Positions 1 through 64,000 of a stretch of DNA of 64,000 nucleotides are shown in pieces. Every line of letters starts with the position of its first letter. Position 1 is the first letter of the stretch. The notes under the pieces are model-generated. The model was not told where the DNA came from, did not search any database, and saw only the letters and a list, made by a program, of their open reading frames with translations. Origin of the DNA: Pontibacter fetidus (GTDB taxonomy: Bacteria > Bacteroidota > Bacteroidia > Cytophagales > Hymenobacteraceae). Where the stretch lies: positions 1-64,000 of the forward strand of contig NZ_JAAEAA010000013.1 of NCBI RefSeq assembly GCF_010119545.1, written 5' to 3'. Made by a program: the position numbers and the translations under genes.

Positions 1-132
1 ACAACAACCGCTCATGATGCTCATCACCATCATGCACAGTGTCTCAGCCAGAGGGTAGCGTCGGCCTTGCGGGCGACGAAAATCAGGTACCTCACGCAGA
101 CAGGCTAGTAAACTTACTTCACTATTTCGCAT
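1..132 (-). CDS. ISAs1-family transposase, N-terminal fragment (runs off window)
   Basis: An ATG at 132 opens 44 uninterrupted codons on the minus strand, running out of the window at base 1. The product (MRNSEVSLLACLREVPDFRR..., then QGRRYPLAETLCMMVMSIMS) matches the opening of ISAs1/H-repeat transposases: a short helix, then D-x-R-x-x-x-G-x-R-[YH]-P-L, then a hydrophobic stretch. The catalytic DDE part lies outside, so completeness cannot be judged. The start is preceded by a purine-rich GGGGGAG. About 40 bp upstream is a candidate terminal inverted repeat (172-188). The family call is from memory of the N-terminal motif. Confidence 0.7.
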   Translation of the reverse strand, partial: MRNSEVSLLACLREVPDFRRPQGRRYPLAETLCMMVMSIMSGCC

Positions 133-171
133 CTGCTCCCCCTTTCCTAAACATATTAGTTTACGAAAAAT

Positions 172-188
172 AGAACTTAACGGCCCTG
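172..188 (-). mobile_element. Outer end (terminal repeat) of the ISAs1-like element
   Basis: On the minus strand this reads CAGGGCCGTTAAGTTCT. It begins with the CAGGG typical of ISAs1-family ends and lies 40 bp upstream of the transposase start. The same 17 bp occurs twice, inverted, at 39274-39290 and 39421-39437. The 12 bp outside it (189-200, CCTTCAAAGGGG on the minus strand) equals the direct repeat flanking that other element, so both seem to have hit the same target sequence. Confidence 0.55.
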
Positions 189-395
189 CCCCTTTGAAGG
201 GGGCAGGGGGATGAACAACTGTAACTATAAAACTATAAAGTCAGCTATAGCAAAGGCTTAAAAACTCCCCTCCTTAGACAAGGAGGGGTAGGAGTGGTTA
301 AATAATACAAACTATAAAACTATAATCTCAACTGGAGCAAACACTCAAATTCTGTTAACCTATTTAATCCTGTAAATCCTGATCCAGCCAAAAAT
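189..395. repeat. Partial copy (R0) of the mosaic intergenic repeat
   Basis: No gene is seen between 133 and 451 apart from the IS end. The stretch holds a C/G-rich hairpin (CCCCTTTGAAGGGGG), AACTATAAAACTATAAAG linkers, a CTCCCCTCCTTAGACAAGG hairpin and a tail resembling AATCCTGTAAATCCTGATCC. All of these recur in the longer intergenic copies near 2030, 16917, 34370, 38820 and 62880. Confidence 0.6.
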
Positions 396-430
396 AAAAA
401 GCCGGAACACAAGACTGCTCCGGCTTTTTT
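396..430 (-). terminator. Terminator after floA
   Basis: Inverted repeat AGCCGGA (400-406) / TCCGGCT (419-425), flanked by A and T runs on both sides. It lies just downstream of the floA stop and could work in either direction. Confidence 0.75.
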
Positions 431-451
431 CAACTATAGTTTATCTTTAAA

Positions 452-1438
452 TTACTCTCTTGGTTTAGCTGGTCCGCCCTGGTTCGGGTTAGCGATGGAG
501 TTACGCATATCAGTATCAGACTGGATGTTCTGCATTTTATAGTAATCCATAATACCCAGGTTGCCGCTACGGAAAGCTGCTGAAATAGCTTGCGGAATCT
601 CAACCTCAGCTGCAATTACGGAGGCGCGGGCTTCCTGTGCTTTGGCTTTCATTTCCTGCTCTACGGCTACGGCCATAGCGCGGCGCTCTTCGGCTTTGGC
701 TTCAGCAACTTTCAGGTCGGCGTTTGCCTGGTCTATCTGTAGTTTGGCACCAATATTCTCGCCTACATCCACGTCGGCAATATCAATTGAAAGTATTTCG
801 TAAGCAGTTCCGGCGTCCAATCCTTTCTGCAACACCAGCTTCGATATCATATCCGGGTTTTCCAGTACAGCCTTATGTGAGATAGACGAACCGATAGAGG
901 TAACGATACCTTCGCCAACGCGGGCAAGTATCGTTTCTTCACCGGCACCACCTACCAACTGCATAATGTTGGCACGAACTGTAACACGCGCTTTGGCAAT
1001 CAGCTGAATACCATCCTGGGCAACGGCGGCTACGTTTGGTGTATTAATTACTTTCGGGTTTACCGAAGTGGTTACTGCTTCAAACACGTTACGGCCGGCC
1101 AGGTCTATAGCTGTAGCCTGCTTAAACGACAACGGAATGTTGGCTTTATCCGCGGAAATAAGGGCTTTGATAACAGTAGGTACGTTGCCACCTGCCAGGT
1201 AATGGGTTTCAAGCTCTGAAGTGGTTACGGCTATACCTGCTTTGGTCGCGTTAATCATCGAGTTTACGATAAGGCTTGGCGGCACTTTACGGATGCGCAT
1301 AAATACCAGTTCCAAGAGCCCTACGCGCACGTTCGAGAACTGCGCTGTGATCCAGAGACTGATTGGTACAAAATATAAAAAGATCATGAGCAGGATGAGG
1401 GCTCCTGCAATCAGAAAAATAACGGATACGTTTTCCAT
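452..1438 (-). CDS. floA: Flotillin-like protein FloA
   Basis: 328 residues, the usual length of the UPF0365/FloA family. An N-terminal hydrophobic segment (about residues 5-31) anchors it in the inner membrane. An SPFH/band-7-like region follows, with the family stretch [18 protein letters not shown] near residue 53, then an Ala/Glu-rich helical part (about 230-290) suited to oligomerisation. Flotillins scaffold membrane microdomains. The gene lies 5 bp downstream of the nfeD-like gene on the same strand, the usual floA-nfeD pairing, so the two are probably one transcript ending at the terminator near 400-430. Confidence 0.93.
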
Positions 1439-1443
1439 TTGGC

Positions 1444-1917
1444 TTAGCTTACAGCTTCTACTATTATTTTATGTTGGCTTAATTTGGTAATGCGTACAGT
1501 GGTATTGGGGTCAATAAATTCTCCGTTGGTTTGCACCTCGTGGTGCTGGTCGTTAAAAAGTGCTGTGCCCTGCGGACGAAGTGCTGATACGGTCAGGCCA
1601 GTTTCGCCTATCTGTAGGTTGTGTTGGTAATCTTCGTTCACGCGGCTGTCTATCGTTTCTTTCAGCGCAAACCGGCTCCAGGCATCCGTCCGGAAACTAT
1701 AAAAGAATGCCACCCCGGCCGTCAGCACCGATAACCCGAGTATAACATGTCCGGTTGTCGTGCCCAACGCCGCGTACCCGATCCAGATGCCGATGCCAGC
1801 CAGCACAAAACCAAGTATACCGATCAGGGTAGTGCCCGGTATAAAAACCAGTTCCACGATAATCAGGATCAGGCCGATCACGATCAGTAAAATAACAGTT
1901 ACCCAGTCTAGTAGCAT
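1444..1917 (-). CDS. NfeD-like membrane protein
   Basis: 157 residues. Two or three hydrophobic segments fill residues 5-75 ([20 protein letters not shown], then a G-rich [19 protein letters not shown]), followed by a C-terminal OB-fold-like domain containing [19 protein letters not shown], the NfeD C-terminal signature (G-x-x-G-x-[AV]-x-x-x-L-R-P-x-G-x-[AV]). This is the short NfeD1b type, without the ClpP-like protease domain. The gene is immediately upstream of floA on the same strand, and NfeD proteins act with SPFH proteins in membrane organisation. Confidence 0.9.
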
Positions 1918-2029
1918 AGCAAGTGGCTTGTTAGGTAAATATAGAGGTTTTTAGATACATCTGCTAATTGTTATAGTTGATTCAGTAATTGATATTTACG
2001 TTTTTAAGATGATTTCATACAAGAGCTTA

Positions 2030-2795
2030 TAGTTTCAAACTATAGTTTCCCTTTTGTCATTTCTACATTATGAGAAATCTATCTCATACTATAGTTTCTG
2101 TTTACTTCAACTTTAAACAAGCTATCCTTTCAAATTTCCTGTACTCCTGGGAGCTTTAGGTAACAATCGTTTCAACTTAACTTTGGCTCCCTCACGGCCG
2201 GGAGGCCCCGTCTTTGGGCATCGCGCTGCTGCCTTCTTGCTATCCTCGTGCCTCGGATTGGCTCACGCCACCGCAACAAGTCAAAGGCGCTCAACCCAAA
2301 GACTGCGATATTTCTCATAGCTATAGTTCTTCTATAGTTTGATTTTACTCGCTTCGAAATTGATCTTAACTATAGTTTCGTAGGGACAGGTCGCGACCTG
2401 TCCGCCTCGTGGATTGTAACTATGAAACTATAGCTCTAACTATAGCAAAGGCAGTAAAAACTCCCCTCTTGAGAGGGGCAGGGGTGTGTTATAGTAAAGG
2501 CTAATTCCCCCTTCTCACAAGATCCTTCCAGGATGATAAATGAAAAAGTAGCAGAAAAACTCCCTCTCCTGTTTTGGGGGTAGGGGCCCTCTTTAAAAGG
2601 AGAGGGCTGGGTGAGGTCAAAACTTCCCTCCTTAGACTACCGAGAACGAAAGTTCGAGGGTAGCGAGCATAGCGCTGAGGGTAGGAACGGTTGGACCATG
2701 GCAACTATAGAACTATAGCCCTGATGCTAGCAGGAACTGCGCACACTGCTAAGTTTAAAATCTTGTAAATTCTTCAATCCTGGTAATCATCATTC
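2030..2795. repeat. Mosaic intergenic repeat, copy R1
   Basis: The gap 1918-2885 carries no believable gene. It holds, in order: a GTCATTTCTAC...GAGAAATCT module; a CTTTCAAATTTCCTG...CTCACGGCCGGGAGGCC module ending CTCAACCCAAAGACTGCG; the palindrome at 2384-2403; a CCCCTCTTGAGAGGGG hairpin with GGGGTGTGTTATAG; ACAAGATCCTTCCAGGATGA; a CTCCCTCTCCTG...GGAGAGGGCTGGG hairpin; a CTACCGAGAACGAAAG module; AGCAGGAACTGCGCACACTG; and a tail ending in ATTCAGACAAAAAAC. CTATAG-containing linkers join the modules. The same series recurs at 16917, 38820 (inverted) and 62880. Confidence 0.85.
2384..2403. repeat. Perfect 20-bp palindrome
   Basis: GGACAGGTCGCGACCTGTCC equals its own reverse complement. Identical copies lie at 17302-17321 and 39506-39525, and a near copy with one base changed lies at about 63237-63256. 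Each sits at the same place within the mosaic repeat, directly before the CCCCTCTTGAGAGGGG hairpin module in repeat order. Confidence 0.9.
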
Positions 2796-2807
2796 AGACA
2801 AAAAACA

Positions 2808-2844
2808 AAAAGCGCCACCCTCCAACCAGGAAAGTAGCGCTTTT
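2808..2844 (-). terminator. Possible terminator after proS
   Basis: Short inverted repeat AAAAGCGC (2808-2815) / GCGCTTTT (2837-2844), 42 bp beyond the proS stop. The stem is weak, but the position and the T-run on the minus strand fit. Confidence 0.5.
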
Positions 2845-2885
2845 ATAGTTTGCCAGTCTATCAATCAGCAATTGCCAATCAACAA

Positions 2886-4364
2886 TTAGTAGGCTTTTGC
2901 GAAGTAAACGCGGCGCTTGCTTGGTTTACCGGTCAGCATATCTACACCATCTTCATCAGGGGTGTTTAATGCAATACAGCGTATAGTTGCTTTGGTTTCT
3001 TCTTTAATGCGTTCTTCGGTTTCCGGAGTGCCATCCCAATGAGCAAGTACAAATCCACCTTTGGTTTCCAGAACCTGCTTAAACTCTTCGTAGCTGTCTA
3101 CCTTCGTAGTATGCTCTTCTCTATAGTTTAAGGCTTTGTTATAGATGTTCTCCTGTATCTCATCCAGTAAGGCAGGTATGTAAGTGGCCAGGCTGTCGAA
3201 CTGCTGCGAGCTTTTCTCTTTGGTGTCGCGGCGGGCGATTTCGGCGGTGCCGTTTTCCAGGTCGCGGGCTCCGATAGCGATACGTACCGGCACACCTTTC
3301 AATTCCCACTCAGCAAACTTAAAGCCTGGGCGTTCGGTATCGCGGTCGTCAAACTTCACGCTGATGCCTTTTGCCTCCAGTTCTTTCTTCAGTTGGAGCA
3401 CTTTCTCGCTAATCTGTGCCAGCTGCTCATCACCTTTATAGATCGGAACGATAACTACCTGTATTGGCGCCAGTTTTGGAGGTAACACTAAACCTTCATC
3501 ATCAGAGTGGGCCATAACCAGGGCGCCCATTAAACGCGTACTAACGCCCCACGAGGTACCCCAAACGTATTCCAGGCCACCATCTTTTGTAGCAAATTTC
3601 ACATCAAATGCCTTGGCAAAGTTCTGACCCAGGAAGTGCGAGGTGCCCGCTTGTAATGCTTTACCATCCTGCATCATACCTTCGATACAATAGGTTTCCA
3701 GGGCGCCGGCGAAGCGTTCGTTTGGCGTTTTTATACCACGTATAACCGGCAGGGCAATGTATTGCTCGGCAAAGGTGGCGTATACTTCCAGCATCTGCTC
3801 AGTTTCGGCAATGGCTTCTTCGGCGGTAGCGTGTGCGGTGTGGCCTTCCTGCCATAAAAACTCAGCAGTTCTTAAAAACAAGCGTGTACGCATTTCCCAG
3901 CGCACTACGTTGGCCCACTGGTTTACCAATATAGGCAGGTCGCGGTAGCTTTGTATCCAGCCTTTGTAGGTGTTCCAGATAACGGCTTCGGAAGTTGGTC
4001 GAACAATCAGCTCTTCTTCCAGTTTAGCGTTCGGGTCTACACGTAATTTACCTGGCTTGTCCGGGTCGTTTTGCAGGCGGTAATGCGTAACAACTGCACA
4101 CTCTTTTGCAAAGCCTTCGGCATTCTGTTCTTCGGCCTCAAACAAGCTTTTGGGTACAAACAGCGGGAAGTATGCATTTTGGTGGCCGGTGGCCTTAAAC
4201 ATATCATCCAGCTGGCGCTGCATTTTCTCCCAAATGGCGTAACCGTAAGGCTTTATAACCATACAACCACGCACTGCGGAGTTCTCGGCAAGCCCGGCTT
4301 TTTTCACTAGTTCGTTATACCATAAGGAGTAATCTTCGCTTCTTTTTGGTAGCCCTTTGCTCAT
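2886..4364 (-). CDS. proS: Prolyl-tRNA synthetase (archaeal/eukaryotic-type)
   Basis: 492 residues, the size of the ProS type-3 group, which lacks the INS editing insert of E. coli ProS and ends in its own C-terminal domain. It charges tRNA-Pro with proline in the cytoplasm. Visible signatures are the start [20 protein letters not shown], class II motif 2 around [20 protein letters not shown] with the following HTAH, and [17 protein letters not shown]. The C-terminus ends in ...YFAKAY, the tyrosine end typical of this type. Monocistronic, bounded by repeat DNA downstream. A TAnnTTTG-like box on the minus strand (4458-4465) may belong to its promoter. Confidence 0.95.
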
Positions 4365-4511
4365 TTTTAAAATTATTTATTGTATATCCTTAATTAAAGA
4401 TGTTTTTGGAATAATAATTGCTTCTGAGTCAACTATAGTTTAGACATCAATACTGCCCAAAATTACGTTAATATATTATACTATTGATAAGGTTTTGCGC
4501 CATTGTGTTTA

Positions 4512-4519
4512 TATCTTTG
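4512..4519 (+). promoter_or_regulatory. Bacteroidota -7 box (TATCTTTG)
   Basis: TATCTTTG fits the TAnnTTTG consensus and lies 29 bp before the ATG at 4549. No well-spaced -33 TTG is present. It argues for the 4549 start, because an in-frame non-ATG start at 4495 would lie upstream of transcription. Confidence 0.4.
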
Positions 4520-4548
4520 ATATAGAAGGAGTTTTACATCAGCAGGTC

Positions 4549-5754
4549 ATGAAAAAGTTTACAATTTTAACGATAGCGCCGGCGCTGGCCTTGTTTGTAG
4601 TTGGTTGCAGCAGCCCTACCGCCATGCAGTCTACGGAGTACGATGATATGTACTATAGCACCGCAGACAAAACAGAATATGTGCAGCCAGCCCAGGAGGC
4701 ATATACACAGACCGGCGAAACGGAGCAGCAATCCGGAACGGTAACGGAAGAAGGCGTGCCTAACCCGGAATATTCTGAAAGAAGCTCTTCTGTTACTGAT
4801 AATTATTATGGCGATGAGTATTATGATGGCCGCGAATACGACCCTCGCGATAACTGGTACCGTCCTAACTATTCATTTGTAGATCCTTCTTGGGCGTATA
4901 CTTCTTACCCGGCTTACAGCAGCTATAGTTCTTACGACCGTTACTCACGTTACCGTTACGCCGATCCTTTTTACGACCCATTCTATTACGATCCGTTTTA
5001 TTACGACCCTTTTGCATACAGGCCTTATTACAGAAGTGGGGTAACAATAGCTGTGGTGTATAACATTGGCTGGGGTAGTGGTTACTATGGCCGCTATTAT
5101 AACCCATACTATTATGGTCGCTACTATAACCCATGGTACCCGCATTACAATAACTATTATGGCGGCTATTACGGCAACCGTTATGTGTATGATTATCCGC
5201 GTTATACTAACCCGCGCAAAGTACAGTATGGTCCGCGTGGCGAACGTGGAGGTGTGGTAACAGAGCGTACACAGCGTAACGGCCGCACCGAACGAGGCAC
5301 CTTAACCGAAAGCACAGAGCAGCGCGTTGTGCAAGGCCGCCCAGCTAGAACCACCGAGCGCACCGCAAGGCCTGCCACACAAGACCGTAAAGAAGTAATA
5401 ACTAACCGCCCGGGCCAGGAAACGTACAGACCGCGCACCGGCGAAGCAAGGCCAACCCGCGACCGCGTTGATAGAACGCAGCAAGAACAGCAGCGTGAGC
5501 AACCAGTTACCCGCCCGGCAACCGAGCCGCGCCCAACCCGCGAATTTAGACCACAACGCGAGTACCGCCAGGAGCAACGCAGCACCGAAACCAGGCCACG
5601 TGAGAGCGCCCCTCGCCGTGAGACCACGCGTAGTTACGAGCAGCGCGAATACAGGGCACCGGAGCAGCGCGAAACCCGCCGTTCAGAACCGACGCCGAGC
5701 CGCAGCAGCAGTAGCGAAAGCCGTAGCAGCGGCCGACCGCCAAGGGGCAATTAA
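4549..5754 (+). CDS. Tyr-rich / Arg-rich low-complexity lipoprotein
   Basis: 401 residues from the ATG at 4549, which begins a lipoprotein signal (MKKFTILTIAPALALFVVGC; lipobox VVGC). The middle part is very tyrosine-rich, with four imperfect repeats of YDPF(Y) around 4970-5020 and many YY/YGRYYNP units. The last 180 residues are a charged R/E/T/Q/P-rich tail (RPTRE, EQRETR) that looks unstructured. It is anchored in the envelope, presumably the outer membrane. I do not recognise a named family; similar YDPF/arginine-tailed lipoproteins are common in Cytophagales. The next gene starts 23 bp downstream, so they may be cotranscribed. Confidence 0.75.
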   Translation: MKKFTILTIAPALALFVVGCSSPTAMQSTEYDDMYYSTADKTEYVQPAQEAYTQTGETEQQSGTVTEEGVPNPEYSERSSSVTDNYYGDEYYDGREYDPRDNWYRPNYSFVDPSWAYTSYPAYSSYSSYDRYSRYRYADPFYDPFYYDPFYYDPFAYRPYYRSGVTIAVVYNIGWGSGYYGRYYNPYYYGRYYNPWYPHYNNYYGGYYGNRYVYDYPRYTNPRKVQYGPRGERGGVVTERTQRNGRTERGTLTESTEQRVVQGRPARTTERTARPATQDRKEVITNRPGQETYRPRTGEARPTRDRVDRTQQEQQREQPVTRPATEPRPTREFRPQREYRQEQRSTETRPRESAPRRETTRSYEQREYRAPEQRETRRSEPTPSRSSSSESRSSGRPPRGN

Positions 5755-5777
5755 AACCGATTCAGTAAACGAACCAC

Positions 5778-7340
5778 ATGAAAATGAAGAAGCTACTCTC
5801 TGCCAGCCTGGCGCTACTGCTGGGCTGGAGCGGAACTGCTTTGGCTCAGAACGAGGAAGATGCTTTGCGCTACACCCGTCAGGCCTTGCAGGGTTCTGCC
5901 CGCATACAAGGTATTGGCGGTGCGCAAACAGCACTTGGCGCCGATATTTCTACGATGTCTGTTAACCCGGCAGGGCTGGGCATGTTTCGCAGGTCGGAGG
6001 CCAACATAAGCCTGGGCTTTACCAACAACAGCACTACTTCCCGGTTTATGGATAACACTACGCCTGACGAGCGCAACACAGTAAACCTGCCGCAGGGGGG
6101 CGTTGTGTTCAGTAACCGTAAAGACGACTCGGACGGCAGCGACTGGCGCGGAACAGCATTTGGTGTAAGCATCACACGTCTTAGCAATTTTAACCAGCGT
6201 TTCAGCTATAATGGCACCGTGCAGCCACCCAACACTATAGTTGACTATTTTGCAGAACAGGCAAACCTGAATGGCCGCACAAAAGCCGACCTGGATGACG
6301 AGTATGGCGATTTTTATTCCTTGGAAGGATTGGCCTACGGTACCTACCTATTCGATTTTAAGGATGTGTATGGAAAAGACACGACTGCAGCAATAGCACT
6401 TTACAGCGTAGGCGACATTGACCAGTTTGAAGAAATGGAACGTCGCGGCTCTCAGAACCAGATAGACTTTGCCTTTGGCACAAGCTTCAGAGATAAAATT
6501 TATTTAGGAGCTTCGTTAGGCATCGTTACCTCTAATTTTACGCAGGAGCGCATTTTCCGGGAGTCTGGTTATTTTATAGAGCGAAAGCGCAAAGTGCAGG
6601 GAGAAGCTGATGTGATAGAATCGGATGGTGACTATAGCTTGGAGCTGCGCGATGAATTTACGACCGAAGGAGCAGGCGTAAACCTGAAAGTTGGGGTTAT
6701 TGTAAGGCCGATAGATGCCATACGCTTTGGTGTAAGCATCCAAACCCCAACGGCCTATACCTTTACCGAAACTTATGACCGCTCTATGTACACGACCATT
6801 AACACCGACCTGGGCTCAGACAACTATAGCGCAGCCGAAATGCCGGGCGAGTTCTCTTATAGCCTTACAACTCCTTTCCGGGCAAATACGGGCTTGGCAG
6901 TGTTTTTAGGGAAGTATGGCTTTGTAACCGCCGATGCCGAATTTGTAGACTATAGTAACATGCGTTTTTCCGAAGACGAAGATGGTAGTGGTTTTGGCAG
7001 CTACTTTAGTGGCGTGAACAGTCGCATTAACGAGACTTATAAGTCGGCGATGAACTATAGGATTGGCGCCGAAGGCCGTTACGAAGTGTTTAGGTTGCGT
7101 GGCGGTTATGCCATCTCCGAGAGCCCGTACAAGAACAGCGCTTTTGATGCAAAAACAAACACACTTACCTTAGGTGCCGGCGTTCGCCTGCAGAAATACT
7201 ATGCCGATGTAGCCTATGCCCGCACAACCGGCAACAGCCTGTATTCGCCTTACACATTTGCGAATGGCGAAGGCAACCCGATAGTGGACCTCGACAATAA
7301 GCAAACCAATGTAATGTTTACAGTTGGGATGAACTTCTAA
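5778..7340 (+). CDS. Outer-membrane beta-barrel protein, OmpP1/FadL-like
   Basis: 520 residues with a signal peptide (MKMKKLLSASLALLLGWSG, cut after ALAQ). The mature start (ALRYTRQALQGSARIQGIGG, then AQTALGADISTMSVNPAG) is the conserved N-terminus of Bacteroidota OmpP1/FadL-type proteins: a glycine-rich stretch followed by NPAGLG. The rest alternates aromatic strands and polar loops, ending in ...TNVMFTVGMNF with terminal F as in barrel proteins. FadL homologues take up hydrophobic molecules; the substrate here is unknown. It follows the lipoprotein gene closely. Confidence 0.85.
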   Translation: MKMKKLLSASLALLLGWSGTALAQNEEDALRYTRQALQGSARIQGIGGAQTALGADISTMSVNPAGLGMFRRSEANISLGFTNNSTTSRFMDNTTPDERNTVNLPQGGVVFSNRKDDSDGSDWRGTAFGVSITRLSNFNQRFSYNGTVQPPNTIVDYFAEQANLNGRTKADLDDEYGDFYSLEGLAYGTYLFDFKDVYGKDTTAAIALYSVGDIDQFEEMERRGSQNQIDFAFGTSFRDKIYLGASLGIVTSNFTQERIFRESGYFIERKRKVQGEADVIESDGDYSLELRDEFTTEGAGVNLKVGVIVRPIDAIRFGVSIQTPTAYTFTETYDRSMYTTINTDLGSDNYSAAEMPGEFSYSLTTPFRANTGLAVFLGKYGFVTADAEFVDYSNMRFSEDEDGSGFGSYFSGVNSRINETYKSAMNYRIGAEGRYEVFRLRGGYAISESPYKNSAFDAKTNTLTLGAGVRLQKYYADVAYARTTGNSLYSPYTFANGEGNPIVDLDNKQTNVMFTVGMNF

Positions 7341-7511
7341 CTAAAATTTACTTCCAGTTTAAAAAGCGTTAGTCTCCTGGGCTGGCGCTTTTTGCTTTTA
7401 AAGCTTTATTTATACTTTGGTTAACTATAGTTGCGGTTTTAGCTGTAATCTATGGCATAACAATAATAATCAACTAAATTAGGGGAGCTAAACTAACAAT
7501 TAACTATTCGC

Positions 7512-9743
7512 ATGTATATCAAACTCAGATCAAACCTTTTAGCTGCCATGTTGCTTTGCTTCGCTTTTGTGGCGCAGGCGCAGCAGAAAAAAGAAATCAC
7601 CCTGGAGGATATCTACCGCAAAGGTACATTCCGTGCCCAGTCGGTTTATGGTGTAAACTGGATGAAAGACGGCCAGTACTATAGCTCTACCGTAGCTGAT
7701 GAGCAGAACAAAGTAGCCGACATTGTAAAGTATGATGTAACTACCGGCAAAGCGGTAAGCACCATTATTGAAGGCGAAAACCTGAAGCCGGCCGGCAGCA
7801 GCGCACCTATCCAGTTCGATAACTATACGTTCTCTTCGGATGAGCAAAAGGTGTTATTCTCAACAGAAACAGAGCCGATCTACCGCCGTTCGTCTAAAGC
7901 TGAGTTTTACATTTACGATATCGCCTCAAAAAAACTGACCAAGCTAAGCGATGGCGGCAAGCAGCTATATGCTACGTTCTCGCCGGATGCGAAGCGTGTA
8001 GCTTTTGCCCGCGAAGGCAACATGTTTGTAACTGACCTGGCCAGCATGAAAGAAACGCAGATCACGACAGATGGCAAGTATAACTCCATCATGAACGGGT
8101 ATGCGGACTGGGTGTATGAAGAGGAATTCTCTTTTGCACAGGGCTTCCATTGGTCGCCGGATGGTAAGAAGATCGCATTCTATACGTTTGATGAGACCAG
8201 CGTACCTGAGTTTAACATGCAGATGTGGGGCGAACTATACCCGCAGGACTATAAATTCAAATACCCGAAAGCTGGCGAGGCGAACTCAAAAGTAAAGGTA
8301 TCGGTGTATGATGTGGCCAGTGGCAAAACCGTAAAGATGGACACGGGCAAAGAGGAAGATATCTACATCCCACGTATCAAATGGACCAACAACCCGAACC
8401 TGGTATCTATCCAGAAAATGAACCGCTTGCAGAACACTCTGGAGATACTGCATGCTAACGCAACTACCGGTAAAGCAGATGTGGTTTTAAAGGAAACAGA
8501 CAAAGCGTACATTGATATCACCGATGACCTGACTTACCTGAAAGATGGCAAGCATTTTATCCATAGCTCAGAGAAAGATGGTTTTAACCACCTGTACCTG
8601 TACAAAATGGATGGCAAACTGGTACGCCAGATAACAAAAGGCAACTGGGAGGTAAGCAGCTTTGTAGGTTTTGATGAGAAGAACGACCGTTTATACTTTA
8701 TGTCAACGGAGGTATCGCCACTGGAGCGCCACCTGTACAGCATCAGCAGCAAAGGCAAAAACAAAAAGCGCCTGACCACCGAAGCCGGCACGCACAACAT
8801 TAACATGAGTACCGACTTTAAATATTACCTGGATTATGCTTCATCAGCTAATACACCAACTACAGTTAGCCTGCATACAGCCAAGGATGGTAAGCTGATA
8901 AAGGTATTGGAAGATAACAGCAAGCTTAAAAATACGCTGGCCCAGTACGACATTGCCAAGCAGGAGTTCTTTACCATGAACACAGCTGATGGTACCAAAC
9001 TGAATGGCTGGATGATAAAGCCAACTGACTTCGACCCTAAGAAAAAATACCCTGTGCTAATGTTTGTATACGGTGGTCCGGGGTCGCAGACGGTAACCAA
9101 CAGCTGGGGCGGAAGCAACTACCTTTGGTACCAGGTGCTGGCTAACAAAGGCCTTATAGTTGTAAGTGTAGATAACCGTGGTACAGGTGCCCGTGGTGCT
9201 GATTTCAAGAAAGTGACTTATGCCAACCTGGGTAAGTATGAAATTGAAGACCAGATTGAAGCTGCCAAGTGGCTAGGTAACCAGAGTTATGTTGATAAGA
9301 ACAGAATTGGTATCTGGGGCCATAGCTTTGGTGGTTATATGACGCTGCTGGGTTTAACGAAAGGTAACGGTGTATTTGCAGCTGGTATTTCGGTTGCCCC
9401 GGTTACTAACTGGAGATACTACGATAGCATTTACACTGAGCGTTTCCTGAAAAAACCACAGGATAACGCAGCTGGCTACGACGATAACTCACCACTTTTC
9501 TTTGCCGATAAACTGCAGGGAGACTTGCTGCTGATACACGGAACCGGCGATGATAACGTACATTTCCAGAACGCAGTAGCCATGCAGGATGCCCTGATAA
9601 GTGCCAACAAGCAGTTCGAAAGTTTCTACTACCCGAACCGTAACCACGGTGTAGGTGGGGGCATTACCTCGCTGCACCGTTTCAAGATGATGACTGATTT
9701 TCTGGAGCGCAAACTGATTAAGTCAACTGAAGTTAACCAGTAA
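7512..9743 (+). CDS. S9B-family dipeptidyl peptidase (DPP-IV type)
   Basis: 743 residues with a signal peptide (...LLCFAFVAQAQ), so exported. An N-terminal eight-bladed beta-propeller (DPPIV_N, about 90-450) carries the double-Glu substrate site in WVYEEEFSF. It is followed by an alpha/beta-hydrolase domain with the nucleophile in GHSFGG (Ser605), acid in GTGDDNVH (Asp680 or Asp681) and His712 in NRNHGV. Such enzymes remove X-Pro or X-Ala dipeptides from peptides in the periplasm. Stands alone and ends in a clear terminator. Confidence 0.95.
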   Translation: MYIKLRSNLLAAMLLCFAFVAQAQQKKEITLEDIYRKGTFRAQSVYGVNWMKDGQYYSSTVADEQNKVADIVKYDVTTGKAVSTIIEGENLKPAGSSAPIQFDNYTFSSDEQKVLFSTETEPIYRRSSKAEFYIYDIASKKLTKLSDGGKQLYATFSPDAKRVAFAREGNMFVTDLASMKETQITTDGKYNSIMNGYADWVYEEEFSFAQGFHWSPDGKKIAFYTFDETSVPEFNMQMWGELYPQDYKFKYPKAGEANSKVKVSVYDVASGKTVKMDTGKEEDIYIPRIKWTNNPNLVSIQKMNRLQNTLEILHANATTGKADVVLKETDKAYIDITDDLTYLKDGKHFIHSSEKDGFNHLYLYKMDGKLVRQITKGNWEVSSFVGFDEKNDRLYFMSTEVSPLERHLYSISSKGKNKKRLTTEAGTHNINMSTDFKYYLDYASSANTPTTVSLHTAKDGKLIKVLEDNSKLKNTLAQYDIAKQEFFTMNTADGTKLNGWMIKPTDFDPKKKYPVLMFVYGGPGSQTVTNSWGGSNYLWYQVLANKGLIVVSVDNRGTGARGADFKKVTYANLGKYEIEDQIEAAKWLGNQSYVDKNRIGIWGHSFGGYMTLLGLTKGNGVFAAGISVAPVTNWRYYDSIYTERFLKKPQDNAAGYDDNSPLFFADKLQGDLLLIHGTGDDNVHFQNAVAMQDALISANKQFESFYYPNRNHGVGGGITSLHRFKMMTDFLERKLIKSTEVNQ

Positions 9744-9763
9744 GCAAATAAAATATAAATTTG

Positions 9764-9794
9764 AAGAGCCTCTCTGTTCAGGGAGGCTCTTTTA
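9764..9794 (+). terminator. Terminator after the S9 peptidase
   Basis: AAGAGCCT (9764-9771) pairs with AGGCTCTT (9784-9791), with the inner bases extending the stem, followed by TTTT. It lies 21 bp after the peptidase stop. Confidence 0.85.
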
Positions 9795-9805
9795 TTTAGC
9801 AAACT

Positions 9806-10546
9806 ATGGATGCACGTTACGAAGCAAAGTATCATATCCTGGAAGAAGAGCACTGGTGGTTCAGGAGTCGGCGGCACATGGTTTATAGTATAATTAATGA
9901 GCTTAACCTGTCGGCCAGCACAGCTATACTTGAAGTTGGGTGCTCTGCGGGGCCTTTATTGCTAAAATTGCAACAAGCTGGTTTTACTAACCTTACCGGT
10001 ATAGATGTAAGCGAAACAGCTATAGCCTTAGGTAATGAACGGGGCTTGAAATGTATAAGCGTAATGGATGGTGCAAAGCTTGCTTTTCCTGATGCTACTT
10101 TTGATCTGGTGATTGCTTCTGATGTGCTGGAACATATTGCAGATGATAAACTAGCAATGCAGGAATGGGCACGTGTACTGAAACCGGGAGGAAAACTAAT
10201 TGTGTTTGTTCCGGCTTTTCAGCATTTGTGGAGTAATCATGATGTAGTAAACCATCATTTCAAGCGCTATAGCAAAGTGGAATTAAAAACTATAGTTGCG
10301 CAGGCTGGGCTAAATATAAAGCGGGCATCGTACTGGAATTTCAGTTTATACTTTCCGACGTTGCTGGTACGCAAACTACAGAATAGCGTAACATCAAAGT
10401 CTGCACTTCCAGATGATGACCTGCAGCAACTGCCAACTATAGTTAACAGTATACTTACTAATTTGGTTAAGCTAGAGAATAAGTTGCTGACCAAGGTGAA
10501 TTACCCAGTTGGTGTGAGTGTATTTGTAGTAGCTATTAAAGCGTAA
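9806..10546 (+). CDS. Class I SAM-dependent methyltransferase
   Basis: 246 residues. Motif I is ILEVGCSAGPLLLKL (about residues 41-55), the acidic motif II end is LTGIDVS, motif IV is DLVIASDVLEHI, and the post-motif is LKPGGKLIVFVPA, followed by FQHLWSNHDVVNHHFKRYS. This last part is common in Methyltransf_11/23 proteins of polyisoprenoid or cell-surface biosynthesis. The substrate cannot be told. It starts 62 bp after the peptidase, behind that gene's terminator. Two exact AACTATAGTT copies lie inside (10288, 10435), both read as Thr-Ile-Val. Confidence 0.85.
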   Translation: MDARYEAKYHILEEEHWWFRSRRHMVYSIINELNLSASTAILEVGCSAGPLLLKLQQAGFTNLTGIDVSETAIALGNERGLKCISVMDGAKLAFPDATFDLVIASDVLEHIADDKLAMQEWARVLKPGGKLIVFVPAFQHLWSNHDVVNHHFKRYSKVELKTIVAQAGLNIKRASYWNFSLYFPTLLVRKLQNSVTSKSALPDDDLQQLPTIVNSILTNLVKLENKLLTKVNYPVGVSVFVVAIKA

Positions 10547-10639
10547 CTGGCGTATTTCTAAGTAGTTGCAACAATAAGGTGTTGTTTAATCTGCTATATT
10601 TATGCTCTGTTAAAGCTACATTCTAATCCTCTCTAAACT

Positions 10640-11443
10640 ATGAAATTATCAATCCTGCTGGCTTTGCCACTTTTGATCTGTGCATTTCAGGCAACTAACC
10701 CCGCCCGCGACAATGCACTGGAAAGCCTTGCCAATGCCGAACGTAACTTTGCGGCTACATCAGTAAAGAAAGGCTTGCACCAGGCATTTGTGGAGAACAT
10801 GGCCGACGATGGAATTGTATTTGCGCCAACGCCAACTAACGGTAAAAAACTGCACACCGAAGCTCCAGCAACCAAAGCCTTACTAACCTGGTATCCTGCC
10901 TACGCCGATATTTCCGCTTCCCTGGATTGGGGTTATACAACCGGGCCTTACCAACTCAAAGCTACCCCAGAAGATGCTAAACCAGTAGGCGCAGGCTTTT
11001 ATTTATCGGTATGGAAGAAGCAAGCGGATGGGCAATGGAAAGTAGCCGTAGATATGGGCAATTCGTTTTCGCCGGAACTGATAAAACAGGAAGTATACCA
11101 GCCAGCTATAGTTACCAAAAGCAAAACCTCCAAAGGCGCAAAAGAAGAGCTGCTAACTATAGATGCACAGAAATTACAGCCCTACCATACTGAAACACTG
11201 ATCTATCGTCATGGGGCGTATCCTGTAAAGTATAAAGACCTGCGTATAGAGCCGGCCTCAACTATAGTTTACACTACACTGGGCCACGATATCTCACCGG
11301 CGGCCGACATGGCCTATACATATGGCAGCTATACTTCCGGCTCAGGCGAAAAGATAGAAACCGGCCATTACCTGAAAGTATGGAAAATGCTGGACGGCCA
11401 ATGGAAACTGGCAGCACATAACCTGGTACCGGACAAAAAATAG
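10640..11443 (+). CDS. Exported DUF4440 / NTF2-like protein
   Basis: 267 residues with a signal peptide (MKLSILLALPLLICAFQA). It reads as two NTF2-like halves: residues 25-145, with ANAERNFAATSVKKGLHQAF, DGIVF and W-x-x-G at SLDWGYTTGPY and ending KQADGQWKVAVDMGN; and a second half ending MLDGQWKLAAHNLVPD. The paired W-K-x-x-DGQWK-x-A strands are the DUF4440/SnoaL hallmark. No catalytic residues can be assigned. The stop is followed at once by an AACTATAGTT copy that also touches the end of the convergent RelA/SpoT-like gene. Confidence 0.75.
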   Translation: MKLSILLALPLLICAFQATNPARDNALESLANAERNFAATSVKKGLHQAFVENMADDGIVFAPTPTNGKKLHTEAPATKALLTWYPAYADISASLDWGYTTGPYQLKATPEDAKPVGAGFYLSVWKKQADGQWKVAVDMGNSFSPELIKQEVYQPAIVTKSKTSKGAKEELLTIDAQKLQPYHTETLIYRHGAYPVKYKDLRIEPASTIVYTTLGHDISPAADMAYTYGSYTSGSGEKIETGHYLKVWKMLDGQWKLAAHNLVPDKK

Positions 11444-11455
11444 CGCAACTATAGT

Positions 11456-12316
11456 TTAAGGTTCCGTTATTTTAGCCAGGCAGTTGTATAGGTATTGCTT
11501 TTCCTGTTCATCAACGGGCAGGTTGTTTATGTGGCTACGAAGTTGCGCGTTTGTTACTTCCGGATGGTGCAGTAAATGCGGGTTAAATTTTTGAAATTCT
11601 TCGGCCAGAGCGCGTATCTGGGTGCTCATCTCGTCGGCATTGGCAGTGAGTTGGCTTAGCAGCCATAGCAGCCGGTTTAGTAGTTCGTTGGGGGTGTGGT
11701 CGGGGTAGCGGATGCAGTGGTCTATTTCGCTCCAGCCTTCTTCAAACAGCGTTTTTACTTGTATCTCGGCGAGGTATTGCTGCTTATGGGGTTGCGTTTT
11801 AATAATATAGTGTTCAGCCTTGTAGCCCCTGGGGTTAACCAAAACTCTATAGTTGCTGGCTGCAAACTGTACGCCCTGTAAGGTGTGCTCCTTTTTTACA
11901 TAGGCGTAAGGTTGGCGTTTCAGTTCCCACATTTGCTGTATATAATTACCTATATCCTGCCAGCTATCTTTGTAAAGATGCAGAATACGCACGCCAACCA
12001 GGTCGTTTATAAAATCGAGGTAATTAGCAGTGGTCAGGTTTCTGTCGGGGTACTCTTTCTTTTTCCGGATGATCTTTTTGAGCAAATGCAACGGCTCTTT
12101 TACCCGGTGGCGAACGGCATGCACATCTTTTTGCCGCATCAGGGTGTTGGCAACCAGCGCGGCTATACCTTCCAGTTCGTCCAGCCGGTTGATGTAGTCG
12201 CTATAGATGGCGAATAGCTCCTGTACATCTATTTGCTGCGCATAAAGTTCCTCCTCACTTACCCCAAGTTGGGTAAGTATAAATGGCAGTGTCGCTAGCT
12301 GTGTATGGTCAGCCAT
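11456..12316 (-). CDS. RelA/SpoT-domain protein (divergent small alarmone synthetase-like)
   Basis: 286 residues with one RelA/SpoT nucleotidyltransferase domain (about 60-200) and no HD hydrolase, TGS or ACT domain. The family blocks are recognisable: R71-V-K73, DLVGVR (105-110), GYKAEH (164-169) and E184-IQVKT. Compared with canonical (p)ppGpp synthetases, the YRSLH block is GYKAEH and the QIRT block is QVKT, so the reaction may differ. Small synthetases usually pyrophosphorylate GDP/GTP during stress; some toxic relatives act on ATP or tRNA. No antitoxin-like partner is adjacent. Confidence 0.8.
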   Translation of the reverse strand: MADHTQLATLPFILTQLGVSEEELYAQQIDVQELFAIYSDYINRLDELEGIAALVANTLMRQKDVHAVRHRVKEPLHLLKKIIRKKKEYPDRNLTTANYLDFINDLVGVRILHLYKDSWQDIGNYIQQMWELKRQPYAYVKKEHTLQGVQFAASNYRVLVNPRGYKAEHYIIKTQPHKQQYLAEIQVKTLFEEGWSEIDHCIRYPDHTPNELLNRLLWLLSQLTANADEMSTQIRALAEEFQKFNPHLLHHPEVTNAQLRSHINNLPVDEQEKQYLYNCLAKITEP

Positions 12317-12390
12317 AGTTACCTTCAGAACATGCTTGTTATACTTACAGTACGCTCCTCAGTTAAAAAGGCTAAACCTATACTTTGCTT

Positions 12391-13674
12391 CTACTCGTGT
12401 TCGCTGCTTTTTACACCTAACTGCGCATTTATAAGTGGTGTTTTAGGTGCCAGGAAAAACCCGGTTAAGCTGGCAAACATAATAGGTATAAACTGATGAA
12501 AACCGGTTAAAGTAGAAAGCAGGATAATAGTGCTAATGGGTGTGCGCGTAACACAGGCGTTAATGGCAGCCATGCAGCTCACCAGTATAAGCGGCAGGTT
12601 CTGGCCCGGGAATAGGGAGTTGATAATTAGCCCCGTAATAGCGCCTACAAAGAACAGCGGAATGATAAAACCACCACGCCAGCCCGATGTTACCGTAAAG
12701 CTAATAGCAAATATCTTCGCGATCAGCAGGGTAACCAGGAACTCCACCGAAAAGCTTTCTTTCAGAAGTATAGATAACTGGTCGTGGCTGAAGTAGCGGG
12801 AAAGCGGCATATAATACGCAATGGTGCCTACAAGCAAGCCACCTATCGCCATCCGGATATAAATGGGCATACGCACCATATTAAATAAGGACTTGCTCTG
12901 GCGAACCGTGAAAATGAAAAGCCAACCAACTGCCGTACCTGCCAACGCATACAGCATGGCATAAAAGAAATCGTTTAGCTGCGGCGTACTATAAACCGGA
13001 AATTCCCACGTAGGCCCGATACCGATATGTGTGATCAATATAAAAATGACAAAGCTGGAGCAGCTGGCTACAAAGGCAGGGATAAGTGCCTGGTAATATT
13101 CAACCACGTGGCGGTGATGCAGAATTTCTAAAGAGAACAAGCTGCCGCCCAGTGGAGCCCCAAACAGTGCTGTAAACCCCGAAGCCATACCAGCTATAGT
13201 TAATGAGCGGAGGTCCTCGCCTTTAAATTTAAGCTTGCGCGCAATCCAGGAGCCGGTGGAGCCGGTAACCTGTACCAAGGGTGCTTCCGGGCCGGCACTG
13301 CCACCACTTGCAATACACAGCAACGACGATAAGATCATGGACGGGTTATTCTTTGGTTCCAGCTTGCCGCCCTTAAAACGGATGTTATTCACGATCAGGT
13401 CCATCTCGCCAGGGTCGCCGAGTTTGTGGATGATAAGACCTGCCAGCAAGCCCGCCGTAGCCATTAAAGGTATAACAAGCAGCCCCTGAAACTGAGACAA
13501 GAAATGCAGTAATTGCTCGAGCACGATCCAGTAAGAGCCGGCTATAATACCGCCAATAGCCCCTACAGCTACCCACAAAAAGAACAGTTTGCTAAACACG
13601 AACGGGTTAAACCGAAGCGGGTAGTTTAGCCGGTCACGTAACAGAATGAACCGTTTTGCTTTTTTATACTTCAT
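12391..13674 (-). CDS. ClC-family chloride channel/antiporter
   Basis: 427 residues when started at the ATG at 13674 (MKYKKAKRF); a longer upstream in-frame reading would cross the promoter box at 13679-13686 and was rejected. About ten membrane segments are visible. The selectivity/gating region reads IASGGSAGPEAPLVQ: the usual GREGP glutamate position holds Ala127, while a Glu (130) stands three residues on, a variant seen in a ClC subgroup. No C-terminal CBS domains. It would move chloride or another anion across the inner membrane, possibly in exchange for protons. Confidence 0.88.
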   Translation of the reverse strand: MKYKKAKRFILLRDRLNYPLRFNPFVFSKLFFLWVAVGAIGGIIAGSYWIVLEQLLHFLSQFQGLLVIPLMATAGLLAGLIIHKLGDPGEMDLIVNNIRFKGGKLEPKNNPSMILSSLLCIASGGSAGPEAPLVQVTGSTGSWIARKLKFKGEDLRSLTIAGMASGFTALFGAPLGGSLFSLEILHHRHVVEYYQALIPAFVASCSSFVIFILITHIGIGPTWEFPVYSTPQLNDFFYAMLYALAGTAVGWLFIFTVRQSKSLFNMVRMPIYIRMAIGGLLVGTIAYYMPLSRYFSHDQLSILLKESFSVEFLVTLLIAKIFAISFTVTSGWRGGFIIPLFFVGAITGLIINSLFPGQNLPLILVSCMAAINACVTRTPISTIILLSTLTGFHQFIPIMFASLTGFFLAPKTPLINAQLGVKSSEHE

Positions 13675-13678
13675 GCCG

Positions 13679-13686
13679 CAAAGGTA
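13679..13686 (-). promoter_or_regulatory. Bacteroidota -7 box directly before the ClC gene
   Basis: TACCTTTG on the minus strand matches TAnnTTTG exactly and ends 4 bp before the ATG at 13674, so the transcript would start at or next to the start codon (leaderless). No good -33 element is seen. Confidence 0.4.
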
Positions 13687-13772
13687 CGGAGAAAAGTAAG
13701 GAAGGGTAAAGTATAAGTTTGATTTAGAAGTATAATGTTGTGAAAGAGTAAGTTGCTCTACATTTTGCTGGT

Positions 13773-13838
13773 GCGAGCTTGTAGCTCGTGCCAATTTAAA
13801 AGTTCTAAAAAAGTTAAATGCACGAGCTACAAACTCGC
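13773..13838. repeat. Inverted-repeat element with GCGAGC...GCTCGTGC arms
   Basis: The arm GCGAGCTTGTAGCTCGTGC (13773-13791) pairs with GCACGAGCTACAAACTCGC (13820-13838), 18 of 19 positions. Related hairpins occur at 34691-34717 and 38931-38956, so this is a small dispersed family. Confidence 0.7.
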
Positions 13839-13962
13839 GCTAGCGGGAAGGTAATAAGTAGAATTGTCTCCTCAAGGGGACAGTTTCTCCAATAGTATAT
13901 TTTGTTAAAAGATATGTATCTGGATAAAACAGAGCCACTTGAGATAAAAAGACAGAATTCCT

Positions 13963-15408
13963 CTACAACTTCACACAAACATTCTGAGGCTCGGTAAAGA
14001 AACGCAACGCTTCAAAACCACCTTCGCGGCCAACGCCAGAGTTTTTCATGCCGCCGAATGGCGTGCGCAGGTCGCGGAGGAGCCAGGTGTTTATCCAGAT
14101 GATGCCGGAGTGTACCTGATGTGCTACGCGGTGTGCCCGTTGTAAATTGTTTGTCCAGATGGTGGCGGCAAGGCCATAGTCAGTACAGTTAGCGTATTGA
14201 ATCACTTCTTCTTCGGTATCAAAGGGCATAAGCGTAACTACCGGGCCGAATATTTCTTCGGTGTTGGTGCGGCAGTTGTAAGGCAGGCCTTCAACTATAG
14301 TTGGTGCTATAAACCAGCCGTTTTCGCAGCGTCCATTTACAGCCACGCGTTCCCCGCCAGTAAGTATAGTTCCGCCTTCCTGTTTGGCAAGTTCAATGTA
14401 AGAAAGCACTTTTTGCATGTGTTGTTCTGATACTACTGCACCAAGTTTAGAGCTTTCTTCCATCGGGTCGCCCACTTTCATGGCCTTTACCTTCTCCACA
14501 AAAGCATCCCGGAACTTCTCGTACAGCGGGCGCTCTATAAAAATACGGGAGCCGCACAAACAGATCTGGCCCTGGTTGGCAAACGATGAGTGTATAGTTG
14601 TGTGTAGGGTGTTGCTGAAATCGCAGTCCGCAAAGATGATGTTCGGGTTTTTGCCGCCTAACTCCAACGACAGCTTTTTGAACATCGGAGCAGCCGTTGC
14701 AGCTATAGTTTTGCCTGTAGCGGTTCCACCTGTAAACGAGATAACCGGAACTTTCGGGTGTGCTGTAATGGCCGCGCCTACTTTATGCCCGTAGCCGTGC
14801 ACAATGTTAAGTACACCTGCCGGCAATCCAGCTTCTATACAGATTTCCGACAACAGGTAAGCTGTCATAGGTGTAACTTCCGATGGCTTGGCAACTACAC
14901 AATTACCGGCAGCCAGGGCAGGGGCAATTTTCCAGGTGAACAGGTACAACGGCAGGTTCCAGGGCGAGATGCAGCCCACTACGCCATGCGGATGACGGAC
15001 CGTATAGTTAATGGCATCGGTGCCTTCCATGTAATGCGCCTCCGAAGCAAAATGCTGAATGGCCGCACCATAAAAACGCATGTTGCTGCTTGCCCGCGGT
15101 ATATCCACCGACTTTGCCAGTTTCAACGGCTTACCATTGTCTACAGATTCGGCTTCGGCCAGTTGGTCCAGGTTCTGGTCTATCAGGTCGGCAATGCGCA
15201 TCATAATCTGTCCGCGTTTCTCGGCCGGCGTTTTAGACCAAGCCGGGAAAGCTGCCAACGCTGCCTGTACTGCCTGCTCCACATCCTGCTCATCCGAATC
15301 AGGTATTAGCGAGTATACTTCGCCAAGCGCCGGGTTATAGTTATCAATATACTGCCCGGCCACAGGCATTACTAACTGGCCGTTTATGTAGTTATGTATG
15401 TGCTGCAC
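13963..15408 (-). CDS. Aldehyde dehydrogenase, probably 2-aminomuconate-6-semialdehyde dehydrogenase
   Basis: 481 residues, full ALDH length. NAD-binding motif FTGGTATGK (225-233), general base Glu249 in LELGGKNP and nucleophile Cys283 in NQGQICLC are all present, as is EEIFGPVV. The protein resembles the ALDH8/AmnC group, which oxidises 2-aminomuconate-6-semialdehyde to 2-aminomuconate. That role is chosen because kmo, kynU, 3-hydroxyanthranilate dioxygenase and ACMSD genes lie within 10 kb; sequence alone cannot exclude hydroxymuconate or betaine-type substrates. The SDR gene lies 72 bp upstream on the same strand, so the two are probably cotranscribed. Confidence 0.8.
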   Translation of the reverse strand: MQHIHNYINGQLVMPVAGQYIDNYNPALGEVYSLIPDSDEQDVEQAVQAALAAFPAWSKTPAEKRGQIMMRIADLIDQNLDQLAEAESVDNGKPLKLAKSVDIPRASSNMRFYGAAIQHFASEAHYMEGTDAINYTVRHPHGVVGCISPWNLPLYLFTWKIAPALAAGNCVVAKPSEVTPMTAYLLSEICIEAGLPAGVLNIVHGYGHKVGAAITAHPKVPVISFTGGTATGKTIAATAAPMFKKLSLELGGKNPNIIFADCDFSNTLHTTIHSSFANQGQICLCGSRIFIERPLYEKFRDAFVEKVKAMKVGDPMEESSKLGAVVSEQHMQKVLSYIELAKQEGGTILTGGERVAVNGRCENGWFIAPTIVEGLPYNCRTNTEEIFGPVVTLMPFDTEEEVIQYANCTDYGLAATIWTNNLQRAHRVAHQVHSGIIWINTWLLRDLRTPFGGMKNSGVGREGGFEALRFFTEPQNVCVKL

Positions 15409-15480
15409 TACTGGGTAATTAATAATGGATAATTATGAATGATGAATTAGTTGTAACGCTATAGTTTCAATAATTAGCAA

Positions 15481-16269
15481 CTACAAACACCCCGTTCTGC
15501 CACCATCCACCGGCACGTTTATTCCGCTGATGTAAGCAGCAGCAGGCGTAGCTAAAAACGCAGCAGCAGCGGCTACTTCTTCGGGTTCGGCGAAACGACG
15601 GGCTGGTATTTCCTTCATCATCTCTTCTTCCACGGCATCAACTTCGGAAGCAGTTTTCTTTGCTTTATTTTCGATGATGGATTCTAAGCGGCCGGTGCGG
15701 GTAGCGCCTGGTAGCACGTTGTTCACGGTGATACCAAACTGGCCGAGCTCATTAGCCATCGTTTTAGCCCAGCTGGCAACTGCTCCGCGAATAGTATTAG
15801 ATACGCCCAATCCATGCAACGGCTGCTTTACCGATGTGCTGATGATGTTGATGATACGGCCATACTTCGCTTCTTTCATGCCCGGAATCACGGCTTTTGC
15901 CAGCAAATGGTTTGCGATCAAATGTTGGTTAAAAGCATCCATAAACGCATCCGAAATAGCTTCAGTAATTGGTCCGCCAGCTGGCCCGCCGGTGTTGTTT
16001 ACCAGTATATGTACTATTGGCTGTTGGCTCAGGTAAGCCTGCACCTGTATGTTCAGGTTATATGGATCCGAGAAATCAGCTACAATGTAATCGTGTTTCT
16101 GGCCCTGACTTATATCCAGATCCTGCAGTGCTGTTTGTAATTTTTCTTCGTTGCGGGCAGCTAAGGTAATGTTGGCCCCAAGTTGTGCCAGTTCTATAGC
16201 TATGGCTTTACCAATACCTTGCGTGCTGCCGCAAACTATAGCTCGTTTGTTTTGTAGATTCAGGTTCAT
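15481..16269 (-). CDS. SDR-family oxidoreductase in the kynurenine cluster
   Basis: 262 residues, classical short-chain dehydrogenase. Cofactor motif GSTQGIGKA lies near residue 14, NNTGG near 91, and the C-terminus is AAYISGINVPVDGGRTGCL. The usual catalytic Tyr of YxxxK appears replaced: the segment after ISTSVKQPLHGLGVSNTIRGAVASWAK has S and N rather than Y/K, a pattern of divergent SDRs. Its place between the ALDH and dioxygenase genes suggests a role in tryptophan catabolism, but I know of no assigned step. Confidence 0.75.
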   Translation of the reverse strand: MNLNLQNKRAIVCGSTQGIGKAIAIELAQLGANITLAARNEEKLQTALQDLDISQGQKHDYIVADFSDPYNLNIQVQAYLSQQPIVHILVNNTGGPAGGPITEAISDAFMDAFNQHLIANHLLAKAVIPGMKEAKYGRIINIISTSVKQPLHGLGVSNTIRGAVASWAKTMANELGQFGITVNNVLPGATRTGRLESIIENKAKKTASEVDAVEEEMMKEIPARRFAEPEEVAAAAAFLATPAAAYISGINVPVDGGRTGCL

Positions 16270-16376
16270 AGGCTAAATGTACGCAAAAGGCTTTAAACTA
16301 GCATCGCATAGCTATAGGTTACCATTTTTGCCAGCTTTTGCGTACCTTCCAAGTATCAACCTAACTAAACCAAACT

Positions 16377-16916
16377 ATGGCCATACAACGCGCTTTCAAT
16401 TTTAAGCAATGGATAGACGAACACCGCCACTTACTGAAGCCTCCGGTAGGCAACCAGCAGGTATTTAAAGGCAACGACGATTTTATTGTGATGGTAGTTG
16501 GCGGCCCTAATGCCCGCAAAGATTACCACTACGACGAAAGCGAAGAGTTCTTTTATCAGGTAGAAGGCGACATAGTACTAAAGATCATAGAGGATGGCAA
16601 ACCGGTTGATATTGAGATAAAAGAAGGGGAGATTTTCCTGTTGCCACCACGCGTGCCACACTCACCGCAGCGCCCTGCCAACACAGTAGGCCTGGTAATA
16701 GAGCGTTACCGCCGCGAAGGGGAAAAGGATGGCTTTATGTGGTTCTGTGAGAACTGCGGCAACAAACTACACGAAGACTTTACCGAAGTAACCGATATAG
16801 TAAAGCAGCTGCCAGTTATTATGGGTAATTTCTGGGATGATGAACAGAAGCGTACTTGCAGTAATTGTGGCGAAGTGTTGCAACCACCGGTTAAGCCAGC
16901 TGAAGCTGTAAAGTAA
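16377..16916 (+). CDS. nbaC: 3-Hydroxyanthranilate 3,4-dioxygenase
   Basis: 179 residues, cupin fold. It opens the ring of 3-hydroxyanthranilate to give 2-amino-3-carboxymuconate semialdehyde. Iron ligands are His51 (KDYHYDESEEFFYQ), Glu57 and His95 (PRVPHSPQRPANTVG); the residues after this histidine are typical of the family. A C-terminal rubredoxin-like metal site is formed by C124-E-N-C127 and C161-S-N-C164, as in other bacterial homologues. It is transcribed away from the SDR/ALDH pair, with 107 bp between the start codons in which a shared regulatory region could lie. Confidence 0.95.
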   Translation: MAIQRAFNFKQWIDEHRHLLKPPVGNQQVFKGNDDFIVMVVGGPNARKDYHYDESEEFFYQVEGDIVLKIIEDGKPVDIEIKEGEIFLLPPRVPHSPQRPANTVGLVIERYRREGEKDGFMWFCENCGNKLHEDFTEVTDIVKQLPVIMGNFWDDEQKRTCSNCGEVLQPPVKPAEAVK

Positions 16917-17660
16917 AGTATAGTTTTAGACCTGGCAGCGTGCGCAGCTCCTGCTAGTGTCTATTGTTCTATAGTTTCACATTTGTCATTTCGACGTTAG
17001 GAGAAATCTATCTCTGTTTATAGTTAACAATCCGAACCAAGCTATCCTTTCAAACTTCTTGTATTCCTAGGAGCTTTACTGACCCATCGTTTCAACTATA
17101 GCTTTGGTGCCCTCACGGCCGGGAGGCCCCGTCTTTGGATTGATCGCTGCTTTCGCTTCCTTTGCTCCTACGTCGCAATGCCTTGCGGCACCGGAACCTC
17201 TCGAGGCGCTCAACCCAAAGACTGCGATCTTTCTACTATTGACCTATATCTATAGTTGGACACGGTAAGCTTCGAAATTGATTGGGGTAATAATTCCGTA
17301 GGGACAGGTCGCGACCTGTCCGCTTTTAGGTTGTAACTATAGAACTATAAAGTCAACTATAGCTACAGCAGAAATTCCCCTCTTGAGAGGGGCAGGGGTG
17401 TGTTATAGCGAAGGCTTAACGTATCTTTCCACAAGATCCTTACAGGATGACAACAGAAAAGCAAAAGCTGCCTCTGCTGTTTTGGGGGTAGGGGCCCTCT
17501 TTAAAAGGAGAGGGCTGGGGTGAGGTAAAAAGTAACTATAAAACTATAGCCCACCTCAAACGACCTCCGAGCGTTTGCAAAACCTCGGAGTGTCTTGTAC
17601 CAATAACTATAGCTTCGTAGCCAGGACGCTCTTGGCATCTCCGGACGCTACGAGGCCTAA
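16917..17660. repeat. Mosaic intergenic repeat, copy R2
   Basis: No gene is seen in 16917-17670. The order is GTGCGCAGCTCCTGCTAG; GTCATTTCGACGTTAGGAG; CTTTCAAACTTC...CTCACGGCCGGGAGGCC; CTCAACCCAAAGACTGCG; the 20-bp palindrome at 17302-17321; CCCCTCTTGAGAGGGG with GTGTGTTATAG; ACAAGATCCTTACAGGATGA; and a TTTGGGGGTAGGGGCC...GGAGAGGGCTGGGG hairpin. A separate CCTCCGAG/CTCGGAG hairpin (about 17564-17590) follows. Collinear with R1 and R5. Confidence 0.85.
17302..17321. repeat. Perfect 20-bp palindrome (second copy)
   Basis: GGACAGGTCGCGACCTGTCC, identical to 2384-2403, at the same position within the mosaic repeat. Confidence 0.9.
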
Positions 17661-17670
17661 CTAACTCTGA

Positions 17671-19056
17671 CTATACTTCCTGACTTTGGTAGGCTTTGAG
17701 TTTCTCTTTATGTACCAGCTGTTCCTGTAGCAGTTGCTGCACTTCAGGTTTATTGTAATCCTCGATGGTGTTGATGTGTTTCATGATCTTCTGCATGATC
17801 TTGTCCTGTATCTGGCCGGTTTCGAGGGCATAGGAGTATGGTAGGTCGGAAAAGGTAACCATGCCGTATAGTGTAAGCCACTTGTCAGGGTACTGTTCGC
17901 TGATCCTGGTTTCTATTTTCTTGCGGAGCAAAAAGTTAGGGTCGGCAACTTTATCGCGCATCTCAATAAAATTCATCACGGCCAGGTCAGCGATGGCGTC
18001 GGCGTCGGGTTTGCGTTTGCGTTCAAAAGCTTTAAACAAGGTTTCCCAGTCACCATCAAATGTCTCCATCATTTTGTCCAGCACGGTTATGTCCTCGAAG
18101 CCGGCATTCATGCCCTGGCCATAAAAAGGTACTACGGCGTGGCAGGCATCGCCGATCAGCAACACTTTATCCTCATAGCTCCACGGGAAACACTTTATAG
18201 TTACCAGCGAGCCAGTCGGGTTACAGAAATAATCCTGGGCCAGGTCAGGCATTAACGGTACGGCATCCGGGAAAACTTCTAGGAAAAAGTTGAGCAGGTC
18301 GGTATCTGTTTTAATGGAAGCAAACGAGCGCTCGCCCTCGTAAGGGAAAAACAAGGTACAGGTAAAGCTGCCATCGGTATTTGGCAGGGCGATCATCATA
18401 AAATTTCCACGTGGCCAGATATGCAGGGCATTCTTTTCGAGTAGCCAGCCACCGCCATCGGCAGCAGGTATCGTTAGCTCTTTGTAGCCATACTCCAGGT
18501 AGCTTTGCTGGTAGTTAAAACGCTCGGTTTTCTGCAGCGCGCCGCGCACCAGCGAGAATGCGCCATCGGCCCCAAAAATAAGGTCAGGGGCTATAGTTTC
18601 GTCGGTGTTGGCGCTGTGGTTGCGCAGGGCTACCTGGTTGGTGCGCAGGTTTACGTCCTGCACCTGCATGTTAAAGTGGTAATTTATATCGGGGTTGGGC
18701 TCCGAGAGGTTCATAAGTGCCATGTTCAGGCCAGCCCTTGATACAGAGTAAATGGCCTGCCCCTCTTTACCATAAGGCTGATAGGTAAGTTCGCCGTTTT
18801 CGCTGTGCATCATGCGGCCGTACATCGGTATTGCTACCTGGCGTACTTCTTCTTCAATGCCAATACCCCTCAGGGCGCGCCAGCCGCGGTCGCTAAGAGC
18901 CAGGTTTATCGACCTTCCGCCATCCAGGGTACTTACACGCATGTCGGGCCGGCGCTCGTACAGGTCTACTTTAAAGCCGCGCTTGGCCAGGTATAACGAC
19001 AGCAATGAGCCAACCAAACCGGCTCCCATAATGGCGATGTTCTTCTTTTCGGTCAT
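17671..19056 (-). CDS. kmo: Kynurenine 3-monooxygenase
   Basis: 461 residues, group A flavin monooxygenase. FAD Rossmann motif GAGLVGS (11-17) with YERRPDMR after it, the DG motif region GADGAFSLVRGAL, and the second FAD motif LIGDACHAVVPFYGQGMNAGFEDITVL, which is diagnostic of KMO. It hydroxylates L-kynurenine to 3-hydroxykynurenine using NADPH and O2. A C-terminal hydrophobic/basic part is present as in other bacterial KMOs. The downstream side is repeat DNA; the next genes upstream on the same strand are alkB-like and two antiporters, not pathway genes. Confidence 0.95.
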   Translation of the reverse strand: MTEKKNIAIMGAGLVGSLLSLYLAKRGFKVDLYERRPDMRVSTLDGGRSINLALSDRGWRALRGIGIEEEVRQVAIPMYGRMMHSENGELTYQPYGKEGQAIYSVSRAGLNMALMNLSEPNPDINYHFNMQVQDVNLRTNQVALRNHSANTDETIAPDLIFGADGAFSLVRGALQKTERFNYQQSYLEYGYKELTIPAADGGGWLLEKNALHIWPRGNFMMIALPNTDGSFTCTLFFPYEGERSFASIKTDTDLLNFFLEVFPDAVPLMPDLAQDYFCNPTGSLVTIKCFPWSYEDKVLLIGDACHAVVPFYGQGMNAGFEDITVLDKMMETFDGDWETLFKAFERKRKPDADAIADLAVMNFIEMRDKVADPNFLLRKKIETRISEQYPDKWLTLYGMVTFSDLPYSYALETGQIQDKIMQKIMKHINTIEDYNKPEVQQLLQEQLVHKEKLKAYQSQEV

Positions 19057-19141
19057 AGGGTAAACTATAGGCTATACCACTTTGGTGTAAAGTAACAGTT
19101 TCCTTTCTTTTTTCACAATGCTAATTACGAATGCAGTGTGC

Positions 19142-19732
19142 TTAGCTCACAATTTTGCGAAAGGTAAGGTTAATGCGGCTTCCGGTTGGTTTGGTAGTTT
19201 TAGGGATAGCGTGGTGCCAGAAGTGCTGGGTTGGGCCTTGCATCAGTAGCACGCTGCCATGCTGCATGGTTAGGTAGGTGTTTTTGAGTTCTTTGTTATA
19301 CCTGTGCCTGAAACCAAACCTGCGTGGTGCCCCAAAACTTACCGAGGCTATAGTTGGTTCTGAGCCAAGTTCCGGCTCATCGTCGGAGTGCCAACCCATG
19401 CTGTGTTGCCCGTTTTGGTATAGGTTTAAAAGTACGCTGTTATAGGTTTGGCCAGTGGCTTCTTCTAGCTGTTGTTTTAATTCTGATAATATGGGCAGCC
19501 AGGGTTGTGGTTTGTTCTGGAGGCCGGAGTAAGTATAGCTTTTGTCGCCGTACCAGGCTGTGAGGCGGGGCATGGGCAGCTCTTTCCCAAACATCCGGAT
19601 ACTTTCCTGCTGCCAGTTTATTTGTGTAAGTAATTGCTGAAAGTAAAGGTTGCTGGCTTCGGGACTGAAAAAGGCGGGAGCATACCAGACGTTTGCATCC
19701 GGCATCATGATCTGCGCGAAACGGTTGTCCAT
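19142..19732 (-). CDS. AlkB-like 2-oxoglutarate/Fe(II) dioxygenase
   Basis: 196 residues. The Fe(II) triad is His115 and Asp117 (MGWHSDDEP) with a distal His in QHFWHHAIPK (173 or 174). 2-Oxoglutarate-binding arginines stand in SRINLTFR (Arg186, Arg192). LPMPRLTAWYGDKSYTYSG is a conserved stretch of the ALKBH2/3-like branch. Such enzymes remove alkyl groups such as 1-methyladenine and 3-methylcytosine from DNA or RNA. It starts 5 bp after the neighbouring antiporter gene ends, on the same strand, suggesting a shared transcript. Confidence 0.88.
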   Translation of the reverse strand: MDNRFAQIMMPDANVWYAPAFFSPEASNLYFQQLLTQINWQQESIRMFGKELPMPRLTAWYGDKSYTYSGLQNKPQPWLPILSELKQQLEEATGQTYNSVLLNLYQNGQHSMGWHSDDEPELGSEPTIASVSFGAPRRFGFRHRYNKELKNTYLTMQHGSVLLMQGPTQHFWHHAIPKTTKPTGSRINLTFRKIVS

Positions 19733-19736
19733 AGTT

Positions 19737-20999
19737 TTAGCTGGTTTTCCGTGATCTGTTTAAGCGTTCTTTTCTTTTCCTGGTCCAGTCGAGGTAGCTC
19801 ATAACACGCGTAGCCGTTAAGCCATGCAGTAAAATAGAGACCATCACTATAAAACCAACTACCGACCAAAGCTCGTCTGCCTGCGCAAAATCTATCTTAT
19901 CCAGGGCAAACGAAAGATAAAAGAACGAGCCAATACCCCGGATACCAAAAAAACTAATGGCAAGTTTCTCATGAAGCGGCACTTTTATACCCAGTAAACC
20001 AATTAGTGCCGAAACCGGGCGAATGATGAACAGAAATGCCAACCCGATAAAGGCTCCATTCCAGGTCAGGTGATCGAGCAAGCCACGTACAAGACTCCCG
20101 CCAAAAACTATAAGCAGTACCACCATCAGTATTTTTTCTATCTGATCTACAAAGTCATGCATTTCGGTGTGGTACTTATCTTCCACTTCGTAGCTGCTCA
20201 TGGTTATAGCTGTAAAAAACACCGCCAGGAAGCCGTAGCCATGCGCCAGTTCGGTAAGCCCATACGATACCAACGTGGCCGACAGGGCCAGGAACCCATC
20301 TTCGGCCTTAGGGAACCGGGTTTTGCGGGGCAGTGTAAAAATAAGATAAGCCAATAAACGCCCCACCAGCCAGCCTATAGCTACACCGGCTACTAACCTG
20401 TAAAGTAAATCGCGCAGTAACCAGTCAGATAACCACTCGCCGGAGGTGCCTGCAGCAATAGCCACTACCACAGCCAGCCAGGTAAACGGGAAAGCCATGC
20501 CGTCGTTCAGGCCTGCTTCTGCGGTCAGCGAAAACCGTACATCGTCTTCTTCGGGGTCATCGGGGGGGCCAACCTGCACCTGCTCGGCCAGTACCGGGTC
20601 GGTGGGGGCAAGCACGGCGCCCAGTAAAATAGCAGCAGCAGGAGCTAAGCCTAAAAAGCCCCAGCCCATAAAGCCCAGCCCGGCAATGCACAGCAACATG
20701 GTTATACTTACCAGCCTGAAAGGGATTTGCCAGTTTTTCCAGTTAAACGTGCGCCTGATTTTAAGGCCGGTTCCCATCAGCGAGATAATAACGACCAGTT
20801 CGGTGAGGTGTATCACGTAATCTTCCTGCCAGAGCGGGTTGGGTGTGGGCAGGTTAATAGGCAGCAGGTACAGTATAGCCCCAACCGCCACAAAAACTAT
20901 CGGAAAAGAAAGAAAGGTTTTGTGCAGCAAACGGGGCAACCAGGCCATAGATAGCGCCGCCAGGCCAATGATAGTTAGGTTCAGAATGTATGGGTCCAT
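19737..20999 (-). CDS. Cation:proton antiporter (CPA1/NhaP-like)
   Basis: 420 residues with about 12 membrane segments across almost its whole length. GAVLAPTDPVLAEQVQVGPP is the conserved TDP region of Na+/H+ exchangers, and LNDGMAFPF matches the ND pair of the transport site. The C-terminus is a short basic cytoplasmic tail (RKRKERLNRSRK) without a TrkA domain. It would exchange Na+ or K+ for H+ across the inner membrane. Adjacent to a second antiporter gene upstream and to the alkB-like gene downstream. Confidence 0.85.
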   Translation of the reverse strand: MDPYILNLTIIGLAALSMAWLPRLLHKTFLSFPIVFVAVGAILYLLPINLPTPNPLWQEDYVIHLTELVVIISLMGTGLKIRRTFNWKNWQIPFRLVSITMLLCIAGLGFMGWGFLGLAPAAAILLGAVLAPTDPVLAEQVQVGPPDDPEEDDVRFSLTAEAGLNDGMAFPFTWLAVVVAIAAGTSGEWLSDWLLRDLLYRLVAGVAIGWLVGRLLAYLIFTLPRKTRFPKAEDGFLALSATLVSYGLTELAHGYGFLAVFFTAITMSSYEVEDKYHTEMHDFVDQIEKILMVVLLIVFGGSLVRGLLDHLTWNGAFIGLAFLFIIRPVSALIGLLGIKVPLHEKLAISFFGIRGIGSFFYLSFALDKIDFAQADELWSVVGFIVMVSILLHGLTATRVMSYLDWTRKRKERLNRSRKTS

Positions 21000-21096
21000 G
21001 GACTGGGTGGCTGGGCGGTTTTACGTAGTTGTTGCGGTGTATACGGTATTTATACATACTAAGCTGCTATAGTTTGCTGCCTTAAACTGATCCGCG

Positions 21097-22563
21097 TTAA
21101 GTAATGCCCAATGCCAGGTTTACTTTATCCAGTTCGTTATCGTTATCGATCATCACCAGCAGTTTGTCGTTTTCCTGCAATATGGTGGCGCCATTTGGAG
21201 TAATATATTTGCCTTCGCGGTTTATGAGTACAATAAGCGCTGTTTTCGGGAATTGCAGTTCAACTATAGATTTACCTACTGCGGCGCTTCCCTTGGCAAG
21301 GTCCAGCTCTATAAGCGCGTTTTTCGTGTCGTAGCCCATTTCATCGCCTAACTCTAAACGCTTTAGTTGTTTGTTCCATTTAGAGAGGCCAAGCCATTGC
21401 GCAACTATAGTTAAGGTGGTGCCTTGTAATATAACCGATGTCAGCACGATAAAAAATACGATGTTAAAGATCATCTCTGATTTCTGGACACCGGCCAGCA
21501 TGGGGTAGGTAGCAAAAACAATGGGTACGGCACCGCGCAGGCCAACCCACGAAATATATAGTTTATCGGGCAGGGTATTGTTGGAGAAAAGCAGGCTGAT
21601 AAAAACACTGACAGGCCGCGCCACCAGCATCAGGAAAATAGAGATAAGCAAGCCCAGCCCAATAACCGGAACCATGTGCGACGGAAAAACCAGCAGGCCC
21701 AGCGTCAGGAACATGAGTATTTGCATAAGCCAGGCCAGGCCATCGTAAAACCTGTTGATACTACCCCGGTGCAGGAAGTTTCGGTTGCCTAGTATAACAC
21801 CCGCTATATACACGGCCAAAAAACCGTTGCCGCTGATAACGGATGTAAAGGCATAGGTAAAAATAAGCATCCCCAGCGATAGCGCCGGGTAAAGGCCTTC
21901 CTGTTCCAGCATAATCCGGTTAATGACCCAGGCCATGAAGCGCCCCATAATAACCCCCATCACCGCGCCAATACTCATCTGCAGAAAGAACATCGGTACC
22001 AGGTCCCATAAACTGGATTCAGCCTCATTCATGATCAGGAACGTGAAGCTCACGGTCAGGAAATAAGCCATGGGGTCGTTGCTGCCCGATTCCAGTTCCA
22101 GGGTAGGGCGCAGGTTGTTTTTAAGGCCGATATTTTTAGAACGGAGGATGGAAAACACGGCCGCCGCATCGGTAGACGATACAATAGAACCCAGCAGCAG
22201 CGCCTCGAGCAAGGTAAAATCAGTGATGGCCCACACAAAAAGGCCCAGCAACATAGCCGTAATAAACACCCCGAGTGTTGACAAGCTGACGCCCCGCCAA
22301 AGTATAGGTTTAGTTGTATCCCAGCGGGTATCGAGCCCACCCGAAAAAAGGATGATCGTAAGGGCAACTGTACCCATGGACTGGGCTGCTCCCGGGTCAT
22401 CGAAATGGATGTTGCCTATGCCCTCGGAGCCAGCCAGCATGCCCACCGCCAGGAAAAGTATAAGCGCCGGAATACCAAACCTGCCCAGGCTTTTACTTAT
22501 AAGGATACTCGTGAGCAGCAGTATGGATATGCCCAGCAAAATATTTTCTATCGAGAGGTTCAT
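21097..22563 (-). CDS. K+/H+ antiporter, CvrA/NhaP2-like, with TrkA-C domain
   Basis: 488 residues: a 12-13-segment CPA1 exchanger (1-385) with SIVSSTDAAAVFSIL (the S/T-D-A transport helix) and LESGSNDPMAYFLTV (ND motif), then a soluble C-terminal RCK/TrkA-C domain (about 400-488; KSIVELQFPKTALIVLINR, GATILQENDKLLVMID). This architecture is that of NhaP2/CvrA, which expels K+ at high cytoplasmic K+. It lies 97 bp upstream of the other antiporter. Residue TIV near 405 is encoded by an AACTATAGTT copy (21402). Confidence 0.88.
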   Translation of the reverse strand: MNLSIENILLGISILLLTSILISKSLGRFGIPALILFLAVGMLAGSEGIGNIHFDDPGAAQSMGTVALTIILFSGGLDTRWDTTKPILWRGVSLSTLGVFITAMLLGLFVWAITDFTLLEALLLGSIVSSTDAAAVFSILRSKNIGLKNNLRPTLELESGSNDPMAYFLTVSFTFLIMNEAESSLWDLVPMFFLQMSIGAVMGVIMGRFMAWVINRIMLEQEGLYPALSLGMLIFTYAFTSVISGNGFLAVYIAGVILGNRNFLHRGSINRFYDGLAWLMQILMFLTLGLLVFPSHMVPVIGLGLLISIFLMLVARPVSVFISLLFSNNTLPDKLYISWVGLRGAVPIVFATYPMLAGVQKSEMIFNIVFFIVLTSVILQGTTLTIVAQWLGLSKWNKQLKRLELGDEMGYDTKNALIELDLAKGSAAVGKSIVELQFPKTALIVLINREGKYITPNGATILQENDKLLVMIDNDNELDKVNLALGIT

Positions 22564-22641
22564 GTGGCAGCGTTAAACCTGTAATAGCTTGTTATACTTA
22601 AAAAACGGGTAAAGTTTTATACTTGCCTCCATTAAAGTATA

Positions 22642-22680
22642 AAAACCTGGCCCGCCTATAGTTTAGCGAGCCAGGTTTTA
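22642..22680 (-). terminator. Terminator after kynU
   Basis: AAAACCTGGC (22642-22651) pairs with GCCAGGTTTT (22670-22679). The loop contains CTATAGTTTA, one of several terminator loops here that carry the CTATAG core. Confidence 0.85.
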
Positions 22681-22705
22681 TAGTTTGTGCCTGTGTTAAC
22701 AGGGG

Positions 22706-23983
22706 CTACTGATGTGCTTCCAGGGTCTTGTGCAGTATTTCAGAAAAACGGTACACTTCCTCAAAACTATTGTAAAGCGGGGTAGGTGCAACCCTGATCA
22801 CATTTGGCTCGCGGTAGTCTACTATAATGCCGGCCTCCATCAATTTGTTAAACAGCTCGCGGGCATTTTGTTTAACTAAAATCGATATCTGGCAACCACG
22901 GGCGTTCGGGTCGGTTGGCGTGATCATTTCCAGCACGTCTTTCCCTACATGCACATCGTTGATCAGGTACTCCAGGTAACCGGTCAGTTTCTCGCTTTTG
23001 GCGCGCAGGTTCTCCATGCCGGCTTCATCAAACAGCTCCAAAGAGGCACGGTGCACAGCTAATGGTAAAATTTGTGCATTACTCAGTTGCCAGCCTGCTG
23101 CGCCGGGCATTGGTATAAAGCCTTTTTTCATCTGGAAACGTGAGCTCGCATCGTGGCCCCACCAGCCGGCAAAACGTGGCAGGTCGGGGTTGTTGGCGTG
23201 GCGTTCGTGCACAAACACACCAGACGTACCGCCCGGGCCAGAGTTCAGGTATTTATAAGTACACCACACCGCAAAGTCTACATCCCAGTCGTGCAGCTTA
23301 ACCGGTACGTTGCCGGCAGCGTGCGCCAGGTCGAAACCAACTATAGCTCCGGCTTCGTGGCCTGCTTTTGTAATAGCTTCCATGTCGAATACCTGGCCGG
23401 TATAGTAGTTAATGCCGCCCATCATTACCAGCGCCAACTCATCGGCATTGTCTTTTATGGCCTGCAGGATGTCTTCGTTGCGCAGCGTGTGCTCGCCTTC
23501 GCGCGGGTATAGCTCAACTACAGCCTCGTCGGGGTTAAAGCCATGGAATTTTGTCTGTGTTTCTAAAGCATACTGGTCTGATGGGAAAGCTCCGGCTTCG
23601 GTGATTATCTTGAATCGCTTGCCTTCCGGTCTGTAGAAAGATACCAGCATCAGGTGCAGGTTTACGGTCAGTTGGTTCATGATCACGACTTCGCTTTCTT
23701 TGGCGCCTACCACGCGGGCAGCGCCGGCAGCTAACAGTTCGTGGTAGTTAAACCAGGGTTCTTCGCCTTTAAAATGCCCTTCCACAGCCAGGTTTGCCCA
23801 TTTATACATTTCGTTATCGATGTACATCTGTGCCGATTTTGGCTGCAGCCCGAGCGAGTTGCCACAGAAGTAGATAGCATCCTGCTTGTTTACCTGCGGA
23901 AAGTAAAATTTATCTCTGAAGTGATGTAACGGGTCGTTCTGGTCCTGTTCCTGCGCAAAGGCAAGGGTATTCTGGTAGTTCAT
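22706..23983 (-). CDS. kynU: Kynureninase
   Basis: 425 residues, aspartate-aminotransferase fold, PLP-dependent. The PLP lysine is Lys244 in WCTYKYLNSGPGG; Asp218 and His221 in GFDLAHAAGN hold the cofactor ring. It cleaves 3-hydroxykynurenine to 3-hydroxyanthranilate and alanine in the cytoplasm. The opening YFCGNSLGLQPKS and the strongly conserved FAVWCTYKYLN block identify the family. It is divergent from the ACMSD gene (258 bp between the start codons) and ends in its own terminator. Confidence 0.96.
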   Translation of the reverse strand: MNYQNTLAFAQEQDQNDPLHHFRDKFYFPQVNKQDAIYFCGNSLGLQPKSAQMYIDNEMYKWANLAVEGHFKGEEPWFNYHELLAAGAARVVGAKESEVVIMNQLTVNLHLMLVSFYRPEGKRFKIITEAGAFPSDQYALETQTKFHGFNPDEAVVELYPREGEHTLRNEDILQAIKDNADELALVMMGGINYYTGQVFDMEAITKAGHEAGAIVGFDLAHAAGNVPVKLHDWDVDFAVWCTYKYLNSGPGGTSGVFVHERHANNPDLPRFAGWWGHDASSRFQMKKGFIPMPGAAGWQLSNAQILPLAVHRASLELFDEAGMENLRAKSEKLTGYLEYLINDVHVGKDVLEMITPTDPNARGCQISILVKQNARELFNKLMEAGIIVDYREPNVIRVAPTPLYNSFEEVYRFSEILHKTLEAHQ

Positions 23984-24241
23984 GGTAAGGTATAGTTTAT
24001 GCCACTATGGGCGGCTATTTTCGTAAAGGTCTGCGAATATACTAATTTGTGTCGGTTTGCTTTTGCGCTATAGTTGGGTTTGGTGCGCTGGCTATAGTTT
24101 ATAGTTCGGGGTTGCAGCGCAACTATAAAAACGGGGAAGCTTTTGAGCCACAGGCTGCGTATTTATAGTATAAATGCTTATATTGTTGGATTGCCTGACA
24201 GTGTCGTATAGTTAGATCCGGCATTTTCGCCCTTTTACATC

Positions 24242-25345
24242 ATGCACGAACATACACCCACACATCCTGTACTAACTGACTCCGGTCTGTTGAAGATCGA
24301 CATACACACGCACATTTTGCCTGCTACCTGGCCTAACCTGCGCGAGCGGTACGGCTATGGCGGCTTTATACGCTTAGAGCACCATAAACCCTGCTGCGCC
24401 CGCATGATGATGGACGATAAATTCTTCCGCGAAATTGAAGACAACTGCTGGGACCCGAAGGTGCGCATGCACGAGTGCAGCCAGCATAGAGTAGGGGTGC
24501 AGGTGCTAAGCACGGTGCCGGTGATGTTTAACTACTGGGCCAAACCCGAGCATACCTACGACCTGAGTAAACTCCTGAATGACCACATTGCCGGCATCGT
24601 GGCCGATTATCCTGACCGCTTTATTGGCCTGGGAACACTACCTATGCAGGATGCTGATTTATCTATAAAAGAGCTGGAGCGCTGTGTAAAAGAACTGGGC
24701 ATGCCGGGCATACAGATCGGATCTAACATAAATGGCAAAAACCTGGATGCCGCAGAGCTCTTTCCCATTTTTGAAGCCGCACAGGACCTGGGCGCTGCTA
24801 TTTTTGTGCACCCCTGGGATATGCTGGGTAAAGATAGAACTGGTAATTACTGGATGCCGTGGCTGGTTGGCATGCCCGCCGAAACGACCGTTGCCATTTG
24901 CTCGATGATATTTGGAGGCGTATTTGAGCGCTTGCCGAAACTGCGCGTAGCCTTTGCGCACGGCGGCGGTTCCTTCCCGTCAACTATAGGTCGTATTGCG
25001 CATGGCTTTGAGGTTAGGCCAGACCTTTGCGCCATCGATAACCCTGTAAACCCACGCGAGTACCTGGGCAAATTTTACTTCGATTCGCTGGTGCACGACC
25101 CGCTGATGCTGGAATACCTAGTAAATTTGGTTGGTGCTGATAAAATTGCGTTAGGAACAGACTACCCGTTCCCGCTGGGCGAACTGGAGCCCGGCAAACT
25201 GATAGAATCGATGCCTTATGACCTGACAACAATAGAACGCATGCTGAGCGGCACCGCCCTGGAGTGGCTTAACCTTAAAAAGGAACAGTTTGTGAAAGTG
25301 CCAACTATAAAGTCTTCGTCAACTATAGCCGGCTTGCAAGTATAA
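24242..25345 (+). CDS. nbaD: 2-Amino-3-carboxymuconate-6-semialdehyde decarboxylase (ACMSD)
   Basis: 367 residues, amidohydrolase-superfamily TIM barrel. Zinc ligands are His22 and His24 in DIHTHILP; FVHPWDMLG and FAHGGGSFP supply further histidines, and LGTDYPFPLGE carries the conserved aspartate. It decarboxylates the product of the 3-hydroxyanthranilate dioxygenase to 2-aminomuconate semialdehyde, steering it away from spontaneous closure to quinolinate and towards the ALDH encoded at 13963-15408. Length is slightly above the usual 330-340 because of a ten-residue His-rich N-terminus and a short C-terminal tail. Confidence 0.95.
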   Translation: MHEHTPTHPVLTDSGLLKIDIHTHILPATWPNLRERYGYGGFIRLEHHKPCCARMMMDDKFFREIEDNCWDPKVRMHECSQHRVGVQVLSTVPVMFNYWAKPEHTYDLSKLLNDHIAGIVADYPDRFIGLGTLPMQDADLSIKELERCVKELGMPGIQIGSNINGKNLDAAELFPIFEAAQDLGAAIFVHPWDMLGKDRTGNYWMPWLVGMPAETTVAICSMIFGGVFERLPKLRVAFAHGGGSFPSTIGRIAHGFEVRPDLCAIDNPVNPREYLGKFYFDSLVHDPLMLEYLVNLVGADKIALGTDYPFPLGELEPGKLIESMPYDLTTIERMLSGTALEWLNLKKEQFVKVPTIKSSSTIAGLQV

Positions 25346-25385
25346 CTTTATCCTTTAAGGTAATTGTACTTGCCTGGCATATAAC

Positions 25386-25421
25386 AAAAGAGCTGTCTTC
25401 AGTATTAAGGCAGCTCTTTTT
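25386..25421. terminator. Bidirectional terminator, ACMSD / outer-membrane protein
   Basis: AAAAGAGCTG (25386-25395) pairs with CAGCTCTTTT (25411-25420). It lies between convergent genes. Confidence 0.85.
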
Positions 25422-25481
25422 GTTGGTAAGATAAAGTAAATACTACATCTCATTTATGACCAGCTATAGTTGCTTCGTGAT

Positions 25482-26774
25482 CTAAAAATACAAGCCTAGC
25501 AGTAATGCTATAGTTTGGGTGTTGGAATCAAGTACCTTATTCATGCGGTTTGCAGCGCTGTGTTCGTGCAGATCTGCTCCGTACTCATACCGCGCCTCTA
25601 CCGATAGTTTCTTGTTTTTTATGTTAATGTAAGTGCCGGCTCCGGCAAGTAAGCCCTTCTGACGCTTAGCTACAAAATCAGGGTTATCTTTTATGCGCTC
25701 TTCAGGTGTGCCGGTGCTTGTTCTTCTCACATATTGCCTGTGTTTGTAGTCACGGGTCTGGTAAAAGTTGATAAAGCTACCCAGATTTACGAAAGGCTGT
25801 ATTGCTTTGCCGCCGAAGTCATAACGTAACAGGGCGCTTCCTTTTACAGCCGACAGGTTAAACGCAATGTCGTTATCGTAATAAGTATCAAACCACTCAT
25901 AGCTTGGCTGTGCCGTATACTTGTAGCCTACATATTGTGCTTCCAGTTGCAGCGCCAGTTGCTCACTTACACGCGGAGAGTTAAAGCGAACCATTAACCC
26001 AAAGCTAGGATATGTTTCCTTGTTAAAGTCGGCATGCTCCAGGTGCAGGTACGCCTCATCTTTTGCCGAAAAGTTAAGTGATGTATGGTTAAAACCTGCA
26101 ACTATACCTGCACGCGCTGCTAACCAGGGTTTAGATTCTTTAAATACGGTCAGGTCTTCGCTTCCGGTACACTGGTTGTATTCGCGTACCAGCGCCACCA
26201 GGCTTTTCTGAGTAAGTGTTACCCGTTCTATCTTACTCAACATCCGGAAGCAATCCTGCATCAACATGTTCAGCACCATTACATGGTGGTTTATTTGCCT
26301 CACAGCCAGCGTTCCGGTGCTATTGGCAGGGTTTTCGTTTACGCCGTATTTGTAGTAAGACTGATGCGTAATGTATAGTTTATGCAGTTTGGTGTCGCTA
26401 TTTTTCTCTACAAAGAAGGTGCCTTTATAGTTATAGAGCCCGATGTTGCCTCTTACCAACTCTTCCACAAAAACATCTTCAGCTGCCAGTGTATCAGCAT
26501 GGTCGAGGTGGCGTACCAGAAAATTCTTATCGTTCGGGAAGCCGTAGCCTGCAATGTCCTTCGGAGTATAACTAACTTCTTTGGCCTGGCCTGCTGGTTT
26601 AAATACACAAACATTGCCTGCTAAAATACCGGAGCGGTAATTCACTTGTCCTTTTAAGGTATCGCCCGCGCTCAGCACTACAAAACCATCTCTGAAATCG
26701 GACTGTGCCGTAGCAGGCTGCAAATTGAAAAGAAGAATAGTGGATAAAAAGAACAGGAATAAGTTTGCTTTCAT
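25482..26774 (-). CDS. Exported beta-barrel-like protein of unknown function
   Basis: 430 residues with a signal peptide (MKANLFLFFLSTILLFNLQP, cut after ATAQ). Residues 30-110 form a small beta domain (FVVLSAGDTLKGQVNYRSG) found at the start of many Bacteroidota proteins that precede an outer-membrane barrel. Residues about 220-430 alternate as beta strands (WLAARAGIVAGFNHTSLNFS... ending TQTIALLLGLYF), like PorT/OMP_b-brl barrels with the typical aromatic C-terminus. No named function is recognised. The convergent neighbour is ACMSD; the LytTR pair lies upstream on the same strand. Confidence 0.7.
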   Translation of the reverse strand: MKANLFLFFLSTILLFNLQPATAQSDFRDGFVVLSAGDTLKGQVNYRSGILAGNVCVFKPAGQAKEVSYTPKDIAGYGFPNDKNFLVRHLDHADTLAAEDVFVEELVRGNIGLYNYKGTFFVEKNSDTKLHKLYITHQSYYKYGVNENPANSTGTLAVRQINHHVMVLNMLMQDCFRMLSKIERVTLTQKSLVALVREYNQCTGSEDLTVFKESKPWLAARAGIVAGFNHTSLNFSAKDEAYLHLEHADFNKETYPSFGLMVRFNSPRVSEQLALQLEAQYVGYKYTAQPSYEWFDTYYDNDIAFNLSAVKGSALLRYDFGGKAIQPFVNLGSFINFYQTRDYKHRQYVRRTSTGTPEERIKDNPDFVAKRQKGLLAGAGTYINIKNKKLSVEARYEYGADLHEHSAANRMNKVLDSNTQTIALLLGLYF

Positions 26775-26915
26775 ATGAGGGTCAGCGTTTATATATGATA
26801 CCGCTAATATATGAAATCGACCAGGCTTTTCCGACAGCTACTCAGCGTTTTAAGCTATAGGCTACATAAAGCTCTTGCCCGAAATACTGAAAAGAGATGA
26901 TACAGCTATAGTTGC

Positions 26916-27677
26916 CTAACTATCCAGCCAGGTTTTAAATGGTTGTACTTTTTCCCGGCTTACCACTACTTCTGTCGGGGCGGGGTGCGTAAGTTCCAGT
27001 TTCAGGCGGCTATTGCTCCAGGCAACTATAGTTTGTACCGCTTTTATGCTTACCAGGTAGCCACGGTTCACCCGGAAGTAATGTGCAGGGCTTACAAGCT
27101 GCTCCAGTTGATCCATGGTGTAATCTATCGTGTACCGTTTACCTAGTATAGTTTGCAGAAAAGTGCCTTTTTCGTAACTATAAAAGTATTCCACATCCTC
27201 TACGGGAATCATGTGCAGGTGCTCGCCCATTTTTACCACGAAGCGGTTTTTGTAGCTCCTGTTGCCGTCTTTTAATAGCTGCATGGCCTGTTCTAGGGTA
27301 CCTAAGCCTGGCGTAGTGGCGGGCTTCAATTTCCTGAATTTCTCCAGCGCAGCCTTCAGTTCGTCCTCATCTATGGGCTTTAGCAGGTAATCGATGCTGT
27401 TAACTTTAAAAGCCCGCACGGCATAGGCATCATAAGCCGTAGTAAAAATAACCGGTACTTCTACTGGCACTTGTTCAAATATCTCAAAGCTTAAGCCATC
27501 AGCAAGTTGTATGTCCATAAAGATCAGGTCGAGCTGGGGTTTGAGTTTGAGCAACTCTACTGTTTTGCGTACGGACGGCGCGGTGGCAACAAGTTCTATT
27601 GTGGCATCGGCTTGTTGCAACAGGTTGGCCAGGCGCTCAGTAGCCAGTTTTTCATCTTCTACGATCAGTACCCGCAT
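26916..27677 (-). CDS. LytTR-family response regulator
   Basis: 253 residues. Receiver domain 1-120 with acidic pair E7-D8 and phospho-acceptor Asp55 (LIFMDIQLADG), switch Thr in FTTAYD, and Lys in YLLKPID. LytTR DNA-binding domain about 150-253 (GEHLHMIPVEDVEYFYSYEKGTFLQT...YFRVNRGYLVSIKAVQTI). It is fed by the sensor kinase immediately upstream: the kinase stop and this ATG overlap as TGATG, so the two are translationally coupled. Target genes are unknown; the exported protein downstream is a candidate. Confidence 0.93.
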   Translation of the reverse strand: MRVLIVEDEKLATERLANLLQQADATIELVATAPSVRKTVELLKLKPQLDLIFMDIQLADGLSFEIFEQVPVEVPVIFTTAYDAYAVRAFKVNSIDYLLKPIDEDELKAALEKFRKLKPATTPGLGTLEQAMQLLKDGNRSYKNRFVVKMGEHLHMIPVEDVEYFYSYEKGTFLQTILGKRYTIDYTMDQLEQLVSPAHYFRVNRGYLVSIKAVQTIVAWSNSRLKLELTHPAPTEVVVSREKVQPFKTWLDS

Positions 27678-28771
27678 CAGGCTTTAATGTGTAAAATGGG
27701 CAGTTTAACTATAAATTCACGCTCGGTTGGCTGCACCAGCACCGGCTTATCGGTAAGGTAACTATAGCGTGCTTTCAGGTTGGCCAGGCCAGTGTTGGTC
27801 GAATCTTCATCGCGGGTACGGCGCTCCTGCAGGTTGTTTTGCACTACTATGTACTCATTCTGCAGGTATAACTGTATGCGCAGCGGCTGCTCTTCTAAAG
27901 CCACGTTGTGTTTTATAGCATTCTCTACCAGCATCTGCAGCCCAAGTGGCACCACCATTAAAATGTTATCCTGTGGCAGGTCATTTTGCAGGTATAGCGC
28001 CTCGCCGAGACGTATCTTTTGCAGGTAAATATAAGATTCCAGAAAGCCCAGCTCTTCGGTTAGCGACACTACTTCTTTCTGGCGGCTGTCCAATACGTAG
28101 CGGTATACTTCTGATAGCTTCCGGATAAATTTTACGGCCAGTTTCTGGTCGGTTTCTACCAGGCTGGTGAGCGCGTTCAGGCTGTTAAACAAAAAGTGCG
28201 GGTTTACCTGTGCCTTTAACGATTCGTACTGCGAGGCGATGCTTTCTTTCTGAAGCCGTTCGGCATTAATGGCCGTTTGCCGCCAGCCCAGCAAAAAAGA
28301 GCGGCTGTGCCCGAACATGGATATAAAAAAGGTAATAACAAGCGGGCCTATTACCATGCTCTGCCAGTCCTGTTGGGTAAAATGCTGGAAACTATAGCCC
28401 CGGATAGAAAGGAAAATGGCATTAAGCAAAATCACCACAATACCCGACACCACTATAGTACCGATAATGCTAACCAGCAGGCGTTTGGCCGGATTGTTAA
28501 ACCAGGGCATGTAAGCATCCAGCACGTTGGTCAGGCGCTCGTTTACCTGCCATAACGATGCAAACATGGCCACCGAAAACCCGAAGCTCACCAGCAGCCG
28601 GCTCAACCTAAACTCAAAACACTGCGGGCACCCGATAAACATTACTACCAGCGAGGCCACCAGCAAAATAGCCAGTTGCTTCAGTAACTTACGGATGTGT
28701 TTCTTCCCCGATTTTTTGTCTGGTTGCGCTTTAGCTGGCATAGCTGGTGCAGGAGGTGTTGTTCGTGGCAT
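27677..28771 (-). CDS. LytS-type sensor histidine kinase
   Basis: 364 residues. After a basic N-terminus rich in P/A/K come four to five membrane segments (about 30-165), then a coiled segment (RLQKESIASQYESLKAQ) and the His_kinase (PF06580) domain with phospho-acceptor His in QVNPHFLFNSLNAL. The ATP-binding part has LVENAIKHNVAL (N box) and NTGLANLKARY (G box). No extracellular sensor domain is present, so the stimulus is probably sensed within the membrane. Coupled by TGATG to the response regulator. Confidence 0.93.
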   Translation of the reverse strand: MPRTTPPAPAMPAKAQPDKKSGKKHIRKLLKQLAILLVASLVVMFIGCPQCFEFRLSRLLVSFGFSVAMFASLWQVNERLTNVLDAYMPWFNNPAKRLLVSIIGTIVVSGIVVILLNAIFLSIRGYSFQHFTQQDWQSMVIGPLVITFFISMFGHSRSFLLGWRQTAINAERLQKESIASQYESLKAQVNPHFLFNSLNALTSLVETDQKLAVKFIRKLSEVYRYVLDSRQKEVVSLTEELGFLESYIYLQKIRLGEALYLQNDLPQDNILMVVPLGLQMLVENAIKHNVALEEQPLRIQLYLQNEYIVVQNNLQERRTRDEDSTNTGLANLKARYSYLTDKPVLVQPTEREFIVKLPILHIKA

Positions 28772-28857
28772 TTAAACTGGCTTAAGTTACAGCTTTTGTA
28801 TGGCTTCTGCTATAGTTGTAGCTGTAAGGCTATAGTTTCCGGAAATGTAAAGATGCG

Positions 28858-29499
28858 TTAGTTACACTTGGCAAGCAGGCTTTCAGCAGCTTTCTGGCCC
28901 CAGTGTGGTGCAATGGCAGAAGCAGGTTTTGCCTGGCTATACTTTGCTTTGGCGGTTGTTAAGTAAGGTTTTGCTGCTTCGGGGCCGCCGCCAAACATGG
29001 CAGGGGTGTTAAATTTGGTAGAGCCCAGCATAAAATAAGCTCTCGGGTTGTCGGGGTTAAGGGCTTTGGCTTTTTCAAAGTTCTCTATGGCCAGGCCGCT
29101 ATACTTCATACCGCGCAGCATCGGCGATACACTGATGCGCATTAAGTGCACATACCCCTGCAGCACATACAGCTCCGATTCCTTTGGTACCAATTTAAAC
29201 GCATTATCTAAGTGTTGTTGCGCCTTATCCAGTAGCTGGTCTTTTTTGTCGCCGTCCGTCTCATCATCGCTCATATTAATGTAAGTTAGGGTGGCATAGT
29301 AAGCAGGTAACCACTCGTTGGGTTCGGCAGCGGCAATACGCTCAAATTTATTTACTACCTGCTGGTATTCCTGTACAGTTTTGGCATTGCGCATACTTTC
29401 CAGGTTCTGGCCAATGGCTGCTTCGTAGTTGCCCTTCTGCGCAAATGTGTTTAAAGCTAAAAGTATAGCCGTAACAATAAGTAAAATCTGCTTTTTCAT
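28858..29499 (-). CDS. Exported TPR-like protein
   Basis: 213 residues with a signal peptide (MKKQILLIVTAILLALNTFAQ). Helical repeats fit TPR/sel1-type units: AAAEPNEWLPAYYATLTYIN, AQQHLDNAFKLVPKESELYVLQGY, FEKAKALNPDNPRAYFMLGST. Likely periplasmic and used for protein contacts. It lies upstream of the LytS/LytTR pair and downstream of the TonB-dependent receptor on the same strand, with about 100 bp on each side. The partner is unknown. Confidence 0.75.
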   Translation of the reverse strand: MKKQILLIVTAILLALNTFAQKGNYEAAIGQNLESMRNAKTVQEYQQVVNKFERIAAAEPNEWLPAYYATLTYINMSDDETDGDKKDQLLDKAQQHLDNAFKLVPKESELYVLQGYVHLMRISVSPMLRGMKYSGLAIENFEKAKALNPDNPRAYFMLGSTKFNTPAMFGGGPEAAKPYLTTAKAKYSQAKPASAIAPHWGQKAAESLLAKCN

Positions 29500-29601
29500 G
29501 GTTGTTATAGTTTATAATTTACAGTTGATGATCTATAGTTGATAATGTTGAAGTTCTACTCCCAGACTTTCTAACTCTCTAACTTTTTAACTTTCTAACT
29601 T

Positions 29602-31767
29602 CTAATGGTGTATGCCGTTGCCACCGAAGTTGATGAACACGCCGGCGAACAGGAAGTGCCTGGATGGCGGCTCTACTGCAAGGCTGCTATAGTTGCCCGC
29701 TTCGTCAGGGGTAGCAGCATAGCGGTAGCTGTACACATGGTTGTTGCCCAGCAGGTTTGTTGCCGATACATAAATTATCGTAAAATTTCCCCGCAGGCTG
29801 GTCAGGTAACTAATGTTCAGGCTGAGGTCGTTATAGGTTGGCGTGCGGTTTTGGTTAAAGCCTTCGTGGTTCGGGTTGTGGTAAGGGCGGCCGCTGGCAA
29901 AAGAGTAGGTAGCCCCCACTTGTGTCTGTAGCTTCGGGATGAAGTGTTTGTAAACGATACTCAGGTTATGTTTTGATGCAAATGTTGGTACAGCCTGCTG
30001 CGGGTAATCCTTATAGTTGCGACGCGTATCCAGCAGCGAGTACGAGATCCAGTAATCTGCATATTTAAAGGTTTTTCGGTCTCTCCAGAACACATCTATA
30101 CCTTGTGCATAACCGGAGCCGCTGTTGTTATAGCTGCCTGGCAAGTAGGGCTGTTCGGGGTTATACTTTACCAGGTTATCATACTTTTTATAATAGCCTT
30201 CTACCCTGAAAGTGCGGTTATCTTTCTGGCGCTGGTAGTTCAGGATGTAATGTGTGGCGCTTTCAGAACGTAACTTATCTGTAATCTTCAGAAACTGTGC
30301 TTCAGGTAACTGGTAAAACTTTCCGTAAGCTGCCGATATCTGCCCATGTGCATCGGTTTTATAAGCCAGCGAAATGCGTGGCGCAGCATTTATACTTTCC
30401 AGTGCCGAAGCGTTTTCTGCCCGAACACCGACCCGCGCTACCAGTTTTTTACTGATATACCAGTCAGCTTCAGTAAATACAGCGCTAAAGTAATTTGTGA
30501 AATCAGCAAGTATAGTTTCGTGGGCAGGGCTTTCAGAATAATGCTGGCTATAGTTTCGGGCTGATAGTTCGGTACCTACTTTTAGCCACAGCGGGTCTGC
30601 CAGTTGGTGTTCCAGCATTAGTTTACCTTGGGTTGCCTGGTCTGTGTCTTTAATATTCTGGGAATCTGCAACTATAACATCAGTATTGGCACTATAGCTG
30701 AGGCCGGTATATAAGGTCCATTTTTCGGTCAGGGCATTCTGGTAAGTGGCGTTGCTGTAAAAGTTGCGGTTGTTTAACCGGATGTGGCTGCTGCCGTCAG
30801 GTGTACGTTGGTTCAGCTCAAAACCTGATGCACTATAGCTGCTGTACGCTTTTAGCATTCCGCCGTTTCTGGTCTGGTGCCGGAGTATAGCTGAGCCGCC
30901 TTTGCTTTCAGGGGCATGCAGCCAATCTATGTTTTGTTTGATAAGGGAAGTGTAAGGAGCTAGGTTAGTATAGTCGGCAGTTAGAGCCAGCGATGTGTTC
31001 TCCCAGCGTTTTGTATGCGATGCGCCCAGGCCTACCGACATTATAGAAATTCCGGTCTCTGTTTTCTCTGGCAGGCCGTTGGTTTTGAGCAGCAGCGCCG
31101 ACGAAAGTGCCTGCCCATACTCCGCAGAATAGCCACCCGAGCTAAAGGTAGTGCCACTGAACATAAAAGGGGAAAAGCGGCCACGCGCAGGCAAATCCGG
31201 CACCGACGAGTTGTACGGTTTCTGTACTTTCAGGCCATCTATAAAGGTCTGGGTTTCGTGACTGTCGCCTCCGCGCACAAACAGCTTCCCGTCTTCGCCT
31301 ACGCGCTGTGCTCCGGGCAGGGTATTAATGGCAGGGTAAATATCGGCAGTAGCACCGGCGGTAGTAGCAATATCCAGGGAACTCAGAATGGTGCTGCGTT
31401 TCTCGTCTCCGGCCTCAAAAGCACCGGCTGTTATAGTTACTGCGTTCAGTTGGTTAAATTTCTCTTTCAGTTTAAAAGTTATAGTTGGGGCAGCAGCGGG
31501 TATAGTTATAGTTTGCTCCTGGGTTTCGTAGCCTAAAAAGCTGGCAACTATAGTTTGCGTGCCGGTAGCTGTTGTCTTAAAACTAAACCTGCCATCTGCA
31601 CCCGTAGAGGCGCCATCGTAACTGTTCTTTATATACACATTTACACCGGCTATCGGCTCTCCTTTGGCGTCCAGCACGTTGCCGCTTATAGTGTGTTGCT
31701 GTTGTGCCAGTGCCTGCCAGGAGGTAAGGCAAATTAAGATCAGAAAACATGTGTATAGCTTTTTCAT
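29602..31767 (-). CDS. TonB-dependent receptor
   Basis: 721 residues. Signal peptide (...SWQALAQ), an N-terminal CarboxypepD_reg-like domain (about 25-105; ISGNVLDAKGEPIAGVNVYI), a plug (about 110-230; GAQRVGEDGKLFVRGGD then ETQTFIDGLKV), then a 22-strand barrel ending in ...HFLFAGVFINFGGNGIHH. Such receptors import siderophores, vitamins or glycans using TonB energy. No SusD partner is adjacent, so this is not a polysaccharide-utilisation locus. The C-terminal NGIHH is unusual, because most barrels end in an aromatic residue. Residues TIV near 70 are encoded by AACTATAGTT (31546). Confidence 0.92.
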   Translation of the reverse strand: MKKLYTCFLILICLTSWQALAQQQHTISGNVLDAKGEPIAGVNVYIKNSYDGASTGADGRFSFKTTATGTQTIVASFLGYETQEQTITIPAAAPTITFKLKEKFNQLNAVTITAGAFEAGDEKRSTILSSLDIATTAGATADIYPAINTLPGAQRVGEDGKLFVRGGDSHETQTFIDGLKVQKPYNSSVPDLPARGRFSPFMFSGTTFSSGGYSAEYGQALSSALLLKTNGLPEKTETGISIMSVGLGASHTKRWENTSLALTADYTNLAPYTSLIKQNIDWLHAPESKGGSAILRHQTRNGGMLKAYSSYSASGFELNQRTPDGSSHIRLNNRNFYSNATYQNALTEKWTLYTGLSYSANTDVIVADSQNIKDTDQATQGKLMLEHQLADPLWLKVGTELSARNYSQHYSESPAHETILADFTNYFSAVFTEADWYISKKLVARVGVRAENASALESINAAPRISLAYKTDAHGQISAAYGKFYQLPEAQFLKITDKLRSESATHYILNYQRQKDNRTFRVEGYYKKYDNLVKYNPEQPYLPGSYNNSGSGYAQGIDVFWRDRKTFKYADYWISYSLLDTRRNYKDYPQQAVPTFASKHNLSIVYKHFIPKLQTQVGATYSFASGRPYHNPNHEGFNQNRTPTYNDLSLNISYLTSLRGNFTIIYVSATNLLGNNHVYSYRYAATPDEAGNYSSLAVEPPSRHFLFAGVFINFGGNGIHH

Positions 31768-32048
31768 AGCCGCTGTGTTTTAAACTTCAAACCAAAGATG
31801 CACCGACGCACAGCCCCTTAAAATTTAAACCTGATGAACTGTAGAATAGGGCAGATGAAGTGTAGAAAGCGGTGGTTAAAACTTATAATATATACCTGCC
31901 TTCAGCGTTTAATTACCTATAGTTTAGGCGCTGGTGTTACCGGGCAGTAACAACAAATCAGCAAGAAAGGAAGTATACGTTGTTCCGGCATGTTACAGAA
32001 CTGCCATACAAACCATTTTTCATCTCTTTTAAACCAATCCGGAATTTT

Positions 32049-32582
32049 ATGAATATGATCAAGAATAAACTGAAAGGGCTTGCTGTGGCTGTACTTATAG
32101 TTGGTGCAGGTACTGTTACCAACACTGCTTTTGCACAAAAGAAAAAACAACAAACACCGCCTGTTCAGCCTAAGACAGAGCAGATTACCCCGCAAACTAC
32201 CCCAACCAGTGCCTTCACCGATGCAGACCTGAAACAGTTTGCCCAGGCCAACGGACGTTTAATGGTTGTACAGAAAGAAGGCGAAAAAGCGATGCTGGCT
32301 ATACTTGCCGAAGAAAAACTGAGTGTAGAGAAATTTACAGAAATGGCAAAAGCGCATCAGCAACAGAAAATAAACGAGGTAAAAGCCACCCCCGAAGAGT
32401 TTGCAGCCTTTAATAAATCGGCGCAGCGCATGATGGCCCTGCAGCCAACTATGGAGCAGGACATGGAAAAAGCAATTGTAAAAGATGGCTTGACCGTAGA
32501 AAAGTATGAACAGATCATGTTAGCCTTTAAGCAGGACCCAGCGGTGCAGGCCAAAGTGCAGCAACTGATGGAACAGAAATAA
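32049..32582 (+). CDS. Exported DUF4168 protein
   Basis: 177 residues from the ATG at 32049 (MNMIKNKLKGLAVAVLIVGAG; signal cut after AFAQ). An upstream in-frame start would add 23 residues before the signal peptide and is unlikely. The mature part has a linker rich in K/Q/P/T and then a DUF4168 domain of two similar halves: FTDADLKQFAQANGRLMVVQ...LSVEKFTEMAKAHQQ and EEFAAFNKSAQRMMALQPTM...LTVEKYEQIMLAFKQD. Periplasmic; function unknown. Ends in a strong bidirectional terminator. Confidence 0.85.
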   Translation: MNMIKNKLKGLAVAVLIVGAGTVTNTAFAQKKKQQTPPVQPKTEQITPQTTPTSAFTDADLKQFAQANGRLMVVQKEGEKAMLAILAEEKLSVEKFTEMAKAHQQQKINEVKATPEEFAAFNKSAQRMMALQPTMEQDMEKAIVKDGLTVEKYEQIMLAFKQDPAVQAKVQQLMEQK

Positions 32583-32601
32583 CGATACTTATAGGTCCTA
32601 A

Positions 32602-32635
32602 AAAAAGCGCTGCTCCGAAACGGGCAGCGCTTTTT
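32602..32635. terminator. Bidirectional terminator between convergent genes
   Basis: AAAAAGCGCTGC (32602-32613) pairs perfectly with GCAGCGCTTTTT (32624-32635). Confidence 0.92.
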
Positions 32636-32657
32636 GCTTGTATTCTCGTGTCTTTAT

Positions 32658-34190
32658 TTACTCTGCGGCAAACTCCATTATTTTAAAAGTTCTGGTTTTG
32701 CGGTCGTAGTAGCCATAGTGCAGTTTGTTGCCGTAGCGGTACACCGTTTTATAGTCAGGCTCCGATTTCAGTTCCTGCTCATACTTGTCCACTTTGTCCT
32801 GCAATACTTCTTTTTCGCCGTTGGTAGCTTTTGCCAGGGTATTATTATCCAGTACCGCTCTAAAATATGTGCTCACGCCCGGGCCACTAAAACGGCTGCC
32901 ACTTTGCCCGTAAGGGTCGTAAAAGTAACGGCTATAGTATGGCGAGTTCAGGTAATAGCTCGGTATGTTATAAGCCGGCACCCAACGACCCGGTATCAGC
33001 ATCAGGCCACGCGACGTGCGGTAATACTGGTCTGGTGTGCGCACCAAACGGCCCATGTCAGAAGCCGAGTTCCGTTCGGTTGGCGGGTCGTAAGAACCAA
33101 TCGTTAATTGCAGTGTGCTATCCGTAAAAGAGTTTACTGTGATGGCCGGTATACCCTCTGCCAGTTTCTTCATTACTTTGGATGTCTGCTTTACAGTATC
33201 CACATCAGATTTAAACAAGCCTCCTGTGCCACGCTGGTAAACCGGAGTAGCCTTAATCGCGATTTCCTGCTCACCGCTAAAAGTATAGGTTTTTATCGGC
33301 TGCAAATCCTTAAAGTTATAAGCTGTCAGGTTCAGTTTGTCGCGGTCCAGTTGCAACCTGAACAGCGTATCCCGGAAAAGGAAAGAATTAAACTCCGGGT
33401 CGTTGCGTTGCGGCAAGGCTGGCAGCGTACTATAGTTCGATTTACCGGTTTCCCAGTCCAGCGCCAGTACCTCGGTAGTCGCCTGGTTTTTTGCACCTTT
33501 CAACTCGTAGCCATCAAATATCATGTAAATGTCGCCGTTGCGGGTATATATCTTTCCGCTATGGTAACCAGCCAATACAGTTTGCTCCATATCCGGGTGT
33601 ACATATACCAGGTCCATCAGGCGGGTATCTTTGGCGCGTGTGTCGGGCAGGTTTGGCTCAAATATCTTTCGCTCCATTTTTGCTAAGCCCTCCGGCGAGT
33701 CGTTGCTGCGGTACAAATGCAGGCGGTCTTTTTTGTCGGTATATAGCATGTAAAAATGGTCGTCGTCGCCGAAGCCACCCACAAAGTAAGTGTTACGCTC
33801 CAGTTGCAGCTCTACATCCTGCAGGCTTTTAAAGGCACCGGTCTTTCGGTTAATGGCAAATGGACGCACATAATCGCGGCGGCCCTGCTCAAAGCGGCTA
33901 TAGAAAACAAAGTCAGTGTCGGTTACACGGGTACCAAGTACCTGCGGGTCGTTGTTCCAGCGGTATGGTATTTCGTGTCGGGCCAAAACGGCTCCGGTAG
34001 GGGAAAGCAATGTGAAATATAGTTTGCTGTTCTGATAAAAGTATAAACAAACATTTCCATTATCGTCGGCTACGGAAACCAGATCTTCTGGCTGGCGCAG
34101 CGGCAGCTCCACATTAGCAAACTCACGCTGGGCACTGGCCACTTGCACAAAGCCTACAAACAGGAGCAGGGTTAGGATGAATTTATGCAT
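32658..34190 (-). CDS. Exported protein of unknown function
   Basis: 510 residues with a signal peptide (MHKFILTLLLFVGFVQVASA). The sequence consists of repeated short beta-strand blocks with D-x-N/D-G turns (VSVADDNGNVCLYFYQNSKL, YMLYTDKKDRLHLYRSNDSP, NGDIYMIFDGYEL), suggesting a beta-propeller. A Y/S/P-rich stretch (SYYLNSPYYSRYFYDPYGQS) and a coiled Glu/Lys-rich segment (EKEVLQDKVDKYEQELKSE) follow near residue 430. No enzymatic motif or named family is recognised. Monocistronic, with repeat DNA upstream. Confidence 0.65.
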   Translation of the reverse strand: MHKFILTLLLFVGFVQVASAQREFANVELPLRQPEDLVSVADDNGNVCLYFYQNSKLYFTLLSPTGAVLARHEIPYRWNNDPQVLGTRVTDTDFVFYSRFEQGRRDYVRPFAINRKTGAFKSLQDVELQLERNTYFVGGFGDDDHFYMLYTDKKDRLHLYRSNDSPEGLAKMERKIFEPNLPDTRAKDTRLMDLVYVHPDMEQTVLAGYHSGKIYTRNGDIYMIFDGYELKGAKNQATTEVLALDWETGKSNYSTLPALPQRNDPEFNSFLFRDTLFRLQLDRDKLNLTAYNFKDLQPIKTYTFSGEQEIAIKATPVYQRGTGGLFKSDVDTVKQTSKVMKKLAEGIPAITVNSFTDSTLQLTIGSYDPPTERNSASDMGRLVRTPDQYYRTSRGLMLIPGRWVPAYNIPSYYLNSPYYSRYFYDPYGQSGSRFSGPGVSTYFRAVLDNNTLAKATNGEKEVLQDKVDKYEQELKSEPDYKTVYRYGNKLHYGYYDRKTRTFKIMEFAAE

Positions 34191-34369
34191 AGTTTAATAT
34201 ACGATTTATGAAGTATAACTAGCAAATTTCCAGCCAGAAGTAGTGAGTTTAGGGATAAATTTATAGTTGTTGTTTTGAGGCTTGTCGCTAATTATGAGTT
34301 CTATAGTTTGGGTTTTTTCCAATCGCAAAGCCGACGTAATGGTATAACGTCGGTACAATCGATTGATAG

Positions 34370-34820
34370 CTTTCTTGTGCAATGCCTGTAACTATAGAAC
34401 TATAAAGCCGAATTATAGCAAAGGCCAAATTCCCCTCTTGAGAGGGGCAGGGGTGTGTTATAGTAAAGGCCTAACGCATCTTTCCACAAGATCCTTCCAG
34501 GATGACAGGGAAAGCAGTAAGTGGAAATTCTCCTCCTTAGACTACCGAGAAGCGAGTTCGAAGGTAGCGAGCGGAGCTCTGAGGGGTAAGGGTGGTTGGA
34601 TAAACCTGTAACTATAGAACTATAGCCAGCGCCTTCGCCATGCCTGTCCCTGTCGGGCCAGTTGCATCTGGAGATACAACATTATCCTAAGTCACGAGTC
34701 TGGAGACTCGCGCCAGCATTACTAACTATAAAACTCTAATTTTATATAAACTCCCTCTCCTGTTTTTAGGAGAGGGCTGGGGTGAGGTTTAATCCTGCAA
34801 ATCCTGATTCAGACAAAAAC
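34370..34820. repeat. Mosaic intergenic repeat, copy R3 (shortened, with an extra hairpin module)
   Basis: No gene is seen in 34191-34879. It holds the CCCCTCTTGAGAGGGG/GTGTGTTATAG module, ACAAGATCCTTCCAGGATGA, the CTACCGAGAAGCGAG module, a CAGTTGCATCTGGAGATACA module followed by the hairpin GTCACGAGTCTGGAGACTCG (34691-34710), a CTCCCTCTCCTGTTTTTAGG hairpin and the tail AATCCTGATTCAGAC. The early GTCATTTCGACG, CTCACGGCCGGGAGG and 20-bp palindrome modules are missing. Confidence 0.8.
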
Positions 34821-34823
34821 AAA

Positions 34824-34856
34824 AACCGCCCGGCTACAATTTAGCCGGGCGGTTAA
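34824..34856 (-). terminator. Terminator after asnS
   Basis: Perfect 12-bp stem AACCGCCCGGCT (34824-34835) / AGCCGGGCGGTT (34843-34854), with a T-run on the minus strand. An AACTATAGTT copy lies between it and the stop codon. Confidence 0.92.
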
Positions 34857-34879
34857 CAACTATAAACTATAGTTTATGC

Positions 34880-36319
34880 TTAAAACTCTGCGTTCTGCGG
34901 TGTTCTTGGGAAAGGAATAACGTCGCGGATGTTACCCATACCGGTAACGAACTGCACCATACGCTCGAAACCAAGGCCAAAACCGGCGTGCGGACAGCCA
35001 CCGAAACGGCGGGTATCCAGATACCACCACAGGTCTTCTTCGTGTATGCCTACGCCTTTCATGCGCTCTACCAGTATATCCAGACGCTCCTCACGCTGCG
35101 AACCACCTACAATTTCGCCAATACCAGGAGCAAGTATATCCATCGCCGCTACGGTTTTGCCATCGTCGTTTAGGCGCATGTAGAAAGCTTTGATATCTTT
35201 CGGATAGTCGGTAACTATAACCGGCTTCTTGAAATGCTTCTCTACCAGGTAACGCTCGTGCTCGCTTTGCAGGTCGATACCCCACTTCACGTCGTACTGG
35301 AATTTCTTTTTTTTGTAATGGTTCGAGTTCAACAGAATATCAATTGCCTCAGTATAAGTTACGCGTTCGAAGTCGTTATTCACTACAAACTCCAGCTTCT
35401 CGAGCAAGGTCATTTCCTGACGCTCGTTCTGTGGCTTGGCTTTATCTTCTTCTGTTAAACGCTGGCCCAGAAACTCGATGTCTTCGCGGTTGTTTTCCAG
35501 TGCGTAACGGATAATGTACTTGATAAACTCTTCGGCCAGGTCGGCGTTCATTTTCAGGTCGTAGAAAGCCATTTCCGGCTCTATCATCCAGAACTCTGCC
35601 AGGTGGCGCGTGGTGTTGGAGTTTTCAGCTCTAAACGTTGGTCCGAACGTGTAAATGTCACTGAAAGCCATCGCTGCCAGTTCGCCTTCCAGCTGCCCGG
35701 ATACTGTCAGGTTAGTAGCCTTGCCGAAAAAGTCTTCTGTATAGTTTACCTGCCCGTCTTCTGTCTTAGGCGGGTTGATTGGGTCAAGTGTCGTTACTCT
35801 GAACATCTCACCGGCGCCTTCAGCATCCGAAGCAGTGATGATAGGCGTGTGCATGTACACAAAGCCTTTCTCGTTAAAGAACCTGTGTACAGCAAAAGCA
35901 AGTGTGTTACGCACTCTAAATACCGCGCCGAAGGTGTTGGTACGGAAACGCAAGTGTGCGATCTCACGCAAAAACTCCAGCGAGTGTGCTTTTTTCTGCA
36001 GCGGATATGCTTCCGGGTCAGCTTTGCCCAGTACTTCTATGGTTTTAGCCTGTACTTCAAACGCCTGGCCTTTACCCTGCGATGCTACCAGCTCACCAGA
36101 AATAGAAACGGCAGCACCGGTTGTAACGTCCTTCAGAGCCTCTTCGCTGAAATTATTGGCATCGGCTACAACCTGTATATTATTTATAGTAGAGCCGTCG
36201 TTAACGGCAATAAAGTTCACGTACTTATTTCCGCGCTTGGTGCGCACCCAACCTTTCAGCAGAACATCCTGGCCTGCCGCGGCGCCTGATAACAGGTCTT
36301 TGACTTTTGTGCGTTGCAT
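34880..36319 (-). CDS. asnS: Asparaginyl-tRNA synthetase
   Basis: 479 residues. N-terminal OB anticodon-binding domain (about 1-115; [25 protein letters not shown]), then the class II core with motif 2 [25 protein letters not shown] and motif 3 [29 protein letters not shown]. It charges tRNA-Asn with asparagine. The R-x-E-N-S-x-T-x-R-H-x-x-E-F-x-M-x-E pattern is that of AsnS rather than AspS. A TAnnTTTG-like box (36422-36429, minus strand) may be its promoter. Confidence 0.96.
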
Positions 36320-36520
36320 GTAACGTTGCTTTATAAAATTTAAATGTAGCCAACTATAAAGGTATAAAGAAAGACCGGAAATGTAGTGGCCCGCAAACTA
36401 TAGTTTATAGTTGGAAGTCTGCAAAGGTACAGCAGAAACTATAAAAATCGATAAACCTGGCGGCGTGGATGACTGTTACTAACAAAAAATGTGCTAAACC
36501 CACGAATTTTCAACCTTTTG

Positions 36521-36552
36521 TTGATATTGCGAGTAAAATTATTCTAAATTTG
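36521..36552 (+). promoter_or_regulatory. Candidate sigma-A-type promoter of rpoN
   Basis: TTG (36521-36523), a 21-bp spacer and TAAATTTG (36545-36552) fit the Bacteroidota TTTG / TAnnTTTG promoter. The leader to the rpoN ATG would be about 35 nt. Confidence 0.5.
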
Positions 36553-36591
36553 AAATACGGGGAACCGTTACTGATAACCAATTCTTAACCC

Positions 36592-38043
36592 ATGCAGCGT
36601 CTCGACTTAAGACAACTTTTACAGCAGAAGCTATCGCCGCAGCAGATACAATTTATCAAGCTGTTGCAGATACCTACGGCCGAGCTGGAGATGCGCATTA
36701 AAGAAGAACTGGAAATAAACCCTGCCCTGGAAGAGGGCGCCGACCAGCCCGAAGACCAGTACAACGACTCTGATTCAGACGATTACGGCGACAGCGATGA
36801 TGACTATGGCAAAGACGACGTAGACATTAACGACTACCTGAACGATGATGAGATAAGCGGCTACAAAATGCAGGGCGACCGTGGCGGCGAAGATGAAGAC
36901 GACCGAGAAATGCCGATTGCTGTGGCTTCTTCGCTTACCGATCAGCTGATGGACCAACTGGGTTTCCTGGATCTGGATGATAAGCAGCACATTATTGGCA
37001 TGCAGCTTATTGGCAGTATAGATAACGATGGCTACATCCGCCGCGACCTGAGCGCGATCTCGAACGACCTGGCTTTTTCGCAGAACGTGGATGCCAGCGA
37101 AGAAGAGATTGAAGAAGTGCTGCACATGATCCAGACCTTCGACCCGGCCGGTATTGCCGCCCGCGACTTGCCGGAATGTTTGCTGCTGCAACTGCACCGC
37201 CGCGACCAGGACGAAACAACCATACTTGCCGAGCGCATCCTGGAAGATGCCTTTGATGAGTTCACCAAAAAGCATTATCAGAAAATACAGTCTAAATTTG
37301 GCGTGTCGGAGGACGAGCTAAAGAAAGCTGTTGATATCATTACCAAACTGAACCCGAAGCCAGGTGGTGCCGGAGCCGGCATGACGCGCATTCAGTACAT
37401 CATCCCGGATTTTATACTGACCAACAATAACGGCCAGCTTGAGCTGTCGCTAAACTCGCGCAACGCCCCGGATCTGCGCATCAGTCGGTCTTATGCCGAT
37501 ATGTTTGATGCCTATGATAAGTCGGACAAGAAGGATAAGAAGCTGAAGGAGACCGTTACGTTTGTAAAGCAGAAACTTGATGCGGCCAAGTGGTTTATAG
37601 ATGCCATTCGCCAACGCCAGAACACACTGCTGCGCACCATGGAGTCCATCATCAAGTATCAGCATAACTTCTTTTTGGAGGGTGATGAGAGCGAACTGCG
37701 CCCGATGATTCTAAAGGATATCGCCGAAGATATTGGCATGGACATTAGTACCGTAAGCCGTGTAGCCAACAGCAAAGCCGTGCAAACCGAGTTTGGCATC
37801 TATCCGCTTAAATACTTCTTCTCAGAAGGTATCGCCACTGACTCCGGCGAAGATGCCAGTAGCCGCGAGGTAAAGCATATCCTGAAAGAAATTATAGACG
37901 GAGAAAGCAAGCGCAAGCCACTGTCTGACGAAAAAATAGAGCAGATACTGAACGAGAAAGGCTACAACATTGCCCGCCGCACCGTAGCAAAATACCGCGA
38001 GCAGCTAAACATACCAGTAGCCCGTCTTCGCAAAGAACTATAG
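36592..38043 (+). CDS. rpoN: RNA polymerase sigma-54 factor
   Basis: 483 residues. Region I is the Gln/Leu-rich start (LDLRQLLQQKLSPQQIQFIKLLQIPTAEL); region II is strikingly acidic (about 55-110, runs of D/E/S/Y); the core-binding region is about 115-300. The DNA-binding helix-turn-helix is DIGMDISTVSRVANSKAVQT and the RpoN box ARRTVAKYRE lies near the C-terminus. It directs polymerase to -24/-12 promoters with enhancer-binding ATPases, none of which is encoded here. The last codons are GAA CTA TAG, the stop lying in an AACTATAGTT palindrome. Confidence 0.96.
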   Translation: MQRLDLRQLLQQKLSPQQIQFIKLLQIPTAELEMRIKEELEINPALEEGADQPEDQYNDSDSDDYGDSDDDYGKDDVDINDYLNDDEISGYKMQGDRGGEDEDDREMPIAVASSLTDQLMDQLGFLDLDDKQHIIGMQLIGSIDNDGYIRRDLSAISNDLAFSQNVDASEEEIEEVLHMIQTFDPAGIAARDLPECLLLQLHRRDQDETTILAERILEDAFDEFTKKHYQKIQSKFGVSEDELKKAVDIITKLNPKPGGAGAGMTRIQYIIPDFILTNNNGQLELSLNSRNAPDLRISRSYADMFDAYDKSDKKDKKLKETVTFVKQKLDAAKWFIDAIRQRQNTLLRTMESIIKYQHNFFLEGDESELRPMILKDIAEDIGMDISTVSRVANSKAVQTEFGIYPLKYFFSEGIATDSGEDASSREVKHILKEIIDGESKRKPLSDEKIEQILNEKGYNIARRTVAKYREQLNIPVARLRKEL

Positions 38044-38189
38044 TTAATGAATAATTTATAATGATGAATGAATAATGAAGAGTACAAAACAGGAAAGGTG
38101 TTTTACCACGTAGCTGGTTAAGAATTTGATCATTACTCACAATCATTATTCATTAAAATTAGTCATTCGTCATTCATAATTATTCATTA
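38044..38189. repeat. AT-rich inverted-repeat element (ATTCATTATTCAT type)
   Basis: TTAATGAATAATTTATAATG (from 38043) is answered in inverse by CATAATTATTCATTAA (about 38174-38189) and TCATTATTCATTAA (38141-38154). Similar A/T words recur at 15417-15450 and 56812-56900. It lies between rpoN and the next gene and looks like a small miniature element; no coding potential. Confidence 0.55.
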
Positions 38190-38194
38190 AATCT

Positions 38195-38815
38195 GTGAAT
38201 CGTTCGCTCGCGAAAGCCCTGTCTGTAGTTTTACACCCGCTGTTGCTGCCAACATACCTGTTTGCTTTTATACTTTACTATCTTCCTGCGCCTGCGCTGT
38301 CGCTGCCTATGCAAAGCCGCTGGATTGTGCTGGGGATGATCTTTTTCACCACATTTATTATACCTGGGTTAGGTGCTTATGCCATGATGCGTTCCGGCCA
38401 GCTGGACTCCATGGAAATGGAACGCCGTGATCAGCGTCGGTTACCGCTGTTGTTTACCAGCGTATGCTATGGCATTACTACATACCTGCTTTATCGCGAG
38501 GCTGCCTTCGACGAGATCTTTTATTTTATCATGGTCATCATTACAGCATCGGTGTTGCTGACGTATGCGGTCTCGTTATTCTGGAAAGTAAGTGCCCATA
38601 GTGTAGGTATTGGTGGTGCGTTGGGTTTACTATTACTGCTGAGTAAATTGGTGGCGGATGTGCCCATGTTGTTTCCAATCTCATTAAGTATAGTGTTGGC
38701 CGGGGCTGTATTGTCTGCCCGTTTAGCATTGCACGCACATTCTCCCGCTGAAGTTTACACTGGCTTCGGAGCCGGTTTATTACTGGCCTTTACTGCTGGT
38801 ATACTTGTGCTATAG
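38195..38815 (+). CDS. PAP2-like integral membrane protein
   Basis: 206 residues from a GTG at 38195; no suitable ATG is nearby. Six membrane segments fill most of the protein. The conserved end SARLALHAHSPAEVYTGFGAG carries a His/Ser pair like the C-terminal motif of PAP2 (SR-x-x-x-x-x-H-x-x-x-D), and MERRDQRRLPLLF precedes it, but the first KxxxxxxRP and PSGH motifs are not clear. It is therefore a degenerate PAP2 relative whose phosphatase activity is uncertain. It ends GTG CTA TAG, another stop inside a CTATAG core. Confidence 0.65.
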   Translation: MNRSLAKALSVVLHPLLLPTYLFAFILYYLPAPALSLPMQSRWIVLGMIFFTTFIIPGLGAYAMMRSGQLDSMEMERRDQRRLPLLFTSVCYGITTYLLYREAAFDEIFYFIMVIITASVLLTYAVSLFWKVSAHSVGIGGALGLLLLLSKLVADVPMLFPISLSIVLAGAVLSARLALHAHSPAEVYTGFGAGLLLAFTAGILVL

Positions 38816-39273
38816 TTGATTACCTCATCCCAGCCCTCTCTTAAAGACAGAATTGGAGTTTTTGTCTGAATCAGGATTTGCAGGATTAATGGATTTTCAG
38901 GATTGAACTATAGTTTTATTGTTAATATTGCTGGCGCGAGCGTCCACGCTCGTGACTTAGGATGGTGTTGTATCTCCAGATGCAACTGGCCCGCGAGGGA
39001 CAGGCATTGTGAAGGTCGCTGGCTATAGTTCTATCGTTCGTATGATCCAACCACCCTTATTTTACCTCACCCAACCCTCTCCTAAAAACAGGAGAGGGAG
39101 CTTTTACTTACTACTTCTTCTGTCATCCTGGAAGGATCTTGTGTGAAGATGCGTTAAGCCTTTGCTATAACACACCCCTGCCCCTCTCAAGAGGGGAATT
39201 ATCGACTATAGTTATAGTTGAAGCTATAGTTTCATAGTTGGTGTTTGTCATCCCCCTGCCCCCTTCAAAGGGG

Positions 39274-39437
39274 CAGGGCCGTTAAGTTCTGCCGAGAACT
39301 ATCCCTTTGAGGTGATTATAGGGGTGTTATTCAGGACCAAAATGCCAATTGTTAGCCAGTTTTAAATTCACCCGCTAATGCAAACACCCCTCTGCGCTCC
39401 CCTCAAGGGGAGAATTTGCTAGAACTTAACGGCCCTG
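39274..39437. mobile_element. 164-bp MITE-like element with ISAs1-type ends
   Basis: It has perfect 17-bp terminal inverted repeats CAGGGCCGTTAAGTTCT (39274-39290) and its inverse (39421-39437), and is flanked by the 12-bp direct repeat CCTTCAAAGGGG (39262-39273, 39438-39449). Removing the element and one repeat restores CCCCCTTCAAAGGGGGACTT, a continuous palindrome-like intergenic module. There is no coding capacity. The ends match the outer end of the ISAs1-like element at 172-188, which may provide the transposase. Confidence 0.75.
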
Positions 39438-39505
39438 CCTTCAAAGGGGGACTTTCCGCTACTACCAATTTTCAAACTATAGTTCTATAGTTACAGCCTA
39501 TCCAC

Positions 39506-39525
39506 GGACAGGTCGCGACCTGTCC
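39506..39525. repeat. Perfect 20-bp palindrome (third copy)
   Basis: GGACAGGTCGCGACCTGTCC, identical to 2384-2403 and 17302-17321. Confidence 0.9.
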
Positions 39526-39955
39526 CTACGGGAATACAACCATGGGAAAAGGTCGAAGCTTACCGGTTGAAACTATAGATACAGGTCAATAGTAGATAGA
39601 TCGCAGTCTTTGGGTTGAGCGCCTTGTAGATTTCTGGTGCCGCAGGCATTTCGAGGTACGAGAAAAAGAAATGTACACCGCGCGATGCCCGAAGACGAGG
39701 CCTCGCGGCCGTGAGCGAGCCAAGGTATAGTTGAAACGATAGGTTAATAAAGCTCCCAGGATTAGAGGTAATTTGAAACGAAGGCTTAGTTATGCTTATT
39801 TAAACTATAGGACATATAAGATTCCTCGGCTAACGCTCGGAATGACAAAAGGAAACTATAGAACCAGATGTTAGCAGGAGCTGCGCACACTGCTAGGTCT
39901 CTAAACTTACTTTTCCTTGCCTGGCACTGAGAAATAACAGACCAACAACAACCAC

Positions 39956-39986
39956 TTTGCACTTCCCTCCATATCCATTACCTTTG
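39956..39986 (+). promoter_or_regulatory. Promoter of the enoyl-CoA hydratase gene
   Basis: TTTG (39956-39959), a 19-bp spacer and TACCTTTG (39979-39986) match the Bacteroidota consensus exactly. The start codon is 27 bp downstream. Confidence 0.65.
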
Positions 39987-40013
39987 AACAACTACAAAAC
40001 AAATCCTTGAACT

Positions 40014-40796
40014 ATGACTTACGAGTGTTTACTATATGATGTGCAGGATGGTGTGGCAACCATAACCCTGAACCGGCCAGATGTTTTTAACGCCTTTAAC
40101 GACCAGCAAAGCTACGACCTGCAGGATGCCCTGAAACAGGTAACCCGCGACGACAATGTGCGCGTGGTTGTGTTGACCGGTGCCGGAAAAGCGTTTTGCT
40201 CAGGCCAGGATCTGAAAGCAATTGCCAGTGCCAGCAAGCGTGATCTGTCGGAGTCGTTGGAGAAGCGTTATAACCCGATCATACGTGCGATGCGCAATTT
40301 GCCGAAGCCGATCATCTGTAAGCTGAATGGTGTAGCGGCTGGTGCGGGTTGTTCTTTAGCGTTGGCGTGTGATATGGTGGTAGCAAGTACAGCTGCCAGC
40401 ATGATAGAGGTATTTGTGAACGTGGGATTAGTTTTGGATTCTGGTTCTTCGTTTTTCCTGCCGCGTGTAGTTGGTTCCCTTAAAGCATTTGAGTTAAGCA
40501 CGCTGGGCTCTAAAGTTACTGCCGAAGAAGCCTTGCAACTGGGCATGGTAAACAAAGTGGTAACCCCGGAAGAGTTGGATGCTGCGGTGGCAGAATTAGC
40601 TGCACGTTATGCGGTAGCCCCAACCAAAGCCATCGGCCTGATGAAGAAGATGCTGAACAAGTCGTTTAACTCGTCGCTGGATGAGATGCTGGACTATGAA
40701 GCCTATTGCCAGAAAATTGCCGGTAACTCTGCCGACTATAAAGAGGGCGTAACGGCTTTTAACGAGAAGCGCAAACCAGAATTTAAAGGGGCATAA
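40014..40796 (+). CDS. Enoyl-CoA hydratase/isomerase, PaaG-like
   Basis: 260 residues, crotonase fold. Oxyanion-hole segments are CSGQDLKAIAS (about 62-72) and GVAAGAGCSLALACDMVVAS (about 107-126). GLVLDSGSSFFLPRVVG (about 138-154) resembles the GLVPDSGG-x-x-FLPR block of PaaG, whose Asp is the base for isomerising epoxyphenylacetyl-CoA; the usual hydratase Glu pair is not evident. Either PaaG or another isomerase is possible, and no other phenylacetate genes are near. A consensus promoter stands just upstream and a terminator just downstream. Confidence 0.82.
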   Translation: MTYECLLYDVQDGVATITLNRPDVFNAFNDQQSYDLQDALKQVTRDDNVRVVVLTGAGKAFCSGQDLKAIASASKRDLSESLEKRYNPIIRAMRNLPKPIICKLNGVAAGAGCSLALACDMVVASTAASMIEVFVNVGLVLDSGSSFFLPRVVGSLKAFELSTLGSKVTAEEALQLGMVNKVVTPEELDAAVAELAARYAVAPTKAIGLMKKMLNKSFNSSLDEMLDYEAYCQKIAGNSADYKEGVTAFNEKRKPEFKGA

Positions 40797-40824
40797 GTAA
40801 AGTGCCTGCCAAACTATAAAACTG

Positions 40825-40852
40825 AAGCCGGAGTAATATCCGGCTTTTTTTA
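40825..40852 (+). terminator. Terminator after the enoyl-CoA hydratase
   Basis: AAGCCGGA (40825-40832) pairs with TCCGGCTT (40839-40846), followed by TTTTTT. Confidence 0.85.
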
Positions 40853-40986
40853 TGCTAACAAAATAAGGCTGTTAGCCACGGTTAACCGTATGTATACTTT
40901 GGATATATGCCTGTTCTTGTACTTGCTGTAACAGTTTTAGTATAAGTTACTTTCCAACTATAGTTCAACGCTTATCCGTAACCATC

Positions 40987-41715
40987 ATGAAAAAGAGAAG
41001 CTTCTGGTTTTTGCTGCTTTTTGTAGTGGCAACTATATTTTGGGCACCGGTTAGCACGCTGGCCCAGGATTGTGCAGGGTATTACCTGTTAAAGAACAAC
41101 ACCGAATACGAGCTCATTAACTACGATAAGAAAGACAAACTAACGGGCAGGGTGCTTTATAAAGTTACCTCCGTTAACAGCAGCCCGGGCAAAACAGAAG
41201 CTACTATCCATAGTAAAATTCTGGATGAAAAAGGAAAGCTAACTACAGAAGGCGACTACACTGTAAGTTGCCAGGATGGAAGCATGCTGATAGATATGCG
41301 CTCGATGGTGAACCCGGATATGCTGGCTGCTTACCAGAACATGGAAGTAAAAATGGAGGGTGACCAGATGGATTATCCTTCGACGCTGACGACAGGGCAG
41401 AAACTGAAAGATGGCACCATTAGCATTGATGTGCTGGACAAACAAAGTGGGCAGCCGCTCACCAGTATGGTAATGACAATAACCGGCCGTACCGTTGGCA
41501 ACACCGAAAGTATAAATGTGCCAGCAGGCGCCTACAACGCATTTAAAATAAACCAGGACCTGGAACTGCAAACCAAAGCCATGGGTATGAAGATGCCAGC
41601 CACCCGCATGCAGACGATAGAATACTTTGTGCCTGGTGTGGGCCTGGTACGCACCGAAACCTATCGTAATGGCAAACTGCTGGCATACAGTGTACTGAAC
41701 AGAATCAGCAATTAA
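40987..41715 (+). CDS. Exported TapB/DUF3108-like protein
   Basis: 242 residues with a signal peptide (MKKRSFWFLLLFVVATIFWA, cut after TLAQ). The mature protein is almost all beta: YYLLKNNTEYELINYDKKDKL, then GRVLYKVTSVN, a calycin-like domain with INVPAGAYNAFKI near residue 175 and YFVPGVGLVRTETYRNGKL near 215. The last two blocks are typical of TapB/DUF3108 family periplasmic proteins. Function unknown. Stop TAA is followed immediately by ACTATAG. Confidence 0.75.
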   Translation: MKKRSFWFLLLFVVATIFWAPVSTLAQDCAGYYLLKNNTEYELINYDKKDKLTGRVLYKVTSVNSSPGKTEATIHSKILDEKGKLTTEGDYTVSCQDGSMLIDMRSMVNPDMLAAYQNMEVKMEGDQMDYPSTLTTGQKLKDGTISIDVLDKQSGQPLTSMVMTITGRTVGNTESINVPAGAYNAFKINQDLELQTKAMGMKMPATRMQTIEYFVPGVGLVRTETYRNGKLLAYSVLNRISN

Positions 41716-41728
41716 ACTATAGATTATA

Positions 41729-41763
41729 AAAAAGCCTGCTATAGTTAGTTACAGCAGGCTTTA
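41729..41763. terminator. Bidirectional terminator with CTATAG-containing loop
   Basis: AAAGCCTGCT (41731-41740) pairs with AGCAGGCTTT (41753-41762). The loop and stem end contain CTATAGTTAG. It lies between convergent genes. Confidence 0.88.
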
Positions 41764-41780
41764 TTATGATCTATAGTTGC

Positions 41781-42608
41781 TTAACGAAGCTCAATTTGCT
41801 TACTGCGCCCATTTACAGTTACTTCCGCAATTTTATCGCATGGTTCGCCACCAATAGGGTCGTAGTTCAACACAAAGGTATTGCCGCGTTCTGTAACAGT
41901 TTTTACCACGCCCGCTACAAAGTTACGCACACAGGTCTCGGCTAATACAAGTTTCAGGGGCTGCGCTATTGTTGTGTTAAAAGCTACGCCTTGCCTGTTC
42001 ACGCCTTCCGAACTTCCCGAAATCAGGTAGATGTCGTCTGTTAAAATACGGGTATCGGCTCCGGCAATGCGCTCAATTATGCGGTTTGCTTCCCAGTAGG
42101 CAGTGCCCCGGGCAGTTTCTATACTTGCATCCTGCACTACTACATTTACCTTGTTAGCATTTACCCAGGTTTTGGTTTTGGTGCCGGTTAAGTGGTTGTC
42201 GTTTACATAATAGTCCAGCAGGGTTATAGTTACGCTGGAACCTGCCGTATAGCGTGGGCCATTAAAAGAAGCTACGATCTTGCCTCGCCTGTTACGGCCA
42301 TCGCGGCAAAGGCAATTGGTATTCCCAAAGTCGATGGTAAGGGTGCGCGTTTCGCGGTTAAAGGTACGGGTAGCGCAGGCTGGTAAGCTCCCGGTAGCGG
42401 CAGCCACCCGGCCGTTCATAAACTCGTCGTCGTTGCCGGCTTCTTCTACAAAATTATCAGCCATCGTAAATTCCGATTCTGTTATGGCCTCGGTTTCTAC
42501 AGTGTCGGTTTCGAGCTGCTGTGGGTCGTCTTCTTTCTGGCACCCGGCAAAAACCAGCAGGCATGCCGTTGCTGCCAGCGGTAAAATTTTAAAGAGCTGT
42601 TTTTTCAT
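41781..42608 (-). CDS. Lipoprotein of unknown function
   Basis: 275 residues with a lipoprotein signal (MKKQLFKILPLAATACLLVF, lipobox FAGC at about residue 22) and an acidic linker after it. The mature part is beta-rich with internal landmarks RTLTIDFGNTNCLCRDGRNRRG, VTITLLDYYVNDNHLTGTKT and VVKTVTERGNTFVLNYDPIG. This pattern is common among Bacteroidota lipoproteins annotated only as hypothetical. No motif gives a function. Its neighbour upstream on the same strand is another exported protein of unknown role. Confidence 0.7.
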   Translation of the reverse strand: MKKQLFKILPLAATACLLVFAGCQKEDDPQQLETDTVETEAITESEFTMADNFVEEAGNDDEFMNGRVAAATGSLPACATRTFNRETRTLTIDFGNTNCLCRDGRNRRGKIVASFNGPRYTAGSSVTITLLDYYVNDNHLTGTKTKTWVNANKVNVVVQDASIETARGTAYWEANRIIERIAGADTRILTDDIYLISGSSEGVNRQGVAFNTTIAQPLKLVLAETCVRNFVAGVVKTVTERGNTFVLNYDPIGGEPCDKIAEVTVNGRSKQIELR

Positions 42609-42696
42609 AACCAGTTAATAGTGAGGTGAGTTTTACCGTTAGAGCAGCAAAAGTTATAATAGTTTAACGCTATATACAAAAATAATTTTGCGGATA

Positions 42697-43407
42697 TCAG
42701 AACGAATAACCTACCGAGAATTTAAGCTGCGCAAGCGGAGTGGCAGCAATATAAGAACTCTCGTCGCTTACAATCTCGTGCCCGATAATGTGGGCCGGCA
42801 ATAGCTCATCGGCGCTGGTAGACTTGGCATATTTTACGCGCCCACCTAAGGCACCTGCCAACTCCAGCGTAAAATGCTTGCCAAGTAAAAACTGCCCCCC
42901 AAGCTGGTAGCTAAGGTCCAGGGAGTTCTGGTACAGGCGACCTACAAATCTATAGTTTGGTGAATTAGGATCCTGCTCGGGCAGCTCAAACACGTTTTTT
43001 TCAAAAACCAAGAAACGGTAGCCAAACACCGGACCATAAAAGAAGCCAAAGGGCGCAGTTCGCTTACGGGTGTTATAGTAGCGCTGACTCATGTGTATGG
43101 CCACGCCCATCACATCTTTTGCTTCATAATCTTCCCAATCGTCGGTTTCGCCTTTCAGGTAGCTTTTGTAAATGTAGCCAATGCCATACTCGTTAGAGAT
43201 ACGCTCGGTACGCAGCTTCTCCAACGAAAAATATACTTCCCCTATCTGCAACGGATGCACTTTTATAATGCGGTCATGGGCTGTGTCTATCTCCCGTATT
43301 TCAGGGGCGTCCAGGTCCTGCTCGTCCTGGGCATTAGCGGTGCATGTTACAAGTATAAACAGTGCCAGTAAACAGGCCTTAACTATAGAGGTAAAATCTT
43401 TCTTCAT
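42697..43407 (-). CDS. Exported beta-barrel-like protein of unknown function
   Basis: 236 residues with a signal peptide (MKKDFTSIVKACLLALFILV, cut after ANAQ). After an acidic stretch (DEQDLDAPEIREIDTAHD) it alternates short strands: IIKVHPLQIGEVYFSLEKL, FGFFYGPVFGYRFLVFEK, LGGQFLLGKHFTLELAGAL, ending LKFSVGYSF. The terminal aromatic residue and strand pattern fit a small outer-membrane barrel (DUF3575-like). Function unknown. It shares the minus strand with the lipoprotein downstream and is divergent from the DUF4142 pair. Confidence 0.7.
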   Translation of the reverse strand: MKKDFTSIVKACLLALFILVTCTANAQDEQDLDAPEIREIDTAHDRIIKVHPLQIGEVYFSLEKLRTERISNEYGIGYIYKSYLKGETDDWEDYEAKDVMGVAIHMSQRYYNTRKRTAPFGFFYGPVFGYRFLVFEKNVFELPEQDPNSPNYRFVGRLYQNSLDLSYQLGGQFLLGKHFTLELAGALGGRVKYAKSTSADELLPAHIIGHEIVSDESSYIAATPLAQLKFSVGYSF

Positions 43408-43635
43408 ACAATCAGATCATAAAGTATAACTTTTGGTTAAGATGGCTGCCGTTTAAATGCCCTTCAAATTAACCAAAAACCATTCGCTTAAAATTAACCG
43501 GTCTTTACAGCTATGCTATAGTTACGCAACATATTGCTGTGCAGGTTTATGCGGGTATACGTTATAACTCCGTGATAATTAGGGCGTATACAATATGTTG
43601 TGTAGCTGTTTAACAACTTAACCTACTATAAAACT

Positions 43636-44217
43636 ATGAAAAAAACTGCATCAGCAAGCTTAATTGTTTGCGCTTTATTATTTGGCTTTGGCTGTAATCA
43701 AAAACAGGAACCAGTAGAAGAAGCCCAGGAAGTAAACGAAGAAAAATTTGAAGACACAGCTGTAGAGGAAGTCAAAGATGACCTTTCAGAATTTATGACC
43801 AAAGCTGCCAGTGGCGGCATGATGGAGGTAGAGCTCGGTAAACTGGCCCAGGAAAAAGCACAGCACGCCGACGTGAAAAGCTTCGGGCAGATGATGGTTA
43901 CAGACCATACTGCTGCCAACAACGAACTAAAAGCGCTGGCTGGCACCAAAAACATTACCTTACCTGATAGTATGAGCCAGGACCATATGGACAATATTAC
44001 CGAGCTACGCCAGAAAACCGGTGCCGACTTTGACAAAGCCTACATGGACCTGATGGTGGAAGACCATAACGAAGATGTAGAAATGTTTGATGAAGCATCT
44101 AGAAAATTAGAAGATGCCGATGCAAAAGCCTTTGCCAGTAAAACACTAACCACATTGCGTAAACACCAGGAGCGTGCCAAGCAGGTAAAAGATATGCTAG
44201 ATAAAGCAAAGAAATAG
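43636..44217 (+). CDS. DUF4142 lipoprotein, first of a tandem pair
   Basis: 193 residues with a lipoprotein signal (MKKTASASLIVCALLFGFGC; Cys20), then an acidic linker and a ferritin-like four-helix DUF4142 domain: FMTKAASGGMMEVELGKLAQ, VKSFGQMMVTDHTAANNELKAL, FDKAYMDLMVEDHNEDVEMF and ASKTLTTLRKHQERAKQV. The H-x-x-A/E and D-H pairs recall metal-binding ferritin relatives but no activity is established. The 186-residue paralogue starts 87 bp downstream after a hairpin, indicating local duplication. Confidence 0.88.
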   Translation: MKKTASASLIVCALLFGFGCNQKQEPVEEAQEVNEEKFEDTAVEEVKDDLSEFMTKAASGGMMEVELGKLAQEKAQHADVKSFGQMMVTDHTAANNELKALAGTKNITLPDSMSQDHMDNITELRQKTGADFDKAYMDLMVEDHNEDVEMFDEASRKLEDADAKAFASKTLTTLRKHQERAKQVKDMLDKAKK

Positions 44218-44247
44218 CGCGTTAAGCAATATTGTAAAACATATGAA

Positions 44248-44286
44248 AGCATCTGTAAGTAACTATACTTTACAGATGCTTTTTTG
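44248..44286 (+). terminator. Hairpin between the two DUF4142 genes
   Basis: AGCATCTGTAA (44248-44258) pairs with TTACAGATGCT (44270-44280), followed by TTTTTT. The loop carries AACTATAC, a one-base variant of the iterated word. Confidence 0.85.
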
Positions 44287-44303
44287 CTTTTAACTGAACA
44301 ACT

Positions 44304-44864
44304 ATGAAAAAATATTTATCTGTTATACTTGGGTTTAGCATGCTGCTACAGGTTGGCTGCAACTCAAACGATAGTATAAAAGCGGCCACGGAGCAAAGTA
44401 TGGCCCAACTACAGCAGGCCGGCATTAATAACATGGAGAACGACGCACTTTTTGCTGCCGAAGCTGCCAGCGCCGACATGCTGCAACTGCAGCTAAGCGA
44501 AGCAGCCATTGCACGGGGCGTAAGCCCGGAGGTAAAAACATTGGCCCAGGACATGCAACAGGTGCACCAGCAAATGCTGACCGAACTGCAAGCACTCAGC
44601 GCCGATGCCAATCTGGTGTTGCCCCAGACCTTAGGTAACGCTCACCAGGAAGTATACAAAGAGGTAACGTCCAAAGAGGGCATAGGCTTTGATCTTGCTT
44701 ATATCAGGCAGGTAAAAGAACAGCACGATGAGCTACTAAAGCGCTACGAAGATATGGCCGAGAATGGCGTGTCGATGGAAGTGAAGCAATACGCTTCGCG
44801 CCAACTACCCCTGATACGGCAGCATGTAGAGCGTGCCGAAGCACTTGAAAATAAGATTGAATAA
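44304..44864 (+). CDS. DUF4142 lipoprotein, second of a tandem pair
   Basis: 186 residues with a lipoprotein signal (MKKYLSVILGFSMLLQVGC; Cys19). The DUF4142 helices are ALFAAEAASADMLQLQLSEA, VKTLAQDMQQVHQQMLTELQ, FDLAYIRQVKEQHDELLKRY and ASRQLPLIRQHVERAEAL. It is clearly related to the gene just upstream but diverged: the DHT motif is replaced by VHQ, and it lacks the long acidic linker. Envelope-located; function unknown. Confidence 0.87.
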   Translation: MKKYLSVILGFSMLLQVGCNSNDSIKAATEQSMAQLQQAGINNMENDALFAAEAASADMLQLQLSEAAIARGVSPEVKTLAQDMQQVHQQMLTELQALSADANLVLPQTLGNAHQEVYKEVTSKEGIGFDLAYIRQVKEQHDELLKRYEDMAENGVSMEVKQYASRQLPLIRQHVERAEALENKIE

Positions 44865-44902
44865 AAAGAGCCGCAACTATAAACTATAGCTGCGGCTTTT
44901 TT
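44863..44902. terminator. Bidirectional terminator with AACTATA-rich loop
   Basis: AGCCGCA (44869-44875) pairs with TGCGGCT (44891-44897), with flanking A and T runs. The loop is ACTATAAACTATAGC. It lies between the second DUF4142 gene and uvrA. Confidence 0.85.
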
Positions 44903-44917
44903 AGGTTGGCTTATACG

Positions 44918-47815
44918 TTATTCCTGGCCGTTTTCGCGGTAATGGCTGGTTGCCAGTTCTTCTTTCAGGAAACGGGAAGTATAGCCTTTCTTTACTTTGG
45001 CCACCTCTTCCGGGGTACCTTTGGCAACTATAGTTCCGCCACCTTCGCCACCTTCCGGGCCAATGTCAATGATATGGTCCGCGATCTTGATCAGGTCCAG
45101 GTTGTGCTCAATGATGAGAACAGTGTTGCCCTTGTTGGTCAGTTTATGCAATACTTCTGATAAGTGCTCAATGTCCTGGAAGTGTAATCCGGTCGTTGGC
45201 TCATCCAGGATATAAAGCGTCTGGCCGGTATCTTTTTTAGATAACTCCGTTGCCAGTTTCACACGTTGTGCCTCACCACCGGATAGGGTAGTAGCCTGTT
45301 GCCCAAGCGTGATGTAACCTAAGCCCACTTCGTTCAGGGTCTGTATCTTGCGCAGGATACGCGGCTGACTCTCGAAGAATTCTACTGCCTGTTCTACGGT
45401 CATGTCCAGCACGTCGGTAATGCTTTTGCCTTTGAAGCGTACTTCCAGGGTTTCGCGGTTATAGCGCTTGCCTTTACATACCTCGCACGGCACGTACACA
45501 TCCGGAAGGAAGTTCATTTCAATCGTTCGCATACCGGCACCTTCGCAGGCTTCGCAACGGCCACCCTTCACGTTAAACGAGAAACGGCCCGGCGTATAGC
45601 CTCTTATCTTGGCTTCCGGGAGTTGTGCAAACAGTGTTCTGATGTCTGTAAACACGCCGGTATAGGTGGCAGGGTTAGAGCGCGGCGTACGGCCAATGGG
45701 CGACTGGTCTACTTCAATAACCTTGTCTATTTTATCCAGTCCTTCTATCTTTTTATAAGGCAGCGGCTCGCGCTTCGCTCGGAAGAAATGCGTATTCAGG
45801 ATTGGGTAAAGTGTATCGTGAATCAGGGATGATTTACCTGAACCTGATACACCTGTAACGCAGATCATTTTGCCCAAAGGCAGTTCCAGTGTTACATTTT
45901 TCAGGTTGTTGCCCGTAGCTCCGATCAGCTTTAACGTTTCGCCGTTGCCCGGGCGTTTGGTGCGCGGCACGGCTATGCCGCGACGGTTGCTCAGGAAGTC
46001 AGCGGTAGTAGTGCCGGCGTTCATCATTTCTTCAGGGGTGCCGGCTGTTACCACCTGCCCGCCATGTATACCTGCGCCTGGTCCTATATCCACCACATAA
46101 TCCGACTGCAGGATCATGTCCTTGTCGTGCTCTACCACTATAATCGAGTTGCCCAAATCACGCAGGTCTTTCAGAGCGTTAATCAGGCGTTCGTTGTCGC
46201 GTTGGTGCAGACCAATACTTGGCTCATCCATAATGTAAAGCACACCCACCAGCTGCGTACCGATCTGAGTTGCCAAACGAATTCGCTGGCTCTCGCCACC
46301 AGATAAGGTTTTAACCGGGCGGTGCAGGCTAAGGTAATCCAGGCCTACATCCAGCAAAAAGCCGATGCGCTTACGGATCTCTTTCAGCAGCTCGCGGGCA
46401 ATTACGTTCTGGCGGTCGCTCAGGCGTTCTTCAAGCCCCTCGAACCAGGCAGCCAGCTTGTTTATATCCAGTACCGAAAGCTCTCCAATGTTTTTGCCAT
46501 CAATTTTAAAATGCAGCGATTCCTTTTTCAGGCGGTAACCGTTACATTCCGGGCAGGTGTTTGTTTGTGTAAAATCTTCTACCCAACTGCGGATGTTATC
46601 GGAATCAGACTCCATCTGGCCTTTTAGGAAATTGATGATACCCTCAAACTCCACTACGTAGTTGCCCTTCTTGGTATTTACTTCCAGGTCTTCTTCCAGA
46701 CCATAAAGCAACACCTTCATTACATCCTCAGGCAGATCTTTTAGCGGCGTAGAAACCGAAACTTTAAAGTGCTTGAACAGGGCTTCGATCTGCTTAAAAA
46801 TCCAGATGTCGCGGTACTCGCCAAGCGGCGCAATACCGCCACGGCGTATACTTAAGCTCTTGTCAGGTATAACCGATTCTTCTGTAATTTCCTGTATCTC
46901 GCCCAAACCATTACAAACCGGGCAGGCACCATAAGGCGAGTTAAAAGAGAAAGAGTTCGGAGCCGGATCGTCGTAGGCAATACCGGTGGCCGGGTCCATG
47001 AGGTGGCGCGAGAAGAAATGTGTTTTGTCGGCATCTGCATCAAGTATAAGTACCGTGCCTTTGCCATGCGTGAGCGCATTTTGTATAGAGCCTGATAAAC
47101 GGAAACGGTCATCTTCCTTCACTACGATCTTGTCAATTACGATCTCGATGTCGTGAATCTTATAGCGGTCGACCTGCATTTTTGGCGCGATCTCCATCAG
47201 TTCGCCATCTACGCGGGCACGGATAAAGCCCATTTTTCGTATCTGCTGGAACAATTCGCGATAATGTCCTTTACGGCCTTTTACCACTGGCGCCAGTACA
47301 ACTATACGCTTGCCATCGAAATTCTCGAGGATGTGGTTTACGATCTGGTCATCGCTCTGGCGCACCATTTTTTCACCGGTCACATAACTGAATGCTTCGG
47401 CAGTACGCGCCCACAACAGGCGCATAAAGTCGTAGATCTCGGTGATAGTACCAACCGTAGAGCGCGGGTTGCGGCTCGTGGTTTTCTGCTCTATAGAGAT
47501 TACCGGTGACAAGCCCTCGATCTTGTCCACATCGGGGCGCTCCAGGCCGCCCATAAACGAGCGGGCGTAGGCCGAGAAAGTCTCCATGTAGCGGCGCTGC
47601 CCTTCGGCATAAATGGTATCGAAAGCCAGCGACGATTTGCCGGACCCGCTGATGCCCGTAAAGACAACCAGCTTATAGCGCGGCAGGGTTATAGATATGT
47701 TTTTGAGATTATGTTCGCGGGCGCCATATACTTCGATCTGCTGCGATTCGCCGTTATGCGGGAAGGCTGCTGAAGCTACGCCGGTATCTGTAGTTTGCTT
47801 TTGTTCTAAAGCCAT
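44918..47815 (-). CDS. uvrA: Excinuclease ABC subunit A
   Basis: 965 residues, full-length UvrA. Two ABC ATPase halves: Walker A GISGSGKSS and GVSGSGKSS, signatures LSGGESQRIRLATQIG and LSGGEAQRVKLATELS, each with its Walker B (IMDEPSIGL, ILDEPTTGL). Zinc fingers CPVCNGLGE...CPECNGYRLK and CEACEGAGMRTI...CEVCKGKRY are intact. It recognises bulky DNA damage with UvrB. The C-terminus GGTIVAKGTPEEVAK includes Thr-Ile-Val encoded by an AACTATAGTT copy (45026). A TACCTTTG box (47840-47847, minus strand) lies 25 bp before the start. Confidence 0.97.
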   Translation of the reverse strand: MALEQKQTTDTGVASAAFPHNGESQQIEVYGAREHNLKNISITLPRYKLVVFTGISGSGKSSLAFDTIYAEGQRRYMETFSAYARSFMGGLERPDVDKIEGLSPVISIEQKTTSRNPRSTVGTITEIYDFMRLLWARTAEAFSYVTGEKMVRQSDDQIVNHILENFDGKRIVVLAPVVKGRKGHYRELFQQIRKMGFIRARVDGELMEIAPKMQVDRYKIHDIEIVIDKIVVKEDDRFRLSGSIQNALTHGKGTVLILDADADKTHFFSRHLMDPATGIAYDDPAPNSFSFNSPYGACPVCNGLGEIQEITEESVIPDKSLSIRRGGIAPLGEYRDIWIFKQIEALFKHFKVSVSTPLKDLPEDVMKVLLYGLEEDLEVNTKKGNYVVEFEGIINFLKGQMESDSDNIRSWVEDFTQTNTCPECNGYRLKKESLHFKIDGKNIGELSVLDINKLAAWFEGLEERLSDRQNVIARELLKEIRKRIGFLLDVGLDYLSLHRPVKTLSGGESQRIRLATQIGTQLVGVLYIMDEPSIGLHQRDNERLINALKDLRDLGNSIIVVEHDKDMILQSDYVVDIGPGAGIHGGQVVTAGTPEEMMNAGTTTADFLSNRRGIAVPRTKRPGNGETLKLIGATGNNLKNVTLELPLGKMICVTGVSGSGKSSLIHDTLYPILNTHFFRAKREPLPYKKIEGLDKIDKVIEVDQSPIGRTPRSNPATYTGVFTDIRTLFAQLPEAKIRGYTPGRFSFNVKGGRCEACEGAGMRTIEMNFLPDVYVPCEVCKGKRYNRETLEVRFKGKSITDVLDMTVEQAVEFFESQPRILRKIQTLNEVGLGYITLGQQATTLSGGEAQRVKLATELSKKDTGQTLYILDEPTTGLHFQDIEHLSEVLHKLTNKGNTVLIIEHNLDLIKIADHIIDIGPEGGEGGGTIVAKGTPEEVAKVKKGYTSRFLKEELATSHYRENGQE

Positions 47816-47946
47816 TCAGGATGCGTTGATTTTAAATAGCAAAGGTATAAAATTGCCAGCGCTTTACGACAGTAAAACTCCAACCCTTCTTAACAGCAAA
47901 AGCAGCTAATTGGTTTAGCATTTGGTAACTTTCCTGTAGCTATGCT

Positions 47947-48336
47947 TTAATCGGCGTTGCCGTACCGGGAGGCTTCCTTTTCATGAATTATGGCGTGGTG
48001 GTGACTGGTTTGCACAAATTCGTCCCGCTGTTTTTTAATCAGACGTTGTTTCTGAAAGTACCGATAGAAACTATAGATAATGAGCCCGCCTCCTAATGCC
48101 AGCAATGTAAATCCTATTACCCCCATATACTTGTGCTCCGATAGTTTTATAGCTGCAATGCCGCCGGCTAACAGGGCAATGGAAGTGCGCAGATAAGCCA
48201 TTAAGGTACGCTCGTTGGCAAAAATAGTACGCTGCACCGCCATCTGATCCCGTATCTCAGTGTTCTTTTTCTCCTGTTGCTTCAGCTTCTTTTTAAGCTT
48301 TTTAATTTCTTCCTTTTCGGGGTCAGGTAGCATCAT
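47947..48336 (-). CDS. DUF202 (YidH-like) membrane protein
   Basis: 129 residues. A charged N-terminal coiled segment (EKEEIKKLKKKLKQQEKKNTEIRDQ) is followed by the DUF202 signature RTIFANERTLMAYLRTSIALL and two membrane segments (about 55-100). A His-containing tail (TSHHHAIIHEKE) follows. Inner membrane; function unknown. The paralogue begins upstream on the same strand, 31 bp away. Confidence 0.85.
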   Translation of the reverse strand: MMLPDPEKEEIKKLKKKLKQQEKKNTEIRDQMAVQRTIFANERTLMAYLRTSIALLAGGIAAIKLSEHKYMGVIGFTLLALGGGLIIYSFYRYFQKQRLIKKQRDEFVQTSHHHAIIHEKEASRYGNAD

Positions 48337-48367
48337 GGGTTGGTTTTTTTGATTTGTTGAGAGTAAG

Positions 48368-48781
48368 CTAAACTATAGAATTCGGGGAATTAGTGTCTGC
48401 TGTAGGGTCTGCTTTTTCCTGGGCGGCTACTTTTGCGTGTACCGGGCTGGTGGGCACATAGGTGCTGGTGTGGTGTTGTATGCGCTCCTGCTTTTTGCAA
48501 TAACGGCGGTAGCCAACTATGCCTATCGCTATCCCGATGGGAATAAACATTGCGCCCAGGCCTTTATAAACCGGGTCTTCAAAGAATTTAATAAAGGATA
48601 AACCTGCCAGCACCAACGCCATAGCCGTGCGACTATAAGCCAGCAGGGTACGTTCGTTGGCCAGTTCTGTGCGCTCCATGGCCAGTTGGTCGCGTACCTC
48701 AATGTTCTGCTTTTCCTGTACCTTCAGGTCTTTTTTTATCTCCTTGCGTTTCTTGCCGTTAAGTATACCTTTCCAGTTCAT
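48368..48781 (-). CDS. DUF202 (YidH-like) membrane protein, paralogue
   Basis: 137 residues from the ATG at 48781 (MNWKGILNGKKRKEIKKD). An ATG seven codons further upstream is possible but gives a Cys-containing extension absent from the neighbour. The DUF202 block is RTELANERTLLAYSRTAMAL, with two membrane segments after it. Its charged start (KEIKKDLKVQEKQNIEVRDQ) matches the neighbour, showing a tandem duplication. The last residues, Ser-Ile-Val-stop, are encoded by TCTATAGTTTAG, i.e. the CTATAG core again. Confidence 0.85.
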   Translation of the reverse strand: MNWKGILNGKKRKEIKKDLKVQEKQNIEVRDQLAMERTELANERTLLAYSRTAMALVLAGLSFIKFFEDPVYKGLGAMFIPIGIAIGIVGYRRYCKKQERIQHHTSTYVPTSPVHAKVAAQEKADPTADTNSPNSIV

Positions 48782-48820
48782 ACTGCAAGTATACGGTAGC
48801 AACTATACAGGGGATAAGGT

Positions 48821-51559
48821 CTATTGCAGTGCCTCGAGCCAGCCTTTGTAGCTGCGCCCTGTAGTTGGGTGCTGCAACAGGTAATAGAACATGCCAGTAG
48901 TGCCAGACCGTGGGGCCCAGTCATTTTTATAGTTTTTGATGCGTTGAATCTCTTTTCCCCAGCGGTTATACAGCACCAGTTCCCAGTCATCCTCTTTCAG
49001 GCCGTGTATAAAAAACACATCGTTCAGGCCATCGCCGTTCGGGGTAATAACGTTGGGTATAAACAGACCACCAATACAATCTTTGAACCTCACTGTGATC
49101 TCGTCATCGGCTTCGCAGTGCTGGTTAAAGGCTTTGAGTTTGTAGGTGCCCGGTTTAGTTACTTTAAAGAAGGCGTCGGTGCTGCCATCCTGCCATTCGT
49201 AACGAATATTGCCGGGCAGTTCAGTGCCAATTACCAGGGTGTCGCCGTAGCAAAGCGTGGTGTCGTTGCCTAAAGCTATCGCTGGCCTGGTCAGGTAAGG
49301 CAGCCAAATCTCATCGCGTACCACGCAGCCAAATTCATTGGTAACATCCACCCAATACTTTCCGGCCTCGGTTACTACAAATGTAGGGTTTGTTGAGCCA
49401 TCCTGCCACAGGTAAGTGGAATTAGGGAAGGTAGCAGTCAGTAATTTGGTGTCGCCGGAGCAAAGTGTTTCATCAGGGCCCAGGTTAACTATAGGTAGCG
49501 GTAAATGGTTAATGCGGATAATATCAGTAGCGCTACAGCCTTTGCTGCTGGTTAGGGTTACCCAATATTCGCCTGCAGTAGCTATAGTTATAGTTGGGGA
49601 AGTGGCTCCGGTGCTCCATTTATAGGTCATGCCGGGTTGGGTAGCATCCAGTGTTGTAGTGGTGTTGGCGCAAATGTCGCGGTCAGGGCCGAGGTTAACT
49701 ATAGGCAATGGGTTATAAACTATAGTTATCTCATCTGATTTTTTGCAACCGTCTTTGCTGGTAACTTCTACGCTGTATGTGCCTGCCTTGGTAACCGTAA
49801 AAGTAGAATTGGTAGAGCCATCCTGCCACAGATACGTAGCGCCTTCGTTAAAAGCATTTAGTTCTATCGTTTCTCCCTCGCACAATTCGCGGTTAGCACC
49901 CAGATTTACGGTCGGCAAACTATAGTTCGAGACTTTTACTTCGTCGCGGGTAGTGCATTCGGCTATAGTTACATCAACCCAGTAAGTGCCGGGTGTGGTA
50001 GTGGTTATGCTTGCCGAGGTGCTGCCGTTGCTCCATTTGTAGGTGGCATTTGGGGTGGTAGCATCCAGGGTTACTTCGGTGCCGGGGCAAACCCAGCGGT
50101 CGGGGCCAAGGTCAACTACAGGCGGTGCCAATATTTTTACAGTTATAGTATAGGTTTCCTGTTTGTTGCCGATGTGGCGGGTAAAGGTAACGGTATAGTT
50201 GCCGGGAGCACTGAAATGGTGGCTGGCATTTAGCGTGTTGGCCGTATTGGCTGCACCTGATGCCGGGTCTCCGAAGTTCCACTCCATAAAAGTGGGGTTA
50301 TCAGAAGTAGGGGCATCGAAAGCGAAATTGCTCGGCTCTCCAAAACAGTTAATATCAAAGCTGACATCGTAAGTATAAGTAAAGTTACTCTGGATAAAAG
50401 CTGGTAACCCCATCATGCTTTTTCTGCCTTCTAAATAAACTGCTGTGTCAATGTAAAGGCTGGCTGTACCTTTCTCATTTGGGTTACTGATAACACCCAA
50501 ATGCGCACTGGCTGGTCGTGCAAAGTATATTTTACCATCCGGGGCAAGCTGTAAACTGCCGCCTACAAAGTTGGTTGGCGGGTTGGTAGGGTCCAGGTTT
50601 GCCTGGCCTATCAGCGTTTTAGAAGCATTTATAGTTGCAAAATCATTTGAGCTGAGATCATACTGATAGATCTTGGTACCTGCATCTGTAGATACATAAA
50701 GCTTGGAGTTATCAGGAGAGAACTCTACACCATAAGGAGAACTGCCGGGGTTTAACGAACCTGCAAAAGGTGCTATCGGGAAGGGAATAATAGAAGAGTT
50801 TTCGTTATTAAACCCAAAAAGGCGAACCGTGTTTGTGGCCCTGTGCGTAACGGCCAGTTTTGTTCCATCCGGCGAAAATTTCATGCAGCCTATAGCATCG
50901 GTTGCCTCTGAAGCTGGCGGAAAAATTCCTCCTAATAAATTAAATTCGTTGGCCGGGCCTACACCACTACTGGTAACCAGAAAACTCCGGAAGGTGTGAG
51001 TGCCATGTTGATGTGACATTACCCAAATGTCGCGTTTGTTCTGTTGCAGTACAGCTGTCAGTTTTTCGGAAGTTGGTGTATAAAGTAACTTGTTTTTGTC
51101 AACAACATCGCCTCCGGGTTCTGTCATGTCAATAGTGGCGTAGCGCAACCCATTTCCCCTGCCAGTAGCATCCGTCGTGAACAGGTAGAAAAGTTTCTGG
51201 CTTCCAGGCTTTGGAACTATAATACAGGACTGAGCACTATTGGCGCTTCCCATTAATCCGGAGCCATTTCGCATTACCTGGTGCTGGTTATTCCAGACAG
51301 TGGTGCCATCCGTGTAAAAAAGAAGTTTGCCGTTGGCATCAGCTATACTTGCGGTTCCTTCAAAAGCATTCATGGCGCTGTTGGTGAGCACTGCCGGCGG
51401 GTTTACGTTAAAATCTAGCCCAGCCTTATCTCCGAAATACCAGACATGAGACGCCTTGTTACGCTGCGCCTGCACGCCGGAAAAGCTTCCCGAAACCAGA
51501 AAACAAACTAAAAACGCCGCTACTTTACTACAAACCGAAAGCTTACCCCCACAGGTCAT
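48821..51559 (-). CDS. Large surface protein with Ig-like repeats and T9SS type B sorting domain
   Basis: 912 residues. Signal peptide (...SGSFSGVQAQ), an N-terminal beta-propeller (about 35-395; VWYFGDKAGLDFNVNPPA opening, repeated FSPDGTKLAV-like blades), a PKD domain (about 400-480; MEWNFGDPASGA, then HHFSAPGNYTVTF), then five tandem Ig-like repeats of about 70 residues, each with [VI]-x-LG-[PA]-[DN]-x-x-[LI]-C, Y-x-W-x-[DN]-GST and AGTYWV-type strands. The C-terminus (FIPNVITPNGDGLNDVF...LYNRWGKEI) is the gliding-associated CTD that targets proteins to the cell surface through type IX secretion. Likely an adhesin. Confidence 0.92.
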   Translation of the reverse strand: MTCGGKLSVCSKVAAFLVCFLVSGSFSGVQAQRNKASHVWYFGDKAGLDFNVNPPAVLTNSAMNAFEGTASIADANGKLLFYTDGTTVWNNQHQVMRNGSGLMGSANSAQSCIIVPKPGSQKLFYLFTTDATGRGNGLRYATIDMTEPGGDVVDKNKLLYTPTSEKLTAVLQQNKRDIWVMSHQHGTHTFRSFLVTSSGVGPANEFNLLGGIFPPASEATDAIGCMKFSPDGTKLAVTHRATNTVRLFGFNNENSSIIPFPIAPFAGSLNPGSSPYGVEFSPDNSKLYVSTDAGTKIYQYDLSSNDFATINASKTLIGQANLDPTNPPTNFVGGSLQLAPDGKIYFARPASAHLGVISNPNEKGTASLYIDTAVYLEGRKSMMGLPAFIQSNFTYTYDVSFDINCFGEPSNFAFDAPTSDNPTFMEWNFGDPASGAANTANTLNASHHFSAPGNYTVTFTRHIGNKQETYTITVKILAPPVVDLGPDRWVCPGTEVTLDATTPNATYKWSNGSTSASITTTTPGTYWVDVTIAECTTRDEVKVSNYSLPTVNLGANRELCEGETIELNAFNEGATYLWQDGSTNSTFTVTKAGTYSVEVTSKDGCKKSDEITIVYNPLPIVNLGPDRDICANTTTTLDATQPGMTYKWSTGATSPTITIATAGEYWVTLTSSKGCSATDIIRINHLPLPIVNLGPDETLCSGDTKLLTATFPNSTYLWQDGSTNPTFVVTEAGKYWVDVTNEFGCVVRDEIWLPYLTRPAIALGNDTTLCYGDTLVIGTELPGNIRYEWQDGSTDAFFKVTKPGTYKLKAFNQHCEADDEITVRFKDCIGGLFIPNVITPNGDGLNDVFFIHGLKEDDWELVLYNRWGKEIQRIKNYKNDWAPRSGTTGMFYYLLQHPTTGRSYKGWLEALQ

Positions 51560-51674
51560 AATTTACCAAACTATAGTTAACCAGAATACTGTAAATATAG
51601 CTGATATAGGATGTTATAAGTATAGCCTTGTAAGAATATTTAGTAAACGGTATGTTATAGTTCAGAAAGCATAA

Positions 51675-51705
51675 AAAAAGCCTGCTGTGTTGGCAGCAGG
51701 CTTTT
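51675..51705 (-). terminator. Terminator after the LOG-family gene
   Basis: AAAAGCCTGCTG (51677-51688 region) pairs with CAGCAGGCTTTT (51694-51705), with a T-run on the minus strand. Confidence 0.88.
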
Positions 51706-51729
51706 GTAAGTATAGTAAAACTGTTTCTC

Positions 51730-52593
51730 TTAGAAGTTTGGAGAAAGCAGGTACTTGGCATAGAAGTCGTCGATGATCTTTACCGCTTCCGACGGATCGT
51801 CTACGATGTGTACCAGGTCCAGGTCTTCGGCGCTGATGTTGCTTTCCATTTTCAGCATTACATCTTCTACCCACTGCATCAAACCTTCCCAGTACGAGCG
51901 GCCAACCAGCACGATCGGGAATGCACCGATCTTCTTTGTCTGGATAAGCGTGATCGCTTCAAATAACTCATCAAGTGTACCGAAACCGCCTGGCATTACC
52001 ACAAAGCCCTGTGCATACTTCACAAACATTACCTTGCGCACAAAGAAGTAATCAAAGTTGATCAGCTTATCAGAGTCGATGTAAATGTTGTTGAACTGCT
52101 CGAATGGCAACTGGATGTTCAGACCCACTGACTTACCGCCTTCAGAGTGCGCACCTTTGTTACCGGCTTCCATAATGCCCGGGCCACCGCCTGTAATTAC
52201 CCCATAACCATGGCGCACCAGCTTGGCAGCAATTTCCTCAGCCATTATGTAGTATTTGTTGTCGGCTTTGGTTCTCGCCGATCCGAAGATAGAAACGCAT
52301 GGACCGATTTTGGCCATCTTTTCGAAACCATCCACGAACTCAGCCATTACTTTAAATATCTGCCACGAGTCGGCTATTTTGATCTCGTTCCAGTTTTTGT
52401 CTACAAACGCCTTACGAATGCGGATATCTTCTTCAGAGGCAGGAGGGGCAGTTACCTGGCCGCTTTCGCGCAGGTCAGTTACCGATCTTACTTTGTTGTC
52501 GTTAGCATCGGGGTTAAGTATAGTTTGCCCGCTACCAGTGTTAAGCGCCTCGTCGTGGAGCTTTGTTTTGCTTGTCTTTCTAAGCTTTGTCAT
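51730..52593 (-). CDS. LOG-family Rossmann protein (cytokinin riboside monophosphate phosphoribohydrolase-like)
   Basis: 287 residues. After a 60-residue polar N-terminal extension comes the lysine decarboxylase-like/LOG fold with both signatures: GGGPGIMEAGNKGA and PGGFGTLDELFE. LOG enzymes hydrolyse the N-glycosidic bond of nucleoside monophosphates; the older label lysine decarboxylase is incorrect for this family. The physiological role in Bacteroidota is unclear. A well-formed promoter lies 83 bp upstream and a terminator follows. Confidence 0.9.
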   Translation of the reverse strand: MTKLRKTSKTKLHDEALNTGSGQTILNPDANDNKVRSVTDLRESGQVTAPPASEEDIRIRKAFVDKNWNEIKIADSWQIFKVMAEFVDGFEKMAKIGPCVSIFGSARTKADNKYYIMAEEIAAKLVRHGYGVITGGGPGIMEAGNKGAHSEGGKSVGLNIQLPFEQFNNIYIDSDKLINFDYFFVRKVMFVKYAQGFVVMPGGFGTLDELFEAITLIQTKKIGAFPIVLVGRSYWEGLMQWVEDVMLKMESNISAEDLDLVHIVDDPSEAVKIIDDFYAKYLLSPNF

Positions 52594-52675
52594 AATATAT
52601 TAAATCATCTTCTCGGCAGGACAATAGTACCCTGCGGCGCTTTTAATCAGGCGCCTTTCATCAAAAAATTAATCG

Positions 52676-52707
52676 CAAAAATACAGGCTGTGAGGGCGCG
52701 CTGCAAA
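52676..52707 (-). promoter_or_regulatory. Promoter of the LOG-family gene
   Basis: On the minus strand TTTG (52707-52704), a 20-bp spacer and TATTTTTG (52683-52676) match the Bacteroidota consensus. Confidence 0.6.
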
Positions 52708-52726
52708 ATGCGGGTTGTAAGTTACT

Positions 52727-53974
52727 TTATTTAGAGCGGATTGCAATAACCGGGTCAAGATTTGACGCCAGCACGGCCGGGATTATACCTGAAAGCATAC
52801 CAATCACCGCGGATACGCCAAGGCCCAGCACAATGTTACCTATCGACAGGCTAATTTTCATCATGTCCTGCGGGATGATGGTGATCAGGAACACCAAAAA
52901 GATGCCTATGCCACCACCTAACACGCTCAGGAACACCGACTCGAACAAAAACTGGAAAAGGATAAAATAGTTTTTAGCCCCCAGTGATTTTTGTATACCT
53001 ATAATGTTGGTTCGCTCTTTAACCGACACAAACATAATGTTGGCAATACCGAAGCCGCCTACCAATATAGCAAACCCACCAATTACCCAGCCAGCCAGGC
53101 CAACCACATCAAAAAAGCCTGATATAGATTGTGTTACCATTTCGGGGCGGTTTATGGCAAAGCTGTCATCGTCGCGGGGGCGCTGGCCACGTATGTTGCG
53201 CATCATGCCGCGCACTTCATACTCCAGTTCCTGCAGGCCTTCATCCTCCGGGCGGCCTTTAATGGCAATGGCATTGCCTACGCCATCGGGCCCGGTATCA
53301 TACATTTTGCTGAAGGAGCCAAATGGTATAATGCCCATCTGGTCGAAGTTGGGCATACCAAACATGCTTTCGCCCTGTTTCTCTATCACCCCGATCACCC
53401 TAAACCGCTGACCGCCAACTTTTACTTCCTGGCCTACCGCGCTTATGTTCGGGAAAAGGGCATCAGCAATTTCTTTGCCTATCACTACTACATTGCGGGA
53501 GGCATCAACCTCCTGTGGTACAAAATAACGGCCTTCTTCAATCGGTATCTCGCTTACTTTGTTGTAGTCATAGGTTACACCCATTAGCATGGCGCCGGTA
53601 AAGCTGTTGCTTTGGAATTTAAAAGTACTGCCGCTTTTATCTGCAAACAGGGCCACACCTGCATCGTTGGCCAAGTTGCGATCCAGTAAACGGAACTCGC
53701 GCACCGTGGGCTCCGGTCGCTGAAAATATTTCCACCACGGGTAGCTACCACCAAAGCTCCAGGGCCATTTCTGCACATATAAAACTTTATCGCCAATAAA
53801 GCTCATGCTGTCGCGCACGTTACGCTCTAGCGAATCTACCAGCGTAAAAACTGATATTATGGCGAAAATACCAATGGTTACGCCCAGCAGCGAGAGCAGT
53901 GTACGGAGCATATTGGCACGTAGGGCCTGCCAGGCAAATCGTATACTTTCCGCAATCAGACGCAGGTATATCAT
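52727..53974 (-). CDS. MacB/FtsX-type ABC transporter permease
   Basis: 415 residues from the ATG at 53974 (MIYLRLIAESIRFAWQALRA); a longer in-frame start adds 18 hydrophobic residues before the usual family start. One N-terminal membrane helix (MLRTLLSLLGVTIGIFAIISV), a periplasmic MacB_PCD domain (about 50-270) and three C-terminal helices with NIMFVSVKERTNIIGIQKSLGA, the FtsX signature. Such permeases pair with an ATPase to export lipoproteins, peptides or drugs, or to transmit force to cell-wall enzymes. No ATPase or adaptor gene is adjacent. Confidence 0.9.
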   Translation of the reverse strand: MIYLRLIAESIRFAWQALRANMLRTLLSLLGVTIGIFAIISVFTLVDSLERNVRDSMSFIGDKVLYVQKWPWSFGGSYPWWKYFQRPEPTVREFRLLDRNLANDAGVALFADKSGSTFKFQSNSFTGAMLMGVTYDYNKVSEIPIEEGRYFVPQEVDASRNVVVIGKEIADALFPNISAVGQEVKVGGQRFRVIGVIEKQGESMFGMPNFDQMGIIPFGSFSKMYDTGPDGVGNAIAIKGRPEDEGLQELEYEVRGMMRNIRGQRPRDDDSFAINRPEMVTQSISGFFDVVGLAGWVIGGFAILVGGFGIANIMFVSVKERTNIIGIQKSLGAKNYFILFQFLFESVFLSVLGGGIGIFLVFLITIIPQDMMKISLSIGNIVLGLGVSAVIGMLSGIIPAVLASNLDPVIAIRSK

Positions 53975-54156
53975 CGGTTTTGTGGTTATATAAAGTAATT
54001 TTTTTAAAAGTAAGAATATTTCGGTCAAACTGAGTAAATTTGCGGCTCGTTTTTTTGTTTATTGCCGGGTTAATTTTCCGAACTCCTGAAAGCAACTTCA
54101 AGTTATAGTTAAAGTCTTTTCACCATTTGGAATCCAAATACCGTAATATTTGATCT

Positions 54157-55203
54157 ATGAAATTATCAGAATTTAAGTTTGATCTGCCGGAAGAGCTCCT
54201 GGCTACGCACCCAACCGAAAACCGCGATGAGTCGCGCATGATGGTACTGCACCGCGATACAGGTAAGATCGAGCACCGTATTTTTAAAGATATACTGGAG
54301 TATTTTGACGACGGCGACGTGATGGTTGTGAATGATACCAAAGTGTTTCCGGCCCGCCTTTACGGCAACAAAGAGAAAACCGGCGCTAAAATAGAGGTTT
54401 TCCTGCTGCGCGAACTGAACAAAGATATTCATTTGTGGGATGTGCTGGTTGACCCGGCGCGTAAGATACGTGTAGGCAACAAACTATACTTTGGCGAAAG
54501 CGACCTGGTAGCGGAAGTTATTGATAACACGACATCGCGTGGCCGAACTATAAAATTCCTGTTTGACGGCACAGACGAAGAGTTTTACAAAACTATTAAC
54601 GACCTGGGCGAAACGCCGCTGCCACGCTATATTAAGCGCGAAGCTGAGCCGGAAGACCGTGAGCGTTACCAGACTGTGTATGCCAAAAACGTAGGTGCCG
54701 TAGCTGCGCCAACTGCCGGCCTGCACTTTACCAGAGAAGTACTGAAGCGCCTGGAGATAAAAGGGGTAGATATAGCGCCTCTTACGCTACACGTTGGGTT
54801 GGGTACATTCCGCCCGGTTGATGTGGAAGACCTGACCAAGCACAAAATGGACTCTGAGAACTTTAGTGTTCCTGCTGAAACATCGGATATGGTGAACAAG
54901 GCGTTGGATAACAAGAAGCGTGTTTGTGCTATAGGTACAACTACCATGCGTGCACTGGAGTCTTCGGTATCGGCGAGCAACCGCCTGAAGCCAAACGAAG
55001 GCTGGACAGACCGTTTCATCTTCCCTCCATACGATTTCAAGATAGCGAACGCACTGGTTACCAACTTCCATATGCCGGAAAGCACCCTGCTGATGATGAC
55101 AGCTGCTTTTGGGGGTTACGAACTGGTAATGAAAGCCTATGAAGAAGCCGTAAAAGAGAAATACCGTTTCTTCAGCTACGGCGACGTAATGCTGATTTTG
55201 TAA
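54157..55203 (+). CDS. queA: S-adenosylmethionine:tRNA ribosyltransferase-isomerase
   Basis: 348 residues. The start [63 protein letters not shown] and FITNFHxPESTLLM-type block ([20 protein letters not shown]) are all diagnostic of QueA. It transfers the ribosyl part of SAM to 7-aminomethyl-7-deazaguanine in tRNA, forming epoxyqueuosine. A TAAATTTG box (54035-54042) lies 115 bp upstream, and a strong terminator follows. Other queuosine genes are not in the window. Confidence 0.96.
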
Positions 55204-55225
55204 GGATAAGCTGCTTATAAAGTAT

Positions 55226-55258
55226 AAAAAGCCCCGACTGCAAAGTCGGGGCTTTTTT
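55226..55258 (+). terminator. Terminator after queA
   Basis: AGCCCCGACT (55230-55239) pairs with AGTCGGGGCT (55244-55253), followed by TTTTTT. Confidence 0.92.
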
Positions 55259-55389
55259 ATTGCGGATCGTTGAATTGTTGGATCAGCTATAGTTAAGACG
55301 CAAAGTATTGCGTCTCTACATCTTCTAATTTTTCTAACTCATCCATCTTTAACTCCTAAACTCTTTAATTCCTAAACTATAAATCTTTT

Positions 55390-55397
55390 TAACTTTG
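55390..55397 (+). promoter_or_regulatory. -7 box just before ispD
   Basis: TAACTTTG matches TAnnTTTG and ends 6 bp before the ATG at 55404, so the message would be nearly leaderless. No clear -33 element. Confidence 0.35.
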
Positions 55398-55403
55398 CTC
55401 CTT

Positions 55404-56087
55404 ATGGCGCAAGAACTCCCAGAATATGCGATTATAGTTGCCGGCGGCTCGGGCAGCCGGATGCAGCACGATACTCCTAAGCAGTTTATACCTGTAGCTG
55501 GAAAGCCGATACTAATGCATACGATAGAACGCTTTTACAACTATAGCCCAACTATACGGCTGATTGTGGTATTGCCTAAAGAACAGCTGGAAACCTGGCG
55601 TGAGTTGTGTAAAACGTACAGCTTTACTATTTTCCATATGACGGTGCCGGGTGGTGCTTCGCGCTTCGAGTCTGTGAAAAATGGCTTAGGTGCTGTAATG
55701 GGAAATGGTTTGGTAGCCGTGCATGATGGCGTTCGCCCGTTTGTGGAGGTTGAAACTATAAAAGCTGCTTTTGAGGCCGCTGCAAACTATGGCAGTGGCG
55801 TGGTAGTGGTATCACCAAAGGATTCTATTCGCGAACTGATTTCGAAAGGAAGTATATCTGTGCCGCGTGCCAACTATAAACTGGTACAAACCCCGCAGGT
55901 ATTTACAGCAGAAATTCTTAAAAAAGCCTACGAGCAGCACGACCAGGGTTACTTTACCGACGATGCCTCGGTAGTAGAAAGTATAGGCGAGAAAATTACA
56001 TTGGTAGAAGGCAGCTACCGCAATATAAAAATCACAACTCCCGAAGATCTGATATTAGCTGAAGCTTTTGCCAAAGAACAACTATAG
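55404..56087 (+). CDS. ispD: 2-C-methyl-D-erythritol 4-phosphate cytidylyltransferase
   Basis: 227 residues from the ATG at 55404; a TTG three codons upstream lies in the promoter box and is rejected. Nucleotide-binding motif VAGGSGSRMQHDTPKQFIPVAGKPILMHTIE, VAVHDGVRPFV and the end ITTPEDLILAEAF are family signatures. It forms CDP-methylerythritol in the non-mevalonate isoprenoid pathway. The last codons are CAA CTA TAG; the CTATAG (56082-56087) is read on the other strand as the last codons of the convergent ABC ATPase gene. Confidence 0.96.
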   Translation: MAQELPEYAIIVAGGSGSRMQHDTPKQFIPVAGKPILMHTIERFYNYSPTIRLIVVLPKEQLETWRELCKTYSFTIFHMTVPGGASRFESVKNGLGAVMGNGLVAVHDGVRPFVEVETIKAAFEAAANYGSGVVVVSPKDSIRELISKGSISVPRANYKLVQTPQVFTAEILKKAYEQHDQGYFTDDASVVESIGEKITLVEGSYRNIKITTPEDLILAEAFAKEQL

Positions 56088-56813
56088 TATAACTGGTCGG
56101 CCAGCTTCCAAAAAAGCCTGGTTCTCTAAAACAGTATCCGGGGAGATAACCTCTAATATTGGTTCTGGCTTAGAAAGGTTTAACAAGTAGCCTTCCATCG
56201 TCGTCAGGTTGTGCAGGTCGTGTGTAATACAAAGCACAGTTTTCTGATTTTCGTGTACCCAGCTTTGCAGCAGCTTAAATACCTTGTTCTTATAGTATAC
56301 ATCCAGTTGCTGCGTGGGCTCATCCAGCAGGTTTATAGCTGCGTCCTGCAGCATCAATTGCGCCAACCATACCAACTGTTGTTCCCCGCCTGAAAGGGTT
56401 GTAAAGTCGTGGTCCTGCAGGTGGGTGAGTTGTAGTTGCGCCAGTACCTGAGCGGCGGTATCGTAATCCTGGGTAGTGTAATCTTCAAAAAAGCGCTTCT
56501 TCCGGAACAGGCCCATTACCACCAGGTCTAGCACTTTTATAGAGAAAGAAACTGTATTGCGTTGCGGCAGGTAAGAAAGTATGCCTTGCTTGGTGGCCAG
56601 CGGCAGGGTTTTAAGGTCGTGGCCTTTTATATGCAGTTGTCCCTGGTAAGCTACCTTTTGCTGAAAGGTTTTGAAGAAGGTGGTTTTGCCCGCACCGTTG
56701 TGGCCGATGATGGCGACAAACGTTGGGGCAGGTATAGAAAAAGAAAGGTTGCGGATAAGAGTACGCGACTCATAACCCGCAACCAGATTTTTTACTTCAA
56801 CGATGTTATTCAA
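56082..56813 (-). CDS. ABC transporter ATP-binding protein, FepC/HmuV-like
   Basis: 243 residues. Walker A GHNGAGKTT (about 37-45), Q-loop YLPQRN, signature LSGGEQQLVWLAQLM, Walker B INLLDEPTQQLD and switch His in CITHDLHNL. The sequence most resembles ATPases that power iron-siderophore, haem or B12 importers (family FecCD). No permease or binding-protein gene is adjacent, so its partners must be elsewhere. It ends ATA CTA TAG, sharing the six bases of its Leu-stop with ispD. Confidence 0.88.
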   Translation of the reverse strand: MNNIVEVKNLVAGYESRTLIRNLSFSIPAPTFVAIIGHNGAGKTTFFKTFQQKVAYQGQLHIKGHDLKTLPLATKQGILSYLPQRNTVSFSIKVLDLVVMGLFRKKRFFEDYTTQDYDTAAQVLAQLQLTHLQDHDFTTLSGGEQQLVWLAQLMLQDAAINLLDEPTQQLDVYYKNKVFKLLQSWVHENQKTVLCITHDLHNLTTMEGYLLNLSKPEPILEVISPDTVLENQAFLEAGRPVIL

Positions 56814-56900
56814 TGATTAATTACTAATGATGAATGAATAATGAGTAAGCTTTAAAGCTATTGGCAATTATTCATTATTCATTACCAATTATTCATTATT
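56812..56900. repeat. AT-rich inverted-repeat element (ATTCATTATTCAT type)
   Basis: ATGATGAATGAATAATGA (56827-56844) is answered by repeated ATTATTCATTATTCATT (from about 56870) and ATTATTCATTATTAAT (56888-56903), similar to 38044-38189. It fills the gap between two minus-strand genes. Confidence 0.5.
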
Positions 56901-57120
56901 AATATTCGTCTTCGTTAAACATGAAGTCTTCCTTGGTAGGATAGTCAGGCCAGATCTCTTCGATGTTCTCGTAAGGCTGTCCGTCATCTTCAAGGGCCTG
57001 CAGGTTTTCTACTACCTCCATAGGTGCTCCAGAGCGAATTGAGTAATCAATTAACTCATCTTTAGTTGCTGGCCAGGGTGCGTCCTCCAGGTATGATGCT
57101 AATTCAAGTGTCCAGTACAT
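56899..57120 (-). CDS. Small acidic DUF2795 protein
   Basis: 73 residues, no signal or membrane segment. TKDELIDYSIRSGAPMEVVENLQALEDDGQPY is the DUF2795 core (helix, Gly-Ala, helix, L-x-x-L), and WPDYPTKEDFMFNEDEY is a strongly acidic tail. Cytoplasmic, function unknown. A CAAAAGTA on the plus strand (57167-57174), i.e. a TAnnTTTG-type box on the minus strand, lies 47 bp upstream. Confidence 0.8.
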   Translation of the reverse strand: MYWTLELASYLEDAPWPATKDELIDYSIRSGAPMEVVENLQALEDDGQPYENIEEIWPDYPTKEDFMFNEDEY

Positions 57121-57346
57121 AGTATGTGTCTCCTTAACTAATTGTTGGCTATTTTAGATTGGTTTGCAAAAGTATAAATAAATATAAAAACAAAAATTTA
57201 TACTTTAAAAAATTGCTTTTTTATTTGTTTTTAACAACACAACGCAAAACGTATACAAATGTTCAGGATGAAGTGCTAAAATTTAAAATGCAGGCATAAA
57301 TTAGTAACAAAAGCTGTACGGCTACCTATAAAAGCGCTTTGGCAAC

Positions 57347-57373
57347 AAAAAAGCCTGCGCGTGGCAGGCTTTA
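57347..57373 (-). terminator. Terminator after the DUF349 gene
   Basis: AAGCCTGC (57351-57358) pairs with GCAGGCTT (57364-57371), with a T-run on the minus strand. A CTATAG lies just outside. Confidence 0.85.
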
Positions 57374-57392
57374 AAGTATAGCTATAGTTTGG

Positions 57393-58712
57393 TTAAGCGT
57401 TGTTGCTATAAGCCCCCAACTTCTCTTTAAACCCTTCTATCAGTTGCTGTTTGGTGTTTATCTTCCGCTTAAAGTTACGGATCTTACCCTGCAGCATACT
57501 ACGGAAGGTGTCGTTGCTTGGCGAGTCGCTCAGTTTATCCAGGTTATCTTCCAGCACTTCCAGCTCGCTTTTATCTGATTTTATAAAATCCTTCAGCGCG
57601 TTGATGCGGGCATTAAGGCCATCTGCTTCGCTTAGCTTTTCGTTGCTGGCCTGCTGGCGTTTTCGGATGTAGTGCTCCAGGCTGCTGGTTTCAAATATCC
57701 GGTCGCAGGCTTTTATAAACTGTTCCCACACCTGGTCTGATACAGACGGATGCACCGGGCCTACTTTTTTCCATTCGGCCTGCAGTTCCTTGGCGCGACG
57801 TACGGCATCGTTCAGGTTATGCTGCTCCAGCAAACCGTTGGCTTCGTCTACCAGCTGCTTTTTCTTTTCGTAGTTAGTGTCGTAAAACTGCTCGCGCGAT
57901 GCATTCTTTTCGCTGTTAATCTTCACCTTCAGGCGCTCAAAAAAGTGGTTATGCGCTTTACGGAAGTCAGTCCATAGTTTGCTGGTAACTTTGCGCGGCA
58001 GGCTGCTGTCTATGTCTTTCCACTGGTTCTGCAATTGCTTTAGCTTGGCTGTTGTGTTTTCCCAGTCGTCGGAGTTCTGCAGCGCTATCGATTGCCTGAT
58101 CAGGTCTTTATACTTGTCGTATGCGTGGTTCTGCATACGCTTCTTGTCTTCAAAGAAGTTCTTTTTGCGCTCAAAAAACGCCTCTATCGGGGCTTTAAAG
58201 CGTTCCTCAATTTCTTCGGTCAGTTCCTTGTCTACAGGGCCGGTCTTTATCCAGGTGGCGCGCAGTTCTTTTAGTTGGTCCGATGCTTCTTTCCATTCAA
58301 TACTCTCCTGCAGTGCTTCGGCCTGTTGTATCAGCCCTATTTTAATGGCCAGGTTCTTCTCCCGGTTCTGCTTTATCGTTTCGTTAATGTTTTCTTCGGC
58401 CTTACTCAGGGTATGAAACATTACTTCAAAATCGCCAAGGGCATCGTACTCGCCCACCTGCTCTTTCATATGAAGCACTTTCATCAGAAAAGACCCCTTG
58501 TTCTCAGATGACGCAATTCGCTCCAACAGGGAGTTCACTTTTTCACGGAACATTTCAAAACGTCTCGCAAAGTATACTAAGGAGTCGTTCTCAGATTCTT
58601 TTACATCGCCAACCTGGCGGGCAGGGTAGTTCATGAAGGGTTTCAGCCACACCTGCTGGTCCTGAATAAAGCCATATTTCTTGGCTTCTTCCAATAGATC
58701 GTTGTTTTCCAT
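57393..58712 (-). CDS. DUF349 repeat protein
   Basis: 439 residues, almost wholly helical and rich in K/E/Q. At least four DUF349 units of about 70 residues are visible, each with W-[K/R]-x-x-G-x-V-type spacing: LRATWIKTGPVDKELTEEIEERF, LQNQWKDIDSSLPRKVTSKLWTDF, LQAEWKKVGPVHPSVSDQVWEQF, and a degenerate first unit. A C-terminal coiled coil (SELEVLEDNLDKLSD) follows. Cytoplasmic, role unknown in Bacteroidota. It is divergent from ettA with 335 bp between the start codons, a gap in which I see no gene. Confidence 0.9.
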   Translation of the reverse strand: MENNDLLEEAKKYGFIQDQQVWLKPFMNYPARQVGDVKESENDSLVYFARRFEMFREKVNSLLERIASSENKGSFLMKVLHMKEQVGEYDALGDFEVMFHTLSKAEENINETIKQNREKNLAIKIGLIQQAEALQESIEWKEASDQLKELRATWIKTGPVDKELTEEIEERFKAPIEAFFERKKNFFEDKKRMQNHAYDKYKDLIRQSIALQNSDDWENTTAKLKQLQNQWKDIDSSLPRKVTSKLWTDFRKAHNHFFERLKVKINSEKNASREQFYDTNYEKKKQLVDEANGLLEQHNLNDAVRRAKELQAEWKKVGPVHPSVSDQVWEQFIKACDRIFETSSLEHYIRKRQQASNEKLSEADGLNARINALKDFIKSDKSELEVLEDNLDKLSDSPSNDTFRSMLQGKIRNFKRKINTKQQLIEGFKEKLGAYSNNA

Positions 58713-59047
58713 TTGACTGGATCGGGTTTTGCGTCAAAAAATAGGGTAAGGCACTTTTTAAACTAACTTTAGCATACGCAGCTTTAACTTAAGCGTTATA
58801 TGAGCGCATCCGTAAAACAGATGGCACAAACAGTTTGCAGGCGAAGCTGGTTGCAAAGCAAGTATAAGTATACTAAACCCAACAGTATTTTACAAGTTTA
58901 ACGATTTCGTGGCAATATTCTGAGGGGTAAATGCATGAAATTTTACGATATTTGTATTTAATCTGAAAACGAAAACGATGGCAGCCTGCTGTTTGAAAAA
59001 GCAGATTTGCCACTTTCCGGAACGTATAAACCTGACAGAACGATAGC

Positions 59048-60718
59048 ATGAGCAACGAAAAGATCATTTTCTCGATGGCCGGGGTAAGTAAAGTTTACCC
59101 TCCGCAAAAACAAGTACTTAAAAATATTTACCTCTCTTTTTTCTATGGCGCTAAAATTGGCGTGCTGGGTCTTAACGGTTCTGGTAAGTCTAGCTTGCTG
59201 AAGATAATTGCAGGAGTTGATAAGCAGATACAGGGCGAAGTAGTCTGGAGCCCGGGTTACACAGTAGGTTACCTGGAGCAGGAACCGCAACTGGACCCAA
59301 CCAAAACTGTGCGCGAAGTGGTGGAAGAAGGCGTAAGCGAAGTGGTGGCTTTGTTGAAGGAATTTGACGAGATCAACATGAAGTTTGGCGAAGAGATGAC
59401 TGACGATGAGATGAATAAGCTTATCGAGCGCCAGGGTGTAGTGCAGGAAAAACTGGACCACCACAACGCCTGGGAACTGGACAACCGCCTGGAGCGCGCC
59501 ATGGACGCCTTAAGAACGCCGCCTGAAGATGCTATAATCGGTAACCTGAGTGGTGGTGAGAAGCGCCGTGTAGCACTATGCCGTTTGCTATTGCAGGAGC
59601 CCGATGTACTGTTACTGGATGAGCCTACCAACCACCTGGATGCTGAATCAGTAGACTGGCTGGAGCAGCACTTAAAGCAGTATAAAGGTACCGTAATTGC
59701 CGTAACCCACGACCGTTACTTCCTGGATAATGTGGCTGGCTGGATACTGGAACTGGACCGTGGCGAAGGTATTCCGTGGAAAGGTAACTATAGCAGCTGG
59801 CTAGAACAGAAATCTAACCGTCTGGCACAGGAAGAAAAGACCGAAAGCAAGCGTCAGAAAACATTACAGCGCGAGTTGGAGTGGGTTAAGATGGCGCCCA
59901 AAGCACGCCATGCCAAGTCTAAAGCGCGTATCAGCCAGTATGATAAACTAGCCGGCGAAGATGCCAAACAGAAAGAAGATAAACTGGAGCTATTTATTCC
60001 GGACGGCCCGCGTCTGGGTGCTCAGGTTATCGATGCGCACAACATCAGCAAAGCTTATGGTGATAAATTACTGTTCGAGAACCTGAACTTCTCGCTGCCG
60101 CAAGGTGGTATAGTTGGTATCATTGGTCCAAACGGTGCTGGTAAAACTACTTTGTTTAAACTGATAACAGGCCAGGAGAAACCAGATGCCGGTGACTTTA
60201 CAGTGGGCTCTACAGTGCAGATTTCGTATGTAGACCAGGAGCATGCCCAGCTTGACCCTAATAAATCTGTATTCGAGGTGATATCGGGTGGTACGGAGCA
60301 CATGATGATGGCTGGACGCCAGGTAGTTTCCCGGGCTTATGTAAGCAAATTTAACTTTACGGGAGGCGACCAGGAAAAGAAAGTAGCCAACCTGTCGGGT
60401 GGTGAGCGAAACCGTGTGCACCTGGCTATGACGCTGAAAGAAGGCGGAAACTTGCTGCTACTCGATGAGCCAACCAACGACCTGGACGTGAACGCGATCC
60501 GTGCGCTGGAAGATGCCCTGGAGAACTTTGCAGGTTGCGCTGTAATCATCTCACACGACCGTTGGTTCCTTGACCGTATCTGTACGCACATCCTGGCCTT
60601 TGAAGGCGACTCGCAGGTTTGCTGGTTTGAAGGTAACTACACCGATTACGAAGAGAACAAGAAGAAGCGCATGGGCGATGTTGAGCCAAAGCGTATCCGT
60701 TATAAGAAGCTGGTATAA
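59048..60718 (+). CDS. ettA: Energy-dependent translational throttle protein EttA (ABC-F)
   Basis: 556 residues, the usual EttA length. Two ABC domains: Walker [10 protein letters not shown] and GPNGAGKTT; signatures [17 protein letters not shown] and [17 protein letters not shown]; Walker [12 protein letters not shown] and [11 protein letters not shown]. Between them is the arm/linker with [21 protein letters not shown]. The start [19 protein letters not shown] fits the family. EttA binds the ribosomal E site and gates the first translation step according to energy level. Ends in a strong terminator. Confidence 0.96.
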
Positions 60719-60738
60719 AACAGTTTTATATACTTTAT

Positions 60739-60777
60739 AAAAAAGGCTTGTTGCAGATTTTGCAGCAAGCCTTTTTC
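60739..60777 (+). terminator. Terminator after ettA
   Basis: AAAAGGCTTGTTGCA pairs with TGCAGCAAGCCTTTT with one G-U, followed by TTTTT. Confidence 0.92.
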
Positions 60778-60998
60778 TTTTTCATCGCCTGAGATCAAGC
60801 CAATTAAATGAATTCTTATTTAACCTGAGCAACTATAAAAAAAGCTGTTTTTAGGTCTTAAATTGAATTTTTTAAATTAAATATTGTTTGTTTTTGGGTT
60901 ATTTTATCTTGTGTTAACAAATCGGTAACAACGCTCGTAGCCTATAATACAAAGACAGCCAAAGGGATAAATCAGTGTTTAACGATTAAAGGTTGTTT

Positions 60999-61097
60999 AT
61001 GATGAAAAATGTTTACCACAATCAAGATGAGTTAGCTTACTGGATCATTGCAGGATACTTCGCAGTTGTTGGAGTAGTGGCAATGCTGGTTTCTTAA
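60999..61097 (+). CDS. 32-residue single-span membrane peptide
   Basis: ATG ATG at 60999/61002 opens a 32-codon frame ending TAA at 61095-61097, directly followed by a perfect 13-bp terminator hairpin (61121-61152). The peptide has a polar start (MMKNVYHNQDELAYW) and a hydrophobic run IIAGYFAVVGVVAMLVS, i.e. one membrane segment with the N-terminus polar. The 280-bp leader before it is AT-rich and gene-free. The tight terminator and clean hydrophobic pattern support a real gene; no known family is recognised. Confidence 0.6.
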   Translation: MMKNVYHNQDELAYWIIAGYFAVVGVVAMLVS

Positions 61098-61120
61098 GTT
61101 AATCGTTCCTTAACGGAAAC

Positions 61121-61152
61121 ACAAAAGCCGCACCCGTAAGTGCGGCTTTTGT
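61121..61152. terminator. Bidirectional terminator, small peptide / serine hydrolase
   Basis: Perfect 13-bp stem ACAAAAGCCGCAC (61121-61133) / GTGCGGCTTTTGT (61140-61152). Confidence 0.92.
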
Positions 61153-61179
61153 GTTTATAGTTACCTGTAAGGTTATTAG

Positions 61180-62751
61180 TTACTTTACACGCTCAAACTT
61201 CAGCTCATCAAAGTGGAAATCCGGGTTGTCAGAATCTATGCGCATCTGGCTTATAGTTCCGTCCGGGCCAACTAAGAACCGCACTTTTGTAGGTGTCAGC
61301 AATGCGAAATCGTTTTTCCAGTCCAGGTCAAAAATATCGTGCTGCCAGTGGGTAAGCGTACCTCCTAATGCCTGCGCTGGTACCAACTGTAGATCCAGTT
61401 TGCCGTCTTTTATAGTTACAGTAGCATTACCGTATAGCTGGCTGTAGTAGGTGCCCGTATAAGCGCTCAGGTCCATGGTTGGTTTGCTTTTGCGCTTTTT
61501 CTCTTTCGGGGCTTTGGCTTGCGTTTCGGCTTGTGCTTTTTTCGCTTTTGCCATCATATCCAACGTAACCTGGCTCCAGTCTTTGCCATGCTGCACACCA
61601 AAAAACTGGTCTAAGGTATAGTTGGCAATCGGTGTCATAATGCTGCTCATGCTGTTAGTCAATATCACGATGCCCAGTTTCTCTTCAGGAGCCAGTACGG
61701 TACGGCTGTTCATGCCCTCGTGTCCGCCACCATGGTATACCAGTTTGCGGCCTTCGTAATCGCTCACAAACCAACCCAGGCCTGCTGCACTAAAGTGGGT
61801 AGAAGGCATAAACTCTTCAGAGCCTTTAGACACAGGCATGGGGTTGTGGGCCTGCCACATATGGCGGCTGGCATTTTCGCTGAAAATCTTTTTGCCGTTA
61901 TAGGTACCGCGGTTCAGTTGCAGGCGCATCCACTGGGCCTGCTGGGTTACGCTGGTAAAAATGCCGGCAGCCGGATTCCAGTTGTCCCAGGCGGTAAGGA
62001 TGGTAGCTACTGGTTTACCCTCTTTATCAAAACCGTGCGGTGAAGCTACATTCTGCACCCCTTTCAGGTCGTTTACCGAAGTATAAGAACGGGTCATGCC
62101 CAGTGGCTGGAAGAAGGTTTCTTTTATATAGTTTTCCCAGGTCTTGCCAGTTACATTTTCAATCACTTCACCAGCGGTTATAAACATCAGGTTAGAGTAG
62201 CCATAACCATCCCGGAAACCATAATCGGGCTCCAGGTACTGCATTCTCCGGATAATTTCTTCGCGGCTATAGTTGGTGTTGTACCAAAGCAGGTCGCCGC
62301 CAAATGTTCTAAGCCCTGCACGGTGGCTTAGTAAGTCTTCTATAGTCAGGTTTTCGGTAACGTATGGCGAATACATTTTCAGGTATGGGATGTACTTATT
62401 TACCTTGTCTGTCCATTTTATTTTGCCAGCATCAACTAGGGTTGCCAGCGCAGCCGAAGTATAGGCTTTGGAGTTAGACGCGATTCCGAAAAGTGTATTG
62501 GCATCTACTTGCCCGCCTGTTTTGTTGTTAAGTACGCCATAGCCTTTGGCAAATATTACTGAGTCGTTTTTAACGATAGCAATAGCCATTCCCGGCACAT
62601 CCCAGTCTTTTAAAGCTTTTTGGTAGTAAGCATCGAGTTTGGCTATAGTTGCGGCATTATTGTTTTTCTGAGCCAGGGCAGGCTGCAATATAAAGCACAG
62701 CAACAGGCTCAGTAGCAGGAAACTTCTGCGCAAAGTAGTCAGGTTGTTCAT
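61180..62751 (-). CDS. Serine hydrolase, class C beta-lactamase/penicillin-binding fold
   Basis: 523 residues. Signal peptide (...FILQPALAQ), then the beta-lactamase class C fold (about 35-385) with Ser92-x-x-Lys95 (ASNSKAYTS), a Tyr-x-Asn-like YGYSNLMF and HGGGHEGM in place of KTG. A Lys/Ala-rich linker (KKAQAETQAKAPKEKKRKSK) leads to a C-terminal DUF3471-like beta domain (YTGTYYSQLYGNATVTIKDG). Such proteins are often esterases or D-amino-acid peptidases rather than resistance enzymes. Substrate unknown. Confidence 0.9.
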   Translation of the reverse strand: MNNLTTLRRSFLLLSLLLCFILQPALAQKNNNAATIAKLDAYYQKALKDWDVPGMAIAIVKNDSVIFAKGYGVLNNKTGGQVDANTLFGIASNSKAYTSAALATLVDAGKIKWTDKVNKYIPYLKMYSPYVTENLTIEDLLSHRAGLRTFGGDLLWYNTNYSREEIIRRMQYLEPDYGFRDGYGYSNLMFITAGEVIENVTGKTWENYIKETFFQPLGMTRSYTSVNDLKGVQNVASPHGFDKEGKPVATILTAWDNWNPAAGIFTSVTQQAQWMRLQLNRGTYNGKKIFSENASRHMWQAHNPMPVSKGSEEFMPSTHFSAAGLGWFVSDYEGRKLVYHGGGHEGMNSRTVLAPEEKLGIVILTNSMSSIMTPIANYTLDQFFGVQHGKDWSQVTLDMMAKAKKAQAETQAKAPKEKKRKSKPTMDLSAYTGTYYSQLYGNATVTIKDGKLDLQLVPAQALGGTLTHWQHDIFDLDWKNDFALLTPTKVRFLVGPDGTISQMRIDSDNPDFHFDELKFERVK

Positions 62752-62879
62752 AAGGTTTAATAGTATTTTTAAGGTGTAGCAATATAGGGTTTTTTAGATT
62801 GTAAGGGAAATCAGGGGTAGTGTCATTTTGAGGGTAGTGAGATCTGTTTTTTTATGAACTAGCAATGTGTCCAGCTTTT

Positions 62880-63525
62880 GCTAGAGCCTAATACTATAGT
62901 TGAACATTTGTCATTTCGACGCAAGGAGAAATCTGTACCAGCTTTTAGTTAATTATAGTTGCATCTTGAGCCAAGCTATACTTTCAAATTTCCTCTAATC
63001 CTGGGAGCTTTACCTACCCATCGTTTCAAATGAGCTTTGGTGCCCTCACGGCCGGGAGGCCCCGTCTTCGGGCATCGCGCTGCTGCCTTCTTGCTATCCT
63101 CGTTCCTCGGATTGGCTCACGCCACCGCAACAAGTCAAAGGCGCTCAACCCAAAGACTGCTATCTTTCTATTATGTTCCTCTGTCTATAGTTTGATAGTA
63201 TAAGCTTCGAGATTGATCGTGGGTATAGTTTCGTAGGAACAGGTCGCGACCTGTCCGCCTCATGGACTATAACTATGAATCTATACAGTCAACTATAATT
63301 ATAGCCAAAAAATCCCCTCTTGAGAGGGGCAGGGGTGTGTTATAGCAAAGGCTTCACGCATCTCGTCACAAGATCCTTCCAGGATGACAAATAAAGTAGT
63401 AGTAGCAGTAAAAACTCCCTCTCCTGTATTGGGGGTAGGAACCCTCTTCAAAAGGAGAGGGCTGGGGTGAGGTTAAATCCTGCTAATCCATTAATCCTGC
63501 AAATCCTGATTCAGACAAGCTTACT
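62880..63525. repeat. Mosaic intergenic repeat, copy R5
   Basis: No gene is seen in 62752-63525. The order is GTCATTTCGACGCAAGGAG; CTTTCAAATTTCC...CTCACGGCCGGGAGGCC; CTCAACCCAAAGACTGC; a one-base variant of the 20-bp palindrome (about 63237-63256); CCCCTCTTGAGAGGGG with GTGTGTTATAG; ACAAGATCCTTCCAGGATGA; a CTCCCTCTCCTGTATTGGGG...GGAGAGGGCTGGGG hairpin; and the tail CAAATCCTGATTCAGACAAG. Very close to R1, including the ATCGCGCTGCTGCCTTCTTG inner part. Confidence 0.85.
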
Positions 63526-64000
63526 CTAATTCCCTTCCTCTCTTGGTTTGTGCGGGCCGGTTTCGTAGTCTTTTTTCTCCATTTCCAGGCGGTGCAGTTC
63601 TTCGGGGGTAAGGGAAGTGGCGAGTGTGCCTAAATTTGGTTGTCCGGCATCTACCCAGGCGGTATACCAAAAGCTGGCAACGGTTTGTATCGCTAAGCGC
63701 ATTTGCCGCTCTACCTGGCCGTTCAGCTTTTTACTATAGGCTTCCGAAAATTCGCGGGAGTAAACACGGGTGGTCAGGTTATTTCGCAGTTCAAAGCCGT
63801 ATTTTTTCTCCTCATCAAAAGCTATAGTTAACTGGCGCTCAAAACTCAGCACAGAATCAAGGGCTATGTGGGCGCTGGCAACCAGGTCCCAGGCCCGCAG
63901 CTGCGGATTAGTAATGTACTGTGCAGGACCTACAAAAAAGTCATAGTTATCTGAAAACAGTTCCGGCAACCGCGACTCCCAGAAGCCATGTATCCCGCGC
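63526..64000 (-). CDS. Zinc-dependent phospholipase C-like protein, C-terminal part (cut by window edge)
   Basis: At least 158 codons, open to base 64000, so the start is outside. The frame continues upstream of an apparent TTG/Leu as RGIHGFWESRLPELF, which I recognise as part of a Bacteroidota family annotated zinc dependent phospholipase C (S1/P1 nuclease-like helical fold), where His and Glu of HGFWES would bind metal. The rest is helical (AHIALDSVLSFERQLTIAFDE...RQMRLAIQTVASFWYTAWVDAG). The C-terminal tail is charged. The assignment is from memory of the family block, and most of the active site is outside the window. Confidence 0.55.
   Translation of the reverse strand, partial: RGIHGFWESRLPELFSDNYDFFVGPAQYITNPQLRAWDLVASAHIALDSVLSFERQLTIAFDEEKKYGFELRNNLTTRVYSREFSEAYSKKLNGQVERQMRLAIQTVASFWYTAWVDAGQPNLGTLATSLTPEELHRLEMEKKDYETGPHKPREEGN

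Follow-up and report, generated by a model that had tools for sequence, protein, structure and literature searches.

Most sampled genomes of the genus Pontibacter carry thousands of copies of a short, asymmetric iterated word that exists in three spellings, or dialects, and this genus-wide word with its dialects is firmly supported. The word family is A-R-S-TATA-V, and the octamer AACTATAG of Pontibacter fetidus is its local dialect. In the window, the whole stretch of 64,000 nt of P. fetidus DNA analysed here, one copy supplies the stop codons of two convergent genes, ispD and a gene for an ABC transporter ATPase. This shared double stop is incidental, a by-product of one spelling-in of an octamer that is iterated throughout the genome. 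As the best of several inferences, we infer that the word is an uptake sequence: a trans-acting reader of the word, most likely the uptake receptor of a pilus-independent transformation system, may spread and keep the dialects of the genus, a reading that comes close to being probable but stays a little short of it.

The abundance of the word is far above chance. The window holds 130 copies of the hexamer CTATAG, already described as an iterated word in the first-pass annotation, whereas 100 dinucleotide shuffles give 16.4 (sd 3.7). The full octamer AACTATAG is present 130 times against 2.4 expected from base composition. The excess extends genome-wide: the 4.07-Mb P. fetidus genome contains 6288 copies, 3140 on one strand and 3148 on the other, compared with 154 copies of the reversed control. 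This corresponds to one copy per about 650 bp, or about 1540 per Mb. Within 464 kb of P. fetidus sequence, 729 copies were counted, with 18.9, 18.2, and 80.0 expected under Markov models of order 1, 2, and 3, respectively. Dispersed repeats hold 164 of 830 P. fetidus words, and masking them alters little. They were rejected as the source of the word, as the unique, repeat-masked part still contains 665 words against 20.4 expected.

Two other features of the window concern its repeats and its short palindromes. Dispersed intergenic repeats are found at positions 2386, 17304, 39508, and 63239, and at 2463, 17377, 34432, and 63314. They contain two palindromes, around GGTCGCGACC and CTCTTGAGAG, and lie near several AACTATAG copies; 13 and 3–4 further copies, respectively, are present in 400 kb of P. 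fetidus sequence. Among seven relatives, each represented by one 20-kb piece, the GGTCGCGACC repeat has a single copy in two, and the CTCTTGAGAG repeat is absent from all. By contrast with CTATAG, the tetramer CTAG is strongly avoided in the window, with 36 copies against 248 expected from composition.

Table 1. Features of the window and of the ispD/ABC ATPase junction.
Feature	Position	Strand	Remarks
Window as sample	1..64000	59 on +, 71 on -	130 AACTATAG, about 2 per kb
AACTATAG in queA-ispD gap	55287..55294	-	Reads CTATAGTT on +
ispD	55404..56087	+	Pfam IspD, 3.5e-51
AACTATAG within ispD	55539..55546	+	AAGTATAA at this place in the consensus of up to 11 other-dialect or word-poor genomes; re-spelled in place
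AACTATAG copy, dialect A	56080..56087	+	Spans the ispD stop
CTATAG hexamer	56082..56087	both	Leu codon and stop of both convergent genes
ABC transporter ATPase gene	56082..56813	-	Pfam ABC_tran, 4.7e-26

The two genes overlap exactly by their tails. ispD, which starts at the ATG at 55404 (the ORF list has a TTG at 55395 instead) and is 70–81% identical to the ispD genes of named Pontibacter, ends in CAA-CTA-TAG, with 56087 as its last base. The minus-strand ABC ATPase ORF, read from 56813 down to 56082, ends in ATA-CTA-TAG. The initial observation that a single CTATAG provides both stops is thus correct, and the 6-bp overlap is real. Misannotation, which had been considered, was ruled out by the same 6-bp overlap in five other Pontibacter genomes (G002, G003, G006, G016, and G046), three of which (G003, G016, and G046) have CTATAG itself. 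The survey covered 35 genomes of the genus, and the ABC gene is convergent within 800 bp of ispD in 34 of them; five named loci, three of which duplicate genomes of the set, were kept out of the count. The stop-to-stop distance is -6 bp at six of the 34 junctions (G000, G002, G003, G006, G016, and G046), and CTATAG is found at four (G000, G003, G016, and G046). The other junctions show a 4-bp overlap (7/34), abutting genes (2/34), or a gap of 13–746 bp (19/34, the value for G054 being doubtful). The alignment behind the ispD-only tree misplaced or read through the ispD ends of G024, G048, and G054; the junction survey sets the stops of G024 and G048 earlier, and the end of G054 is doubtful. 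The 6-bp tail overlap is thus no misannotation, but it is not a constant of the junction either.

The further proposal that the word acts as a built-in double stop did not hold. CTATAG is the shared double stop of only one of 54 convergent pairs in the 464 kb of P. fetidus sequence, as judged with crude gene calls (greedy longest ORFs, without a trained caller). Nine of 265 P. fetidus genes end in CTATAG, genes being taken here as ORFs of 150 aa or longer from 20 pieces outside the window. Two of the four genomes with CTATAG at the homologous junction, G003 and G016, belong to dialect AGGTATAG, whose iterated word does not contain CTATAG. Moreover, roughly half of all copies of AACTATAG lie entirely within coding sequence (375/729, in both orientations). 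A double-stop function was therefore rejected on the counts of 1/54 pairs and 4/34 junctions.

Across 50 genomes of the genus, three spellings of the word are found: A (AACTATAG), B (AAGTATAA), and C (AGGTATAG). TATA is invariant in all of them, the preceding AAC, AAG, or AGG sets the dialect, and the following base avoids T. Most one-letter neighbours of AACTATAG are near chance, except those with G as the second or third base, or with A or C as the last. At a threshold of 2,000 copies of one dialect word, 39 of the 50 genomes count as word-rich: four have A only, three have A and B (G000, G046, and G061), 20 have B, and 12 have C, which leaves 11 with none. The highest counts reach 7030 for AAGTATAA and 5222 for AGGTATAG. 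In the word-poor genomes, ARSTATAR shows an excess of up to about 3.6-fold (G007), with G041, G056, and G057 near the control. It is near or below the control in the 150 genomes sampled from five sister genera, with a highest value of about 1.4-fold (G086).

The dialects are largely clade-wise and near exclusive, with a few mixed genomes. On a tree of three genes (queA, ispD, and the ABC gene) from 35 of the 50 genomes, all ten sampled C genomes form one clade with a support of 1.00, and all seven A or A+B genomes form another, also with a support of 1.00, beside the B genomes. G016, a C genome, falls outside the other C genomes on the ispD-only tree and inside them on the three-gene tree. Dialect B is less tidy: G063 (B) groups with the word-poor G007 and G002 with a support of 0.60, and the word-poor G024 and G057 are placed among B genomes, which looks like a loss of the word.

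Word sites are retained above background within a dialect and rarely outside it, where some are re-spelled in place. Of the 329 P. fetidus sites aligned with four other A genomes, 179 are retained, about twice the background of 24–29% for other 8-mers. In the comparison with eleven genomes that are B, C, or word-poor, retention falls to 3 of 200 sites, compared with 13–17% for other 8-mers. The mixed genomes lie about or below background, with 18/108 sites in G046 (background 26%), 15/62 in G061 (23%), and 8/42 in G063 (19%). At another 14 of the 108 sites, G046 shows AAGTATAG or AAGTATAA in place. Re-spelling between dialects exceeds that of control 8-mers. At unique P. fetidus sites, AAGTATAR stands at 5/66 in B genomes against 97/6636 for controls (p 0.003), and AGGTATAR at 2/23 in C genomes against 5/792 (p 0.009), statistics that come from few sites (five and two) treated as independent. 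Conversely, at 124 places of the B word (AAGTATAA/AAGTATAG) in B genomes, P. fetidus has AACTATAG/AACTATAA at 12 and the B word at 28.

The gain of words was followed against an outgroup consensus, taken as a proxy for the ancestor, at the 22 of 262 own-contig sites with enough outgroups; one of the 22 already reads AACTATAG in the consensus. The 50 changes required at the remaining 21 sites cover 11 of the 12 substitution types and divide into 24 transitions and 26 transversions. No single mutational rule therefore makes the word, and a single mutational or repair signature was rejected, even though one change, G>A, is the commonest (16/50). At word codons, the amino acid is the same as in B genomes at a fraction of 0.64, against 0.82 for other codons. 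This divergence fits drive, and equally fits tolerance.

A coherent account can be proposed for these patterns, together with the asymmetry of the word, its preference for intergenic and convergent 3'-end positions, and its scarcity in foreign-looking DNA, all described below. A trans-acting factor would read the whole word and favour DNA that carries it, and words would thereby spread and be kept. The factor would most likely be a sequence-specific uptake receptor, working with ComEC and outer-membrane proteins independently of a pilus, as in Riemerella. Recombination would then fix word-bearing alleles, a form of molecular drive, and drift in the specificity of the receptor could give rise to new dialects. 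Convergent gene ends may simply be permissive, such that a word could end up as stop codons there. That Pontibacter possesses pilus-independent, sequence-specific DNA uptake with its own evolving dialects AACTATAG, AAGTATAA, and AGGTATAG, and with a receptor that is not a type IV pilin, is a tentative proposal, possible rather than probable.

The pilus or type II secretion ATPase (PF00437) was scored on up to 31 candidates per genome. In the 50 genomes, only fragments of it were found, within positions 107–196 of 370 and mostly ending at 176; three of them are just above the cut-off, compared with controls that matched in 14 of 14 cases, 13 above the cut-off. A ComP-type pilin receptor is therefore not expected. 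ComEC (PF03772) is present in all 50 genomes. Because these include all the word-poor ones, ComEC does not explain the presence or absence of the word. Nothing receptor-like was seen in 10 of the 19 listed ORFs neighbouring the ComEC gene of P. fetidus. ComEC is interrupted by an in-frame stop in two word-rich genomes, G009 (G009:C76; still 5041 C words) and G022 (G022:C1; 2537 B words); these are either natural test cases for the loss of uptake or assembly errors.

Several known systems resemble the one proposed here. In Riemerella anatipestifer, of the same phylum as Pontibacter, transformation requires ComEC, DprA, ComF, and RecA, together with four proteins that have no homologues in known machinery; one operon encodes two of these, a surface and an outer-membrane protein. 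In the accessible part of this report, no pilus gene is among the essential ones, and one essential surface protein is fimbrial by predicted location (PMC8459023). R. columbina prefers its own DNA. Unlike in Pontibacter, no iterated word is established for Riemerella in the accessible sections of that study, which tabulates A-rich k-mers and leaves their role open (PMC7965970).

The DNA uptake sequences (DUS) of Neisseriaceae offer a closer parallel in the word itself (Frye et al. 2013). They too are present in thousands of copies, and their dialects share a fixed core (CTG in that family, TATA here) and differ in one to a few of the surrounding bases. Two dialects coexist in S. muelleri, as they do in G046 and G061, and word-free genomes occur inside both groups. 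DUS copies are intergenic and linked to terminators, according to the available text, and Pontibacter words are likewise in excess at 3' ends (PMC3630211). The differences are that Pontibacter belongs to Bacteroidota, that it shows only PF00437 fragments, and that uptake is a putative function here. Uptake enhancing sequences of Pasteurellaceae and Neisseria are also non-palindromic, without orientation bias, and in excess in non-coding DNA, and molecular drive has been proposed for their accumulation. That paper, as far as its accessible part goes, describes no bias towards the downstream side of genes for those sequences, a different word in another phylum, unlike Pontibacter words, which are densest at convergent ends (PMC1939737). 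The receptor of Pasteurellaceae is a predicted minor pilin (PMC12616744).

The open-licence literature searched yielded no report of AACTATAG, nothing pertinent on CTATAG as a palindrome, and no report of highly iterated palindromes in Bacteroidetes, although an earlier report is possible, and no relevant report of natural transformation with an uptake sequence, or of an uptake system of the proposed kind, in Bacteroidetes or Bacteroidota. For Pontibacter, it yielded no transformation data and nothing on overrepresented words, natural transformation, or uptake, including in the accessible part of PMC4460873.

An intracellular factor could also read the word. A site for recombination, repair, nucleoid organization, or self-recognition, Chi-like or other and without any role in uptake, is unlikely, even though retention within a dialect and re-spelling in place require just a factor that reads sequence. 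The depletion of words in foreign-looking DNA would likewise suit a self-mark. Two P. fetidus contig ends of low GC and foreign appearance (L114 and L128) have 3 words per 20 kb against 31 expected, a tenfold reduction. Among the 10 ORFs scanned from both pieces, L114 encodes glycosyltransferases and Wzt, and L128 encodes Rep3, ParA, and RHS. L128 (C17:1-20000) is a plasmid-like contig end with a GC content of 0.36 and ORFs of up to 2067 aa; its RHS match, in an ORF of 1134 aa, is weak. The rRNA operon of G048 contains no word against 8.3 expected, which is weak evidence, rRNA being constrained anyway.

Chi and KOPS sites are strand-polarised. Unlike these, the Pontibacter word shows no strand polarity beyond a mild local heterogeneity, which speaks against a Chi- or KOPS-like site. 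Most 20-kb pieces of P. fetidus are near even, the largest skew of the 8-mer being 8:16 (L123). For the 7-mer, the largest skews are 17:37 and 47:25, and the heterogeneity over 22 pieces is mild (chi-square 37.2, 21 d.f., p 0.016). No link between the 7-mer skew and GC skew was visible in ten pieces of G054 and G048.

Another possibility, improbable in our judgement, is that the word is an epiphenomenon comparable to HIP1 of cyanobacteria. According to the model of Elhai (2015), sites would accumulate because a methyltransferase marks their core, through methyl-directed repair or some process linked to it. The scale of enrichment is the same, 500–2500 copies per Mb in cyanobacteria and about 1540 here, and HIP1 is replaced by other words, the alternate HIPs, in some cyanobacteria, which recalls the alternation of dialects between Pontibacter species (PMC4390886, as far as its accessible part goes). 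The TATA core of the word is itself palindromic, with variable flanks. However, the HIPs are palindromes tied to methyltransferases (PMC4390886), unlike the Pontibacter words, which are asymmetric and tracked by none of the methyltransferase families tested. The asymmetry follows from the counts of palindromes made of two half-words, which are near independence in dialect A (312 observed, 261 expected) and fall below expectation in B (30 against 105) and C (16 against 44). The A palindrome AACTATAGTT, with 130 sites in 464 kb, is only 1.2 times the independent expectation. It was rejected as a functional unit, two independent half-words being sufficient to explain its count, and the palindromic appearance of CTATAG is a peculiarity of this dialect. 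As for the methyltransferases, the three families searched, PF01555, PF02086, and PF00145, are patchy, occurring in 31, 13, and 23 of the 50 genomes, respectively. None of the three has a match in the word-rich G014, G022, G023, G043, and G052, which have 2,537–6,609 B words. A type I or Eco57I-like enzyme (PF02384 or PF07669) is a further candidate.

The position of the shared stop might instead point to a 3'-end signal, for termination or RNA processing at convergent ends, of which a shared stop would be a natural product. In unique P. fetidus DNA, with repeats masked, the density of words is 3.54/kb in noncoding and 0.99/kb in coding sequence, a 3.6-fold difference. Convergent gaps are the densest (6.10/kb), followed by tandem (3.65/kb) and divergent gaps (3.39/kb). 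The first 25 bp past stops, with repeats unmasked, are enriched as well, at 8.8/kb in P. fetidus and 11.9/kb in the B group, and less so in the C group (3.7/kb, from 6 words). The pools for these values comprised 12 (B) and 6 (C) pieces of 20 kb; in one C piece (L168, from G062), the C word is not enriched, though the genome of G062 has 4084 copies. Against such a signal stand the 410 words in unique coding sequence, the intragenic copies in both orientations, and the words of divergent gaps, and we regard it as quite improbable. As convergent gaps are rich in words, a word could come to supply the stop codons of a convergent junction. A promoter element was rejected too, divergent gaps being the poorest intergenic class. 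Finally, an origin from biased codon or amino-acid usage, or from base composition by itself, suggested by the 273 of 375 coding words that place the Ile codon ATA (37% of P. fetidus Ile codons), is refuted as sole cause and retains next to no likelihood, given that the word is denser outside genes, that the order-3 Markov expectation falls far below the observed count, that most one-letter neighbours are rare, and that the sister genera show no excess.

Neisseriaceae and Pasteurellaceae, in which uptake proceeds via pili, are known to possess iterated words with clade-specific dialects, as are cyanobacteria, where the function of HIP1 is open. Pontibacter provides a further independent case, from Bacteroidota, in which the word is separated from the pilus and from the tested methyltransferases. 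With 50 species, three spellings, mixed intermediates, and word-free relatives, the genus makes the origin of such words open to experiment. The dialect word in donor DNA is also a lead for Pontibacter genetics.

Local repeats and other words were observed in some genomes. In G020, a piece (L270, G020:C1:1942001-1949000) contains from its position 2080 onward a CRISPR-like array whose repeats, about 30 bp long, are spaced at 64–72 bp and number 74 copies as counted by an octamer inside the repeat. The AGGTATAG count of G020 is inflated because the CRISPR-like repeats displayed contain AGGTATAG. In 20 kb of the word-poor G057 (G057:C1:1-20000, L155), ATATATAA and TATATATA are in excess, which could reflect a local repeat or another word. 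In G059, where the dialect words are low, GGTATAAA is found in 11 copies in one piece (G059:C1:1-20000, L160), a 34-fold excess, and may be a fourth spelling.
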